Assembly (NCBI GenBank): GCA_002205965.3
Contig: NADL03000633.1
Span: 496,001 to 560,000 of the forward strand
Reading direction: 5' to 3'
Source: Kappaphycus alvarezii
Lineage: Eukaryota; Rhodophyta; Florideophyceae; Gigartinales; Solieriaceae
DNA length: 64,000 nucleotides
This document shows positions 1-64,000 of the stretch, piece after piece. A model generated the notes under the pieces. The model saw only the letters and a program-made list of their open reading frames with translations. It searched no databases and had not been told where the DNA came from. Position numbers and translations under genes: made by a program. Position 1 is the first letter of the stretch. The number at the start of each line of letters is the position of its first letter.

Positions 1-3000
1 GAGCGGAAGCTGGTGAGGGAAAACTGGTCTAGCCTTCACCGAGGTCAACAATCTTGAAAAGTTTGTTTTGATCGGCCATCTACACTCATGAACTAACGAG
101 GAGGGACAAGAAATGCGCTGAGGTAAAAAAATTTTGTATTGAAAAAGAAGTGCTAAAAGTAGTCCTCATATGAGGACAAATGTCCTCATATGAGGACAAC
201 GGTCCAATAGACACTAGAAAATAACTAAGTAGTTAAAACGGTGACGTGGGGTTCCACTTCAAATGGAAACTATGAAGGAGAATAAAATCGCTTGCCGATT
301 ACACTGAGCTTCAAAATTCATTCAAGACAATGCAGTTTCCCTGTTAAACCACTGTGTAATACAGGACTGAAATAAAAAAAAAGAACAAGTCTCTATTACA
401 CAGCGTTATAACAGAGAAAATGTTACATTCTTACGGGAGTAAATCACCCAATCCTTTTACTTTAGCAATGCACATGCATTCGGGTGCTAACCTCAAAGAG
501 TATGCTTTGGAGTACGACTGCCAGCGCATCTTTATAACTCAGACGCACTGAATGATATTGTCAATAGAGTGGTTGTTGAGCATTACGAGTTATGAAGTAT
601 GGGACAGAAGCGTGGGGAGGATATCCAGAAATCAACTACGAATGCAGCCAGAAATCAATAGAGAAAGAGAATTGACACACAGTAAGACGGAAACGGAACG
701 GAAAACATTTACAGTAATGCAAGTGCAGTCAAGTTACTATGATACGTACATGTACTGCATATTAAAACAATTATTCAATTTTGTGTTTTATGAGTTGGTA
801 AATTAATCCAGTCTATTCAATGTGCACCTTGTTTGTTTTTCTGTACTTTTGAGCGATACGATTGTAGAATTTGCGTGTGCAGTATTATGCATTTAAGCTA
901 TACCATATGGCCGGTCACATGGCCTAATTTTCTCCCAAACAGAACTTAAATTGTACATATAAGGTGATTTTATTGGAATTTGGTTACACTCATACCAATG
1001 TCAATAAAATGCGAAGTTTCACCCATCATATTCCACTTTCTGCAGTTCTCCGCTCTTTTCTTCAATTTAATGATTTACGGTTAGTCCACAATTCTAGAAT
1101 TACCTATTCCAATTTCTGATGATCCTTTTTTCTATTGCTCTGCTCTACACCTGTTTCATGTTCTGTGGATGTACTAAACTAAAATATTTAGTTCTCTGTT
1201 ATTTACGTTTTCCGGTTTCTTTCCGCAAAATAGGGTTCCTTACTCACCTCGAATCCTAATTTCATAGTTATGGACCGGGTATATGCCAACGCTCTCCTGC
1301 TCAGTTTTCGATTCTCTTGCGATCTGTAAAATGCTTCTTGGACAGATGTAAGAAGTGACAACGAACTCTATGCAAAAAACACTAGGCGTTGGTGTGGTAC
1401 TCATGTTCAGTAGTCGAATTCAACAGGAAACAAAATTTCGAAACGTTCCTGTGGAAACATTTTGTAGTATCAAGTGTACAGTACACCTAAGATTCGCGGA
1501 AATGATATTAAAGAAAGCATTGTATGTTCTAATCTTTATGGGTTTCAGAGCAAAATTATGGTAGCTTTCTGACAGCTACTGCTAAATAGAAAAGTCTGCC
1601 AGATTCTGGTTTATCTAAGGATAATCAAGATGATGAAAAGAAGGATATCAAATTCACATCTGAATATTATGATGTAACCACAGACACATTTCATGGACGT
1701 TTTTTGGATGATACAGTCCCCTTTAATGCAATCGGTTTGTCGTAATTTAAACATAATGTACTTCAGTTAATACCAAAATGGAGAAGAAAGCGGTATCTAT
1801 ATTCACGCATGCTGAATGGATATATGCAGTGGCACTATGGCACTGTACAGCATAGTGATGGTAAGCTTATGCTTGAATCTATTCCTTTTTCGGATCTCTT
1901 TGTCTCTGATTCAGAATTTTCTATCCAACATTTTGTAATAGAAGGTTCTTTTAGTGAATTATATCCTGCACTGTCTCTTTTTAGCCTAGTTTTGTTCACA
2001 CAGGGTCACAATTCATTCTTTTCATACTACAAATGATTTCATTATATATAATTACATGATATAATCATTAAATGAACAAATGAATTCTTTCATCTTCGTT
2101 CAGATCAACCAAAAACCTCAATTCTTAGCTCTCGTATATGAAGGTTCGATTTCTTCATTCAATGATTTGTAAAATATTGAGAAGATCTCATGAAAAACAT
2201 CAAGAACACTCCCATCAAGTTTATAGACACTTCTAATGTTTCTGTTCTTACTCTGATATCAAGTTGTTGCTTATGTGCAAGGCTACATGTGTTGCATTAT
2301 TTTTACGAATAATTTATTGGAGTATTCTATTCTTGGTTTTGATTACATCTAGATATACCAATTTTGATGCTACGCTAGGCGACCAGGAAGTCAACTACAA
2401 CGAGTTTCACCTACACCTGTAATCTCTTGGTATTTAGTTTCGGCCAATTTACCCTCGAAGATATAAATTTTTTTGATCCAAAATGCAGTTTTATCAGTAT
2501 TATTTTTCTCTGCTTAACTAATAACAACGCAATACGTTCTGCATTAGCAGCGACACAGTCAGTTCATAGTTTTAATGATATATCCGGTTTTTTAATTCTA
2601 TCACCTTTTTGAAGTTGTTAAATGCCTTACAAGATTGGTTACTGTTTGCACAGAAATACTAGAAGTTGATGCTGAGAATTGTCGAAGTGCAGCTTCGAAC
2701 TGATTAGAAGCACAGATTTAATCAAGTATTTGTCCAAAGTAATTTTCGACGTATCTATCTTTTTTATATCTGGTTGAAATATTTTCTAGTGCAAAACTGA
2801 GAAAAGAGTCAAAAGTTTGATGCCTCGATCGGTTCTCGGCATTGATCGCTCTTCTGATACAGTCACTGTTCATGGATAGTCTGATCAGATTATTAGGGTA
2901 GCGTTCGAGTACATTTGTCCATGACTGTAAAGACTCTTTCTCATGTCTATCGTTCAACAGAGTACTAATGCTTTTGATAAGGAATGCTTTCGAGCTTTTG

Positions 3001-6000
3001 AAGAATACGAAGATAAATCCGACATGGAAGCCTCAGATGCAAATCCGAAACTAACTTCCATGCTTATCCTGAGTAATTCCCTCCTAATATCTCTCCTCTT
3101 AAAAGCGACAATGTTGAAATTGTATGGCCTTTGAACAGCCGGTATTTCTGACACCACTAAATATGAAAAATACAGTATTACTCATGTTGATAATGACATC
3201 TAAAGTTTTGGATTTGAATAGAGAAATACGGCTTTTTTATGACAAGCTTCGTTGATGCAACTATAATTATTCGAAGCTCATTTCAAGATGATATGAAACT
3301 GACTCTAGATTGATTTGGAAATGAGGCGTTCACATCACATAGGGCGCAAATTTTTCATATTTATGTGCTTCAGGTAACCAATAATACTGAAGAAGAGATC
3401 TTCAAATGAACTTTCCGTGTTACTCTGCGAGTGATTCCAGTTTTCTCTAGCATCATCTCGTCTCACGTTTATCATAAAATCAAGATCAATCCGAATAAAA
3501 AGCTTTGCCTCGATGGGAGTAATGATCCTAATATCTGTTGTAACGATTTGCTCTTGGCGTTTTTCTATGTTTTGTTTTAAGTCAGAATTTCCGGCGAGTC
3601 TGAGCGAAGCATATGTCTCGTACACCCATTTGATTCAAAGGACCTTTTTCACTTCTTTTTGCTCTCGCCGACAGCTTTTCACCAGCTTGCGAATTAAATG
3701 AAAAATTTCAAGTGCAGTCCGATATTTTCCTATTACGCATATTTTTGCTCCCAGTTGTAGATATTATGCGCTATTTTACAGTAAAGAAACGCGTAGACTT
3801 CCAGTTATTGCTAACAAAATTGTTTCATACGTGTTGATGGCTTGTGAGATTGCAGCAGTAAATCAGCATCTGGGAGAATCGAAGGCAACTTCGAGCTCGG
3901 AGCATTAGATCATGCTCCAAGAATTCTATGCTTTTTTTAATCAACATAGTACAAAAGAAGATCACAGATGCAATTGTGGAAAGCAAACTTATGTTGCCGT
4001 ATGATAACGTGCAATTTTCTTTAGTATGATGCACGTCTATATCGATGTTCTGTGATACAAATTTACTTGCTGTCTCCTTTTCAAATATCATTCTTTATCT
4101 TTCAACAGCTTTTTTCGCTCCAAATGCTTATTAATGTGTATATATCATGTTACTTTCTACACTGAATACCTTCAGAAAGATAGATCCATGGCTCCGGGAT
4201 CTAACAGAGACTTCACGTTCTACATGGGTCTTCATGCTCTTTGCTCTACTCCTTTTAGTTTAACTGCTCTTTTATCTATAAACCAATATTCCACTGGTCG
4301 TAAAGGATCCCCGTTTCCTGATCTCTGATCTTAATGTTCTACTAGTACATTTCTCCTCTACACTGATGTAGTCTACATAATGGGGGTTCTTCTGCCACCC
4401 GGAATCTATCCTCTACATTGTAATGGGCCCATGCTTGGTCAGAAGTTTTTTTAACCGTCTCCTGCTCCCTTGGGACACGAAAAATGATCCCTGAACAGAA
4501 ACAGTTGGGGATCAAGAAACCTCGGGTAATCATTTGAAACACAGGAGTGGTTTTCAGTATACTAATCTTTAATGAATCTATTAAGAGGGAAAGAAGGTGT
4601 CTCTTGGGATCTTTTTTTCAGTCTAAATTGTGTGGTACGGCTCAGATAAGAGGAGGTTCTATCGAAGATACTATTTTTGTTCTGAAGATGGTGTTGACTC
4701 AATTGTCGATGCAGTATAGAAGATGGATGCTCCTTCGGCTGAGAACAGCATATTCTGATTAAGGCAATCAGTAAAGTGTCCTTCGTGGATCTGGGGAGAC
4801 GTATCCAGTTATGAAGTTATGTTTAGTGCGTATTATACGGAACTGAATTCAAATGTAGATGCTGTGTCAATACAAGAGAATTTTGCGGCATGGTCGCTCA
4901 TAGGAAACGCTAAGATTGATCATCACAAAACCGCCATGTCTGCAGCTTCCAGTTATGCTAACTGGTCTAGGCTTGTTCGAAGCTCCGGAGAAATGATTTT
5001 TTAAAGTTTATTAAGTGTAAGTCAGTTCCATCTGTTGTTCGAAACCATGACAGTATGGATTCCTGTAAATATTCAAGTGCTTTGTCATTTATTTAGGCCA
5101 AGCTAAGGGTATCTTATTCTTGTGGAAACCGAAATATACAAAGAATAATCTCCTTCCTCAAGAACTTGCTGATCTAAATTCTATGCGTCAACGTAATTTC
5201 TGTGGAATTGATGGCTACTGGACATCGAAACATAATACTGGTATTTCGTTCCAGCTACTTTTAGCTCAATACGCCATCTTTTTACCAGCGAATCTAGCAT
5301 GGATCCATTAGTTAACACTAAAGTGTCAACTTCAGCATGAGTGATGTTTTATTTCCGTCACAGCACTCCTTCAAAGAAAACATTGAAACCATTGCCATAC
5401 CCGATGAAGCCCTCTCAAATGATGTTACCATCCTAATTAGGCATCGGTTCTTCGAGCTTGAATAGATTGCCCTAATATGCTTCCAAAATGCAGATGAAGG
5501 CTAGATCCAATTCTTCGCACATTGAGTGCACATTCAAGATTACAGTACTGTTCCAGTCAGCTCAGAAGTACTAAATATTCTATTCCTTGATCTATAGTTC
5601 TACATAAGCTCTCTAATTCTGACTCAGAAGTTCTGATTCGCCATCTTGTCCTGACAGGACCGTCTCAGTTAGCTATAGGCTGCAATTTTACTTCCAAATC
5701 GTATATTGTACACAGGAAATCTACCTTTGTTCTATTTATGACTAATAATAGCTTCATGGGACAATATATCTGGTCAAGTCTGAAATGCAATCATATATTC
5801 CAAAATCTTCATCCAAAATTATTAATAATTGATTGTTAATTGATTTCAGTTCCAAGACTCGGTTTGTAAGACTGAAATAAAATGAAATCCATTATTCTCT
5901 TCGAAAATACTTCGAGTATTCCTCTTGGAAAATCATCAAGCATACTTTTAACAAGTTTTCTAGACATTTATGTGTGCATTCATGTTACTATGATATAAAG

Positions 6001-6500
6001 TTGTTTGTAATTCGCAACAAATTCTTGAATGTAGCAACTTACCGGTAACTCAACAAAACTGCAGAAAATTGTCCAAGATGATGCCAAACCTCTCGACCGC
6101 TGTGTACTCGAAAGGATTATCTAGTCTCCTAGATTAGTTCATTCAACTAACCCGAATCTATTGAGCAATTTTATATTGAAGAACTGGGCTTACTTCATAT
6201 CGCTTAATCTGTTACACGTTACTAGTCTTGTTTTATAATTCCGGAAGCCTTGCTGCAGAAAGCTTTTCTCGGGTTTAAATCTGTTGTAATCCAGTTTTTA
6301 CCACCTTCCGCTGTTCTCTTGACCATCCATTCAGCATTTAAGCATAAACCGAGGGATAGCTGACCTGGATCTTTCAAATATCAAAGGACCAACTAGATTC
6401 CCTCTAGCCGCGATGACGTATTGTATTATATAAACATTAGATACTGACTTGAGACTACTCCACTTCGACGGTATACCAAAATCGTTCTCAAATCGAAACA
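1..6500. other. AT-rich decayed DNA, no gene supported
   Basis: Only short open frames of 60-96 codons occur, on both strands, with no recognisable motif, no consistent frame and many stops in any longer reading. I see no intact gene. The composition is visibly AT-rich, like the 36.6-44 kb stretch and unlike the GC-richer reverse transcriptase and DNA transposon regions. It is probably old transposon debris. The one clear local structure is the pair of palindromes at 162-197. Confidence 0.6.
162..197. repeat. Two tandem 16-base perfect palindromes
   Basis: GTCCTCATATGAGGAC occurs at 162-177 and again at 182-197, separated by four bases. Each copy is a perfect palindrome, so each could bind a dimeric protein or form a small cruciform. 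No gene lies nearby to give a role. Confidence 0.85.
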
Positions 6501-8297
6501 TGGTTGATTTGCAATATTTATCTATTATTTAATCCCGCTACTGGTGAGTCTTATGATCTTTCTCCATTAAATTTTGTCACAGTCTCCAATAATCTCTATG
6601 GATTTGATGTTCACTCTGCCGTAGAAATGATAAAAGAAAAAAATTCCTACTGTCAACGTCTTCTCAAGCGTGACACCAACTGATCCTGAAATTTTTAAAG
6701 CACAGCTTAAAGTTGAACCAGAGGGAATGCTGACTTGAATTAGGTATCAGCAATTTACCGATTTCTGTTGGGGACATCTTTGAGTATTTTTCAAACGATA
6801 CATACAAAAAAGGGCAAGTGGTTCCATACCTTGATCTATTCTGGCGGCTAAACCCTATTCCGGTATTCCCACTGTTCCCGAACAGTCTTTTCGTACCCTT
6901 AAGGTAGCTTCGAAGATCTAGTATCAGCTTTGGAGCGAGAATCTTTTGGATATATGGCTCAGCTAATCACAGGTGCTCTTGGAAAGAAGGTTACTTCTAC
7001 ACTTTAAGAACTTGAAACCAGATCCACCACATTATATTTTGACATTTCCAGTCAGAATAAAGAACTAAACAGTGATTTGAATGAAACCTTTCTGTTTGAT
7101 ATTTCCTTTCTGGATATCGTATTAATATTACCTGGCCTCTAAACAAACAGTTTTACTCAAGTCAAAATGCTTCTGTACGGGATGAAAAACGTCACATTTC
7201 CTAATGATAATGGTGACATAGAAACTTTGGAGTTGAGTAATGAGGCACGAAGATTTTCTACTTCAAACTCGGGTTACAATAAGATATCTGGATTGTATTC
7301 TTCGATCTTCGCAGCTCCCTACAGGAAGATCGGCAGTACATACTCAGTCAGTTTATAAAAAAAAGACGTACATAGCACATTGGGCTCAACGTATTCCCAT
7401 CTATGTACTTCAGAGTGCATATCACACCTGGGAAGTGATATTTGAGAGGGGTACTCTTCTTTTTTATACTCCTTGGTGTAAAGAAAATCTCACACCGTTG
7501 ATCAACTTCGTGAGAACTTTGATTCAAAGTTCGATTTTTGAACTTTTTTAATGGTTCAAGTATGTTGCGATACTTCTGATTTAGTATTGTGCGAAATGAG
7601 ATCAGATTTGTTCTATGAATGGATAAAAAAGCTGAAAGCTCTCAAAAATGTCCCAATGAAGAGTATAAAATGTAAAGAAGTATCATAGGATCTCAACACG
7701 AGAGAAAAATATAAGTTCTTCTCTACCAAACCCTCTCTTGGAATGCTTACTAGCACAATTTCTTCTTTTTGTTGTGCTCCTGCGAGTTGATTTCAGCAGC
7801 GCGTGCCTAGCTTCTATGTCTCAAATATTTTTCAAGCTGAAAATCGCTTTGAAAGAACTGGAGCTACGAGACACGAGTATCCACTACGATACTCTTAACA
7901 ACTATCAAAAATTCTCAATCTGTATTCTAAATTTTATGGATGACCGAAAACCTTTCGATAATGCAGCGATCTCAACCTTTCTGGTCAGCTGATTATTCCG
8001 ATGCATCCAAAATCTTGTCGGCATCCAGTATCTAGGTTTTAACGTATTTTTGATCGACTCATTGTCTCTATTGTAACAGGAAAGATTTCTGCAGGTGGTC
8101 AGTGAGAAAAACAACACCGAGAGAGTTTTTCCTAGGAAATGTAGCCAAATTTACCCTATATTCTCGGTTCTATAGATGTCTAATTTCCGAGAACAGAATC
8201 GCTCACTGCTCTTGTTGCACAGCATAGAAATCCCGCGCAAGCTGTACTGTGTAATTCGACATCCCTTCTCGTCTGCCTTGATCTGCTGGTGCAGTCA

Positions 8298-8416
8298 CAG
8301 GGTCATGGAAGCACAGAATCGTTTCTGTTTTCTCCTTTCCTTCTCTCTAAACCCCGTTTAGATTCACCACGCTAGAAGTGTCAGACGACGAAGTAAAATA
8401 CCCCATCATTCCCCAC
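8298..8416 (-). mobile_element. MITE of the 119-base family, copy 1
   Basis: About 119 bases starting CAGGGTCATGG and ending TCATTCCCC. It matches 11,931-12,050 in the same orientation and 59,175-59,293 inverted. The 59 kb copy has an 8-base target duplication and an empty paralogous site, so the family is mobile. The upstream 90 bases also resemble the upstream flank of the 11.9 kb copy. Confidence 0.7.
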
Positions 8417-8915
8417 TTTTTTTGTTGCACTGAAATATGTTTTAGTAGTTATGGACCTAAGGAAAAATATTCTCTCTTGCTCAGATCTTTGCAGGGCTTG
8501 ATAGTCAGTTAAGTTTTATGATGATTTATATAAACTTCTAATGAAAAAAGTTAATACTGTATGAAGACTTATGCTCTTGTGATTATCTCGCCAAATTATA
8601 ATTGCTTTGTAGATCTAAAGCAGTCGCTGCAGTTTCAGAAGCAGAAATAAAATGTCACCGCTGACTTATTAATGCGAGCGTTTGTCTAATTCTTGACATC
8701 GAAAGAAAACATTTTGTCATTGGTATGGAAGTTCTCAGAATTCCATCGCAGATTGATAATTGTTACGCCTGCAACACCTGTAAGAAAGTAAAAAAACATA
8801 AAATTTCGCTGAATTCTAGGAACATTAGTGATTGAAAAGAAGCTGAAGTCATTCACAGTGACATTTCTAGGTCCATTTTGGTCAGTTATTTGGGTTTTCA
8901 TAGTACTTTACGGTC

Positions 8916-9260
8916 ATTGTGGATGATTTTACTGGTTATATCACCGGAAACCCTAAATAACGAAAGAGTTACGTCGCTAGAGCCGTTATCAGATAGCATG
9001 CATGGATGGAACGAAAGCTCTGTTGTTTTATGAAGCGCTTAAACTCAGACGGTGGCAGCGTACGTATGTCATTGGAAAGCTACTTGGAGCATAAAGGGAT
9101 TGATTTGCACAGCTTCCCACTGTATTCACCTAAAACAAATGTTTTCGGAGATCGCACCAATTTTAACTCAGTGAAAGTGGCGAGTTAAATGCTTGTGTAT
9201 GCTGACATTCCTACCGCGTCTCGGTCTGAAGCGATTGAGCACTCAGAAGAAGTAAGGAAC
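8916..9260 (+). pseudogene. Copia integrase core fragment
   Basis: The plus-strand reading gives VDDFTGYI, then after two stops NSDGGSVRMSLESYLEHKGI and YSPKTN. This is the order of the D,D(35)E integrase core of Ty1/copia elements: Asp in VDDF, Asp in SDGG, then the GI...P..P..N segment before the catalytic Glu. The Glu segment itself is damaged (the normal NGVAER is unreadable). Integrase would insert the element's cDNA into the chromosome; this copy cannot. Confidence 0.55.
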
Positions 9261-9689
9261 AGGTTTATTTCTACTCGAAAATTTTAAAACACATGGCGTC
9301 AAAGAGCACATTGATCATGTTAGAGACTTTTGTAGTCTCCTTTGAACTATATTTCAACAAGATGCATGAAAGATGTTTGAAATCAAAATCTAACAAAGCT
9401 AGATGGTTTTTTTCTCGAAAAAAATTTGAATAAGGCGCAGACATGGGACAAAAATGAGCTTATGCTATCTCTGTGTGATGGTACTTGTATATAAACGGTT
9501 CTCCACGTTAGATAGTACAATTTTGGAGGCACTGCGTCCCTTGAGAAAATATCAAATGATGAGAATAGTCCATTGAGCAGATCTAGATCTACATATTCGT
9601 TGAAATAGATTCTGGATAATACTAATGTATTAGAAACAGATAATGGGAAAGAGCATTCAAATAATGATCTGTTCCTATACATAAAAAAT

Positions 9690-9990
9690 TGCAGTCTGTT
9701 CATACCGGTGATGAAAACAGCGAAGCTTATGAGCATGATGCAGAGATCAGTGAGTATACACCAACGGAAAGGATTGAAAATAATGAAACTGAGCAAAATG
9801 ATCTTGTTCTACGAAGGAAAGGAAAATGTTTAATCTTTGATCCCAGTTCCGCAAATTTTGTGACGAATCTCGTACAACCAACGTCTCTTGGAGACTATTT
9901 AGCTTCTTTCTCTCCAGATAAGTGAAGAAAGGCCTTAGAAGAGGAAATTGAATATGTATCACAACGAAACTGTTGAAAACTGCACTGAAT
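9690..9990 (+). pseudogene. Copia integrase-RT linker and start of RT
   Basis: An acidic linker is followed by PTSLGDYLASFSPDK, a stop, and RKALEEEIEYV. This matches the copia pattern of a proline-containing linker and then W..Am..Ei just before the reverse transcriptase fingers, with the Trp codon now a stop. The frame remains open for about 80 codons before that. It lies downstream of the integrase fragment in the same orientation. Confidence 0.5.
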
Positions 9991-10119
9991 GTCGACAAAC
10001 TTAACAGGAGACATCGTATTTTTCTTCGCGATGGCTCTAGGGACACTGCTCATACAAAATTAAACAGTCTTAACCTAAGCCTTGATAAGGATGGAAATAT
10101 TTGGGAGATTACAGCGTCT

Positions 10120-10205
10120 GTACACCATTTTGAGTCGATTGCGGTTGTCTGGAATCCTTTGAGATAGATTGAATGTATCTAAAAACCGTAAAAACACCTA
10201 AACAA
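10120..10205 (+). repeat. Non-LTR family B 3' tail
   Basis: This stretch (GAGTCGATTG...GTCTGGAA...GATAGATTGAATGTATCT) is the same 3' tail seen at 12,510-12,605 and about 51,015-51,110 behind the family B endonuclease end. It indicates a very short 5'-truncated non-LTR insertion. Confidence 0.6.
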
Positions 10206-11317
10206 TTCCTAAATAATAGCAGTGGTTGCAATACGACCACTGTGCCTGCTGGATTTGTTTCAATTTTACCCCTACCTCAAGCGATGGGTTACAGTACTAG
10301 TTGTGATGTAAAACCGTGGAAAGCATTATAAGGCACGTGTGCACAAATTTGGGCCACGAAATTAATGTTTGACTACAGTACGGGCCACGGCACGGAGGGA
10401 AACCAGCGATTTCACTACTGTAGTGGTCACTTTTTAATCAAAATATTTTATTACAGTGTTGTTTTAGGGGTTTTCAAAAATTGGCAGAGTCTATATAAAC
10501 CTCGGGCGTGGAATGTTCGGGCCTCGACCACCCCGACCAGACTAGCAACAACGATTCAAACGGCGATTACCTAGTTTGCGCCTAAACCCCCACACGTGGT
10601 AAACATCGACAAAAGTTTGTCTGGGCTGGGAGTCCTTCCAATCCGACAGGAGGTCAAAATATCTATCAGATTTGCTTTTTTGTTCTATTACAAGCGGGTT
10701 ATAACATTATCTTTTACTCTGATCCCTCTGGATAACGCCGAGTGCCGATAAACAAAAGACTTCCAGGGATCAACTTCCGTGCATCAATCCCAGTCAGCGA
10801 CATCATCTACTGGGAAAAGAAAGTGGTGACAGAGATCTGTCCGGCATCTAAAGGGACGGTGGTCCCGTACCCCGAGAAGGAATTAACCGCAGGTGCTGCG
10901 GCTCGAGCATCAAGCCTCGCAAGAAGATCGTATCCTAGGCCGACCGAAAGGAAGAACAAAGGTGAACTTCGAAGACAGAGAACAGATATCAAGGACTGGA
11001 ATCTGATTGTTGAGTCTGCATACAAAAACCTTAGCTATACCAACAGCGTGTCTAGTTTCACTTTGGAGTAAATGTTGAATTTATCAAGGACAGTCGTTGC
11101 ATTAAAAGACAAAGCTTCACAAAACGTGAACCCTTCCGAGCCGAGCAATTTGTCTACTCCACAGTACTGTACAGTCGGGGTAGGTTGTGTGTTGTATTTA
11201 ATGTTGGAACCTGTGTGTAGTACCCCATAGAGTCTCGCCGTAGACATACCCTTCTTCCCTATGTGATGTACGTAATGCACAAAAAAATGCACACGCGATA
11301 ATGAATTAGGACCAAGT
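10206..11317 (+). other. Hypothetical ORF fragment and flanks
   Basis: A TATA-like TATATAAA lies at about 10,492-10,499. A 109-codon frame follows at 10,742-11,071 without an ATG at its start. It is rich in Lys, Arg, Ala and Ser (SLARRSYPRPTERKNKGELR) and has no motif I recognise. It could be the start of a decayed element or chance. No other gene is supported between 10,206 and 11,317. Confidence 0.2.
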
Positions 11318-11930
11318 GTCTCATCACATGAAGAAAACTAAAACAACAAACTTTATGGCATCAATACAATAGCGGAGTTTAGGTTCAGGGGCCAAACTGG
11401 GTACATCTTATTCATGGAATACTGCAGATTTATACAAAAATAACCAAAAACTTTGTCAAGTCCACGCCGTATTGCAGATCAATCATAGTCATGTTATGGT
11501 GCTTTTCAGTATATGTCCTGGCTCCTTATGCGTGAAAAATAGTACATAAAGGCGGTATAACTTTTAGGGAAAATTAATTTATCCATATCCGTCGCTCAGC
11601 GGCAGGTCCCTGCTTTGCGCGGAAATGCAGCGTGCGAGAACTGGTCATATTCCGCGCCAGAATAATTCCTTCAGTAACCCTCGACAACAAAGTAAAACAA
11701 ATGAACATTTTTGCGAAATATTAAACTATTCATACTTCTACCTACATACTGTACTGTACTGTACTTTACAGCACAGCATACATAATGATTTGATAGCAGC
11801 AGTGTTTGTGGATTCTACAGCTGCCAACTCGTGATGTTTTTACTCGGTCATCTTGCATATACACGCAGTGCAAGCTGTTATGTCTACTGCGATATGCCTC
11901 CTCGCCTGCCTTGAACCGTCAATGTAGTCG

Positions 11931-12050
11931 CAGGGTCACGGAGGCGCAGGCCCGTTTTTGTTTTCTCCTTTCCTTCTCCCCAAACTCCGTTTAGATTCCC
12001 CTCGCTATAAGTGTCAGACGACGGAGTAAACCACCTTATCATTACCCCCT
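11931..12050 (-). mobile_element. MITE of the 119-base family, copy 2
   Basis: A 120-base stretch starting CAGGGTCACGGAGGC and ending TCATTACCCCC, same orientation as the 8.3 kb copy and inverted relative to the 59.2 kb copy. The 5' flank resembles the 3' end of family B non-LTR copies, so the MITE probably sits in such a copy. Confidence 0.7.
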
Positions 12051-12261
12051 TTTCACTCGCCGGGTTCGCACAGGTCACGCACTCCCAGCAAACCACTGCA
12101 TGCGGGAATCGCATATCTCAAAGGACGAGAGGCGGTAATTAGTATCCATCAAAAATAGCGCTTTTTAATTCCTTTGAACAAAACTCGGAGGAGTTGAATG
12201 GCGACTATGGGAAAACACAATTGGCCATATTTTGAGAAAGGGGGGAAATTAGGGTGTTTCA

Positions 12262-12610
12262 ATGATTGAAAAGAGGTTAGCTTGTGTTCCAAAGTGCATC
12301 AATTATTTGACACAGTTATATTCAGCATGGTGGAACCAGGAAGCGGATATGGCCTTTATCACCTTTGCATTGGAGGCATACGGAAAGGCTCGGGGTGTTT
12401 TGATAAAAAGGCGCGATGCAGCAGCCGTCATGTCCAATGCGGCCTGCTTGATGGCTGGCCTGAAGGTAGCTTTTTAGGGAGCGCAGTTCCTTCCCCATTG
12501 ATGAGTCGGTATACCCCTTTTAAGTCGATTGTGGCTGTCTGGAAAACCATGGGATAGATCGGATATATCTTCCAAGAGTAAAGCACCCAGACCCTTCCCC
12601 CTTAAAGTAC
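12262..12610 (+). mobile_element. 5'-truncated family B non-LTR element, 3' end
   Basis: The frame ending at 12,477 contains EAYGKARGVLIKRRDAAAVM followed by SNAACLMAG. It aligns with the C-terminus of the family B ORF at 25,205-25,417 (LGGWHPDAYAVLTDVARNVA onward), the segment that follows the restriction-like endonuclease of R2/R4-type non-LTR elements. The shared tail continues to about 12,605. Loss of the 5' part is usual for target-primed insertion. Confidence 0.65.
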
Positions 12611-12944
12611 AGTGCTGTACCGCACAAGACTGAATAATGCCGCACAAAAGTTATATTTTTTGCTCCTTAAATGATCATGTAAGTTGGCTCAGTTAGCTTA
12701 TCTGTTACAGCGAATGAACCACCCATATGATAGTCGCTACGAAAATCAAGCCTCGTCTCCGTAATTTCTAGCTCAACCCCACATACTATTCCTTGATCCT
12801 TGACAAAAAAAACAAGCCCCCCGTGTTGCCCCATTAATAAGATTAATGAGGAATCTTAAACACAGAGCGAGGATATACTTTAAGCTAGTATAGATCTGTT
12901 GAAGCTAGAGGAACTGTCCAACTTCCTCGGAGGTGGTCTAAAAA

Positions 12945-13075
12945 ACCACAATATAAATATAAAAGCATACAACAATACAAATAAAAACTCAAACGGTTGC
13001 AAATACAAGTGCAAATACAAGTACAACATTAAACGGGTGCCAGCAAATACGAATACAAATTCAAACATTCATACC
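12945..13075. repeat. Degenerate AATACA-type simple repeat
   Basis: Many imprecise copies of a 6-base motif such as AATACA and AAATACAAGT run through this stretch, giving Asn/Thr/Lys-rich translations on the plus strand. It is low-complexity DNA inside arm 1 of the inverted duplication and not a gene. Confidence 0.7.
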
Positions 13076-13735
13076 ATACTGCTTCTCTTGTAATCCAATC
13101 AATACTCCTCTACGAAAAGTATGAAAAAGGCATCTTTCCAATAGCGATGGAAAAAGCATCGCATGATGAGTGCAATGCACCCCTTCTCAGCAGAGGTTTG
13201 CGACTGAGGCATTGATATAACATTAATATAACAACAAAAAGCAATGCTGGGGATCTTTACGTAAGACAAACAAGGGGTTGTTACAAAACGGTCCTTTCGG
13301 TAGGAGAGCAGTCCTCTCCACAAACTTCTTTCTTCTCCTTCCATGTGAATGTTCAAAAACAACTCTTCCCATAAATTTTCTCTTAGGAACAAAATCATGA
13401 ATGAATCTTTTTCCATGAATACAAAATCCCTGTGTGATTCCATTTCTATTTTGTCTTTGAACATTTTGGTCCTCCTTTTTCAAAAAAGAAATCTTTCGAC
13501 TCGTGATCCGCTTCGTCCTCCAAATTCAGTTCCGATATTTTATCAAGCAGATTTTTTATTATTGCCCTGATTACATGCAAATTCAAAGCCGAGGCATTGC
13601 CACATTTTTTTTATGTCGTCCAAGGCTGTGAAACTTTTCGAAGACGTCTCCCTTTTTAAAGTTCGAAATCGACGTCTTTGAGGAATACCCCCGAAATCAA
13701 CTACCCCATTGGCTCACCCCTTTATTGCCCTCAAC

Positions 13736-14340
13736 ATGACCAACCTCTGCCTGTCCCTCACCATCGCCAAGTCATCCCGAGGCCGCCGTCCCCTCAACGC
13801 GTTGGCCCCGATGGGCAATTTACCAACCGATTATGATGATTACTGTAGAATAATGGACCGAGAGCGCGTTCGGGAGTGGGTCCGCCGGCACTGCTTCGAG
13901 GAGGCAGAGGATGCAGTGGAGGAAGTAGAGAAAGAGGAGGTAGAGGAAGGGGAAGAAGAGAAAGAGGAGGAAGAAAAGTATGAAGAGGAGGTCTGGGTGG
14001 ACCCATGGGAGCCACTAGTGTACAACGGTGGGGGAGCTGCTGTGGAGAACGAAGGGGGACTGAGGGATTAATCGCTATATCTGACTCTTCTGACAGAGGT
14101 GAAGGGGAGGATGAAGAGGAAGACGAGGAGAATGAGGGGGAGGGAGACATGGAAAGTGCTGGAATGGTAGGGAAGGGGCCGGACAGTATGGACAAGGTGG
14201 TCCTTACGCTGGAACGCGATAGGGGCATCTTCACTGGTTTAGATATTTCCCAGGAGGAAATAGAGAATTGTAAGCCGTTCGCGGATATTTGTGGGGACCT
14301 CTTGCCTGGAATGGATATTTTGGGGGAACTTTGGCTCTGA
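13736..14340 (+). pseudogene. LTR-borne acidic protein, copy 1 (one frameshift)
   Basis: The start at 13,736 gives MTNLCLSLTIAKSSRGRRPL, followed by a DYDDY...RVREWVRRH helix-like segment and a Glu-rich middle. The first frame stops at 14,071. The reading continues one frame over with an acidic run, then GMVGKGPDSMDKVV and the family's C-terminal PFADICGDLLPGMDILGEL, stopping at 14,340. Copies at 16.8 kb and 60.4 kb share the same order: short basic N-terminus, amphipathic DDYLRRQTE...EFVRRLF segment, acid tract, SMDQVVP and MDILEELFGSD. No known domain is recognised. Each copy has a single frameshift at a different place, so this is either a decaying family or contains sequence errors. It is followed by an LTR-type 3' segment. 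Confidence 0.65.
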
Positions 14341-14389
14341 TCTAGAGGACTAAGATATTAAGGAAGAAATCTAGATTTTCATCCTGATA

Positions 14390-14801
14390 GTTTTTGCTGG
14401 TAGTCTTTCTCGTTCACACGATTCCATTTGATGCATTTTATGGTTCTCAGCTTGTATATTTGAGACTTTAGGGTTAGCCAAAAAGTCTGTACAAGGTGAT
14501 TAAACTGCTTCCTCCTGCGGAGATCAAGCAAGTGGGCAGACAACTTCAGGTCAATTCTCGAGTAGTAGGAAGTTGAGAGTTAACTTCAGACCCAAAAAAA
14601 ATTTTTCTTACGTTGGTCACAGGGCATCAGTGGTAGACCCTGCCCCTTCTATATTTGGTTCTAGCCCTATGAACTTTCGTACTTACCCAATCCTTTTTGT
14701 TCTTTCAACTGTATCACGGTAGAACGTTTGTGGCTTGCAACACCTCCTTCTTGTGGTAATTGGTTCCGAGTATCTCTTTTCCCGACAATTTACCCCTATC
14801 A
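14390..14801 (+). repeat. LTR 3' segment after acidic ORF copy 1
   Basis: This segment matches the reverse complement of the gypsy LTR from about 51,382 to 51,790, ending with the same CCCCTATCA. It contains the same TTGAGAGT-type palindromic stretch, the ACACCTCC motif and the LTR edge. The order acidic ORF then LTR 3' part is the same as in the 15.8-17.3 kb and 59.9-61.3 kb units. The 5' edge of this unit was not located. Confidence 0.75.
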
Positions 14802-15594
14802 CACTACTCAAGTTCTCAGCCCACCGATTTCTCCCAAGAAATAAAATACATATATTCCCCTTCACCAGATCTGAAAGTCTGTAGTACTTTGAGATAGAGT
14901 CGATTATATCTTTTAAGATTTAAAACTGCTAACCTTCTCCTTCTAATAGCAAGTAGAGGGGACGCAAACATACAAACAAGCGACATCGAAAGATACAACT
15001 GATCCGCTCTGTAACAGTAAAAGAAAAGCTCGCAAATTCGAAACCCGTCCCATTGCGCGACTGGTGAAAGTCCCCATGAGCTCCTTGGTAACGGCAAATG
15101 CCGCCGATCAGCAGCCTCCGAGCTTCGAAGTGAGGACTGTAATCAGCCTACATTTCCTAGGCAATTCGGCAAGAAACCCATGGTATTTCTGTTTTTTCTT
15201 TGCGTAGGGCGGGTTGGGGCTCGTGTGCAGATTGATCTTCTTGGCTCTGGTATTGGAGGGGGCGATAGGGGAAAGATTGGGTGTTTGTACTGTTGGAAGA
15301 TATATTATATCTATCCTGTAGGGATGATAGGGTCGAAGAAGGTTATGCAATTGTAGTCTGTGCCCACGACAGCTGCAATCGGTCTGATGTTTTGTCTTGT
15401 TCAGTGTTGGTAGTGGAATCGAAGCTCAATGAATGGACTTGGGGCAGCCTTTGCGGGGTCATTCCCTAGGATATCACCAGGTAACTATAGCGAAAACTGC
15501 ACCCGCAGGTGAAGCAATAACGCATGAAATGGTTTCCGTAGATATCTAGCATTCCAAAAGACTCTACTTTTGGACATAAAGTGTCAGGGGTGTG
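14802..15594 (-). mobile_element. Family C non-LTR element, 3' half (copy 1)
   Basis: Read on the minus strand with frameshifts it gives GMLDIYGNHF, AKAAPSPFIELRF, GTDYNCITFFDPI, then QKYHGFLAELPRK and LTSKLGGC. This is the Zn-finger, restriction-like endonuclease and STLGG C-terminus order of R2/R4-type non-LTR elements. Copies 2 and 3 are at 58,831-59,535 and 62,040-62,550. The 3' tail near 14,870-14,940 matches the flanks of the gypsy insertion. The upstream part of the same copy continues at 17,397-17,546, beyond two later insertions. Confidence 0.65.
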
Positions 15595-16265
15595 TAAATC
15601 GTTACGAGTATGAAAAAAAGCACTCCAACGTGCAGAAGTCTCATTAAAGACATTCTAATTAAACAGACGACAGGTGTATACATTGACGGCTTGCATCCCT
15701 TGAAGAGTGAATAAAAAACTAGTAACAAATTCCCGCAACTCAATCGCGGCGGAGAAATTTCGGCGACTGGCAGCGAAGGAAGCGAGGAGGCGGCAAAATT
15801 TGGAACCATTATCTCCTAGCGCACTGATAGGGGTAGATCGTCGGAAAAGGATATACTCAGAACAAATTACCCCAAGAAGGAGGTGTTGCGAGCGACAAAA
15901 GTGCTAACATGGTGTAGTTGAACGAACAAAAAGGATTGGATAAAGAAGACAGTTGAGAGGGCTACAAGCAAGTATAGAAGGGCAGGTTATACCACTGATG
16001 CTCTGCGACCAGCGTAGGAAAAACGTTTCATGGTTCTGAAGTTGACCTTCAACTTCCTGGTGCTCGGGACTTGACTTCAAGTTGTCTGCCAACTTGCTTG
16101 ATCTCTCCACGTGGAAGCAGTTTACTAAGCTTTTGTAGACTTTTGGCTACCACTGATTTTCAAACTAAACTACGGAAGAGACCAGTAAATTCATAAAAGG
16201 ACTTTGTTTGGATGATATACTCTAAACAAAAGATAATTAAGAAACGAACAATCGATCTGGTCCTC

Positions 16266-16845
16266 TTATTTCCCATTCCATTGATCAGATCCAAAAAAAT
16301 CCTCCAAAATATCCATGTTGCCGAAGCAGTCCCAGCAAATATCCGCGAACGGCTCATGACTCTCTATTTTCTCCTGCAAGATATCTAAACCATTAAAGAT
16401 GCCCCAATCCGGATCCAGCTTCGGGACCACTTGGTCCATACTGTCCAGCCCAGGCCCCACCATTCCAACAATTACCACGTTCTCCCTCTCCCTAATCCTC
16501 CTCTTCATCCTCTTCATCCCCCTCTTCATCCTCCTCTTCATTCTCCTCTTCACCCTCATCGTCATCCTCCTCGTCAACCTCATTCTCGTAGACCAATTCT
16601 TGGCCTGCCCACTCCTCGAACGTCTCCCCAGATCCCTCCTCGACTTCCCACTCCTGGTCATCAGCTACCTTCTCCCCCTCATCCTCGGCGAACAAGCGAC
16701 GCACGAATTCGATCACCTTCTTCTCGGTCTGTCGGCGTAGATAGTCATCACGGTCAGTAGAGCCGAAAGAGAGTAGGGGAATGGCGTTTAGGGGGCGGTG
16801 GTGGCGATTTTTGGAAATGCCTTTAGAGGGACATAGGTTGTCCAT
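16266..16845 (-). pseudogene. LTR-borne acidic protein, copy 2 (one frameshift)
   Basis: ATG at 16,845 opens MDNLCPSKGISKNRHHRPLN, then TDRDDYLRRQTEKKVIEFVR, WEVEEGSGETFEEWAG and a long Glu/Asp run. That frame stops at 16,492. The next frame carries on with GMVGPGLDSMDQVVPKLDPD, PFADICWDCFGNMDILEDFF and a stop at 16,266. The N-terminal RPLNA, the DDYLRRQTE helix and the C-terminal MDILE..FGSD are conserved with the other copies. The predicted protein is about 190 residues, very acidic, with no signal peptide or membrane segment. Function unknown; nuclear or nucleic-acid-protein mimic roles are only guesses. The TATA box is 110 bases upstream. Confidence 0.65.
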
Positions 16846-16953
16846 GTGGTGGGCTTTAGGGAGTGGTAGGCATTTGGGAGTGTTTTATAAGGATAGAGGA
16901 AGATGTGTGGTGAGTACAATGATCGGAGAGGATTGAAACTTGGAATTAAAGGG

Positions 16954-16961
16954 TTTAAATA
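16954..16961 (-). promoter_or_regulatory. TATA box of acidic ORF copy 2
   Basis: TATTTAAA on the minus strand, about 110 bases before the ATG at 16,845. The same GAGCCTATTTAAACCC context and spacing occur at 60,244 before the 60,361 ATG, and a weaker form lies before the 34,183 ATG. Confidence 0.6.
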
Positions 16962-17396
16962 GGCTCCCAAGGGTGCACTCTATAGATTTGGAATAGTTAG
17001 AAGAAATATGGAATGGAATTTTTACTAGTGCATTTGTGCCCTTTTTTAAAAAGCTGAATTTGGAGAATGAGCTAAGCGAAAAGGGAAACACAACTTGATT
17101 CAGGATCGATTTAGAGGGGTAGATACAGTATAAAAATATCTAGATAAAATGGTAAGTGAACTTCGAGAGGACCGCGGTAAGGATAAGCAAGAGTCAGGGA
17201 GGGCGAGGAAGGACCAGAACTACAAGAAATTTTGGACAAGGGGAGGTAGTACAGTAAATTAAAAGTCGGTAGATGACGGAGACAGAAAAATTAGTTCCGA
17301 TCCGCGCGCGCCTAACACGCAACATAAGCATCGCTTCCACTGGGCACCAGTAAGATATCATTGGCGTCGCAGTAGTCGCCATAGTGCGAGAGTGTG

Positions 17397-17546
17397 AATA
17401 AAAGGGTCTGGCAGAAGCACTGGAACCAAGCGGCGAAAATCGTGATCTTGATTTTTGTCTTCAAACCACGGCGCGGTGTTTTCAAACCACGGCGCGGTGC
17501 ACTTTCTAGTTGGAAAGTGTTTGAGTAATCTACCAAAGAGGCACAT
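17397..17546 (-). mobile_element. Family C non-LTR element, upstream piece of copy 1
   Basis: The minus strand reads YSNTFQLESAPRRGLK then FAAWFQCFCQTLLFT. It aligns with YSNPFQLESAPCPDWK and FVAWFRRFRQTPLFT at about 62,430-62,550, which runs unbroken into the Zn-finger CPKAEC...MLDIYG. Here that continuity is broken by the family A insertion. A 21-base tandem duplication (CAAACCACGGCGCGGTG core) at 17,461-17,499 is absent from the 62 kb copy. Confidence 0.65.
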
Positions 17547-17624
17547 TTCGGTAAGAGGCAGCTAGGTTTACCGGGAGAAGTTTTAGTTCTTAACTGCTAA
17601 GCGAAACTGACGGCTTAACTAGCT

Positions 17625-17921
17625 TTAGGTGACTACAGATCTAAAAAACAACTGAATATCAGAAAATTCTTCTTCAACACATCTTTGCACCGGTGTACAA
17701 ATCGAGGGGTCCACGGTATCGAAAGAAACGTCTAATGCATTGAAAGCCCTGAAAATATCGATGTGGAGGTCTATTTCAGTAAATTCAATGTACTGTATAT
17801 GCGATGAATGCATTTTACATTTAATAGAAAGAACAATCGGAGAATGGGAAGACGAAATCACATCCTGAGATCTATTTAGTCCCTGGCCTTCCACAGTAAA
17901 CTTGCGCAGTACCTCTGCCAA
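17625..17921 (-). CDS. Small ORF downstream of vWA gene, doubtful
   Basis: A 98-codon frame (MAEVLRKFTVEGQGLNRSQD...) lies 68 bases after the vWA stop on the same strand. In the 62 kb duplicate the same frame is broken by a small deletion near 62,830. It has no recognised domain. It may be 3' UTR of the vWA gene rather than a gene, and the broken frame in the duplicate argues against function. Confidence 0.2.
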   Translation of the reverse strand: MAEVLRKFTVEGQGLNRSQDVISSSHSPIVLSIKCKMHSSHIQYIEFTEIDLHIDIFRAFNALDVSFDTVDPSICTPVQRCVEEEFSDIQLFFRSVVT

Positions 17922-17989
17922 TACTGTATACCATGTCAGAGCCTGCTCAGCTCACTGATAAACTTCGATTGTTTTCCATATTTCCGTTC

Positions 17990-18670
17990 TTAGTGGCTGC
18001 AAATTCCTAGAACAAGGCCCTCGATGATCAGTTCGAGGTCCAGAACATCAAGGAAACTGCCGACATCAAAGACTGCGTTACTATCACCGCCAGCGATAGC
18101 AAGTAGCTCCTCATCATTCGGCCTCCCTGCACCTACGGCACACACCTCGCCACCAACACGTCTGAACAGATCCGCCCTTGCCGAGGCTGATGACCCAACG
18201 TTGCTGCCGGCATCACCTAGCAAAACGATCTTCAAGGCCTCTCCTCGTCGACGAATTAGACTGGAGAAACAGGCACTGATACCGCCGACAACAAATGACA
18301 AGCCACCTAATTGTTCTTCAGAGTTGACGGCTTCGTTAAATGATGCGAGATCCGGTGTGAGCCCAATGATAGTGCTGACTGCTGTTGAATACTGAACGGC
18401 AGCAACCTCGATAGGATTATCCTGCAACACGGAGACTACATCCAGAACGAAATTCCTCTCGTTCACAAAAGCCTCTGCGGGGATTGATCCACTGCCGTCG
18501 ATGGCAAAACAAACATTTGCATTGCAGCCACCAGCAGCGGCAACTTTCTCTCGGAGCTCGGCAGCAGCAGCGGCTGAGAGCCTGCCTGTGACAGGAATTT
18601 CATTTACAGCAGCAGCATGGGCAAGGGCAAAGAGTAAAGACAAGACGGTGACAAGAAAGGTGTTGATCAT
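17990..18670 (-). CDS. Secreted von Willebrand A-domain protein, copy 1
   Basis: A 226-residue protein. Residues 1-21 form a signal peptide (INTFLVTVLSLLFALAHAAA). Residues ~52-215 form a single vWA domain. The metal-ion-dependent adhesion site is seen as FAIDGSGSIP (Asp58, Ser60, Ser62) and the later Asp in VLLGDAGSN (Asp153). The middle Thr of the usual MIDAS is not evident; the equivalent stretch reads VVGGISACF. vWA domains bind protein or matrix ligands through a divalent cation, so an extracellular or wall-associated binding role is likely. The sequence ends GICSH just after the domain. A TATA box lies 116 bases before the ATG. The 62.9 kb duplicate differs by four residues and has an altered C-terminus. 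No intron is needed. Confidence 0.85.
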   Translation of the reverse strand: MINTFLVTVLSLLFALAHAAAVNEIPVTGRLSAAAAAELREKVAAAGGCNANVCFAIDGSGSIPAEAFVNERNFVLDVVSVLQDNPIEVAAVQYSTAVSTIIGLTPDLASFNEAVNSEEQLGGLSFVVGGISACFSSLIRRRGEALKIVLLGDAGSNVGSSASARADLFRRVGGEVCAVGAGRPNDEELLAIAGGDSNAVFDVGSFLDVLDLELIIEGLVLGICSH

Positions 18671-18785
18671 TATGATAGTCGATGCTTTCTCTAGGAGATT
18701 TGGAGCAAATTTTGCTTTTGAGTGATAGCTGAAAGAAGCTGGCTACTTTTAGATCGTAAGTGAGTTGCTAAGGGCAAGATGCGTG

Positions 18786-18793
18786 CTTATATA
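18786..18793 (-). promoter_or_regulatory. TATA box of vWA gene copy 1
   Basis: TATATAAG on the minus strand, 116 bases before the ATG at 18,670. The same motif at the same distance precedes copy 2 (63,801-63,808). Confidence 0.65.
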
Positions 18794-18994
18794 TTGCTGA
18801 ACAATCCTAAGCGGAGGAAAAGTCGCGCTTTGCAATCTTGAAGTCCACTAATTTCTGCCGTCAAGTTGGTGAAAACCTTTCGCGAAAACCTTTCGCAGCA
18901 TGCATCTGAGTCTTTGTTAGTATATAGAATAGGAAGTTCGGCAGAATATCAGTTCTGCGGAAGTGTAAAGAAGGAGGTAAGGTGGTGACAACCC

Positions 18995-20211
18995 TACTCA
19001 GATCCACACTCGAAGCAGATCTCTACTTCCATTTCGCCACGGCACAACAAAGGCAGAGGTAGTTTTCTGTTCTACCCGTAAGATACACTGTATCCCCCTC
19101 TCAACAATAGGAACGTTGTAAATCTTTCTTGGTTTGATACAAATGGCTCGGCTCTCTTCAGAGACAGTCGACTGATTTTCTCGCAAATCTTTGTGAATGC
19201 TAGAAATATATTCTCTATGTCACCTGAGATAGTACATATTCCGTCTCCTATTGGAAAGTGGGGAAAAGTGAGGTTTGTTTAATTCGGTTGGTGCAAAGGA
19301 TGGGAGTCCTATGAATTTGCGTTCAATCCATGATTCAGGAACTACGCTTCGAATAACGGAGAATTTCTACTTTCCCAAAGTTGCTCACAAGAAGTATCTC
19401 TGTGGCTTGCACTGGCAGAGCTTGACGGACATGCCTTGTAGAGACTGATGTAGTTTCCTACAACAAACAAACAAACGCTTTTATTACATGTTCACTAAAC
19501 CGAGCAGGGTCACTCATGCATCAGGTGATGCGAGAGACAGGGCACGGCGAGTTTCCTACTCCAACGAAGGCACGTTGGTGAAATGTCTGTATTGTAGAGA
19601 TCAACGTATCCGTCTGACATTGACAAATACTGCTTAGGCTTTTCTCATCAGCGAGACAATTGCATTGTCATGGCGCGTTCTTGGTTTCCTAGTCCTGTTT
19701 GCTAAATTAATGGACAACTCTGAGCAAAGTTAGTACCACATGCATAGTAGGACCAATGCTGTAGAGAGAACGGTAAATGAACCTCTTATATTGTCCATAC
19801 TTTAAGAATAAAGCAGTGGCCCATTCTTGATTGTTCAAGAAGAGGTTGCAGTTGTGATAGAAAAGAAAAGTCATACAGTACTTTGCCATGTGACAATTCG
19901 TATCCAAGTGGTTACTTCTTTCGGTACTGTGAGACACCGTTCATGCTGCTCCTTGCAACGCCATACGCATGTGATCTTCAAAAGGAATTCCTTGAAGAAA
20001 ATACTGCACCCCTTAGTAACTGCAACACGAGTTTTGTATTGCTTGCAAGGGATTCGATGCTCGCCAATTAAATACCCGCCGTCTACCTGATTAGTGTCTC
20101 TTCTGAGTAGTGTTTCTCATGTGATCATTATGTGTGGCTAAGTGCCTTGTTTACCTTACGTAAAGATCCTCCCGTATTGCTTTTGGTCATTTTATTAATG
20201 TTTTTTACAGT
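18995..20211. other. No gene recognised
   Basis: Short frames only (the longest is 87 codons) with no motif. One patch (around 19,925-19,960, GTGAGACACCGTTCATGCTGCTCC) resembles 34,921-34,960, so this is probably repeat debris. Confidence 0.5.
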
Positions 20212-20345
20212 TTCAGTCGCAAATCTCTGCTGAGAAGAGGTGCTTTCCACACAACATGCGACGCTTTTTCCATCGCTATTGGAAAGGTGACTTTTCTTTA
20301 ATTTACATAGAGGTATATTTATTACATATACTGTTCTGTACGTAC

Positions 20346-23228
20346 TTGATTACAAGTACAGAGGACTCCCAACCTTTCCATTACTCGCAGTAAACCACCC
20401 CTTTACCCCATTCACCCATTCCAGTAAAACCATTTTCCCCTTTACCCCCCATACAGTACGTGGTGGTAAATCTTTATTGGTTGTACAATGTCGCAGAGAA
20501 GCGTGCGGAGGGTATTCATAAATTAACTACGGATGCGGGCGGCGGGTAGAAACCTGTCGCGCCTGCATTATTTGGAGACTAAATGCAAAACGGGTAACGA
20601 AGTCGCGGAGCTCCTGTTGAGGGGAGGAACCGCGACGGGAAGCAGCGAAGGAAGCAAGGCGGGGGAAAAAACCCTTGCCGTCGTCGCCGAAGGCGCCATA
20701 GATATCAATCCCGACGGGGGAGAGGAGGATATCGTTTTGGTTGCGGTAAGTGCCGTAATGACGATGTTTCTCGCGCTCTGCGAGTGTTGCGGCAGCGCCT
20801 GCGGTAACCGTACTTGGCGAAATGTGGCGGCGTGCGGAGGGGTGGGCAAGAGTAACTTCAACGGCGATATCGGCACTGTAAAGCCCGCATGCAGCGGGTA
20901 CGTAAATGTCCATTCGTAGCGCGGGGGACTCCGAATGCCCAGATGGGTTGGGAACCTGGTAGAGGAGCGGATGTTCGACGAGGGCGACGATCCCAACTTC
21001 CTTGCAGTAGCGGGCAAGAACGTTGCGGAGGATGTGATGACGACGAGTCATTCCGTCTTCGTATTTGCAGGTCAACGCGTGTTGACCACTTGGATCTAAG
21101 ACGGGTGCGATGTCGGCCGAGCGGCGGGAGCAGACCGGACAGCGAGTAGATCCAGGGAATAACGCGATGCCGAGATGTCGAGCCAGAGCGACTTTCCACG
21201 TAGAAGAGGACATGTACGTACCGCGGTGGGGGTGAGGAAGCGAAGAGAAAACAGACAAGGCGGAAGACGTGCGCACGGAGAGGAGCTGCGCTCGGTCGTA
21301 GGCTGCCGCGGACGTGAACAACCTATCGGACTTCGATAGCATGAGTTCGGTTGTGATCGCAGACTGGAGCCTTTCGCCGGGGACCGGCGATGAACAAAGC
21401 TCGAAAAGAGCCGTAGCTGTAAGCGACGAAGACAGCTGCGGGTAGCGGGAGGATAAGAGCGAGATGGCGGACCGAGGGATCTCTTCCAAGAGCCGGTCCT
21501 GGTAAAGAGTGAGCAGGTCGGAGATAAGTGCAGAAGAATCAATTAGAGATGCTGCGTAAGCAGCCTCGGTAATGTCTGAAGTTTGCAGGAGACCTAGACC
21601 GCCCATGGAGAAGGGGAGAGAGGCTTGGAGCCAGGATCGCTCTGGACAGGGCAGCTGCAATTGGTGGAACGCTTCCCTCTGCTTCTGATCGAAGCTAGCG
21701 GCGAGTACCGCAGATTGAGTGGAGGGAAGCGTACGTAGCAAGTGCATGACCTTGGAGGAGTTCGCGCAGAAGCGGTGTAAGTGGAAAGCCAATTGAGCAT
21801 CATCCAAGTCTCGAAGGGATTGAAAGATGCGGTCAACTGCGTTTTGGCGACCTGCGAAAAATTGGGAAACGAAAGGGTCCGAGCCAATCGTGGATCCCAG
21901 CACGATGAAACCAGGGGGGGTTGAAAAGGGGCAAGGAACTGCCAAAGGGGAGTGGGAAGAGGAGAAGCGGTAAACTTGGGTCTTGGCAAGGTTGAGCTGG
22001 AACCCTAGTGGACCTCCTTCAAGCTGGATGAAACGGATGGCAGCGGCGGCTTGGGACCGAGGAAGAACAATGTTACCGTCATCTGCGTACCAAGCGTTCA
22101 GAGCAGGTGAGAAGTCCTCCTGTAACGATAGCAAGAGAGGATAGAGAGCTAGGGCAAAGAGCAAGGGACCGAGGGGATCACCTTGCTGGGTGCCCTCTGA
22201 ACTACGGACATAGTAGGGTCCGAAAGCAAGCTCTGTAGGAGCATCGTAACAAGAGTGTACCCACCCTGCGGGGCCTGGGGCATGTGTCTGTACGGCTTCC
22301 AGAATGCGCTGGCGGGAGATGCAATTGATAGCGTTGCGAGCATCGATCTGGACCAAGACGTGATCGTGGAACTCGAATCTCTGGGAAAGACGACGCACAG
22401 AATGAATTATTGCATCGGTGCCGTTCTTGACGCCTACCCCGACCTGATGGGCAGAAGGTAGGAGCGGATGGCGGGGGTGGCTTTGTGTGCCGCGAGCCTG
22501 GAAATTAGGCGTCAGTAGAGAAGCCCAACCGCGATCGGACGGATTCCCCGTTTGGCTTCGGCAGTACAACAGAATGAAAATTATTGCAAAAAAGCAGTAT
22601 GGGGCAACACCGGGGGCTTTTATTGTCAAGGATCAATGGTATAGTATTTCGGGGATGAGCTAAAGATTACGCAGACGAGGCGTAATTTGCGTAGCGACTA
22701 GAACATGGGTGGTTCATTTGCTTGCTGGCTGATACCTAGCCAACTTATACGAGGACTGAAGGATAATTCAATATACAATACTAAAACTTTTTGTGCAGCA
22801 CAATTGCAGATTTGCAACTCTAAATGGGTTCCAGCCAATCCATACAGCTCAATAAAGACATCCCCCTTTTTTCCCCAATTCAGTCTTGGTAAAAGTTTTC
22901 GATGTTTTTCCTTGTCGTGCGGTTCAGTACTGCGTTTTAATGTCCTGCAATAGCGGATAAAGTGCTCAAACAGTACCTATCTGGAAAAATTATGAGGTGG
23001 TTGAACGTTTATTGAAGAAGGGAGCCCGAACAAGGGACCGACGTTTGCCATAGCATTGGGGGTACTACTGGTCACCCTCTTGGATGTTGCGGGCCACAAT
23101 CGACCACATCTTTCAAATATTATAGCGCCCCGCATTCCCTTCTGTCTGCATCCTACAATCCAAAGGGGGTAAAGGGGTGGTTACTGCGAGTAATGGAAAT
23201 GTTAAGAGTCCTCTGTACTTGTAATCGA
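20346..23228. repeat. 75-base inverted pair flanking the RT ORF
   Basis: 20,346-20,420 and 23,156-23,228 are inverted copies sharing GGTAAAGGGGTGG and GAGTCCTCTGTACTTGTAAT. They bracket the RT ORF and about 0.5 kb of sequence upstream of it. Confidence 0.75.
20527..22629 (-). CDS. Non-LTR reverse transcriptase with restriction-like endonuclease
   Basis: An open 700-codon frame. The RT palm shows HQVGVGVKNG (61-70), VQIDARNAIN (motif A, ~93-102), SSEGTQQGDPLGPLLFAL (motif B, ~143-160), AWYADD (motif C, 179-184) and GFQLNLAKT (motif D). The C-terminal part has a zinc finger CPVC...HALTC (~497-521), RRHH, and a PD-(D/E)XK-like nuclease with MDIYVP and SADIAVEVTL (~573-594), then VGIDIYGAFGDDG and FAASRR. 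This is the RT plus restriction-like endonuclease plan of R2/R4-type elements, which nick the target and copy RNA at the site. RT fingers are missing: the first 50 residues read from a segment that is noncoding in the 12.7 kb relative, so the ORF is 5'-incomplete. An AATAAA lies at about 20,472-20,480 on the minus strand. It is the longest open frame in the window. Confidence 0.9.
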   Translation of the reverse strand: MTIKAPGVAPYCFFAIIFILLYCRSQTGNPSDRGWASLLTPNFQARGTQSHPRHPLLPSAHQVGVGVKNGTDAIIHSVRRLSQRFEFHDHVLVQIDARNAINCISRQRILEAVQTHAPGPAGWVHSCYDAPTELAFGPYYVRSSEGTQQGDPLGPLLFALALYPLLLSLQEDFSPALNAWYADDGNIVLPRSQAAAAIRFIQLEGGPLGFQLNLAKTQVYRFSSSHSPLAVPCPFSTPPGFIVLGSTIGSDPFVSQFFAGRQNAVDRIFQSLRDLDDAQLAFHLHRFCANSSKVMHLLRTLPSTQSAVLAASFDQKQREAFHQLQLPCPERSWLQASLPFSMGGLGLLQTSDITEAAYAASLIDSSALISDLLTLYQDRLLEEIPRSAISLLSSRYPQLSSSLTATALFELCSSPVPGERLQSAITTELMLSKSDRLFTSAAAYDRAQLLSVRTSSALSVFSSLPHPHRGTYMSSSTWKVALARHLGIALFPGSTRCPVCSRRSADIAPVLDPSGQHALTCKYEDGMTRRHHILRNVLARYCKEVGIVALVEHPLLYQVPNPSGHSESPALRMDIYVPAACGLYSADIAVEVTLAHPSARRHISPSTVTAGAAATLAEREKHRHYGTYRNQNDILLSPVGIDIYGAFGDDGKGFFPRLASFAASRRGSSPQQELRDFVTRFAFSLQIMQARQVSTRRPHP

Positions 23229-24035
23229 ACCATTGGCAGGACCTATAATGCAAGTGCTTGATCGTGTGTAGGTGATAAGCATTTCCAAAAAGGTGGCCAA
23301 CTGTCCTTTCCCAGTCGCAATTCAACTGCTCTGAGTTTTTTTCAAACGGAAATAACGGGAGCTATTTTCGGTGCGATACCAATCACCACGTCTCGTCCTT
23401 CGAGATATTCAATCTCCGCATGCACTGGCCCTGCTGGGAATGCGTGACCATTGCGAACCCCGTGAGTGAAAATGTCGCAAGTAGGCACCTGTAGGATCTA
23501 AAATACTGCTGCTACCCAAACATCATTGTGTTTTACTGTACAGTATGCGGGTAAAAGTATGAATAGTTTAATATTTGGAAGAAATCTTCATTTGTTTTAC
23601 CTTGTTGTAGAGAGGTACTGTCGGAGTGTCATTCCCAAACGGAATACGATCAGTTGTCGCTCGCTGCACTTTGGGGCACAGCAGGAACGTGCAGCTGAGC
23701 CACGGATACTGTATGCATACGTTCATTTTGCCTCGAAAGGTGTGCAGTACAGTACAGTTCTGTGCAATATTGTACAACCCATAAAGATTTACCACCACAG
23801 TACAGTACAGTACGTGTTTCATGGTGTGAGGAGCTACTGTAGGACATATGTACACTCTCACCCACTCACCTCTCAATCCCTAATGGAACATGTGGCCTCA
23901 CTTCAAGAAATGACATTCCTACTTTCCACATTGTTTCGACCATCGGTACATGTATTTAATATGACATTCAGATTTGCAACTCCAAATGGGTTCCAGCCAA
24001 TCCATACATCTCAATAAAGACACCCCCCTTTTTCC
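22809..24035 (+). repeat. Direct repeat pair of about 65 bases
   Basis: 22,809-22,875 and 23,969-24,035 share GGGTTCCAGCCAATCCATAC and CTCAATAAAGACA. The distance is 1.16 kb. They could be the edges or tails of two insertions of one element. Confidence 0.75.
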
Positions 24036-24540
24036 CCCTTCCCAAATAATAAAGTACCCAAAATTTCCCCCTCAAAGGCACCATAACGTGACTTTGAGCT
24101 GGCCCTGCAAGGAAGGTCATGTACTGTAGTGTTACCCATCAGCGACGACTTATCCCGCACAACGCATTAGCCGCGTGGATATAACCGACCACATCTTCCA
24201 TGCATTAAAATAACCCAAAAATTTCTCCCATGACGTGACGAAGAATGATCCGCTATATTGCATGGATTTCAGAAAGTTTTTGGTTGCCCTTGTAGAAATC
24301 CGCAGTATTCCATGAATAAGATGTATCCAGTTTGATCGCTGAACCTAAGCTTTGCTCTCTTCATGTGTTGATACACTCAGCCCTTGTTTATCGAGTGTGC
24401 ATATATTTGTGCATTACTGGCCTGCCTTGAGCCGGCTCTTTCGGGAAAGTTACCACTACTGGTCACCCTATGGGATATTCCGGGCCACGGCTGACCATAT
24501 CAAATATTAAATCCCCCACATTTACCCCCTGTAGATACAG
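23040..24540 (+). repeat. Three family B non-LTR 3' tails
   Basis: Tails lie at about 23,040-23,150, 24,092-24,240 and 24,417-24,540. They share TTACCCAT...GACGACTTATCCC, GACCACATCTTCCAT and the run before TTTCCCCC with the tail behind the 25 kb family B copy. They are very short 5'-truncated inserts. Confidence 0.6.
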
Positions 24541-25030
24541 CACACGAGGAAAAAATTTTATGTGTCTACTGTGAAAACCCTAACGCGTATGATACTGCAC
24601 ACAGAGTCCCGCAGTGAACACAGCTCACCACCTGAAACCAATGAAACTAATCGCGTGAGGTAGGGGAATATAAATTGACACATACTAGGCACCGCAGTGG
24701 TCATATTGCAACTATTGCTGTAATTGAATGGGTTAACAGTTGCTAATATTCCCATTCTGGCGATTACTGTGACTCCACTGGAATCTTGTGACTTCCAGTC
24801 GGGATTAATACCGATGGAGTGTTCAGAGTGAGCCTAGCCAGGTCTTTCCGTCTCCCTGTTTCCGCCGAAGCAAATTACTTCCTTCACCTCACCTGAGCTA
24901 CTTTTGATCTGCAGGATCTCGTTATTCGTTTCTCGTTCTGTCTCCTTGGGGTGCAAGCCCGCCAAGTGAGTACCCATTGATTAACTGAGTAGTGTCTTAT
25001 GTATGATATGGTTGGGATCTGGCCAAAGGG

Positions 25031-25560
25031 GTGCACCACCATAGACAGCAAGTATCCCCATGCGAGTACTGCAGCAGGAAGATCTCAGTGTTTAACTCTT
25101 TGAAAATGTATTCGATCTACCCTGAAGTTTTTCGGACAACCACAAATGCCTCAAAAAGGAATACCAACGCAATAATGGGGGCAGGTTTGGTGTACTGTCA
25201 CTTTAGAACAGGGAGGCTTGTGCCTATCCCAATATCCACCCTTGGAGGCTGGCACCCAGACGCGTACGCAGTGCTAACCGATGTCGCGCGGAACGTGGCC
25301 GTTCGAGCGATGGAGACTTATGGGATGGTAAGAGCGGTGCTTACCCAAAGGCACACTGCTGCGGCCGTCATGTCAAACGCGGCATGCCTGCTCGCCTGCA
25401 TTGAGCCGGCCCTGTAAGGAAGGTCATGTACTGTAGTGTTACCCATTAGCGACGACTTATCCCGCATAACGCATTAGCCGCGTGGATATAACCGACCACA
25501 TCTTCCATACATTAAAATAACCCAGAAATTTCCCCCTCTAGAACAGCGGCACGTACTGCC
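25031..25560 (+). mobile_element. Family B non-LTR 3' end with open frame
   Basis: An open frame of 128 codons ends at 25,417. Its last 65 residues, PIPISTLGGWHPDAYAVLTD through QRHTAAAVMSNAACLLA, are the best preserved family B C-terminus in the window. It matches frames at 12.3, 35.4 and 50.9 kb. This segment lies after the endonuclease in RT-endonuclease non-LTR elements. The tail runs to about 25,555. A C-terminus alone has no activity. Confidence 0.65.
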
Positions 25561-26060
25561 GCACTTTACAGTGCTTGTGTATGCATCTCCCGGCTGACTG
25601 CCCATCTATCAAAAGTTTCGGATTCAGGATGACGAATGATTCCAAAGAGAGTATATCGAAGAGCTTAGCACAAAGAACTTCGGCCAAAGAACTTCGAACT
25701 TCGAACAACTAAGATCATGTATTGGAAAGCTGTAATACGGTGGAACGTAGGACCGAGATCAGTAGAAGAGCGAACAGGGGCCAATCTTTCAGAAGGCATC
25801 CCAGATTTTGAGCAGAGTCTACGGCTTGTATACATAGCGATAAGCACGAAAGCCGCAAAATTCAAAGGTGACTAGACTACCCAGATAAGAGAGTGACTTA
25901 TCCTCATTGTGCAATCTAGTTGGGTATCACTTGACTGAACCACGTAGCCGAGACGACTTGGCAAAACCATCCAGCCAAAGTGAGATCTCAAAGCGGGCAA
26001 TCAGTTGGCAACTGATTTTTCCATATCATCTCCCTCTTTTCGCTGTCTACGCGACAAAAC
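25561..26060. other. No gene recognised
   Basis: Short frames only. It ends at the AAAAC target duplication of the copia element (26,056-26,060). Confidence 0.5.
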
Positions 26061-26350
26061 TGCCAATCTTTACACTGTGATGCCCAGGGGCACACTACAT
26101 CTCGGACGCAGTGTCTCACACTTTTGCATGTCAAATATCTACGAGCTCAGCCACTCCTCGCCGTTGGAGTCGACGGGTAATGAATAAATATTTCTACGTC
26201 TGATTCCGCAGAATCCGTAGCTCCGCTCACGCCAAAGCGTCAGCCCTTCTTGCCAACAAAATTTATTCACCTCTCCTCTCATCCTTTCCTCCACTTCCGA
26301 TTACTTGCTGCTGGCGGATAAGGCAGTTGATAGAGGCGGGTAAAATGACA
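26061..26350 (+). repeat. 5' LTR of the copia element
   Basis: 290 bases, TGCCAATC...AATGACA. The 3' LTR has an extra 23-base block near its end that this copy lacks. Confidence 0.85.
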
Positions 26351-26799
26351 ATCCGTATTCGTTTCCCGCTATCTATTGAGCAGATCGTACTACAAGATTA
26401 TGATACCCTCTCTTTTCTTCTTGTCAAGATTGCTGTCGCTTTTGGGAAGACTTACACAACCGAGAGTTCGCTTTAGCGAAGAATAGCTGAAGGATCGAAC
26501 ACAAGTGGAACAAAAAAAGGAACATAGTTTGGGGTATTTTCTGTTGTCAGAACGTGGTACCACTGAACTTCGTGTTCAAACGACTTAATTAGTCTAACTT
26601 GGGTAACACTAGCAATAGGTAAATACGTAGCTAGCAGCAGAAGGTAGCTAGATACGGGAGATAGATAAAGGGAATTAACCTAAAAGGTGAATATGCAATT
26701 CAGAGACCTAGCAATTCAGATAACCAAAAGAGAATGCATGGTCATGCACGCTAACTTGGAGCACTGCTGATCTAAGATCGCAGATCAAAATTCATTGCT

Positions 26800-28670
26800 T
26801 TTTGGTGGCTGAAAATGCCGCCGCTTTCCTGTAACCAGTTCAAGCAGAATGGTGATCAAATATTGAGGACAGTATCGATATCTTCTTTGAATGATGATAT
26901 TCCAGTCAATATCTCGAAGGCAGCAAAGGATACGTTGCAGTATATTTCCACTTCGGATTAGCCATCCGGTTTGGCGTCTGAATCAGCTGTGGCCCACCCA
27001 GATACTGATTATATTGCAGAGTATATAGCCGAGCTTCTTCCAGGTCCGCAGAGTATCTTCGCTGGGGAATATTTTGCTATTCTGCTTTTCCAATCAAGGT
27101 CTTGTTTAAGGTTGCCGAACTCTGTGGAATAGAGGCGATTCTCGTTGAGTTTATCGACATTGTTAGGATTTATGATTACGACAAGAACCTGTGTTCACAC
27201 CAATATATGGCTTTGCAATCTCGATAATTGTACTACTACGTTCACAAAGGCTGTGATGAATAAGTTTAAGGAACATTTTGGTTCCAGTAATTGTTTCCAA
27301 ACCGGCTCAGAAAAGGTCCAAAATAACGGTAGTGACCGTGTCATTCACCATCCAGCTGAAGCTGCTCAAGCCTCCACGGAAATTTACGGTCTACCTCGGC
27401 GCCCTTTTGGCATTTCTCCCGCTGTTGGAGCGACTTAATACGTGGCGGAAACCTCTGGGGATCAGATTGACAATCGTAACCTTGATTACAACGATAACGT
27501 AAGGGACGCGTGCCCTAGTCAGAATCCAACGTATGTTAATGGTCGTCATCCGAGTGGGCCAGATGACTCCTAGGAGGTGAATTTCGGGCAACAGATGCTC
27601 AAAGATAACAAGTTCAATGGATAAATTTCACAGGACATCAATGAAACAATGAAACCTCTCAGATGTACGGCATTTGTGCTCGTCAGTAGAAACTCCCCCC
27701 CTCCCAGAAGGCTACCTTTTTCGTTCACATCCTAGATGGTGCAGCTCGCCGATTTTTCTTAGAAAACTGTAACAGTACTATGAGTTACGTCGAAATGGTT
27801 AAGGTAATAACTGGAGAGTATCTGAGCAATGCTAGACAGATTTAAGCCAAGGGTCCCTCGAGACACTTTGTCTCAAGTCCTTAATGCGTTAAAATGCAGA
27901 TAAGAGATGTGTCCGATCGGCTCACGAAGCTGGTGGAACATGTCAACGAACTAACTCCGCAGTGCCCTCCAGAATTCCGTACAGACTCCCATAAGATTGA
28001 TTTTCTGCGAAAAGCAGTAACCGAGTTTTAGGAATGGTCGAGCATTCCCATCCAGGGTATCACATCCAAAAACTACTCATTAAACAAGTTCCTGACTACG
28101 TTGCACGAGTCTATACATAACCGACGCCAGTTATAGCAGCTAGCGGGCGATAGCCAAGGTTTTGAAACGGGCGTAGCACAGATGAATGACTCATCAGAAG
28201 TAGCGCTCTTATTATGAGGTACGGCTGTAAGCCTCTTCACACTCGACGTGAATATTGTGGTTCATTTAAGCGAAGGGGTTCAGATAATCGTAAAGGCAGA
28301 CGTTAGTCTAAGGCATTGGAAGAGGCAAGAAGGCGCAACGAGTGTGTTAAGTGTGGAAGCCCATGGAATCCGAAGCTTCGTTGCACAAGAGAAGATCTGG
28401 CTGCCCTCACTTGCCACTGTCTGGAGAGGGGTGATTATTCTGTACAAATTCTTGCTAACATTGTTATGGATCAAAAAGCGAGGCTAGTGACCACAGTTCT
28501 ACTGACACAGATGAGAGTGACTAGCAGCCCAATGAACTTGACGAGTTTGACGCGCATTTTACTGAAATCGATACAGGAGAAGATCAGGATGCACTCGAAT
28601 CAGCCGACCGTTTTATTTGCCTCACGCAGCTTTCATCCAAGATGGCCCCTACTGCGAAATAAGTAGGCAG
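26800..28670 (+). pseudogene. Copia Gag with zinc knuckle
   Basis: A frame-broken reading. The C-terminal part is clear: CKPLHTRREYCGSFKRRG then ARRRNECVKCGSPWNPKLRC around 28,220-28,390. This is a CX2C-type nucleic-acid binding knuckle preceded by a basic stretch. Gag forms the particle that packages element RNA. There are many stops upstream, so it is inactive. Confidence 0.6.
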
Positions 28671-28789
28671 TCTGTGAAGGATTTTCATCCTGGCGGCGGG
28701 GTGATGCAGTAAGACGTCAAACCCTTTTTGCGCGCCCACATCGCCCAAAGAATCGGAGCTAAAGACCCAAATGGAAGCAATGGAGAGAT

Positions 28790-29130
28790 ATGCGGATGAT
28801 TTATGTGCTCGTTGGAAGTTTGAAGACTGAATCGCACAACGGAAAACCATTGGGTATGCTCAGCGACACCGGAGCGCCATCTTTTGTGGTTGGTCGCAAA
28901 GAACTTAGCAGGATATGCAGTATTATTGGAACCCACCGGAAGATTATTCTGCCTTTTCGAAATCGATTTTGCTTGCTGACTCTACGTATAAGTTACTGGG
29001 CAAAATAGTTCTCCCTAATGATGCATCCTTGGCGTTCCGAGAATCACGGTAATTCTAGACATTGTCGAAGCAGATATTAAGACCTTGCTCGGATTGGACG
29101 CAATGGACAGGGAGTCTGTCACCCTGTGTA
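28790..29130 (+). pseudogene. Copia aspartic protease
   Basis: KTESHNGKPLGMLSDTGAPS then FVVGRKELSRI (28,820-28,910) shows the DTGA catalytic motif in an LSDTGAP context. After a frameshift, KLLGKIVLP and LDIVEADIKTLLGLDAMD follow, the usual second half. The enzyme would cut Gag-Pol. Frameshifts disable it. Confidence 0.7.
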
Positions 29131-29389
29131 CAGTTTCGAAAAGGCTCTTGAAAATGATCTCGCATGTCACTGATAATTTGAACACCGTCTACTTTTATGA
29201 GTGGTCAATTTTAGTGATCAGGTCCCGGATCTCTCATCTTCATGTTCCAATTTGAGTCTCTAAGGTCATTTATTCTACCCAATCACGGCTTTTTAAACTA
29301 CACTGGCAGTTTTTTCATCTCACGGCGGAAAAAATCTGCGATTTGATCAAAAGATCGCGCCCAGACGCCGCCTGAGACACTAAAGACGC

Positions 29390-30030
29390 TACAGGAGGTA
29401 TGAAAACGCTTTGATCCCTGCCAGCGTATTTAAGAATACCTCGATAAGAATCCGAGTTACTCTGGGAGCTGAGAACGTCAAGTTTAATGAGTGTAAAATC
29501 GTCTACATAATGTATATTGATAATGAACTGATTCTTCACATCACAGATGAGGGAAAAATGTTCAGCGCAGCAAGATTTCTGCAGTGCGTGACAACTGAAG
29601 ATATTTGGACAACTATCATTGAGTTTTGGGCATGTGTCTACACAGGACTTCCCAATAAGATCATGAATGATCAAGGTTCGCAATTTTGAGAGACTTTCCT
29701 TCACCTTACACGAGTACGCTATGTCTCCGTTGGCCAGACTGGACTAGAAGCTCATTCAAGTCTAGCTTAATTGGTAAGATACCATGAGCGGCTTCGAAGG
29801 ACGTTCCGCAAAATCAAAGCTTCAGAGCCAGATTTTAATAAAAACTCGCTTTTTCGTGAGCTGTCAATGCAAGGAAAGATACCCTGGGACCAGAGGGACT
29901 TGTCCCGTACGCGCTGGTGTTTGGCAAATTTCCGCAGGTATCATTTCCTCCAAAATCCCGCTCGAGCCGTCTTTCCCTCGCCAAATGAGCACAAACTTCT
30001 CATATAGATCGCAAAGAGATGGATAGTCAG
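29390..30030 (+). pseudogene. Copia integrase
   Basis: YIDNELILHITDEGKMFSAA, then TTEDIWTTIIEFWACVYTG and LPNKIMNDQGSQF give the first two catalytic Asp residues (HITDE and NDQGS) with the integrase core spacing. Next come TGLEAHSSL and YHERLRRTFRKIKASEPDF. It differs in motif detail from the 9 kb copia fragment, so the two elements are different lineages. Several frame changes make it inactive. Confidence 0.75.
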
Positions 30031-30459
30031 ATTGATCGCTTGAAACTACGACGCGCTCTACGTCATGCATTGCTGCCATCTTGCGACCGTAGTAATCAAT
30101 AAGGGGACAAAATACTTGTGTGGCGCCATGTGCAGATCACCATTCGTATTGGTGAATAGCTGGGCCCGTTAGGAGTTGAGGGAGTTATCTATGGACAAAA
30201 ATTGGTATTCTTTGGCGATCTACTGAATAATCCGGCCAGTTTTTTCATGGTTGCTCAAGCTAATCCGTACTACACCGCCGGAAATTTGTCACATGCGTTT
30301 ATGGTTGATCTGCTTAATGGTTTAGCCCAATTCAGATCACCATATGAATTGGAAATAATGTCAACTGAGATTATCGAAGAGTTTGACGAGCGGAAACATA
30401 GCCCAGACATGAAAGGAGCCAAGCGAAAGGAAAACCTTAGACTAATCGAACATGGGACT

Positions 30460-31870
30460 TTAAGGTGATTCCGAAGGAGTACATCCCTCCAGATGGTAAT
30501 GTGCTGCCCGGACGCTTTTTGTTGGCAATGAACTCGATCATCTATTTAAAGATAAAGAAAAAAGCCCAGTATGTCATCTGAGGACATCAAGATAAGCTTA
30601 GGGACCTCATTGTACATTCTTCGGCTGCTCTTCAACCAGAATATGTCCGATTCCTGCTTGCTTTACCCGCAGCTTTTGCTTGGGACGTTTTGACTGCAGA
30701 TATTACACAAGCCTACTTACAATCCGCCAAACCACTCGCCCGACAGGTATTTATCGATAAGCCGGCTCCCGAATTTGAGCCCGATCCAGAGCAGTGTCTT
30801 CAGCTACACCGCCCACGTTATGGTCTGTGCGATGCCAGTGATCTGTAGCATGCTACTTTAGATAAGCACCACCTTGAGGATCTTTGCATGACACCGTTGA
30901 AGACGGGCCATGCATTGTATTACCTCCTTGCAGACGGTATCCTGAAGGGACTAAGTGATAACCACGTTGAGGACTTGCTGCTATGTGGGGACGATGACTT
31001 CAGGTAAGTTTCGAAAACCAACTAGCGCTTTGAGATAAAAGATGAAATTCACCTCCCAACTGAGTTCTCAGGTTTTGTCCTCAGTCAAGATAACAATGGT
31101 GATTTCATTGTCAATCAGAATGCTTGTCTCAAGAAGCTGGAATGTCTACATCCAGACGCTACCTTCAATCATTTACGATCAATGCGCATGAAGCTTGCCT
31201 GGTTGTCCAACTCCCGCCCGGACTGACTTTTCGAGATACCGCAACTAGGACAAGTCTCTGAAAGTATGTTTGATCAACAGAAGAGGGATATCATCAGAAG
31301 GATAAACAGAGCCATCATGTACTCTATCGACCACAGAGGCCAACTTAAGATGCGAAAGCTGGACAAGGACTTAATGAAAATCGTCGGTTTTTCTGATTCT
31401 TCTTTTGCAAATAATGCGGACTTTTCATCACACTTAGGCTACATTGTATTTCTTGCAGATGAGAATGGAATACTGGCGCGGCCGTCCCCTTCAATTCGTA
31501 CAATTCATGGTGCATCACGAGGTCCGCTATGTCCGGCGAAGTCATCAGTTTTAGTGATATGTTTGATGTAACCGTGTCGCTTTCGGAGGAACTCGCAACA
31601 GTTTTAGGGAAAAATGTCCCAGAAAAATTGCTCACAGACAGCAAGAATTTATTCGATGTAACATTGAAGGGTTCGCGTATCTCAGAAAAGCGTACGATGT
31701 TAGACAACGCGGCTGCGAGAGAAGGTTTTAGGGACAGAGTGATTTCGGATATTGGTTTCGTCCGAAGTCTTAAAATATTGCTGACGGATTGACTAAGGTG
31801 ATGAGCCAAGCCATGTTGAGAAAAGCCATCGTCATCGGGGAACTGAATGTTGTACCTGACCAGTGGATAG
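30460..31870 (+). pseudogene. Copia reverse transcriptase and RNase H
   Basis: LPAAFAWDVLTADITQAYLQ (motif A), RQVFIDKPAPEF, LHRPRYGLCDAS, then HVEDLLLCGDDDF where most copia elements have YVDD, so a catalytic-site residue is altered. SGFVLSQDNNGDF, LRSMRMKLAWLSNSRPD and the RNase H stretches VGFSDSSFANNADFSSHLGY, LSEELATVL, LLTDSKNLFDV and LDNAAAREGF follow. The last open pieces end about 31,860. The amino acid pattern is well kept although the frame is broken. Confidence 0.85.
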
Positions 31871-31939
31871 AGAGGTCGGTAAGGTTACTTGATCGGTGCC
31901 ACTTTCTCACATTTTACTTGGCTCTACCATTTCCCTAAC

Positions 31940-33139
31940 CTACGCGAGTTCAAGTTTAGACGTATCTACAAGCACAAAAGATTCCGCCCGATCTAACCTA
32001 ATTCCTTTGTTGGTATTGAAAACGAGACAATGGTCCACACGCCGCCCAGAAGTTCGCACAAGTCCGACAAGCCACATTCCCGTGTTCCATCTTGCAACCA
32101 TGTCAAACGCGCGACCCCTTCTACCTTTGTGCGGTTCCTTTCGGAACTCTATTTCTCGTAACGCCAACTTTAGTCCAACACTCTGCATCATCCCCGCTGT
32201 TCGTCCAAGATTCGATGGTTTTGTAGTTGATTTGAGAATTTTCTTTTTTACCATTTTGACTCCCGATTCCCCTCGAAAATATTGCACGGAATTCACAATT
32301 GAGGATGGCACAAAGTCCAAATCCCCTTGTTATTGTATGATATTACTTCAGCTTGGAACAATTTACTGCGAAAGCCCTGGATTCGGTAGACCACTTCCTG
32401 GACCTCCCCTTGTGATGACCGCAACCCACGGGTTCTGCTTGCATAAGTTTAGGATATTTTCCAGGAAACATTGTTCCGTTTCATGCTGCATGGCACCTCG
32501 CCTTAAAGAGCGGCGACTCATCAGAGAACATTTTTGTGTTGCTTCCTCTATGGACTAATCCAGTGCCTTTGCTGGAAAAGAAAAAGGTCGCGTTCCACAG
32601 TGTGGAGCGGTCAACGACTGAAGTTCAATTTCAAAGTAGCTCATTGCATCGCCAACAGAAGTCTGGTATCCATACCGTGCTCCCCTCTTAAGTTCCTGTG
32701 TACCCACTTGCATGCAATTGCCCAGCAAAACCCCATCAATCTCGTACTGTGAGCGGTCAATTACAAAAACGGTCTCATCTATTAGTTCAGTCTCACATTC
32801 TGGCCCTTTTACGGGCAAAAGATCAGTAGTGTCCTCGATTGTCTTCACTGAAGTCCCAAAAGTGGGAGGAGATACTTGGGAATGCACAGTACTATCAGTT
32901 ATCAGAGAGAATCGGGACTGTTTGCGTCGACAAATGATATTGGGGTCAGAACCCGCGCGCCGTGCCGCGTCTTCTTTTTCTTGGTGTGCAGCTCGCGCAT
33001 TCATGGCGCCCACCATGATCAAAAAAGAGGCAACAAAGAAAACAAGCGGTGTATGGAAGAAGGTCAGCACGATCAAGCAGGCATCCACCTGAAGACGAGC
33101 CGTCGATCGTGGGGGTAAGAAGGGGGGCGCACCATGCAC
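31940..33139 (-). pseudogene. Antisense ORF between copia pol and 3' LTR
   Basis: The minus strand opens at 33,139 for 194 codons. After a Pro/Arg-rich start there is a hydrophobic segment (LIVLTFFHTPLVFFVASFLI, ~22-41), a likely membrane anchor, then a polar region ending FSFPAKALD. A single in-frame TAG follows, then SIEEATQKCSLMSRRSL to LCKQNPWVAVITRGG before a stop. A 126-codon frame at 31,940-32,320 continues with VDHCLVFNTNKGIRLDRAE. That last stretch faintly recalls the His-containing end of papain-like (OTU or related) proteases, a weak impression. It runs opposite to pol, and transcription would start in or near the 3' LTR. It could also be a captured host gene or a separate insertion. 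Confidence 0.45.
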
Positions 33140-33185
33140 AATTACCGTCGGCTATATTGTCTAGTGCCATGCAAACGGTGTGCTT

Positions 33186-33198
33186 GGAATTGGGGGAG
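33186..33198 (+). other. Polypurine tract of the copia element
   Basis: GGAATTGGGGGAG directly before the TG of the 3' LTR; primer site for plus-strand DNA synthesis. Confidence 0.7.
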
Positions 33199-33511
33199 TG
33201 TCAATCTTTACACTGTAATGCCCAAGACCAAACTATATCTCGTACGGAGTTTTTCACACTTTTCCAAGTCAAATATCTACGAGCTCAGCCCATCCTCTCA
33301 GTCGGAGTCGACGGACATTACTTGTGTATTTCTGGGTCTGATTCCGCAAAATCCGAAGTTCCGCTCACGCCACAACTTCAGCCCTTCTTACCAATAAAAT
33401 TTGTTCACCTACCCTCCCATCCTCCCCTTTACTTCCCTTTACTTGTTGTTGACTGATAAGGCTGATTGTACAGTCTTACAGCTACAGCTGATAGAGGCGT
33501 ATAATACGACA
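33199..33511 (+). repeat. 3' LTR of the copia element
   Basis: 313 bases, TGTCAATC...ACGACA, followed by AAAAC. Shared blocks with the 5' LTR include AAATATCTACGAGCTCAGCC and TCCGCTCACGCCA. Confidence 0.85.
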
Positions 33512-33669
33512 AAAACCTACCCGAAAGGGGTATCGAGGCGCAACCACACTCTGTGCCCACCTCATACAAGACTTTCTTTCTGGTCTCCGCGTATAGTACC
33601 AGTAAAAGTTCGTTTATAGTCCAATGATCTGACAAAATTGTATCAATTAACAAAAAAGAAAAGGTAGTC

Positions 33670-34325
33670 TGTCACGCGCGCGCGCGACGATTTTTTTTCG
33701 TCATCCATCTCCTCTGATTTTAACATACTGTAGCACCTTCTTCTTCACGACTTTGTTTATACCTACGGTCCTCATGTGTCCTCTTTTCCTTTACTCAGCC
33801 CCAAACAGATACTAGCTATTCTTCCCTGTCCGTGTTGACCTCTTCTGTGGTCCTTTGTAAATTCACAGCCGTTCTACTTACATATTATAATCCTGTATAC
33901 ACCACTCTAAATCGATCCCAAATCAAATTATTTTTCCATTTTTGGCTTATCTCCTTGTCCAAATTCATTTTTTTCTGAGAAAAAGGGCGCAAACGCATTA
34001 CTGCAAATTAATTTTCGGATTTATTTTATCTATTTCAAATCTATATAATGCGCCCTGGGGAGCCTATTCAAGCCCCTTTTTCCCAAGTTCCAAACCTTTC
34101 CCATCATTCTGCTTACAACCCTTCTACCCCTACCCATTTGAAACACCCTCAATCTCCTGCCAATCCTCAAAAACCACCAAAATGAAGCACTTATTCCTTT
34201 CCAACGCCATTTCCAAAACTCGCCAAACTCACCAAAAAACGTCATTCCGCTACTCCTTTACGGCCGTACTGACTGCCAAGAATATCTCCACCGGCTCGGA
34301 TGACGTCGACCAGTGAAACTTGTCA
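33670..34325 (+). mobile_element. Shortened acidic-ORF unit, tentative target duplication
   Basis: TGTCACGCGCGCGCG at 33,670 resembles the TGTTAGGCGCG start of the two full units. The following 500 bases match their upstream region, including GAGAAAAAGGGCGCAAA and AATGCGCCCTGGGGAGCCTATT. TAGTC occurs just before (33,665-33,669) and just after a TGTCA end (34,326-34,330). The 3' LTR segment is absent. The TAGTC match could be chance. Confidence 0.45.
34183..34316 (+). pseudogene. LTR-borne acidic protein, copy 3 (N-terminal remnant)
   Basis: ATG at 34,183 after ACCACCAAA, as in the 60 kb copy. MKHLFLSNAISKTRQTHQKT resembles MDNLCPSKGISKNRHHRPLN. The frame then leaves the family sequence: the family's YGxTDxxDYLRR reads in another frame as LYGRTDCQEYLHRLG and then stops. 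The acid tract and C-terminus are missing. Confidence 0.55.
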
Positions 34326-34330
34326 TAGTC

Positions 34331-35329
34331 AAAGAGCTCATAAAAACTGTCTCAAATCGTGCAATGGAACGGATTTCAAATATGGGAAGTATTCCTTACA
34401 TCGAAAAACCGCATTTGCTATAAATTCCAGTGCAGTTTGTTTGGCGCTGGCTTTACCTCTACGTTCCACAAGAGAGGAAAGATTAGAGTGTTTTAGTGTT
34501 GTAAAATATACATGACTCTATCCTAAAGTACTATAGAATACCAGATCTAGTAGAGAGGAATGTAAATGTTGTGTTAATTGTGTACTTTCAGAGGGCTGAA
34601 ACCGGGGGAGTTTCTGACGAGGCCATTTTGTAACAAATAAGATGGCAGGCGTCTTAATTATTTCTAAAATGATTCGAGTAGACACCATATTATAAACAGA
34701 CCGCGTTGTATGAGACCGGTATAGTGGTTTGAAAGGGAAAATAATTTACAGTTTTAATCTTGAAAGATATATGCGATCTATCCTAAAGAAGTCCAGACAA
34801 ACGCAATCGACTCAAAAAGGCATATCGACAAAGTAATGGTGGAAAGCCTATGCTCTATAAAAACCTCCTTAAAGCCAGCAATTAATCAGGCATAATTATA
34901 TATGCCGGCTTCTTCAGGTAATGTGAGACACCATTCATGTCGCTCCCTCCGATACCTTAATCAAAGATAGATCGGTACATAGAATATATCTTGCAAGAGC
35001 AAAAGAACTGAACCCTTTTGCCCTTAATCAACAGATCTACAATTTAAGGCCTTAAAGAATATATTACACACCTTCGTAAATTTAAGTAAAGGTTTTCAGT
35101 CCTTTTGGCTTTTTATTTGTGCTTCATTTGTAATTATTTGCAGAAAAGATTTCCTTTGTAGTAAACATGTTACAATATTTCCAATTTTTCTATTTACTTG
35201 GTGCAACACTAGGTTTATAAGAAATAATTCATCACTTTATAGAGTGCGCCCTCCTACGGGAAGATGCACATCGCCTTCAATGCGACCTTCTACGCGAAGC
35301 ATGGAAGATATGAGTCTTTTCTCACAATC
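34331..35329. other. No gene; repeat debris
   Basis: AT-rich with short frames only. Around 34,920-35,040 there is a patch like the non-LTR tail (GATAGATCGG...ATATCTTGCAAGAG). Confidence 0.5.
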
Positions 35330-35650
35330 TGTGCTATAGGAAGGCTCTTTACTACCCCTAGATATACTCTAATAGGTTAACACTCAGACGCGTATACGGA
35401 GCTAACCGATGTCTCGCGCAACTTACCCACTAGAGAGATGGATCCCTGTTGCAAGGTCTGAGCGGTGCTTACTCAGAGGCACGCAGACGCGGTCGTAATT
35501 TCCAACGCAATTTAATTACTGGCTGTCCTAATACCGGCTTCTACGGAAAAGTTAAGAGATAACACTGGTCAACCTCTAGAATACTCTAGGCCGTATCTGA
35601 CCATATATTTCAAATATTAAGAAATCCACACCCCCATTTTAAAGGTGGTT
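35330..35650 (+). mobile_element. Family B non-LTR 3' end, degenerate
   Basis: HSDAYTELTDVSRNL, AVLTQRHADAVV and ISNAI align with the family B C-terminus at 25.2-25.4 kb across two stops. The tail ends near 35,645. Confidence 0.6.
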
Positions 35651-35989
35651 TTCATTAATTCTAACTTCAATAACATTATAGGCCTATTTTTTGAATCAGC
35701 GGGCCTGGAAATCTGAACATTTTGACACCGCTTAAACTCGCCTGGTAAACCCCAAAATTTTTTTTCCACCCTCCGACAAGAATATTTTGACAAATCAAAC
35801 CTCCCCCCTTGGACGTACTACCCTCTTCTCGCTCTATTGCCTAATCCCGTCATCCTCGCCTCACTACCTTCTCCCCTTTATTAACCCTGTGCCCAACCGA
35901 CTCGGAGGAACACACCAGTTGCTAAACCAGGAAACACCTGACTGAGCTCGCCGCTCGTCATATCATATGGTAGAGATCGGAGAACAGGA

Positions 35990-36600
35990 CGCAGTGCGCA
36001 GTGTTTCTTAATAGGAGGATGTTAAGGCAGGGGAGTGCTTCGAGTAGGGAGCGACCCCGGAACTGTTCTACGGGATGGAAGAAGAGGAGGCTGAATAAGA
36101 GTTTGGGAAAGGATAAGAGGAAGATGAGGAGTCCAGGGATTAAGATGTGGATGTCGAGCCCAGTCATATGGATGGGAAAGGAATAAATTGGTTGGAACAA
36201 GTGGTCTCGGCCATGGACGCGATTGGAGGTCGGATCAACTGTGCTGTATTCCTTACAGGAAGCCTTTTACTTATTTTTCTGATGCTTCTAGTAACAGTAT
36301 GGAGATTTTACCTACGAAAAAAGTCCACGTACTCTGATTAAAAAGCTTCCTCCATGAGATAAAAAGCAAGTGGGAATTATATCTCAAACCAAAATATTCA
36401 ATTAATCCCTTATACCCTAAGCAAGGTGGTAGAGCTTTCTCCTTCAGAGTTGTTTACTAAAACAGTCACTCATTTCTCACGTCATCTACCATCAATTGTC
36501 CACTTATGTCTACTTTAGTACTTTATTCGTTCGCAAAGACTCTAAACATGGGTAATTAGTGGATTTTTTCCGTCGACGCCATTTTTACCCTACCAGTATC
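35990..36600 (+). pseudogene. LTR-borne acidic protein, copy 4 (3' relic) with LTR-like tail
   Basis: The stretch 36,140-36,240 (INWLEQVVSAMDAIGG) matches the LDQVVPVMDPVGG segment of the 44.8 kb copy base by base. The flank 36,345-36,600, from GCTTCCTCCATGAGAT to CGACGCCATTTTTACCCTA, matches 49,615-49,865. It therefore serves as an empty-site relative of the 45.5-49.6 kb DNA transposon insertion. The 5' part and start are lost. Confidence 0.6.
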
Positions 36601-38454
36601 TATGTTGAGAATGACGAGGATTATATACGATAAAAAGCAGTGTATATCGATGAGGTTGTCTACATTCTTCTAAATATTCCTCTTGATTCCTAATTCGATA
36701 AGCGAGCTTCCTTGCGAAGGCTCCTCCGCCATATTCAGATTTTGGGACAGCGAATACTTCTTTTAGCAAAGAACGGGATAAAAGCACGGCAATTAGTCAC
36801 GGGCTCAGTGGATTTGTGCAAGCACAGCCGGCTACAAACATATTATCCTACCTATCGGGGAAATCGTACTACTCCCAGAAAGATATAAAATCGCTAACTA
36901 CTCCTAATGGGGTTTTCTTTGCTAATCGAAGCTGACGAAGTCAAAGAAGAGGTGTGATTTTTTTTTCATGTTCTTACCATGGTAGATGTTCTGTTCCACA
37001 AGCTCACCTTCCTTCGTGACGTGGAATTTCACAGGCCTCACGACTTTACACGAACGTGTTGTATCTAATATACTGTAGCTTCAAACCATTGGTAACCCAA
37101 TACCCGGGTCTAGTAGGAACCTTGCTTTCATTACAATTTTACTTACATTTATGGCCTCAGCGTTTGACCCTATTGAGTTACTTAGAATGGCAACGGCATG
37201 GTTAAACATTGAGATATTTTATCACTGCTTTACCAATTATAAGTTGTCTTGCTATCCAATGACACCTGTACCAACGTACGTTTTACATCTTCCCAGAGTA
37301 CGTTACCGGTGCCGACTATGATTCCGACAGCGCTACGTAAAATACCTCAAGGACTGTTTTAGTGGAAAAATTTTCATTCGATACTGTTAATCTAAAAATT
37401 AATTTATTATGTAGCTACCTCTAGTTCGAAATAAATCTTGATTTTGAGCGGTCGACCTAGCTCAGCCGGCTTCAACCCAGGTTTCATCCATAGTTCAACC
37501 AAGATCTGCTCATGTGTGATAAAACCCACTCAGTTGAACCTGAACCGGTGGGTACGGGTAATTTTTGGAACTTACTAGGAGTAGATAGTTGTTATATCAG
37601 CTCCTAATTTCTATTAACATCAGCTGCTAATTGCCGTGCATGATGACTAGTGGTGTAATTATGGAGTGAGGGGAAGAAGAAACACCCAACTATCCGATAT
37701 GAGAGATATTTCATGCTACTGAAGTGCTGCAGAAGAAGTTAGCAAATAACAGCCAGGAGTAGAAGTGAAAGAGCTGTCACCAACTCAGTACCCAGTTCTA
37801 AATGGGCAGCATTCTTTAGAAATTTTCGATAATAGGGAACCGATAAAATTTTCTAGGTTCGAAGTTGACTCCCAGCTTGCCTTTTGTCTCCTATAGGAAG
37901 CAGTTTGTGTAGCTTTAATATACATTTTCTAGACTATAATTGTTTGAAAACCAACAAAACTACCAGAAAAGCGAAAAATGACTTCATATGGAGGCAGAGA
38001 GTTTGAAAAAGATCCATGAAATTAACGAAAGAAATATACTCCCTAAAAGCTTTATGGTCAACTACAGATCTTAAAAATTCCCTATAGCTATCATACGTAC
38101 CAATATTGTCCCTACACATACAATCCTTGAATAAATATTAGGATCAAGAACCAAAACTCAGCTGCACATTTAAGAGCTGCAAATTGAAAACAAGGAAGGG
38201 AACAGACTTTTAGTACTACCAGTAGATATGCGAATATTCCCCTCAACGGCAACCTTTCGCCAGCCTAGACCACGAAGTTACCCTTTTTATTGGTCACTCT
38301 CTGTTGGCACAAAAAAATAGAACCAAATTTCTTTGAATACATAGCTTTACGAAGAATAAAAAAAGCATGATCAAATTTATACATTATATAAAACCAACGA
38401 CCCCCTTCACTACCCGACAAGTTTTATTCAACATTAAGCAAAAAAAATACGGGT
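36601..38454. other. No gene recognised
   Basis: AT-rich decayed DNA. A pol III A-box-like TAGCTCAGCCGG lies at 37,458-37,469 but no tRNA fold follows. Confidence 0.5.
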
Positions 38455-39450
38455 AGATCAGCCGGCATTACTGACCAACAGAAGGGTGCAATTTTGGCCC
38501 TTTTCAACGAGATGACTGCTGATCGAAAGACCAATGAATTCACCGGCAAGTCTAAAACCGCAGTTCATAACTTTATTGCATCTTAAGGGGTATAAAAAGC
38601 AAATAAAAAGCTTAAGAGACCATAGGAGATATCCATTACTCAGCTTCGATCTTTATTTCGGCACAATTCGACTTGTAAATACAGCGCAAGCGCAAGGGAG
38701 CTAAAAAATACCCTGCAATTAGCGGTATTTGTATGCCGCATCCAGTAATTGCTATCCTTTAGCGATCACACAGTGTACAAAAAGAAGAAAACAGTTACGT
38801 CAAAGACGACTGAACAAAAGAAAGCCAGGTATGATTAGGCTTGAGAACACGTGACCTGGAGCTTACGGGATTGTAAGGATGTTATTTTTATGGACGAAAA
38901 AAATTAAATTTAAATGGTCCTGACGGTTTCACATATTGCTGGCACGATTTAAGGAAAGAGCCGCAATATTTCTCATCTCGTCAGCAAGGTGGAAAATCAG
39001 TTAAAGTATGGGCTGCCATTTCATATTATGGCGTCTCTGAATTGTAATAATTTCAGAAAAACAAGATTGTAAGGTTTTTCTACGTTTTTGAAGGAGGGGC
39101 TTCTACCGTCTGCTGAATAATACCTCGTACAATTATTATTATATATCATGACAATGCAGCGACGGACACGAGTAATTTTAAAAAGGAATAGTGGAAGGGA
39201 ATGATGTGTATGTACTGCCATGGCCTGCGAACTCCTCTGATTTAAATCCTATTGAAAACATATAGTGAGCACAAGACCTTCACAGGTCTATCATATTCAA
39301 AGGCGATTTGCATCCATCGAGGAATTGTAGGAGTGAATTAATGACACTTTGCATCAAATCAGAAGTAGCGTTGTTAAGAATCTTTTTTCAGTCTCTTCCC
39401 GACCGTTGCATTGAAGTGATTGAGAAAAAGGGTAATTGTACCCATTAATA
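38455..39450 (+). pseudogene. Decayed Tc1/mariner transposase
   Basis: ITDQQKGAILALFNEM opens an N-terminal helix-turn-helix part. Across stops and frameshifts come DVIFMDEK (first Asp), KVWAAISYYG, YHDNAATDT (second Asp) and LPWPANSSDLNPIEN (Glu), about 35 residues after the second Asp. This is the DDE catalytic triad of the IS630/Tc1/mariner superfamily, which cuts and pastes at TA sites. There are at least eight stops, so it is dead. Terminal repeats were not found by eye. Confidence 0.8.
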
Positions 39451-41990
39451 GATTTTCTTTGACAGAAATATTAAAAATGTATTCTTGGTCTTACTTTGGT
39501 GACGTTCAAAGAAACGGTCCTATTTCGTTATTGAAAACATGTGGTCGTCACAGAAGGTTTCATATTCACTAAGTGACTATAAATTTTCTATTCTACTTCT
39601 GTACTGTAAAAACATTATGTTTTCTCCTGCGAGTTGCTAGTGCTTCACATAGGCACAAGCTTTTTGTTGTTGATTCTGCTATTTTTTCGGGGAATGTGCT
39701 TTTAAAAGGCAATAGGGCCCTTTCTTGAACGAATCAAGATGATCTGTCGGCGCATCTACCGGATACATGGTAGTAAAATCCTATTCCATCCAGACAGGTG
39801 CTGAGCGGCGAGCACTGTCAGGATCGATCTTGCTTGACTACGGATGTAGTCTCATAAAGTATTTAGGCCTAAGGGAAATAAGGGGAAACGGCGAAAGGAA
39901 GAGAATTTTGAGATTGGGAAATGGAGCGGGAAGCAAGAAATAAATGCACGTAGGTATGAGGGGAGTACACATTCTCGCGTATTGTGAAAAGCTCTCTTTA
40001 TAACTTTTCTTAGCACCTGAGGTGCTTCAATATCTCCATGATCTCTCGCTTGACGGAGTTACTGAACCTAGGCAGTTGACGGGAGTCGTTTTTTGCTATG
40101 TAAGTTTGCGGAAACAAGCTGCAAACGGATAATTAATGATTATCATATTTAAAGTTGAAAAAAATTAAATGAATGGAGAAGATCGAAATAGTTACTACCA
40201 AAGGAGGAGTTTATAATACAAAAAGGAAAAATAAATAACTAAAACATCATAAAAACAAGAATTTATTTCAATTATAAGAAAAGTAAAAGTATCTGAAGAA
40301 AAATAGAAGAAAAGTTATGGGTATTGAGATAAAGCTTCCTGTTCATCGCTTGTAAAAACGATTAGGACGACATTCAAGTACGGGAGGACCTTAGGTTGTT
40401 CAACTGTACAGGTCCCGACTCAAAAAGATGTATCCGTACCAGTTACTCCTTGCAGCTCGAATAAATATATATAATTGAGTCAAGCTGACCACTGACTACA
40501 TGTAAGTAAATAAATTAGGAAATCAGGAGAAATTTAAGGAATCGTATAGTAATTGCGCAAAGTACTCACTACGGTCACAGGGTTTTCAGATATTACTCCC
40601 GGGTAGGAAGTTTATCTTTGCTTATTATTTTGGTTATTTTTATCTCACAAAAATACCAGTTCTATCCGCGTAAAACATGGCAAAACGCATTTTTGTGTGG
40701 TTGTTTTCTGTGGGTTGCGCAAAAATAGATGCATGAAACTCTATTATTATAAATTAAGCTCCCATTTAATCTGGTTACCCTAACAGGTCTAAAATAAACT
40801 AAAACCATGTATGAACAAATCTTGGATAGCAGAAAATGTGTTTGGAAGCAGTTTCAACCTTCTCTATTTTTGGTATGAAATCATACAAGTTCATAGGGGC
40901 GACGGCTTGATATCAAACACTAAGAATATTATAAAAATCGAGAACATTTTCCATCTATAGAACTGTATATTTCCTTCAGGCTTGCTTCCATACTATTGAT
41001 TAATACAATGGGTCCAGTGGGGCCATTGAAATCTTTTCCCGTATATGAAGACTTTTTTCCACCACCCTTTCAATCGGTACCTGGTACTTCCATTTATGAT
41101 ACAGAATCCATGTTTTTCCAAGATTGATCTGGCAAAGCCTACTACAAAAATAAGGGAGTAATAATCCCTAAAGAACTACTGCCCGCATTATCCTGTTGGA
41201 TTCCCCCTTCCAATGAAAAATGGGTGCCTGCAAAGGGCGGTGGGTAAAGATATGGTAAAAAAGGGTTGAACGGCAAACATGAAGCCACCAAGATCCATAT
41301 TTTGTAATATTTGTTCCTCTGCTGGACAAAAAGCCCATTGAGTTTCCATTCATGACTTAACAGAGCGAAAACCTGATCTTGTGGTAGTTTCAAAGTACGT
41401 GTTTTGCGCGATCTGGACCTTGACTGTGAACCGCATACCCATAAGCTGAATTTCGGTTTTTATTGTAAAAATATGGTTGGAGGAAATTGATAGCAAGCAT
41501 TTTGTCTCATAGTCGCATATATCAAATGTTTCCTTGCAACGTGTTTTTTGGCTCAGTTTTTGTTTCATGTTGATCTGCCTCTTTAATTATGTGTCACTTT
41601 CCGTAGTTTTTCACACCAGCATCAAATTATTATCATATGAGAGTCTTTCTTATACCCTGAAGATAGCACTTGCATTGCATAAAGTGCGTAATAAAACAGA
41701 ATATCCAGCAAAAGACTACTTTTTTTGCAATTTTCATACGTTAAATATCAATATTCAATGAAATTTATATCAAAGAGCTAAATGTTATACACAACGTCCA
41801 TTTCGATGAATAAAGCTCGCCCAGTTGATTCAGGCCGTGAGCGGGACTACTTCTTAGTGAATTCAGTCGTTAGGCGACTTTCAAAGAGTGCTAACTGCAG
41901 TGGTGTAGATATGTTAATGCCTCTCTTTTGTATAGGATCAATAAAGATTGTAGACTCTTAAGTCCAGATGAAATGATTAAGCTGATTTTT
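39451..41990. other. No gene recognised
   Basis: AT-rich. A minus-strand stretch at 41,142-41,568 keeps two adjacent open frames but has no motif I recognise. Confidence 0.5.
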
Positions 41991-44130
41991 TTCGAAATTA
42001 TACCTCAGCAACCGCAAATACTCGCGGATTCGTTTGTCTTCGAAACAACAGCATTTTAAAGCTGTTTTAAACAAATACTTACAACCAAATGAGATCGACA
42101 GATACAATTCTTTTCTGGAAGCCTGTTTTACTCACATTCAATCTGTTCCTTCATCAGTAGCGCTCTCAGCATCCAACAATTCGGCAAATGAGATAGATTC
42201 CACCCGGCGCATGGAAAGATGTGACAACCAGCCAAGGGGGTGGATTTTTTTAGTCATACAGAATATACCTATCGCATATAATATTTGTTTATATTCTTAT
42301 AGTCTTGTAGTCTCAGCAAATAAAATAATTGAACTATCAAATGAGCCTCCACCTAAAGGTCTAGTAAATTTTGATACCGCAAAAATTTTGTTACCATATC
42401 GAACTGCATATGCTTGCCTAACTATTTCACTTGCTGAAGTCATACAAGGTATTTGTTGCAGATAAATTTAGTTTAAAGATGCAATAAGGCTTACTTTGAA
42501 TCCTAAGTCATTGAGTGAGACATTCTCGTGGGTAACAATTGTGTAGCTGTACAAACTTTAGAGTAATTTGAATACATTGCTGACAGAATTATGTGAGTTG
42601 ATATGGGGACATAGCATCGAGAGAATCATCATCTGATATCACGATTGAGGCATCATTATTATGCGGAACAATGATACCAAAGAGCTTAAATTACCCGACC
42701 GTATGCACAGTGGTCCCGTTTTATAGACCCTGGATCCTCTGTTAATAAGCTCCCTGCAGTCAATTTCAGGACCACCAACCAGGATGTATTCTAATACCTT
42801 TGCAATACCTTATGAACAATAAGTGAAAGAAAGTCTTCATTTTTGAGGTCAAACAGCTAGTGGATATATATTGCACTAGAAAAGCCAATATAAAGAAATG
42901 TAAAATCTCACTTACACTGCTATTGTTCATCGTAATGAGCCATTACATGATAGTAACAGTTTGAGAGAAAACAAAAATTGTGGTAGAAATATCCTTGGTC
43001 GTAGAACACAGACGTCTCTTCTAGCTTCATCAGATTGAAGATTTGAACTCTCAATATCAGACTTGCTCAGATATCATGAATGAAGTGCACGAATAGATAG
43101 CGATATATCATTAACAGAAAGGAATCATGAGACAGATTATGTTCTGAGATTTGAGCAATCTGTATCATTCTGGAGCAATCCTCAGCGTACACAGTAGTCT
43201 ACCGTCCTCTAGCATTTTAACATCGTATTTCACAAGCTATCGACAAATTTTTGTTAATTAGTACTTTATATACATCTATTTTGACGCAGTGCCTGAGAAA
43301 AAGACTTCTCAGCGCTGTAAGAATTTTTAAGAACGGACCATAACAACCCATGAGATTGATGTGCTAGAAATTCCTTTTATTTCAGTCTTTAACTGTATTG
43401 CCACAATTCATATCTCTCAAATGATTGCATTTCATCACTAAGCAATTTTAATAGTTCAATTTAATTGTTTGCCTTGACGTTTTCCCATTGGATATACACT
43501 AGATCCTCAATACCTAAGTTTGGGAGTATCATGTTGCATTCATCGATTCCACTTATTTAGTCTCCATGGCTCACATCAGTAAGATCATATTCCTTTATAT
43601 CAGTATATTCAATTTTCAGTCACTTTACTCTCTGAATTTCTCATCATAATCATCTGTAGCAGCAAAATACTTGATGATTCTGTAAAAATATCTAATTGCT
43701 TCTTGAACAGCTACTTTGAAAACGTTTTGTCATAAATATTATGGGAAAGATTCTATACAAAGCACGACTATCTTTTCTATTCTTTTCCAGTAAAGAGGAA
43801 ATATTGGATGACTTTCAAACTTAAGAAAAGTCTTTATGGCCTATACGGTAGCTTGATTTTGATTACAACCTTTGACAAACACTCCTGCAACTTATTCCGG
43901 CCTGATAAAGTCTTAAGCTTCCTGTTTTGAGAAAATATAATTGCACTTTCTTTTGGCTATTAACTCGTCATGAACTTCTTTGACCTCAGTGCGGAAGGGT
44001 ATTATTAATCTATCATTCACGGGGCGTGTAAATTAGCTGCCTTACTTATATATATTTGAAGCATAATAATTGTATAAATCATTACCTCCTCATGAATGAA
44101 TGATTTACTCAATACCACTCTTTCTATTTA
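41990..44130 (+). mobile_element. Heavily decayed copia debris
   Basis: The only clear signature is WMTFKLKKSLYGLYGS near 43,806-43,855, the KLKKALYGL motif of Ty1/copia reverse transcriptase. A 143-codon frame at 42,034-42,465 precedes it and may be related but is unrecognised. Confidence 0.4.
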
Positions 44131-44623
44131 TGCTCCGATGCTAAAAATTAGATTTTGTACTTATTTACTTCAAAAAATTGCTGAAGTGTGCTAAACGAAA
44201 AATTGTAGGTATTCCCTCTTATCCCCAAAATTCGCTCATGTGTTTTCTTTACGCGCCAAAGTTACCTCATTTCACGTGTTTCCCTTCACTTTTCCCCCTG
44301 TCCTTCTTCCTCCACTTTCTTTTTCTTTTACGCTACGAAATTTACATTTTTCAATTCTCCTTTCTTTGTCTAGTTTCTCTTTTAGGTACGATTTTTTCAC
44401 TTGGATAATCATCCTTTAAAATATCTCTTTTTTTCGATCGTAATCGATCTTAAATGCCTTTTTCCACAATCAATATTTTTGCATGTGATTTTCGCCATAA
44501 ATTATCACTTTAAATGAGTTTTCAGAAGTCCCCACTATCAGAATATTTTCCGTTTACTTTTTCGTTTCAGCGGTGTGGAAAGTCCGAGACTCTTGCCGCT
44601 ATTTAAAACAGTAGTTTGTTGCC

Positions 44624-44630
44624 TATATAA
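44624..44630 (+). promoter_or_regulatory. TATA box of acidic ORF copy 5
   Basis: TATATAA, 132 bases before the ATG at 44,756. Confidence 0.5.
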
Positions 44631-44755
44631 ATTAAATTCAACACTGCAACAACAAAAAATTGACAATTAAAGCACTCGTTTGTTCCCAAAAATTTATATA
44701 AAAAAAACTGTAACAAAAAAACTTGACAATTCACACACAACCCTTGGCAGCCATC

Positions 44756-45343
44756 ATGAACGGACTACACACTTCTCGCCCCATTTTCAAATCCTCTCAT
44801 CCTCACCTAATCATCATCTTCCCATTATTCCCTTCCGTCTCAATCAACGTAGAGGAATACCTACATCGCTTAATAAGGAAGTTCTGACGGAGCTCATTGC
44901 TCTTCACTTCGGGGAAATTGAATCACAGGAATTGGTAGGAGGGAATCGGAGGAGAAGGAAGGTAAAACAGGGGAATGCTTCGAGGAGTAGCTTTTCCCAG
45001 GTCTGGTCTATAGGATGGGAGAAGAGGAGGCCGAGGGCGACTCAGAGGAAGAAGATGAATGTCTGGGAACAAATTCGAGGAGAGGGAGAGGAAATTGATG
45101 GGTCGGTGGATGAAGAGGAGGATGTCGAACCAGGCCGTATGGAGGAGAAGGAATTGATTGGTTGGACCAGGTCGTCCCGGTCATGGACCCGGTTGGAGGG
45201 CTTCAGTTGAGCTGTATTCGTTGCAAAGAAGGATAGGCAATTGTGCGCCATGCATAGGCATGTATGGGGACTACATGGGTACACATGATGTCTTAAAGGA
45301 AGTGCAAGGATCCGATCTTGAAAATGAAGATTTAGAGGAGTAG
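44756..45343 (+). pseudogene. LTR-borne acidic protein, copy 5 (frameshifts)
   Basis: ATG at 44,756 gives MNGLHTSRPIFKSS and then VEEYLHRLIRKF, the counterpart of EDYLRRQTEEKIIEFVRKLF, before a stop. Other frames give GEEEAEGDSEEEDECLG, DWLDQVVPVMDPVGG and finally MYGDYMGTHDVLKEVQGSDL...EDLEE, the family C-terminus. Several frame changes show it is not functional as read. The DNA transposon at 45,466 inserted in its 3' flank, which resumes at 49,603. Confidence 0.6.
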
Positions 45344-45465
45344 ATTCATATAGTTTCGTTCAAGAATCTTCTGTCAAACTATTTGCATCGACATGAAATC
45401 TTTCCCTATTTTTCTGTTATTTGTTGTAGTTTCATAGAGATTTTATTTTCGAAGAAAGGTCTATA

Positions 45466-45500
45466 TCCCTAATGCTTTTCTTGATCCATATACTGATCAC
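45466..45500 (+). repeat. Left terminal inverted repeat
   Basis: TCCCTAATGC...TTGATCCATATACTGATCA, matching the right end 49,559-49,598 inverted. Confidence 0.85.
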
Positions 45501-45536
45501 AACCTATTTTTGGATTTTAGCCGTTACACGTCCAGG

Positions 45537-45552
45537 GATCAGTATACTGATC
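45537..45552. repeat. Left subterminal palindrome
   Basis: GATCAGTATACTGATC, a perfect palindrome. The same 16 bases occur at 49,357-49,372 near the other end. A related imperfect version lies in each terminal repeat. Likely transposase binding sites. Confidence 0.8.
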
Positions 45553-45815
45553 AGTAGAGGCTTAGAATAAAGGTGCTTTGACCACACTTCTTGCCTGTAA
45601 AAATTGCTTTAATCTAATTGGTGCAATCTCCACAAGAATCGCCTGGCTCTCAGCTGCCCGCCGCATGTTCAAGAACTGAAATCCGTCAACTGCTTAACAA
45701 GATACGGCGGCTTGTCCGCACTGCCTCCTGTGCCCTTTGCCCCACCTTCGCAGATCGCCGTTGAGCGCTTCCCCGCGTCCGTGTTCGTCCCCTTACCCTC
45801 CGCTCGTCCTCTGAC

Positions 45816-47670
45816 ATGCCCAAACGCCCGAGCATGGCGACGGTGACTGACGCTCCTGCGCCCTTCGCCGCTGGAGACTCGTCAACTGTGGACGACAATC
45901 TCGGTGTTGCTCCTGTTCCCTCGCGTGCTCCTGCGCCATCCAATCTGGCTGCAGCTGGTCCGAACCCAGCCGCGGGTCTAAGATGCGGGCGTGCTGGGCC
46001 GTCAGAAGGTCCCACTGGCAGAAGCGCTTCTGTCGGTGGCGCGCGAATCGACATGTCCGCCGACGGTACGCCTACGGGGACAGCGACAGCAGGTCCCGGA
46101 CGCGAAGTGAGAAGGGGACGCGGGAGGGGAAGGGGTGCATCTACAAGAGGTCGAGGGCGTGACAGAGGTCGTGGTAGGGGTCGTGGGGCGGATTCTGCTC
46201 GTGCGTCTCGTACCTGGGGAGATCCTAGTGAGGGATGGCATCTCAGCTCCTCGAAATGCCTGTCGGTGAAGCTCGAACAAGTCTTTGCTGACAAAGTCTT
46301 ACATGACCGCGCTCGGCTGCTTGTCAAGACTGCGGTCGACAAGATGAAGCTAGAGTGTGCGGTACGGGACGTTGCACCAAATAGAAGTGGATTTGTCGTT
46401 TTATTGATGAACAGGGTTCTCATTCGGCTTACGGAGTGGCTCAACGAGCTTATCAGACTACGGGAACATGAGGTTGGAGTCATCAGGCTGTCTGACATGT
46501 ATCGTTATGTTGCGGTTCTGCTTCTATCGCACACAACCGGCTTCAGATTTGGCAAAGCCGTTGATGTTCTACGCTAGTCTGGGAGTGCACCGCCGTCTGT
46601 TGATAAGGTCAGATTTATATCTGACAACATCTTGGCCTTCTCCGCCACAGGGCGTGGCCGAGACGGCCAAATGGAGTGGAATGCGCAACGCGACCAGACG
46701 CAACAGTTGGGGGAGTTTGAGCATTTATCGTTCAGGGACACCAAGAAGATGTTTTTTGTGCCTCTGCACCTCCTCGCAACGTTGGACGACGATCTTTATG
46801 GTACGCGCGCCGCTGAATTTCAGGTCAAGATGCATAGCGCTAGAAAGGCAGACAAGGAAGGCCACTCTGCGGATGCCGTAGCTGATGCTCTTTTGAGAAT
46901 TGTGCGGGCTCTCCGGTTCCGTCGCCGCGGAGAGTCACAGCTCCTGTCTGTTCGCCGTTTATTTGAGGTGCTTACGGAAGGTCGTGGTGAGGGCGCAACA
47001 AACTCCTGCATAGTCACGGCAGACAGGGTTACGGCAAAGGGGCGTTCATGGAGCTTCTCACTGAGTTTGGATTCAGCTCAGTCTTTTTCATGCCCGACCA
47101 CCTCCTGCGTGTGCATCCATTTGTCGCGTCTTCTTACCTCAACCCCAGCAGGGCTGATGAGGAGGAGGAGCTGGGCGATGAGGAAACGGCAGGAGATGGC
47201 GCGGAATGAGGGGATGTCGGGAACGATGTACATGTATCCACGCTGCAGTTGGACCGGCCGCGAGGGTTTGTTGTTGAAGACACCCCGCAACTTGCACCGG
47301 AAGCGTTTCTTGCGACCAAAACTGTGGGGTCATCTGCGGCCTCAATACTCAGGCAGAAGAGAGCTACCGCCGTTGCGGTTCGCTAGCAGGGGACTGAGAA
47401 GTTCGCGAAGGTTCTCAGGTTTATATACACTGTGCCGACCCCAGTGCAGGAGAGCTTGAATACATGGGTAGCCGTGCCCAGAGCGAACGTATCCTTCAAC
47501 AAGGTTTTGTACACGAGGAGACCAAGCGAAGGGCCTCATGTCGTCGGACTGAAGGGCACTTTGGAAGATGTAGTTTCGTCGAACTGCAGACCCCTGACTA
47601 TAGGCCAGAGATGTGCGGACTGGTTCGTCCTCCGCCAGTTCAGAGTTACGGGCACGAGGCGCGGTCAGCA
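45816..47670 (+). pseudogene. Transposase N-terminus and DDE-like core
   Basis: After an Ala/Pro-rich start there is a basic RGRGRGRG tract (~100-127), a helical region, and one in-frame TAG at 46,575. The same frame continues with FVPLHLLATLDDDLYGTRAA, FQVKMHSARKADKEGHSADA and IVTADR. A one-base shift at about 47,027 restores GYGKGAFMELLTEFGF and VFFMPDHLL. The LDDD and TADRGYGK motifs look like the first two acidic residues of an RNase H-fold transposase of the piggyBac/IS4-like group; the assignment is tentative. Then come KFAKVLRFIYTVP and CADWFVLRQFRV. There are two further in-frame stops (about 47,200 and 47,390). This part would bind the ends and cut DNA. Confidence 0.65.
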
Positions 47671-48252
47671 TTGGGTATTGACGGCCCTGGTAAAGAAAAG
47701 ACAATGGAAGAGTGATTCAAGGCTTTATTTGATGGATGGTTTTCCTCCAAGCAGTCTATGGAGGCGATGATGCGCAGATCCGCCAACGAATGCGCTGCAT
47801 TGTCTGCTTTTCGTGGCCTTTCTTTCGTGGAAGATGTGTTCGAGGCAGGGCTTTTGGGGCGCAGAGACGCCCCTTACCTCGCCTGCTCGCTGGACGGCGT
47901 AGCTCTCCTCAAGAAGGCTGCCCTGCCGCTCTTTAACTCTGCTACGCACGCCGACACCGCGGGGTCTGATAATACCCTTGTCTTGGCTACGATTGAGATT
48001 AAGACGCGTATTGCTGCGTCAACGCTCGGACAAAGCATTGCACTTTCGACTTCGGAACCCGTCGAATGTGAAATAGGAGACTCGACGTTTCGCAGATACG
48101 TCCCGAAAGAGCACACGGCTCAAATTATGCATCAGCTCGTGGTGTTGGGCTCAGCTATGCCGTTTATGTCGCCGCTGCCGAAACCGGCATTCTCTACATC
48201 GTTGTTATTCGCTGTCCAGGTTCCGTGCAGCAGCTCTGTTATGAGACTGTGA
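47670..48252 (+). pseudogene. PD-(D/E)XK (YqaJ-like) nuclease module within the transposase
   Basis: In the frame following the core, after a TGA near 47,713, the reading gives MRRSANECAALSAFRGLSF, YLACSLDGVALL and ATIEIKTRIAAST. This is the Glu (NE), Asp (LDG) and E-x-K order of lambda-exonuclease/YqaJ-type PD-(D/E)XK nucleases, with the expected spacing. It continues into QIMHQLVVLG and, in a shifted frame, TGILYIVVIRCP, the typical strand after the active site. Such enzymes resect or cut DNA in recombination. It lies between the transposase core and its C-terminal part, so it appears fused or inserted rather than a separate gene. Confidence 0.75.
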
Positions 48253-49279
48253 AGTCCCTTGCTGCACCACTCGTCGAGTTGGCTCATGATAAAAATGGTG
48301 CAATCCCTGCCTTTGTACCGAAAGCGCTGCACGCCACGGTAACATCACGTCTCAACTTTTGGCGCATCATTAACGGGCATATCAGAGCTAGTAGACCCTT
48401 CCTCCCCTTGAAGCTCTTTAAACATGCTGCGCAATCCTTCTATTCTAAAACAAAGGTATACTGCGCAGTGCTACATCCCACTTTAAATGGGAACAGAATA
48501 TCGTGTCACAGGTTCTCAATACGGTCGCGATTAATGGTTTCTTCGCGTGGCGGATGTTTCAAAGGCAGGACCTTTTGGAGTCCAAAGAGACGTTCAAGTG
48601 CCTGGACAACTACCGCAATGCATTGAACAAGGTTCAAGAAACGGCAGATTTTATGTATGATGTCTCTAAGGAACTGCTTTCCTACGCTGAGTGTTTAACG
48701 ATACAAGAAGGACAGCACGAAGCTGTAGAGCAAGAAGGAATACCGAGGAGGGAGGCAGAGAGGCTCATTGAGATAGCGAAAGCGCGACGTAGGAAGCGCA
48801 TCATGTTCTTCAACAGCGCAGAGGGCTTTAAGCTCCGTTTTGTCGTCCCCGGCCACATTCCAAAGCAAGGTACAGTATTGTACTGCGTTTTATGCAGGCA
48901 ACACAAAGGTGAGTGGCGTGGACATCGCTTAACCTACTCTTGTCCCGTTTGTAGCGTTCAGCTGTGCATCCGTACGTATCCAGGGCTAAGGAAAAGCTGC
49001 TGGAGTCTGTGGCATTCTACAAAGGCCTTAAGGCTGCGAAAAACGCCTCGCCTTACGGGAAGCGCTGCTTGCGAGACGGACGCCGAGGCGTATGACGAAG
49101 CCAGGAGACAAAATGAGGAAGACAGTACACCGGTGAGTACTCCCGCCGCTGAGCGGGAGAATTCTACGACTCCCAGACGCGCTTCAAAGCGTCTTCTGGA
49201 TAGAACATTTGCGTCAACACCACCTTCCGGTGTTGAAAGCCCGTCGGCAGGGCCTTGCCGGAGGCAGCGGCGAAAGTAA
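48253..49279 (+). pseudogene. Transposase C-terminal part with zinc finger
   Basis: VKSLAAPLVELAHDKNGAIP and RLNFWRIINGHIR lead, after a shift near 48,460, to NIVSQVLNTVAINGFFAWRM, like the final helical part of DDE transposases. The last open frame (48,503-49,279) contains a cysteine-rich finger YCVLC...RLTYSCPVC, LCIRTYPGLRKSCWSLWH. The C..C/C..C/C..H pattern recalls the C-terminal finger of piggyBac-like transposases, which contacts DNA ends. A Ser/Thr/Arg-rich tail follows to 49,279. The stop is about 320 bases before the right end. Confidence 0.65.
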
Positions 49280-49356
49280 ACATGTAGCGGAGTGCCGTAG
49301 AGGGGCTTCAGAACAGCGCCTGGGATGTCTGTAGCGCCCTTTCTCGTAAATACAGT

Positions 49357-49372
49357 GATCAGTATACTGATC
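49357..49372. repeat. Right subterminal palindrome
   Basis: GATCAGTATACTGATC, identical to the left subterminal copy, giving two related sites per end. Confidence 0.8.
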
Positions 49373-49558
49373 AAAACGCCTTTTTCACCCCTCCAGAAAG
49401 GTGCCTGGCGACTCAATTTCGGCACCTTGTTGCGTCGTTTTTACTGCATCACTTCAGGCGAAACTTCGGGAGAAGACGTGGACAAACACCTTCTATTCGC
49501 ATATGTCCTCGATACTAGCGAGCGCTGCTTTGATGCGAACTACTGCACTCCTGAATTC

Positions 49559-49598
49559 TCTGATCAGTATATGGATCAATAAATCATGGCATTAGGGA
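49559..49598 (-). repeat. Right terminal inverted repeat
   Basis: The reverse complement starts TCCCTAATGCCATGA and continues TTGATCCATATACTGATCA. Confidence 0.85.
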
Positions 49599-49602
49599 TA
49601 TA

Positions 49603-49870
49603 AAGCTGAATAAAATGATTCCTCTATGAGAGGGAAAGTAGGATGGATGCCAATTTTAAACCAAAAAAATTCAATAAGTTTCCTACCCTACAAGCGAGGT
49701 CGTATAGCCTGCCCCTTTACAACCATTTACTAGCACTGTCACTCAGTTTTCATGTCCACTCCTATCCGCAGTCAGTTAACGTCTATCGCAGCACTGTAGT
49801 CGCTCTCAACAACTCTCACCTCAGGTAGTCAGTGGTTCCCTTTTCCGTTGAAGCCATTTTTACCTTATCG
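49603..49870 (+). repeat. LTR-like 3' flank of acidic ORF copy 5, after the transposon
   Basis: Matches 36,345-36,600, which follows copy 4 without interruption, so it is the continuation of the unit broken by the DNA transposon. Confidence 0.65.
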
Positions 49871-50158
49871 CCAAGGACGCGAAAAACCAATCTCTTAGGA
49901 TCGAGTTCACCTCCGCAAAAAAAACATCGCGGCCGCGGTGTTCTTTGTTTATAGCTCATCCTCTATCAAGCTTTGTAGGACCTCGCTCCTTGCTGCTATT
50001 AAGGAGCTGGATCACACGGAGCAGCAACAGGGGCTCATCTGAAGTGGTGGACCTCTTACCTGCCGTCAAAGATTATCCCGTTCAGTGTAACTAGCTCACA
50101 AAAAACACCATCGCAAAAAAACGTTGACGTGCGTAATCCATGAGGCAGCACAAAAAAA

Positions 50159-50198
50159 TCGAATCCCCAAGAGAAACGATTTTCTTTCGGGGATTCGA
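50159..50198. other. Strong 40-base hairpin
   Basis: TCGAATCCCC and GGGGATTCGA form a perfect 10-base stem extended by a partly paired AAGAGAAA/TTTCTTTC stretch around a short CGAT loop. No neighbouring gene is recognised. The surrounding 49,871-50,330 has no coding signal. Confidence 0.65.
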
Positions 50199-50373
50199 GG
50201 AGGCAGGTGGAAAGTTTTGAGTGTCCTTAATGTTGTAAGATACAGTCGATCTATCCTAAGGTATTCCTGGGAAGGTTATCCGCATTTATAGCCCTCCCGG
50301 GTGCTATAGAATGGGTGTACTGTCCCTCATGCTTCGAACTCCAGACAAGCATTGAACATCGAACATTCTCAGT

Positions 50374-51130
50374 GTGGCTTCAATACTACTGCCAAGTCCT
50401 ACTTTTCACCCTGACACACCATGCCCAAGAAGGAATTACTTGGAAAAACTCGATATAAATGGCGATAACCACATGCACTGCTTGCATGGAGCCCACAGGA
50501 TAAACTGGCTTAATCGCCAAGTCACGCTTCTTGCAAAAGACATGGCCGGAGCTGCGCGTCATCCGGTCATAGGACCTTGCCATGGCCTTCACCGCACAAG
50601 CGTGGACATCCAAGCAACTGGAAGCAGCGCAGGGACCGACTTTTTTATGTCACCTTCGGGAGTCCAGTCGCTCCCCCAACATGAGAGTGAGGGCCTTCAA
50701 CCCGATGTCCTCTCTGAATGCGGCGTGAAATGCGAAGAAGAGATGATGTCAATCTTTTACCGCGACCTCCAATACAGGTAGGCCAGTGCCTGTGCCTATC
50801 TCTAATCTTGGAGCTAAGCATCAGGATGCATGAGCAGTGCTAAAATTACGTGGAAACGAACGTGGCCGTGAGGCCAATGGAGATGCACGGAAAGGTTCGG
50901 GGGGTTGATGCAAAGGCACGCTGCCGCAGCCGTCATGTCCAATGCGGCCCGCTTGATGGCTGGCCTAAAGGTGGCCTTTTAGAGGGCGTAGGTACTCCCC
51001 AATTACTGCGTCAGCATACCGTTTTGAGTCGATTATGCATGTCTGGAAAGCTTTAAAATTGATGGAATGTTTCTTCCGTGAGTAAAAAGCACCCAAACCT
51101 TCGGGCCTCCACTTTGTGGTTGTCTGTAAC
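50374..51130 (+). mobile_element. Family B non-LTR element, endonuclease and 3' end
   Basis: LDINGDNHMHC followed by RQVTLLAKDMAGAARHPVIG, VDIQATGSSAGTDFFMSPSG gives the zinc finger and restriction-like endonuclease region of R2/R4-type elements (the usual R.PDI...G...DF). Then come PVPISNLGAKHQDA and the family B tail to about 51,110. The frame is open from 50,374 to 50,781, then broken. It links the endonuclease domain to the family B C-terminus seen alone elsewhere. Confidence 0.7.
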
Positions 51131-51381
51131 ACTTTACGATAGATCGAATATGCCTCCCAAGGGTAAAACATTCAAACCTTTCCCTTCACCAAACTATAGT
51201 GGTCTTCTCTAACGCTGCCTGTTTATCATCTGGTCTCTCCAAGTCTTTCTAGAAAGAGTGAAGACTCAACGCCTTCCTCACAAACTCCCCAGTTCTCAAG
51301 CCTTCGATCTCTCACAAGAAACATACCACCTATAATCCCGTTCACCAGATCTGGAAGTCTATAGTAGCTTCAGATGGAGTC

Positions 51382-52098
51382 TGATAGGGGTAAATCGTCG
51401 GGAGAAGAGATACTTAGAACCAACTACCCCAAGACGGAGGTGTTGCGAGCGACAAAAGTGCTACCGTGGTATAGTTGAACAAATAAAAAGCAGTGTATAT
51501 GGGAGAGAGTTGAGAGGGCTACAAGCAAGTATAAAAGGGGCAGGTCTACCACTGATGCTCTGCGACAGCTTAGGAAAAAGTTTTCTAGGGTTGAAGTTGA
51601 CTCTCAACTTCCTACTACTCGGAGCTTGACCTGAAGTTGTCTGCCAACTTGCTTGACCTCTCAAGGAGGAAGCACTTTACTCAGCTTATATAGACCTTTC
51701 GGCTAATCCTAAAGTCTCAATCAAACATACTAAATACCATAAAACGCATTCACGGGAATCGTGTGAACCAGAGAGACCATTAGAAGATATTTCCTCAAGG
51801 TAAATATCTAGGTGCCATACCCATGCCAGCCACCCATCGGCCAGGGGTGGGAATTGATGTGGCCATTATATAGACCTTTCAGAGTCACTCGTAGTATCAC
51901 CCACAACCTAGAACTGTACTGACATCCACTATGACAGCGTGTCCTAAAATAAAAAATCAACCGATGAATTTGCCACACTCACCCAAATTAAAAATATCTT
52001 GCAAATTCAAAAACTGTAAAAATATCTTCCCAGTTCCAATACTGTATACAATTATGGTCCTCATCTAAATTTTTTCGTGTGCGAATTTGCGCACATCA
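51382..52098 (-). repeat. 3' LTR of the gypsy element
   Basis: 717 bases. Its last ~410 bases match the 3' segments of the acidic-ORF units. TATA-like TATATAAG (51,685-51,692) and TATATAAT (51,865-51,872) lie in a repeated GAAAGGTCTATATAA context, so the core promoter may be duplicated. Confidence 0.95.
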
Positions 52099-52111
52099 CG
52101 CCCTCCCGCTC
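52099..52111 (-). other. Polypurine tract of the gypsy element
   Basis: GAGCGGGAGGGCG on the minus strand abuts the 3' LTR. Confidence 0.6.
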
Positions 52112-52131
52112 AAGACGAACGTCCCGGCTCG

Positions 52132-52614
52132 TCACTGCTCTTGTTGTTCTTGTGGGAGTTCTATCCATTCATCAGGGAGAGTATAGGGTTCACTATAAGG
52201 ATATGGTAGTAGCTCATTTCCAATATGATGAGAGAGTGTGTACCGTGCGATGACCGGCTCATCTCCTTGGTCAAGAGTTTCGTAGATTCGGCGTATGGTT
52301 TCATAGTGTTCTCTAATGAGCTCCTCCCGTTTCACTTCTCCAAACCTTCCAAATGTGAGGTAGTAAACGTAGTATGCAAACTTTTCTGGCAACGGGTCCA
52401 GAAACGGGTATCTGAAGGAGAAAAAAACTCGCAACATAAGGACTGAGTCCTCACGAGTAAGGTGCGCCCCGTGAATGGTCTGGAAGCACATGCAAATACT
52501 AATGGCAAAAAAGGAAATTACTTCTGCTTCTCGAGGGTCCTCTGTCATTTCGCGAAGCCAACGTCTAATTGGTAGCCGTCCAATAATTAAGGATGCATAG
52601 TTTCCCCTGGGAGA
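52132..52614 (-). CDS. Extra domain B, paralogue of domain A
   Basis: Directly after the TAG that ends the domain A frame and in the same frame. An ATG occurs at 52,548 (138 codons); without it the reading begins SPRGNYASLIIGRLPIRRWL. FFAISICMCFQTIHGAHLTR, LMLRVFFSFRYPF, YYVYYLTFGRFGEV and LLPYPYSEPYTLPDEW align along their length with domain A: ICxCFxT..G, RVxFSF, PExxxYxYYxxxGRxG and PYPxxEPYxxP. It ends in a Gln/Glu tail 34 bases before the LTR. It may be reached by stop readthrough or be a separate ORF. No known family is recognised. Confidence 0.75.
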   Translation of the reverse strand, partial: SPRGNYASLIIGRLPIRRWLREMTEDPREAEVISFFAISICMCFQTIHGAHLTREDSVLMLRVFFSFRYPFLDPLPEKFAYYVYYLTFGRFGEVKREELIREHYETIRRIYETLDQGDEPVIARYTLSHHIGNELLPYPYSEPYTLPDEWIELPQEQQEQ

Positions 52615-53532
52615 CTAGGCGGTGTTTGAGGCGATCTTCTTGGCGATCTTCCTCGCTGCTCCCGACGCCTTGCCCTCTTCGATGATCCGCCCGATCACTT
52701 GATGGTCCAGCCGTATCATCATCACGGCTCGGGAGGATCTGGTCTTCGCTGAGGTTGTGTTTCTGAGCGGAGCAACGTAAGGTTCCCATAGAGGATACGG
52801 GACCAGTCGATATTCCATATCAGGGGGCAAGCTGTAACCTCTCAGTCGCACATCTTGGTTGTTCTTGAGAAATACGTAAACTGGACGGATAATGTTCAGA
52901 TATGTTTGCGACAAGTCTCCGATAGCTACCATTCCATACCTTCCTATAGAGTAATGATATATGACTTCCACAAACTCTGGACCTGCTTCCGTGAACCTTC
53001 CGTTTTGGAATGAGAATAGAACTCTGATCAATAGTCGGAAATCTTCTTGAGGTAGCAATGGTCCGTTCAACGTACGAAAACATAGGCATATATTAATGTA
53101 GAAATGGATGATTACGTGGAGTTCGTAGTAGTCACGCGTAATCGAGATGATCCATTCCCAGGCCCTTTTTCCTCCCATAGGAATCATTCTATAGTTAAAG
53201 ATGAGTATGCCTCGTGGTTGCGCATAGTCCTGTGTGAGAAGGAATTCTTCAGGCCTCTGATGGTAAGGGACCAGACGACGTGCATGGATTGCCCTCCTTG
53301 ATCTCTTCCCTGAGCTTGAACAGAGCTTATAATGCGGGTGTCTTTCCTCCGTGACGATGCAAGGGTTCGAGTACTTTGTTTGGAAAGCCGGCCACTTCAC
53401 AGCCTGTTGCATTGCTTTTCCGTGTGCTACAAGTACTTTAGAGCCGACTGAGAAAGTTTGGACTGGAGGCTCTTCATCCTTATTTCTTGTCTGTGTTAGC
53501 GCGCGGTGTGATCTCCAGCTTTCGGTGGCCAT
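52615..53532 (-). CDS. Integrase C-terminus fused to extra domain A
   Basis: A 305-residue frame. Residues ~25-95 are the SH3-like integrase end (VQTFSVGSKVLVAHGKAM, then IHARRLVPYHQR). No chromodomain follows. Instead there is an uncharacterised domain at ~135-250 with FYINICLCFRTLNGPLLPQE, LIRVLFSFQNG, IYHYSIGRYG and YPLWEPYVAP, then a basic tail. The same domain recurs in the next ORF. It ends with a TAG at 52,615-52,617; the downstream frame stays open for 160 codons. The function of the extra domain is unknown. Its place matches where env or other late genes lie in some Ty3/gypsy elements, but it has no signal peptide or membrane segment. Confidence 0.8.
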   Translation of the reverse strand: MATESWRSHRALTQTRNKDEEPPVQTFSVGSKVLVAHGKAMQQAVKWPAFQTKYSNPCIVTEERHPHYKLCSSSGKRSRRAIHARRLVPYHQRPEEFLLTQDYAQPRGILIFNYRMIPMGGKRAWEWIISITRDYYELHVIIHFYINICLCFRTLNGPLLPQEDFRLLIRVLFSFQNGRFTEAGPEFVEVIYHYSIGRYGMVAIGDLSQTYLNIIRPVYVFLKNNQDVRLRGYSLPPDMEYRLVPYPLWEPYVAPLRNTTSAKTRSSRAVMMIRLDHQVIGRIIEEGKASGAARKIAKKIASNTA

Positions 53533-53539
53533 AGTTCGA

Positions 53540-54660
53540 CCTCTCTACTCTCTTCATCGATAACATTTGTTTCCATATCTCTCTGTAACATTCTAGGAGC
53601 CTTCCGTACATTAGCTCAATGGTGACCGTCCACTTCTTCCTCTTCTTCGACGATAGCCGTATAACACTTTTGGTAAGGCATCTTCCCACTGGATTTCATT
53701 CTCGACATAGTTTTCGATATTGCTCGTTTGATGGTTCCAACCATCCTCTCCGCTTTCCGTTTGACATAGGAGCGTATGCGAGAACTGTCTTCAGCTGAAT
53801 CCCTTTCTCGTCCAAAAACGAAGCAGTGAAGTTGCAGTAAAACAAAGGGCGTTATCTGAGATGATCCTTTTTGGAAGACCAAACGGTTCAATTATTTCTT
53901 TTTCGATGAATCTCAGGACCACTCAGCATTGGCCTCCTCAACTGCAACTGCTATTGGCCATCCAGTAAGATGTTCCACCCCTATAAGGAGGTATTTGTTT
54001 CCGGAAGAGGTTTCCTTGAATGGGCCGGCAAAGTCAATTGAGAAGGTTTCAAAGAGCGGAAACTGGAAGCTTAGGTTGTCTTATACTTTCGTATGGAGTG
54101 AATTTTTGACAGTTGTCGCAGCTTTTCACGAAATTATAGACGTCCTTATGGATACTGGGCCACCAGAATCTCTCAGTAACGAATTTCTTGGTTGTTTCGA
54201 GATCCCAATGCCCTAACTCATCATGAAAAGTCCTCAAGATCTTCATTCTTTCTTTCAAAGGGGCCACTAGTCGAGGACCGGCTTTCGTGTGTCGGAAGAG
54301 TTTCCCATTCCATAGTGTAAAAGCCTTTTGATTCCTGCGTACCCAATTTCTGTGTTCAATATCAACCTTTCTCATTTCTAGTCCATCCAGGAATTTAATT
54401 AGTCCGTCAATATTAGCTTCGTACTCGTTATTGTTCGGCACTTGCACCTCGGCAACTCCGACGATGTTCTCGGAAGCTTTTTCATTTGGAATCAGTGGAT
54501 CCCTCAAGCGGGATAGGTAGTCGGCAGGCTGATTATTGCGTCCGGGCCTATACACAATTTCAAACCGATATTCTGCGAAAATGTCGAGCCATCGGGCCAA
54601 GCGGTGATGTACATCTTTCTTTTGGAATGCTGTCTTAAGTGCCTGGTGATCAGTTATCAA
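53540..54660 (-). pseudogene. Gypsy RNase H end and integrase, frame-broken
   Basis: ITDHQALKTAFQKKDVHHRL to YRPGRNNQPADYLSRL ends RNase H. Integrase begins with an HHCC zinc site, FHDELGH...FWWPSIH...CDNCQKF (about 54,100-54,230). The core shows FSIDFAGPFKETSSGNKYLL (first Asp), KRIISDNALCF (second Asp) and, after a one-base loss, KAERMVGTIKRA (Glu). Frame changes lie near 54,050 and 53,755. It would insert the cDNA, but not as read. Confidence 0.8.
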
Positions 54661-55198
54661 GACAAATTTCTCGAGTGATAAAAGGTAACACGAAACTTTT
54701 TCAGTGCGAAGACGACAGCTAGCGCTTCTTTCTCGCAGACTGAGTATCTTTTCCGCATCATTCAGAGTGCGACTTGCGAATTGAACGGGTGTAGTCTTCC
54801 GTTTTCATCTTTTTGGGACAAAACGGCACCCAAAGACCGTTCTGAGGCATCTGTCTCCACAACAAATGGTCTCTTGAAATCTGGATACATGAGCACTGGG
54901 GGACACATAGCTTATCTTTAAGCTCTCAAATGCAGTTGCATTTCCTTGTTCCATAAAATTTTCCGTTCTTCGTAGTGCTGGCATGTAACGGTGCTGCAGT
55001 TTGGCGAAATCTTTGATAAATCTCTGTAATATGAGGCCAGTCCTAAGAAGCTTCGAACCTCCGTCTTTGAAGCGGGCCTTGGTGCCAACTTGATTTTTTT
55101 CGTTTTCTCTGGATCCACTTTAATTCCCTCTTGATCGACGATATGACCGAGTAATTGGATAGACGTTTTCGCAAAGAAGCATTTGCTTAACTTAATTT
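54661..55198 (-). pseudogene. Gypsy RT connection and RNase H, frame-broken
   Basis: DPEKTKKIKLAPRPASKTEV then RSFLGLASYYRDLSKI (about 55,118-55,000) is the usual end of RT. RNase H follows in pieces: [19 protein letters not shown] around 54,820-54,870 and the KFRVTFYHS region, joining the ITDHQALKTAF start of the next frame. It needs at least two frame changes. Confidence 0.75.
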
Positions 55199-55852
55199 TC
55201 AGGCTGTACGCGATATCCTCTCCACCACAGTCTTGACATGCGATATGTGCTGATCCAAGGTTTTTGAGAATATCACTACATCATCGATATAAACTCTTGC
55301 AAATGGAAGTCCTTTCAAAACCTCGTTCATCATTCTTTGGAATGTAGCTGGGGCATTCATGAGACCAAAAGGCATCACTTCGAACCTGAATGTACCGGCT
55401 TTGCTGGTAAAAGTTGTTTTTTCCTTGCATTTTTCATCCAATGGAATCTGCCAATAACCAGTGTAAAGATCAATTGAGGTGAAGTATCTCCCGTCCTTCA
55501 AGTCCTCGAGGATTTCCTCCATATTCGGAATCGGAAATCGATCGGGTATCATTCTCTGGTTCAGTTGTCGGTAATCGACGCAAAAACGCAGCTTTCCATC
55601 CTTCTTTGGTGCGACCACAACTGGAAATGACCATGGGGATGAAACTGGCCGAATGATATCATTTTCCAGCATACTTGTAACATTCTCTGAGATAAATTGG
55701 TCATATTTTGGCGGTTGACGTCTAGGCCTGTGGTAAATTGGTTGAGTATCGGTAAGTTCAAATGAGTGAGTGACCGGTACACTTGCTTGTCTTAAATCTG
55801 ATACACTCCATGCAATTACTTCGGAAGATGTTAACATGTCGGATATTATCAT
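55199..55852 (-). CDS. Gypsy reverse transcriptase
   Basis: 217 residues. IYHRPRRQPPKYDQFI opens the fingers, then SPWSFPVVVAPKKDGKLRFC, VDYRQLNQ, FTSIDLYTGYWQIPL (catalytic Asp), FEVMPFGLMNAPATFQRMMN, RVYIDDVVIFS (the YIDD box) and the HVKTV helix. It copies element RNA into DNA. The frame closes after ERISRTA; the continuation LKIKLSKCFFAKTSIQLLGH reads in another frame, so the thumb and connection are separated by a frameshift. Confidence 0.92.
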   Translation of the reverse strand: MIISDMLTSSEVIAWSVSDLRQASVPVTHSFELTDTQPIYHRPRRQPPKYDQFISENVTSMLENDIIRPVSSPWSFPVVVAPKKDGKLRFCVDYRQLNQRMIPDRFPIPNMEEILEDLKDGRYFTSIDLYTGYWQIPLDEKCKEKTTFTSKAGTFRFEVMPFGLMNAPATFQRMMNEVLKGLPFARVYIDDVVIFSKTLDQHISHVKTVVERISRTA

Positions 55853-56150
55853 TGAGGCGGGGCTGGAAGGTGCTGTACTTTTTCTTGAATTTCTCCAATT
55901 TGGCGCTGGTCCTTTTCTTGATCCTCACCCTCCAAATTTTGAAGGACCTCTTCCGGCGTGCTCACATCTTCAGATATGGAATTCGATATATTCCTTGTTT
56001 TCCGTGCAATTGTAATCTTCTTTCATGCCCGAATTCCGTCCTTTGATTCGATATTATCGCAAAAAGAAACACATTCAGGTGTCAAACCTACCCTAGAATT
56101 CCATTCTTCATCTGTTTCAAACCCAGAATCATAATCGTCCCATGTCATGT

Positions 56151-56960
56151 TCATTGTCCCCGAGCGTACCCTTTCTCACTTCCGAAAGTGTTAGTTGGTT
56201 CGGAATCTTCGCTGTCATAGCTAGAAGTGAAATCTTCACTGTCCGTCTCTCTTAGATCTTCCGGATGTGTGCTTTTGTCGAAATCCAGGGGCATCTTCAC
56301 GTTTCTGCCGTCAACATTAACTGAAACGATTTGGTTGCCCAAGTCAATGCAGGTCCCTAGTCTTTCCATGGTAGGACAGCCAATGATTGCATCGAAAGGG
56401 AGCTCCGGCATGACGAGAAAGTCTACATCAACTTTAGAGTCCCCAAAGAACACGGAAACCTTGTTAACAGTGCCCATGCATTTTGAGACGGTTCCATCCG
56501 CCACAGTTATTCTTCGAGTAGTTGGAATAATTTCGAGACCTAAATCTGTCACCAAAGTTTCTGAAATAAGGTTTGGAACAGCGCCCGAATCGAAAAGAGC
56601 TTGGGTTTTCATTCCCAATACTTTGACTGGTACTAGTTTAAGACGTCTTGGTGCTGTCGAGGCCGATTGAAGAAACAGTTTCTTACCCTTAGCGGACTTA
56701 TTAGACCTGATAATTTTTTTGAGTTCTTTTCTCGCATCCTCTGCGTCGCCCCTCAAAAGTTGACCAAACGTTATCCCAGTTGGGGCCGATGCAAGCTCAG
56801 CCACCAAATTGTACTTCTTCACATATTCTAGTACGTCCTTCGGGATATTCTTAAATTTCTTACTCTTTTCGTCTTCTTGGCCGAGTGACTCCACTCCTGG
56901 AACAACTTGATCAGACCTCTTGGTTCGAGGAGGTACAGGTGCTGGGATATGTTCCAGCAT
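56151..56960 (-). CDS. Gypsy protease region
   Basis: 269 residues. The aspartic protease core is clear: TQALFDSGAVPNLISETL (active-site Asp-Ser-Gly at 124-126), RITVADGT, VDVDFLVMPELPFDAIIGCP with the IIG strand near 200. The N-terminal 100 residues link from Gag. After the protease it ends in an acidic Ser/Asp/Glu tail. It should cleave Gag-Pol into mature proteins. It ends about 300 bases before the reverse transcriptase frame, in a different frame. Confidence 0.85.
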   Translation of the reverse strand: MLEHIPAPVPPRTKRSDQVVPGVESLGQEDEKSKKFKNIPKDVLEYVKKYNLVAELASAPTGITFGQLLRGDAEDARKELKKIIRSNKSAKGKKLFLQSASTAPRRLKLVPVKVLGMKTQALFDSGAVPNLISETLVTDLGLEIIPTTRRITVADGTVSKCMGTVNKVSVFFGDSKVDVDFLVMPELPFDAIIGCPTMERLGTCIDLGNQIVSVNVDGRNVKMPLDFDKSTHPEDLRETDSEDFTSSYDSEDSEPTNTFGSEKGYARGQ

Positions 56961-57098
56961 TCCATAATCTAGCCTAGGTTTTTCGATAAAATGTTCCCTT
57001 CCCCATCCCTTTTTGTCACATTGACTTGACTGATTTCTTCAGCGATGGATACGTTACCGGCATCCGTCAACTTTGATCCTTTCTGTTTTGTAAGATTT

Positions 57099-58025
57099 TC
57101 ATCTCTGGTCCTGACTCGCTCCTTGCGTCCGATAAATTTGCTTTCTGTTGTCTTTAGACCAGCAGTTACTTTCATGATGCCCATATCGACCGCACTTTCC
57201 ACAACGAGTGTTTCTATGTGGATTATCAGGACACCTATTTGCAAAGTGTCCAGGCTTGTGACAGTAGGAACAGACTTCTGCGGCCTTGGGGGCCCCAGAC
57301 TGGTTCTTCTTAATGGTAAGAGTAAGGCTTTCCAACTGCGAGGTTATCATGTCAAGTCGATTATCGAATCGGGTTTCCAACCTTTCTTCCAAGTTTTTGA
57401 CATCGCTCCTGACTGATTCCAATGCTGCTGCGCTAGTCGCTGGCCTTTGATAATTCTTTTCAGGATGTACGATCGGCATAGATGTACGGGTTTCCCTCGG
57501 CATTTCACTTAGTGACTGAAACGTCTCCGAATTTTTGACAAATTCTACTATGGTACCCTTCAGTTCATTAAAAGTGTGAGGGCCCTTGATGAGGAGGAAA
57601 TCGGAGAGCCGCTTATCCCCCATCGCCGCCTTACGCAGCATTCCGTACTTGGCTTGGGCGTTGAACCCAGCCTTTTCATAGAGATCACACAAGTATACCA
57701 ATGAGCTTAACAAATCGTCGAAGTTGAGCCGGGCCTCTATGGCGGTACGAATCATCTCATCTGGTTCTACCTGCTTAGCATATTCTTTCACAAGCCACTC
57801 ACATACCTCACCGAAGTTACGCCCATTCCCGTTAAGAGACCACCCGTTGATAAACTTGGCCTTATATTTGTGCTTTGCGTCACCATGAAGATAGGCGAAG
57901 ATACTTTCGGCCTTCTCTTCATCGCTCTTCTCACGCATCACAACGTTGACATATGTATAGAGAAACTCCTCAACGTCTTCATTCTTGCCCCCTGTGAACG
58001 TTATACGAGCAGCGTTGAGATCCAT
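57099..58025 (-). CDS. Gypsy Gag polyprotein
   Basis: 308 residues from ATG at 58,025, about 90 bases inside the 5' LTR. The N-terminal 200 residues are helical, with FLYTYVNVVMREKSDEEKAE and GRNFGEVCEWLVKEYAKQ typical of retrotransposon capsid. Two CX2CX4HX4C knuckles follow near residues 253-290: CSYCHKPGHFANRC and CGKCGRYGHHESNC. Gag assembles the particle and binds RNA. It ends 140 bases before the protease frame. A frame one base over (57,244-56,969) stays open across the junction, so Gag-Pol expression by frameshift or a damaged junction are both possible. Confidence 0.85.
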   Translation of the reverse strand: MDLNAARITFTGGKNEDVEEFLYTYVNVVMREKSDEEKAESIFAYLHGDAKHKYKAKFINGWSLNGNGRNFGEVCEWLVKEYAKQVEPDEMIRTAIEARLNFDDLLSSLVYLCDLYEKAGFNAQAKYGMLRKAAMGDKRLSDFLLIKGPHTFNELKGTIVEFVKNSETFQSLSEMPRETRTSMPIVHPEKNYQRPATSAAALESVRSDVKNLEERLETRFDNRLDMITSQLESLTLTIKKNQSGAPKAAEVCSYCHKPGHFANRCPDNPHRNTRCGKCGRYGHHESNCWSKDNRKQIYRTQGASQDQR

Positions 58026-58096
58026 GATTACAGAAAAGAAATCCCCTCGAATGGTTCCCTAAGACTGCTCAACTCGAATACCTCGGGTGCAACCCC

Positions 58097-58114
58097 CTCC
58101 ACAAGAGTACCAAA
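58097..58114 (-). other. Probable primer binding site of the gypsy element
   Basis: Directly inside the 5' LTR, after two bases, the minus strand reads TGGTACTCTTGTGG. TGG pairs with the CCA end of a tRNA; the tRNA was not identified. Confidence 0.45.
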
Positions 58115-58830
58115 TGATAGGGGTAAATCGTCGGGAGAAGAGATACTTAGAACCAACTACCCCAAGACGGAGGTGTTGCGAGCGACAAAAGTGCTACCGT
58201 GGTATAGTTGAACAAATAAAAAGAGTGTATATGGGAGAGAGTTGAGAGGGCTACAAGCAAGTATAAAAGGGGCAGGTCTACCACTGATCTCTGCGACTTG
58301 CTTAGGAAAAAGTTTTCTTGGGTTGAAGTTGACTCTCAACTTCCTACTACTCGGAGCTTGACCTGAAGTTGTCTGCCAACTTGCTTGACCTCTCAAGGAG
58401 GAAGCACTTTACTCAGCTTATATAGACCTTTCGGCTAATCCTAAAGTCTCAATCAAACATACTAAATACCATAAAACGCATTCACGGGAATCGTGTGAAC
58501 CAGAGAGACCATTAGAAGATATTTCCTCAAGGTAAATATCTAGGTGCCATACCCATGCCAGCCACCCATCGGCCAGGGGTGGGAATTGATGTGGCCATTA
58601 TATAGACCTTTCAGAGTCACTCGTAGTATCACCCACAACCTAGAACTGTACTGACATCCACTATGACAGCGTGTCCTAAAATAAAAAATCAACCGATGAA
58701 TTTGCCACACTCACCCAAATTAAAAATATCTTGCAAATTCAAAAACTGTAAAAATATCTTCCCAGTTCCAATACTGTATACAATTATGGTCCTCATCTAA
58801 ATTTTTTCGTGTGCGAATTTGCGCACATCA
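58115..58830 (-). repeat. 5' LTR of the gypsy element
   Basis: 716 bases, starting TGATGTGCGC and ending CCCCTATCA on the minus strand. It differs from the 3' LTR in only about five positions by eye, so the insertion is recent. Confidence 0.95.
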
Positions 58831-59535
58831 GAGTCGATTATATATTCCAAGACTAAAACACCCTAACCTTCCCCCTCGGACATCAAGAAGAGGGGATTCC
58901 AATGCACAAACAAGCCACATTGAAAGTTACAACTGACTCGCTTTGTCGCAGTAAAAGAATGGCTCACACCTACGAAACCCGTTCCATTGAGCGACTGGCG
59001 GCAGTTCCCATGAGCTTCTTGAAGACGGCAAATGCCGCCGGCCGGCAGCCTCCGAGCGTTGAAGTGAGGACGTTAACAAGCCTGCTTTTGCTAGGCAATT
59101 CGGCAAGAAACCATTGATGTTTCTGGTTTTTCTCTGCGTGGGCTGCGTTGAGGCTCGTGTGAAGGTTGACCTTCCTAGGGGAATGATAGGTTAGTTTTTT
59201 TCGTCGTCGGACACTTCTAGCGGGGGAATCTAAGCGGAGTTTGGAGAGTAGGAACGGTGAAAAAAGAAACGAGTCTGCGCCTCCGTGACTCTGTGACCTT
59301 CTTGACTCTGGCATGGGCGTGGGCGATAAGGGTAAGTTTCGGGCGTTTTTATTGTTGGAAGATATATTTGATCTATCTCATAGAGGCGATAGGGTCGACG
59401 AATGTTACGTCAATGTAGTTTGCGCTCCCGACAGCTCCTATTGCGCTGATGTCCGTTCTTGTTCTGTGTTGGTAGTGGATTCGCAGCTCAATGAATGGAC
59501 TTCGGGCAACCTTTGCAAGGTCCTTTCACAGGAGA
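58831..59535 (-). mobile_element. Family C non-LTR element, endonuclease and 3' end (copy 2)
   Basis: The minus strand gives AKVARSPFIELRIHYQHRTR, TDISAIGAVGSANYIDVTFV then, past a MITE, VNLHTSLNAAHAEKNQKHQ, LVNVLTSTLGGCRPAA. This is the nuclease (DI...IDVTF) and STLGG C-terminus. The remainder of its tail lies beyond the gypsy element at about 51,290-51,381. It is the clearest of the three family C copies for the nuclease segment. Confidence 0.7.
59175..59293 (+). mobile_element. MITE of the 119-base family, copy 3, 8-base target duplication
   Basis: TGACCTTC lies at both edges (59,167-59,174 and 59,294-59,301). The insert is 119 bases, starts CTAGGGGAATGA and ends CGTGACTCTG; the ends are only weakly inverted (TAGGGG versus CAGAGT, CAGGGT in other copies). 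The family C copy at 15.2 kb reads straight through this point (TTGATCTTCTTGGCTCTGG), an empty site. The 8-base duplication fits hAT-type elements. Confidence 0.8.
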
Positions 59536-59688
59536 GTCACCTGGTAAATAGGGGGAAATTTTTGGGTGCTTTAATGTTTGAAAGATGTGATCGGTTGGGG
59601 CCCGGAGTATCTTAGAGGGTTACCGATGATGGAAAGTCCTATTTGCGAGCAAAGCTACCTGGAGCATACCACGAGATATGCCCACCCC

Positions 59689-59895
59689 TTAATCATCCTT
59701 CTCCCCACCAGCTTCTAACCCCTCCAGATCGGCAGCGACATCACCGACGTCGTCGCCGTCCGAAGAGTTCAGATCAGACCAGGCCATCCAGCGAGCAGCC
59801 ACCCACAAATGCTCCGTGCCGTAGGGTCCCATCACAGGCAGGTTAGTGTCCTTCTCAGTGGCCGTAATTATCCCACTTTCGCACCGTGACGTCTG
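59689..59895 (-). pseudogene. 3' part of a gene split by the LTR unit
   Basis: The minus strand reads SRCESGIITATEKDTNLPVM, GPYGTEHLWVAARWMAWSD and a very acidic end (LNSSDGDDVGDVAADLE...) to the stop at 59,689. Removing the 59,896-61,339 unit and one GTCTG joins it in frame to ADYQTTPNGVYGQT of the upstream part. Unknown family. Confidence 0.5.
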
Positions 59896-60243
59896 TGTTA
59901 GGCGCGTGCTGCTAGGAACGGATTTTTTTGTCGCCGTCATCTACAGACTTTTAGTTTACTGTACTACCTCCAAAATTGCTTATAATTCCGGTCCCTCCTC
60001 GTCCTCCGAGAGCCTTGCTTATCATTACCGCGGTCTTCTCCAAGTTTACTTCCATTTTAACTAGACATTTTTGTACTGTATCTACCCCTCTGAATTGATT
60101 CCGAATCAAGTTCTTTTCCCCTTTTTGCTTACCTCCTCCTCCAAATTTGCTTTTTTGAGAAAAAGGGCGCAAATGCACTACTGCAAAATCCCTTGCAGAT
60201 TAATTTTACCTATTCCTAATCGATATAACATGCCCCGGGAGCC

Positions 60244-60250
60244 TATTTAA
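60244..60250 (+). promoter_or_regulatory. TATA box of the acidic ORF
   Basis: TATTTAA in GAGCCTATTTAAACCCC, 117 bases before the ATG at 60,361, conserved with the 16.9 kb copy. Confidence 0.65.
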
Positions 60251-60360
60251 ACCCCTTTATTCCAAGTTTCAAACGTCCCCGATCATTTTACTCATCACTC
60301 CTCTCCCCCCACACACCCAAAACACCCTCTATCTTCCGTCTACAGTCGTTTACAACCAAA

Positions 60361-60899
60361 ATGAACAATATTCGCCCCTCCGCCCCTCCGCCCCCATCAT
60401 CAAAACCGCCCCTCTCGCCCCTTAAACGGCCGGCGCTCGCTGTTTATGGCCCGACGGACACAGAAGACTACCTGCGACGCCAGACTGAGGAGAAGATAAT
60501 CGAGTTCGTCCGCAAGCTCTTCGTCGAGGATGAGGCCGAGGAGGAACCTGAGTGGCAGGAGTGGGAGGTCGAGGGGGGAGCTGGGGAGACCTTCGAAGAG
60601 TGGGCAGCCCCGGAATTGGTCTACGAGGTTATGGAGGACGAGGATGAAAATGAGGACGAGGGTGAAGACGAGGACGAGGAGGATGAAGGACAGGGAGGCA
60701 TGGGAAGTGTTGGAATGGTGGAATGTATGGAAAAAGTGATGCCGACGCTGGAACCGGATGGAGATATCTTTAGTATTTTAGATATCTCCCAGGCGGGAAT
60801 GGAGAGCTATGAGCCGTTCGCACATATTTTGGGGACTGCTTGGACAGCATGGATATTTTAGAGGAGTTGTTTGGATCTGATTTAGAGAATGGGAAATAA
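60361..60899 (+). CDS. LTR-borne acidic protein, best copy
   Basis: ATG follows ACAACCAAA. Residues: a Pro-rich start (PSAPPPPSSKPPLSPLKRP), YGPTDTEDYLRRQTEEKIIE and FVRKLF (amphipathic helix, ~32-53), WEVEGGAGETFEEWA, then a long Glu/Asp run, and MECMEKVMPTLEPDGDIFS. The open frame ends at 60,861, but a one-base shift at the TTTTGGGG near 60,832 restores the family C-terminus GDCLDSMDILEELFGSDLEN and a stop at 60,897. With that, length is about 179. No signal peptide, membrane segment or known domain. Extreme acidity with conserved short ends suggests a binding partner role, perhaps chromatin or DNA mimicry; this is only a guess. Confidence 0.7.
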
Positions 60900-61026
60900 G
60901 AGGACCTCATTGATTGTTAGTTTCTTAAGTATCTTTTGTTTAGAGTATATCATCCACACAAATTGTTTGTATGAATTTCCTGGTACCTTCTGTAGTTTTT
61001 TTGGACTTTAGGGATAGCCAAAAGTC

Positions 61027-61034
61027 TATTTAAG
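61027..61034 (+). promoter_or_regulatory. Second TATA-like site in the LTR segment
   Basis: TATTTAAG in AAAGTCTATTTAAGCC, the position of TATATAAG in the gypsy LTR; probably the LTR's own promoter. Confidence 0.5.
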
Positions 61035-61344
61035 CCAAGTAAACTGCTTCCTCATTGAGAGGTCAAGCAAGTTGGCAGACAACTTCAATTCAAGTCCCCA
61101 GTAGTAGGAAGTTGAGAGTCAACTTCAGACCCAAGAAAACGTTTTCCTTCGCTGCTCACAGAGCATCATTGGTAGACCCTGCCCCTCCCATACTTGCTTT
61201 TAGACCTCTCAACTCTCTTCCATATACACGCCTTTTTGTTAGTTCAAATATACCACGGTAGCACTTTTTCGCTTGCAACACCTCCTTCTTGGGGTAGTTT
61301 TGTCTGAGTATCTCTTCTCCCGACGATTTACCCCTATCTGTCTG

Positions 61345-61952
61345 CCCATAGACGCCATTGGGTGTTGTTTGGTAGTCGGCGGCTTCCACCAAGGTGGAAG
61401 ATTGGAGCTTCCCGCCAATTGGTGGCGGGAACGGGGTGCTCGGTACCACAGGGTAGTTCAATATGGGACTGTTTGTTTGGATACAGACGGAGCCGAGTGA
61501 GAATCTGGCCATAAGCCGTCAAATATTGCGAACAAAAGGTCCCTCACGGAGCGGTTCAAACCACGCTTTGCTAACTTGGACGCTTTCACACGAGGTAGCA
61601 TATCACATTTGATTGCCGCCACCAGGTGACAGATCCCGTATTCACGCCACACAGTTACACTATGCAGACGGGTGAACCGTTGGAGTTCAGAAACGAGGTG
61701 CTTGACCTGTGCATGTAGCCCGTTGAGGTCTTGATCCGGTTCATGGAGCAGGGAACGGACGTCACTTTCTAGAGCGAAGTAGACCAGTCGCAAGCAGAGG
61801 GAAGATTCTCCGGGCGGTTTAAGCTTCCGGGGGTCGTCCGACCAAGCGTCCTCAGCCCGCGCAAAAGGTGTTGCGGGATCCTCCGGGATGTCGAAATGCC
61901 AGTCTTCTTCGTCCTCGCCTTCCTCTCCGCAATCTTCTGACAAGTTGAACAT
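61345..61952 (-). pseudogene. 5' part of a gene split by the LTR unit
   Basis: ATG at 61,952 starts MFNLSEDCGEEGEDEEDWHF, an acidic start, followed by LCLRLVYFALESDVRSLLHE, LHAQVKHLVSELQRFTRLHS and SVRDLLFAIFDGLWPDSH. This frame closes at 61,458. A neighbouring frame (from 61,512) carries on as PPPIGGKLQSSTLVEAADYQ to the unit edge. So there is a frameshift or a short intron near 61,490, then the insertion. The protein is helical and soluble, family unknown. Its 3' part is at 59,689-59,895. Confidence 0.5.
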
Positions 61953-62039
61953 TGGGATGTTGAAGTGAAAGTTTGGAAGTGACGACGACCGAAAACGATT
62001 CTAGGCAAGAGTGTAAAAATATCATTAAAGTGAGACGGA

Positions 62040-62550
62040 AACCAGCCTGCGTTTTTCGCTGGCATCTCGGCAAGAAACCCTTCATATTTCTGCATTTTCT
62101 TTGCGTGGGCTGCGTTGAAGCTCTTTTGTACGTTGAACTACTTGGCTCTGCCATGGGCGGGGCGATAGGGTCAATGAGGGTTGCGTCAATGTAGTTCGTG
62201 TCCTCGACAACTCCAATCGCCCGGATGTCCGGTCTGGTTCTGTACTGCTAACGGAATCGAGGCTCAGTGAATGGACTTCGGGCAGCCTTTGCAAATTCAT
62301 TTCCTAGAAGGGTCACCTGGTAGTTATGGCGAGAAATGCGCTCACAGCTGTAGCAACAGTGCATGAAATTGTTTCCGTAGATATCCAGCATTTCGCAACA
62401 CTCTGCTTTTGGACAAAACGTGCCAGGGGTGAATAAAGGGGTCTGGCGGAAGCGCCGGAACCAAGCGACGAAACCCTTGACCTTGATTTGTGCCTTCCAA
62501 TCAGGGCACGGTGCACTTTCTAGTTGGAATGGATTTGAATAATCTACCAA
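62040..62550 (-). mobile_element. Family C non-LTR element, Zn finger and endonuclease (copy 3)
   Basis: The minus strand opens at 62,550: FVAWFRRFRQTPLFT, CPKAECCEMLDIYGNNFMHC (zinc finger), RHNYQVTLLGNEFAKAARSP, then TRPDIRAIGVV, NYIDATLIDPIA and QKYEGFLAEMPAK. This is the best frame for the finger-to-nuclease part and is uninterrupted here, unlike copy 1. It shares its 5' junction with the vWA block in both duplicates, so it inserted before the duplication. Confidence 0.7.
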
Positions 62551-62887
62551 AAAGGCGCATCTGGGTAAGAGGTAACTAGGTTTACGGGGGAAAGTTTTAG
62601 CGCTCTACTGCCACGCTGAACCGACGGCTGAGTAACCAGCTTTAGATGTCTACAGATCTACAAAACAACTAAATCTCAGAAAATTCCTCTTTAACACGTC
62701 TTTGCAGTGGTGCAGAAATCGAGGGGTCCACGGTTTCGAAAGAAACGTCTAATGCATTGAAAGCCCTGAAAATATCGATGTGGAGATCTATTTCAGTAAA
62801 TTCAATGTACTGTATATGCGATGAATGCATTTACATTTAAATGAAAAAACAGTCGGAGAATGGGAAGACGAAATCACATCGTGAGAT

Positions 62888-63685
62888 CTATTTAGTCCCT
62901 GGCCTTCCACAGTAAACTTGCGCAGTACCTCTGCCAACACTATATAGCATGTCAGAGCCTGTTAAGCTCACTGATAAACTTCGATTGTTTTCCATATTTC
63001 CGTTCTTAGTGCTGCAAATTCCTAGAACAAGGCCCTCGATGATCAGTTCGAGGTCCAGAACATCAAGGAAACTGCCGACATCAAATACTGCGTTACTATC
63101 ACCGCCAGCGATAGCGAGCAGCTCCGCATCATTCGGCCGCCCTGCACCTACGGCACACACCTCGCCACCAACACGTCTGAACAGATCCGCCCTTGCCGAG
63201 GCTGATGACCCAACGTTGCTGCCGGCATCCCCTAGTAAAACGATCTTCAAGGCCTCTCCTCGTCGACGAATTAGACTGGAGAAACAGGCACTGATACCGC
63301 CGACAACAAATGACAAGCCACCTAATTGTTCTTCAGAGTTGACGGCTTCGTTAAATGCTGCGAGATCCGGTGTGAGCCCAATGATAGTTCTGACTGCTGT
63401 TGAATACTGAACGGCAGCAACCTCAATAGGATTATCCTGCAACACGGAGACTACATCCAGAACGAAATTCCTCTCGTTCACAAAAGCCTCTTCGGGGATT
63501 GATCCACTGCCATCGATGGCAAAGCAAACGTTTGCATTGCACCCACCAGCAGCGGCAACTTTCTCTCGGAGCTCGGCAGCAGCAGCGGCTGAGAGCCTGC
63601 CTGTGACAGGAATTTCGTTTACAGCAGCGGCATGGGCAAGGGCAAAGAGTAAAGACAAGGTGGTGACAAGAAAGGTGTTGATCAT
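62888..63685 (-). CDS. Secreted von Willebrand A-domain protein, copy 2
   Basis: 265 residues. The first 224 match copy 1 except for four substitutions (SIPEEAF for SIPAEAF, VRTII for VSTII, DLAAF for DLASF, NDAEL for NDEEL). Signal peptide and MIDAS DGSGS are the same. Compared with copy 1 a single base is missing after GICS, so the stop is lost and 40 extra residues follow (TKNGNMENNRSLSVSLTGSD and more, ending CGRPGTK). Most likely a C-terminal extension by a small deletion; the extra Cys is unpaired. Same orientation and promoter as copy 1. An extracellular cation-dependent binding role is inferred from the family. Confidence 0.85.
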   Translation of the reverse strand: MINTFLVTTLSLLFALAHAAAVNEIPVTGRLSAAAAAELREKVAAAGGCNANVCFAIDGSGSIPEEAFVNERNFVLDVVSVLQDNPIEVAAVQYSTAVRTIIGLTPDLAAFNEAVNSEEQLGGLSFVVGGISACFSSLIRRRGEALKIVLLGDAGSNVGSSASARADLFRRVGGEVCAVGAGRPNDAELLAIAGGDSNAVFDVGSFLDVLDLELIIEGLVLGICSTKNGNMENNRSLSVSLTGSDMLYSVGRGTAQVYCGRPGTK

Positions 63686-63800
63686 TATGATAGTCGATGC
63701 TTTCGCTTGGAGATTCGGAGCAAATTTTGCTTTTGAATGATAGCTGAAAGAAGCTGGCTACTTTAAGATCGTAAGTGAGTTGCCAAGGGCAAGATGTGTG

Positions 63801-63808
63801 CTTATATA
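63801..63808 (-). promoter_or_regulatory. TATA box of vWA gene copy 2
   Basis: TATATAAG on the minus strand, 116 bases before the ATG at 63,685, identical to copy 1. Confidence 0.65.
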
Positions 63809-64000
63809 TTGCTAAAAAATCCTAAGCGGAGGAAAAGCCGCGCTTTGCAATCTTGAAGTGCACTAATTTCTGCCGTCAAGTTGGTGAAAACCTTTCGCGA
63901 AAACGTTCCGCAGAATGCATCTGAGTCTTTTTTAGTATATCGAACAGGAAGTTCAACAGAATTTCAGCTCTGCGAAACTGTAAAGGAGGTAAAATTGTGA

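Follow-up and report, generated by a model that had tools for sequence, protein, structure and literature searches.

A conserved acidic open reading frame in the U3 region of Ty3/gypsy long terminal repeats of a florideophyte red alga

In non-viral retrotransposons, long terminal repeats (LTRs) are commonly regarded as control DNA, and solo LTRs are usually counted as dead. Can such a repeat also carry a complete protein-coding gene? The question is raised by a unit at 59,896-61,339 of a 64,000-nucleotide window (C629:496,001-560,000 in the 336-Mb assembly of the florideophyte red alga Kappaphycus alvarezii), which a first-pass annotation had described as an LTR with a gene for an acidic protein on its U3 side. 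The unit proves to be a solo LTR from a Ty3/gypsy family. We regard it as highly likely that the LTR of this family holds a complete gene in its U3 and that this gene is under selection.

Read directly, the unit begins with TGTTAGGCGCG and ends with CCCCTATCT, with GTCTG immediately on either side; the end consensus is TGTTAGG...CCCCTATC[A/T]. Over its whole length, a second unit at 15,825-17,317 is 75% identical to it; BLAST aligns the two to within two bases of their edges. The final ~345 bp of both units share 87% identity with the LTRs of a gypsy element resident in the same window. The LTR-like ends, the perfect GTCTG duplication and the gypsy-matching 3′ segment had all been claimed before, and direct reading and BLAST find them as stated. 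Both units have the form of a solo LTR, that is, a single LTR between direct target duplications, perfect for the first and agreeing in four of five bases for the second. The features of the window are collected in Table 1.

Table 1. Long LTRs, their acidic ORFs and related elements in the window (window coordinates).
Feature	Position	Strand	Basis or remark
Solo long LTR, type A, acidic ORF in U3	59,896-61,339	+	Edges, target-site duplication, genomic copies with identical edges
Left target-site duplication GTCTG	59,891-59,895	+	Direct reading
Right target-site duplication GTCTG	61,340-61,344	+	Direct reading
Acidic ORF, 166 aa in the window copy	60,361-60,861	+	C-terminus gone after frame break
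Upstream TATA box CCTATTTAAACCCC, presumed own promoter of the ORF	60,242-60,255	+	TATTTAA conserved among copies
Second TATA box TCTATTTAAGCC, presumed genomic-RNA promoter	61,025-61,036	+	Position of TATATAAG in the gypsy LTR
Core promoter and R-U5, common to resident gypsy LTR	60,995-61,339	+	87% identity
Resident Ty3/gypsy element, 717-bp LTRs without ORF, same gag-pol family	51,382-58,830	-	BLAST, Pfam
Second solo long LTR, type A, other subfamily	15,825-17,317	-	Flanks CGCAC/CGCAA, 4/5 agreeing
Acidic ORF of the 15,825 copy, 117 aa	16,492-16,845	-	In-frame stop within acidic tract
Older LTR copy with acidic ORF, like 3′ LTRs of L047/L049	13,686-14,801	+	5′ edge not found
Truncated long LTR, 5′ part as far as ORF start	33,670-34,296	+	
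Old relic, ORF remnant then LTR 3′ part	35,801-36,592	+	
Old relic, ORF and U3 3′ end	44,716-45,445	+	
Old relic, U3 3′ end to R	37,859-38,119	-	
Old relic, R-U5	49,601-49,838	+	

The gene had been called complete. A TATA box and an acidic ORF do lie in the U3; the ORF of the window copy, however, ends early compared with intact copies, after a frame break near its 3′ end that is common to L010 and L011. In the same way, the second unit shares the plan as proposed in its flanks and its end-to-end similarity, but not in an open frame. A 99% copy of the first unit (L002/L010, C629:582,995-584,449) stands 27 kb further on; its target duplication and flanks are the same, so that it represents a segmental duplication and no independent insertion.

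Profile and sensitive BLAST searches revealed six further relics in the window besides the two units; the last ~220 bp of the one at 35,801-36,592 were assigned through their match to the relic at 49,606-49,867. Copies or remains of the ORF occur among these relics, and the plan of acidic ORF, core promoter and R-U5 therefore predates the two units. A full element spanning the relics at 44.7 and 49.6 kb was considered and dropped, as the intervening ORFs have no retroelement match. One of them, at 48,449-49,279 (+), weakly matches a DDE_Tnp_1-like zinc finger (zf-Tnp_2, E 0.007, sub-threshold) and is possibly a piggyBac-type transposon in a GC-rich stretch at 46-49 kb. A 701-aa frame at 20,527-22,632 (-) matches reverse transcriptase (PF00078, E 5e-10) and is probably a non-LTR element.

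Do the edges hold elsewhere in the genome? With the 59,896 unit as query, 29 of the 48 genomic matches listed, counting the window copy, start at base 1-3 and reach base 1441-1444, 40 copies having been scored of 5,791 first-look candidates; the same edges recur among the copies found with the 15,825 unit. Target duplications agree in four or five of five bases at 29 of the 30 testable insertions with different flank pairs, and perfectly in 16, against a mean agreement of 1.8 for shuffled flank pairs. These 30 were drawn from 44 matches after setting aside four followed by a primer-binding site (PBS), five with an incomplete edge and five with an already counted flank pair (L020 and L027, among the latter, may be separate insertions); L009, L045 and L057-L060 lie outside this scoring. 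The sole exception, L043, has a polypurine tract (PPT) directly before it, i.e. it is a 3′ LTR. Since the duplications surround single LTRs, most copies in the test are solo LTRs. Copies running on past these edges without duplications, which would have spoken against a mobile unit, were not found among those examined; nor was a non-mobile cellular gene family with the same 3′ sequence found in the genome.

A genome search for full elements in which two such LTRs flank gag-pol was positive (L009, one element each on C519 and C792, and L050 in tandem). The first three have the order LTR, PBS, interior, PPT, LTR, bounded by a duplication that agrees in four of five bases in L009 and in all five in the others. 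In the element at C519:64,755-73,916 (CAATG/CAATG), the LTRs are identical at 1548 of 1549 aligned bases with 22 gap columns and carry ORFs of 215 and 221 aa; in that at C792:525,923-535,060 (GAGTC/GAGTC), identity is 1532 of 1536 with 17 gap columns, and the ORFs have 210 and 214 aa. An intact ORF of 210-221 aa is present in all four LTRs of these two young elements, and in both of them a complete ORF lies in the U3 of either LTR, which is the plan of sag in mouse mammary tumour virus (MMTV). LTRs of the gene-carrying family measure about 1.42-1.63 kb. A third pair, L063/L064, is not delimited by the simple end pattern.

The junctions are those of Ty3/gypsy elements: direct LTRs with a 5-bp duplication, a PBS after the 5′ LTR and a PPT before the 3′ LTR. 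The PBS, TTTGGTACTCT, stands directly 3′ of the LTR in 5 of 38 loci (L009a, L019, L034, L037 and L040, with L019 and L037 sharing one flank) and in the C519 and C792 elements; the same sequence follows the 5′ LTR of the resident element. The PPT, AAGT[C/G]CGGGGGG, directly precedes type-A 3′ LTRs. Between the LTRs, gag-pol of five elements is 93-96% identical to that of the resident element over 5.7-6.4 kb; samples of the C519 interior reach 98.8% in gag and 96.6% in the RT region, and one of the C792 interior 95.2%. The idea that a cellular family of acidic genes merely had LTR fragments inserted alongside by chance can be set aside almost entirely: it is refuted by the complete elements with paired LTRs, the common edges, the target duplications and the PBS and PPT junctions.

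Some copies have unusual arrangements. L050 (C385:2,700-12,699) reads LTR-internal-LTR-internal with a 7.5-kb period at 99.5% identity, and is either a tandem array or an assembly artefact; because of the tandem arrangement no target duplication can be read. Among the matches listed, three successive ORF matches about 7.5 kb apart occur on C385 and likewise on C606.

As judged from the substitutions among its copies, the acidic ORF is under purifying selection. The ratio pN/pS is about 0.3-0.6 in most pairs and about 0.8-1.3 in shifted frames; with the acidic tract masked, the median over 606 pairs is 0.55 in frame, and the two shifted frames give medians of 1.22 (575 pairs) and 0.82 (590 pairs), the pairs sharing ancestry and being non-independent. 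For 12 of 14 pairs picked across subfamilies from 46 copies, at most 7 of 500 neutral simulations gave a value as low; L057/L051 (31/500) and L058/L053 (131/500) are not clearly below neutral. In the pairwise comparison that gave the medians, one of 14 pairs listed, L012/L030, has a ratio above 1 (1.64, from few changes). Pieces of gag and pol give 0.09-0.56 by the same measure. Old copies decay neutrally after insertion, which draws the ratios towards 1.

These data also bear on the suggestion that the frame is a non-coding by-product of a U3 tract rich in purines (GAG/GAT/GAC), which might be an enhancer. The short repeat that makes up the acidic tract is indeed variable, and the frame is broken in many old copies; but the signal of selection persists when the tract is masked (pooled pN/pS 0.56 in frame versus 1.28 and 0.91 shifted), and other subfamilies retain the N- and C-terminal boxes, which do not belong to the tract. 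The ATG is kept in 39 of 41 copies. A by-product is accordingly very improbable.

Of these 41 copies, from which partial copies, near-duplicates and LTRs of the L057-L060 type were excluded, 33 keep TATTTAA some 117 bp before the ATG, and 31 have a TATATAAG-like box where the gypsy-shared part begins. The order in U3 is upstream TATA, ORF, and then the TATA common to the gypsy LTR. From this we infer that transcription of the gene is driven by its own upstream TATA and does not depend on the downstream promoter for genomic RNA.

What kind of protein is encoded? Intact sampled copies have 188-221 aa, with a pI of 4.05 in the three measured. An N-terminal Pro/Arg part is followed by GPTDADDYLRRQTKKKIIEFVRKLFVED, then by an acidic tract whose length varies among copies, and last by the C-terminal box SMDILEELFGSDLENGK; the named boxes are DYLRRQTKKKIIEFVRK and SMDILEELFGSDLENGK. 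The C-terminal box combines acidic residues with bulky hydrophobic ones and, on its composition alone, presumably resembles an activation domain. In a genome protein search, 41 of the 54 near-full-length matches listed are free of stops, counting the copy that supplied the query; this fraction is biased upward, as these 54 are the best-scoring, with 150 scored of 10,686 candidates. The full frame is open in just 3 of 39 LTR copies (L026, L032 and L039); the others are broken or cut, and the copies are old. The fold model of the 166-aa frame is poor (mean pLDDT 53.7), with a helix at 31-55 in the GPTDADDYLRRQTKKKIIEFVRKLFVED region that is suggestive only.

The strong acidity and the acidic-hydrophobic C-terminal box are the grounds on which we favour, tentatively, a function for this ~21-kDa, pI-4 protein as a nuclear accessory regulator that would act in trans on the transcription or chromatin of the family's LTRs. 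A variant protein in the 3′ LTR of L049 has VIVISDSSD ahead of its acidic part, and the copy at 13,686-14,801 has LIAISDSSD there, in a different frame from its start; we take these stretches to resemble a SUMO-interacting motif.

A cellular origin is a distinctly unlikely alternative: a host gene would have been captured into U3 and would retain its host function, with little gain for the element. Captured genes are known from LTR elements elsewhere, as reported in PMC7264820. Against capture, no homologue outside the family appeared in protein, prokaryotic or viral searches. No homologue of the 166-aa frame was found at E<=1 among 5.8 billion proteins (176 candidates), in a search whose sensitivity is limited to shared 5-residue words and whose query was this truncated frame, which lacks the true C-terminus. 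Intact frames gave only sub-threshold matches to Pfam and PDB, mostly across the acidic tract; an intact frame had no protein relative in genome_contigs and viral_contigs (prokaryotes and viruses), where the LTR-end pattern had no exact match either. Furthermore, the ORF occupies the same place in old relics and in several subfamilies, which argues that it has long been part of the element.

How far does the family depend on this gene? The resident element provides a comparison. Its LTRs (51,382-52,098 and 58,115-58,830) are 99.3% alike and flanked by a perfect GACTC duplication, and a paralogous segment at 14,811-15,240 is an empty site without it. Pfam finds protease, RT, RNase H and an integrase zinc domain, with a gag zinc knuckle below the cut-off; the domain order, read from coordinates, and the nucleotide match of internal regions place it, and with it the family, among gypsy elements. 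Its U3 is unrelated to the other U3s by BLAST and has no acidic ORF. All 40 scored copies of this gene-less LTR (of 2,403 candidates) are 99-100% identical. The gene-less form underwent a recent burst, and the gene was therefore not required in cis for that multiplication; its role may lie in trans, or the family may be able to do without it.

The resident element probably lost the gene by replacement of its U3, for which the evidence is moderate. In a tree of LTR 3′ ends, in which recombination is apparent, many forks stay unresolved and the bootstrap has not quite converged, the resident LTRs group with L047/L049 (100/99) and next with 13,686-14,801 (94/98), and these neighbours carry the gene or its remains. 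Their N-terminal box is altered (PTDYDDY.R...) and their frames are broken; the C-terminal box of L047/L049 keeps 14 of 17 residues. The gag of the resident element differs at pS 0.005 from that of L048 and L050, two elements whose LTRs bear the gene, so that the exchange of U3 looks recent.

Several LTR subfamilies share the acidic ORF. The similarity of L057-L060 to the units sets in only near the ORF start, at base 473-504 of the 15,825 unit, and continues to the end; the sequence before it differs, and their 5′ edges are not fixed. Upstream of the ORF, L057, L058, L060 and the 3′ LTRs of L047/L049 have GTAATACA/GTAACACA repeats, which L059 lacks. In L047, L048 and L049 the 5′ and 3′ LTRs are of unlike types, ~80-91% alike where they align, which points to recombination between subfamilies.

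The main rival to a regulator of LTR transcription is a self-limiting factor of the Ty1 p22 type: the protein would limit the element's copy number in trans, its dosage growing as solo LTRs build up until expression or transposition is damped, and loss of the gene would free the element. Ty1 p22 is reported to rise with copy number and to inhibit retrotransposition (PMC4599808). A gene that can persist in solo LTRs could have a dosage that follows copy number, and the form with the recent burst is the gene-less one, whose LTR 3′ end falls among gene-carrying LTRs. Gene-bearing elements are young as well, however (LTRs alike at 1548 of 1549 bases), and purifying selection on a self-inhibitor borne by the element requires special conditions. 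We hold this alternative to be unlikely, and keep the trans-acting LTR regulator as the preferred reading.

Reverse transcription copies U3 to both ends of an element, and recombination between LTRs leaves solo LTRs. A gene in U3, placed ahead of the element's usual core promoter and R-U5, is thus copied to both ends, each new insertion brings two gene copies, and LTR-LTR recombination leaves solo LTRs that keep the gene. It is conceivable, though rather doubtful as a whole, that the LTR serves as the carrier of a self-encoded nuclear regulator, expressed from its own U3 promoter in full elements and solo LTRs alike; its dosage would then track the number of LTRs, and gene-less relatives with an exchanged U3 would exploit or escape it in trans.

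Among known systems, sag (naf) of MMTV is the closest in plan, with a whole sense ORF in U3 and hence in both LTRs, as here; sag encodes a superantigen of a vertebrate retrovirus. The comparison with sag, already drawn in the first-pass annotation, is apt for the architecture and not as homology, since here an acidic protein is carried by a Ty3/gypsy element in a red alga; no sequence relation was found, and Pfam gave no superantigen hit at E<=0.1 for the 166-aa frame or E<=1 for two intact frames. The nef, tas and bet genes of other vertebrate retroviruses have their start outside the LTR, and Tas of foamy virus is a transactivator; here, in contrast, the whole gene lies within a Ty3/gypsy LTR. 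Lentiviral nef and ORFs in the long LTRs of HML endogenous retroviruses are described as further retroviral cases (PMC2664473), and together with foamy tas/bet (PMC7828637) they are accessory ORFs in, or reaching, the 5′ third of the LTR. The two TATA boxes of the red-algal LTR, before and after the ORF, are candidate promoters that may be likened to the two of MMTV, where a separate U3 promoter, P2, is reported to direct sag without P1 (PMC9412291).

Outside retroviruses the parallels are partial. Additional ORFs (aORFs) of plant elements resemble the red-algal ORF as accessory genes kept in most copies; an example is gene23 of maize Grande, described as encoding a nuclear protein and having its own promoter (PMC7264820). 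Plant aORFs are assigned to the interior of the element, chiefly between pol and the 3′ LTR and often antisense (PMC7264820), whereas the red-algal ORF lies inside the LTR, before the gypsy-shared part; the available text of that source contains no LTR-contained aORF. Cassandra, as described, has a 5S rRNA-like unit with its own promoter inside its LTRs, and so at both ends; that unit has a 5S-type internal promoter, is non-coding and belongs to non-autonomous elements, whereas the present one is protein-coding and belongs to elements with gag-pol. In crapaud of Podospora the U3 splits into subfamilies while the rest is conserved, and some full copies have unlike LTRs (PMC10787394); the accessible part of that account makes no mention of a gene in the crapaud U3. 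PMC1560396, PMC3087523, PMC11117352, PMC12037069 and PMC4016481 were considered as candidate cases and, in the text available, do not concern LTR-contained genes; the corresponding parts of PMC5408684 (rotifer ORF3s) and PMC10223558 hold nothing on LTR genes outside retroviruses. In the open-licence literature on LTR ORFs and red-algal LTR elements, as far as its text is accessible, no non-viral retrotransposon with a protein-coding gene in its LTR was found, and within that literature the precedents for a U3-contained gene are retroviral only.

A gene in U3 doubles at each insertion and can outlive the rest of the element in solo LTRs; the element thereby has a way of retaining a trans-acting gene once gag-pol is gone. 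Forms with and without the gene, almost alike in gag-pol, offer a natural contrast within one genome, and it becomes directly testable whether a protein encoded in the LTR stimulates or curbs the family that carries it. The result also suggests that red-algal annotations may include LTR-borne "hypothetical acidic proteins".

Finally, two genes for vWA-domain proteins lie in the window at 17,384-18,988 and 62,420-64,000, in 1.6-kb segments that are 91% alike, and the solo LTRs near them are inserted in opposite orientation. The best matches of the vWA-domain gene beside the unit are a EukProt transcriptome entry (83%), presumably from a red alga, and proteins of Gracilaria domingensis and Agarophyton chilense (~60%).
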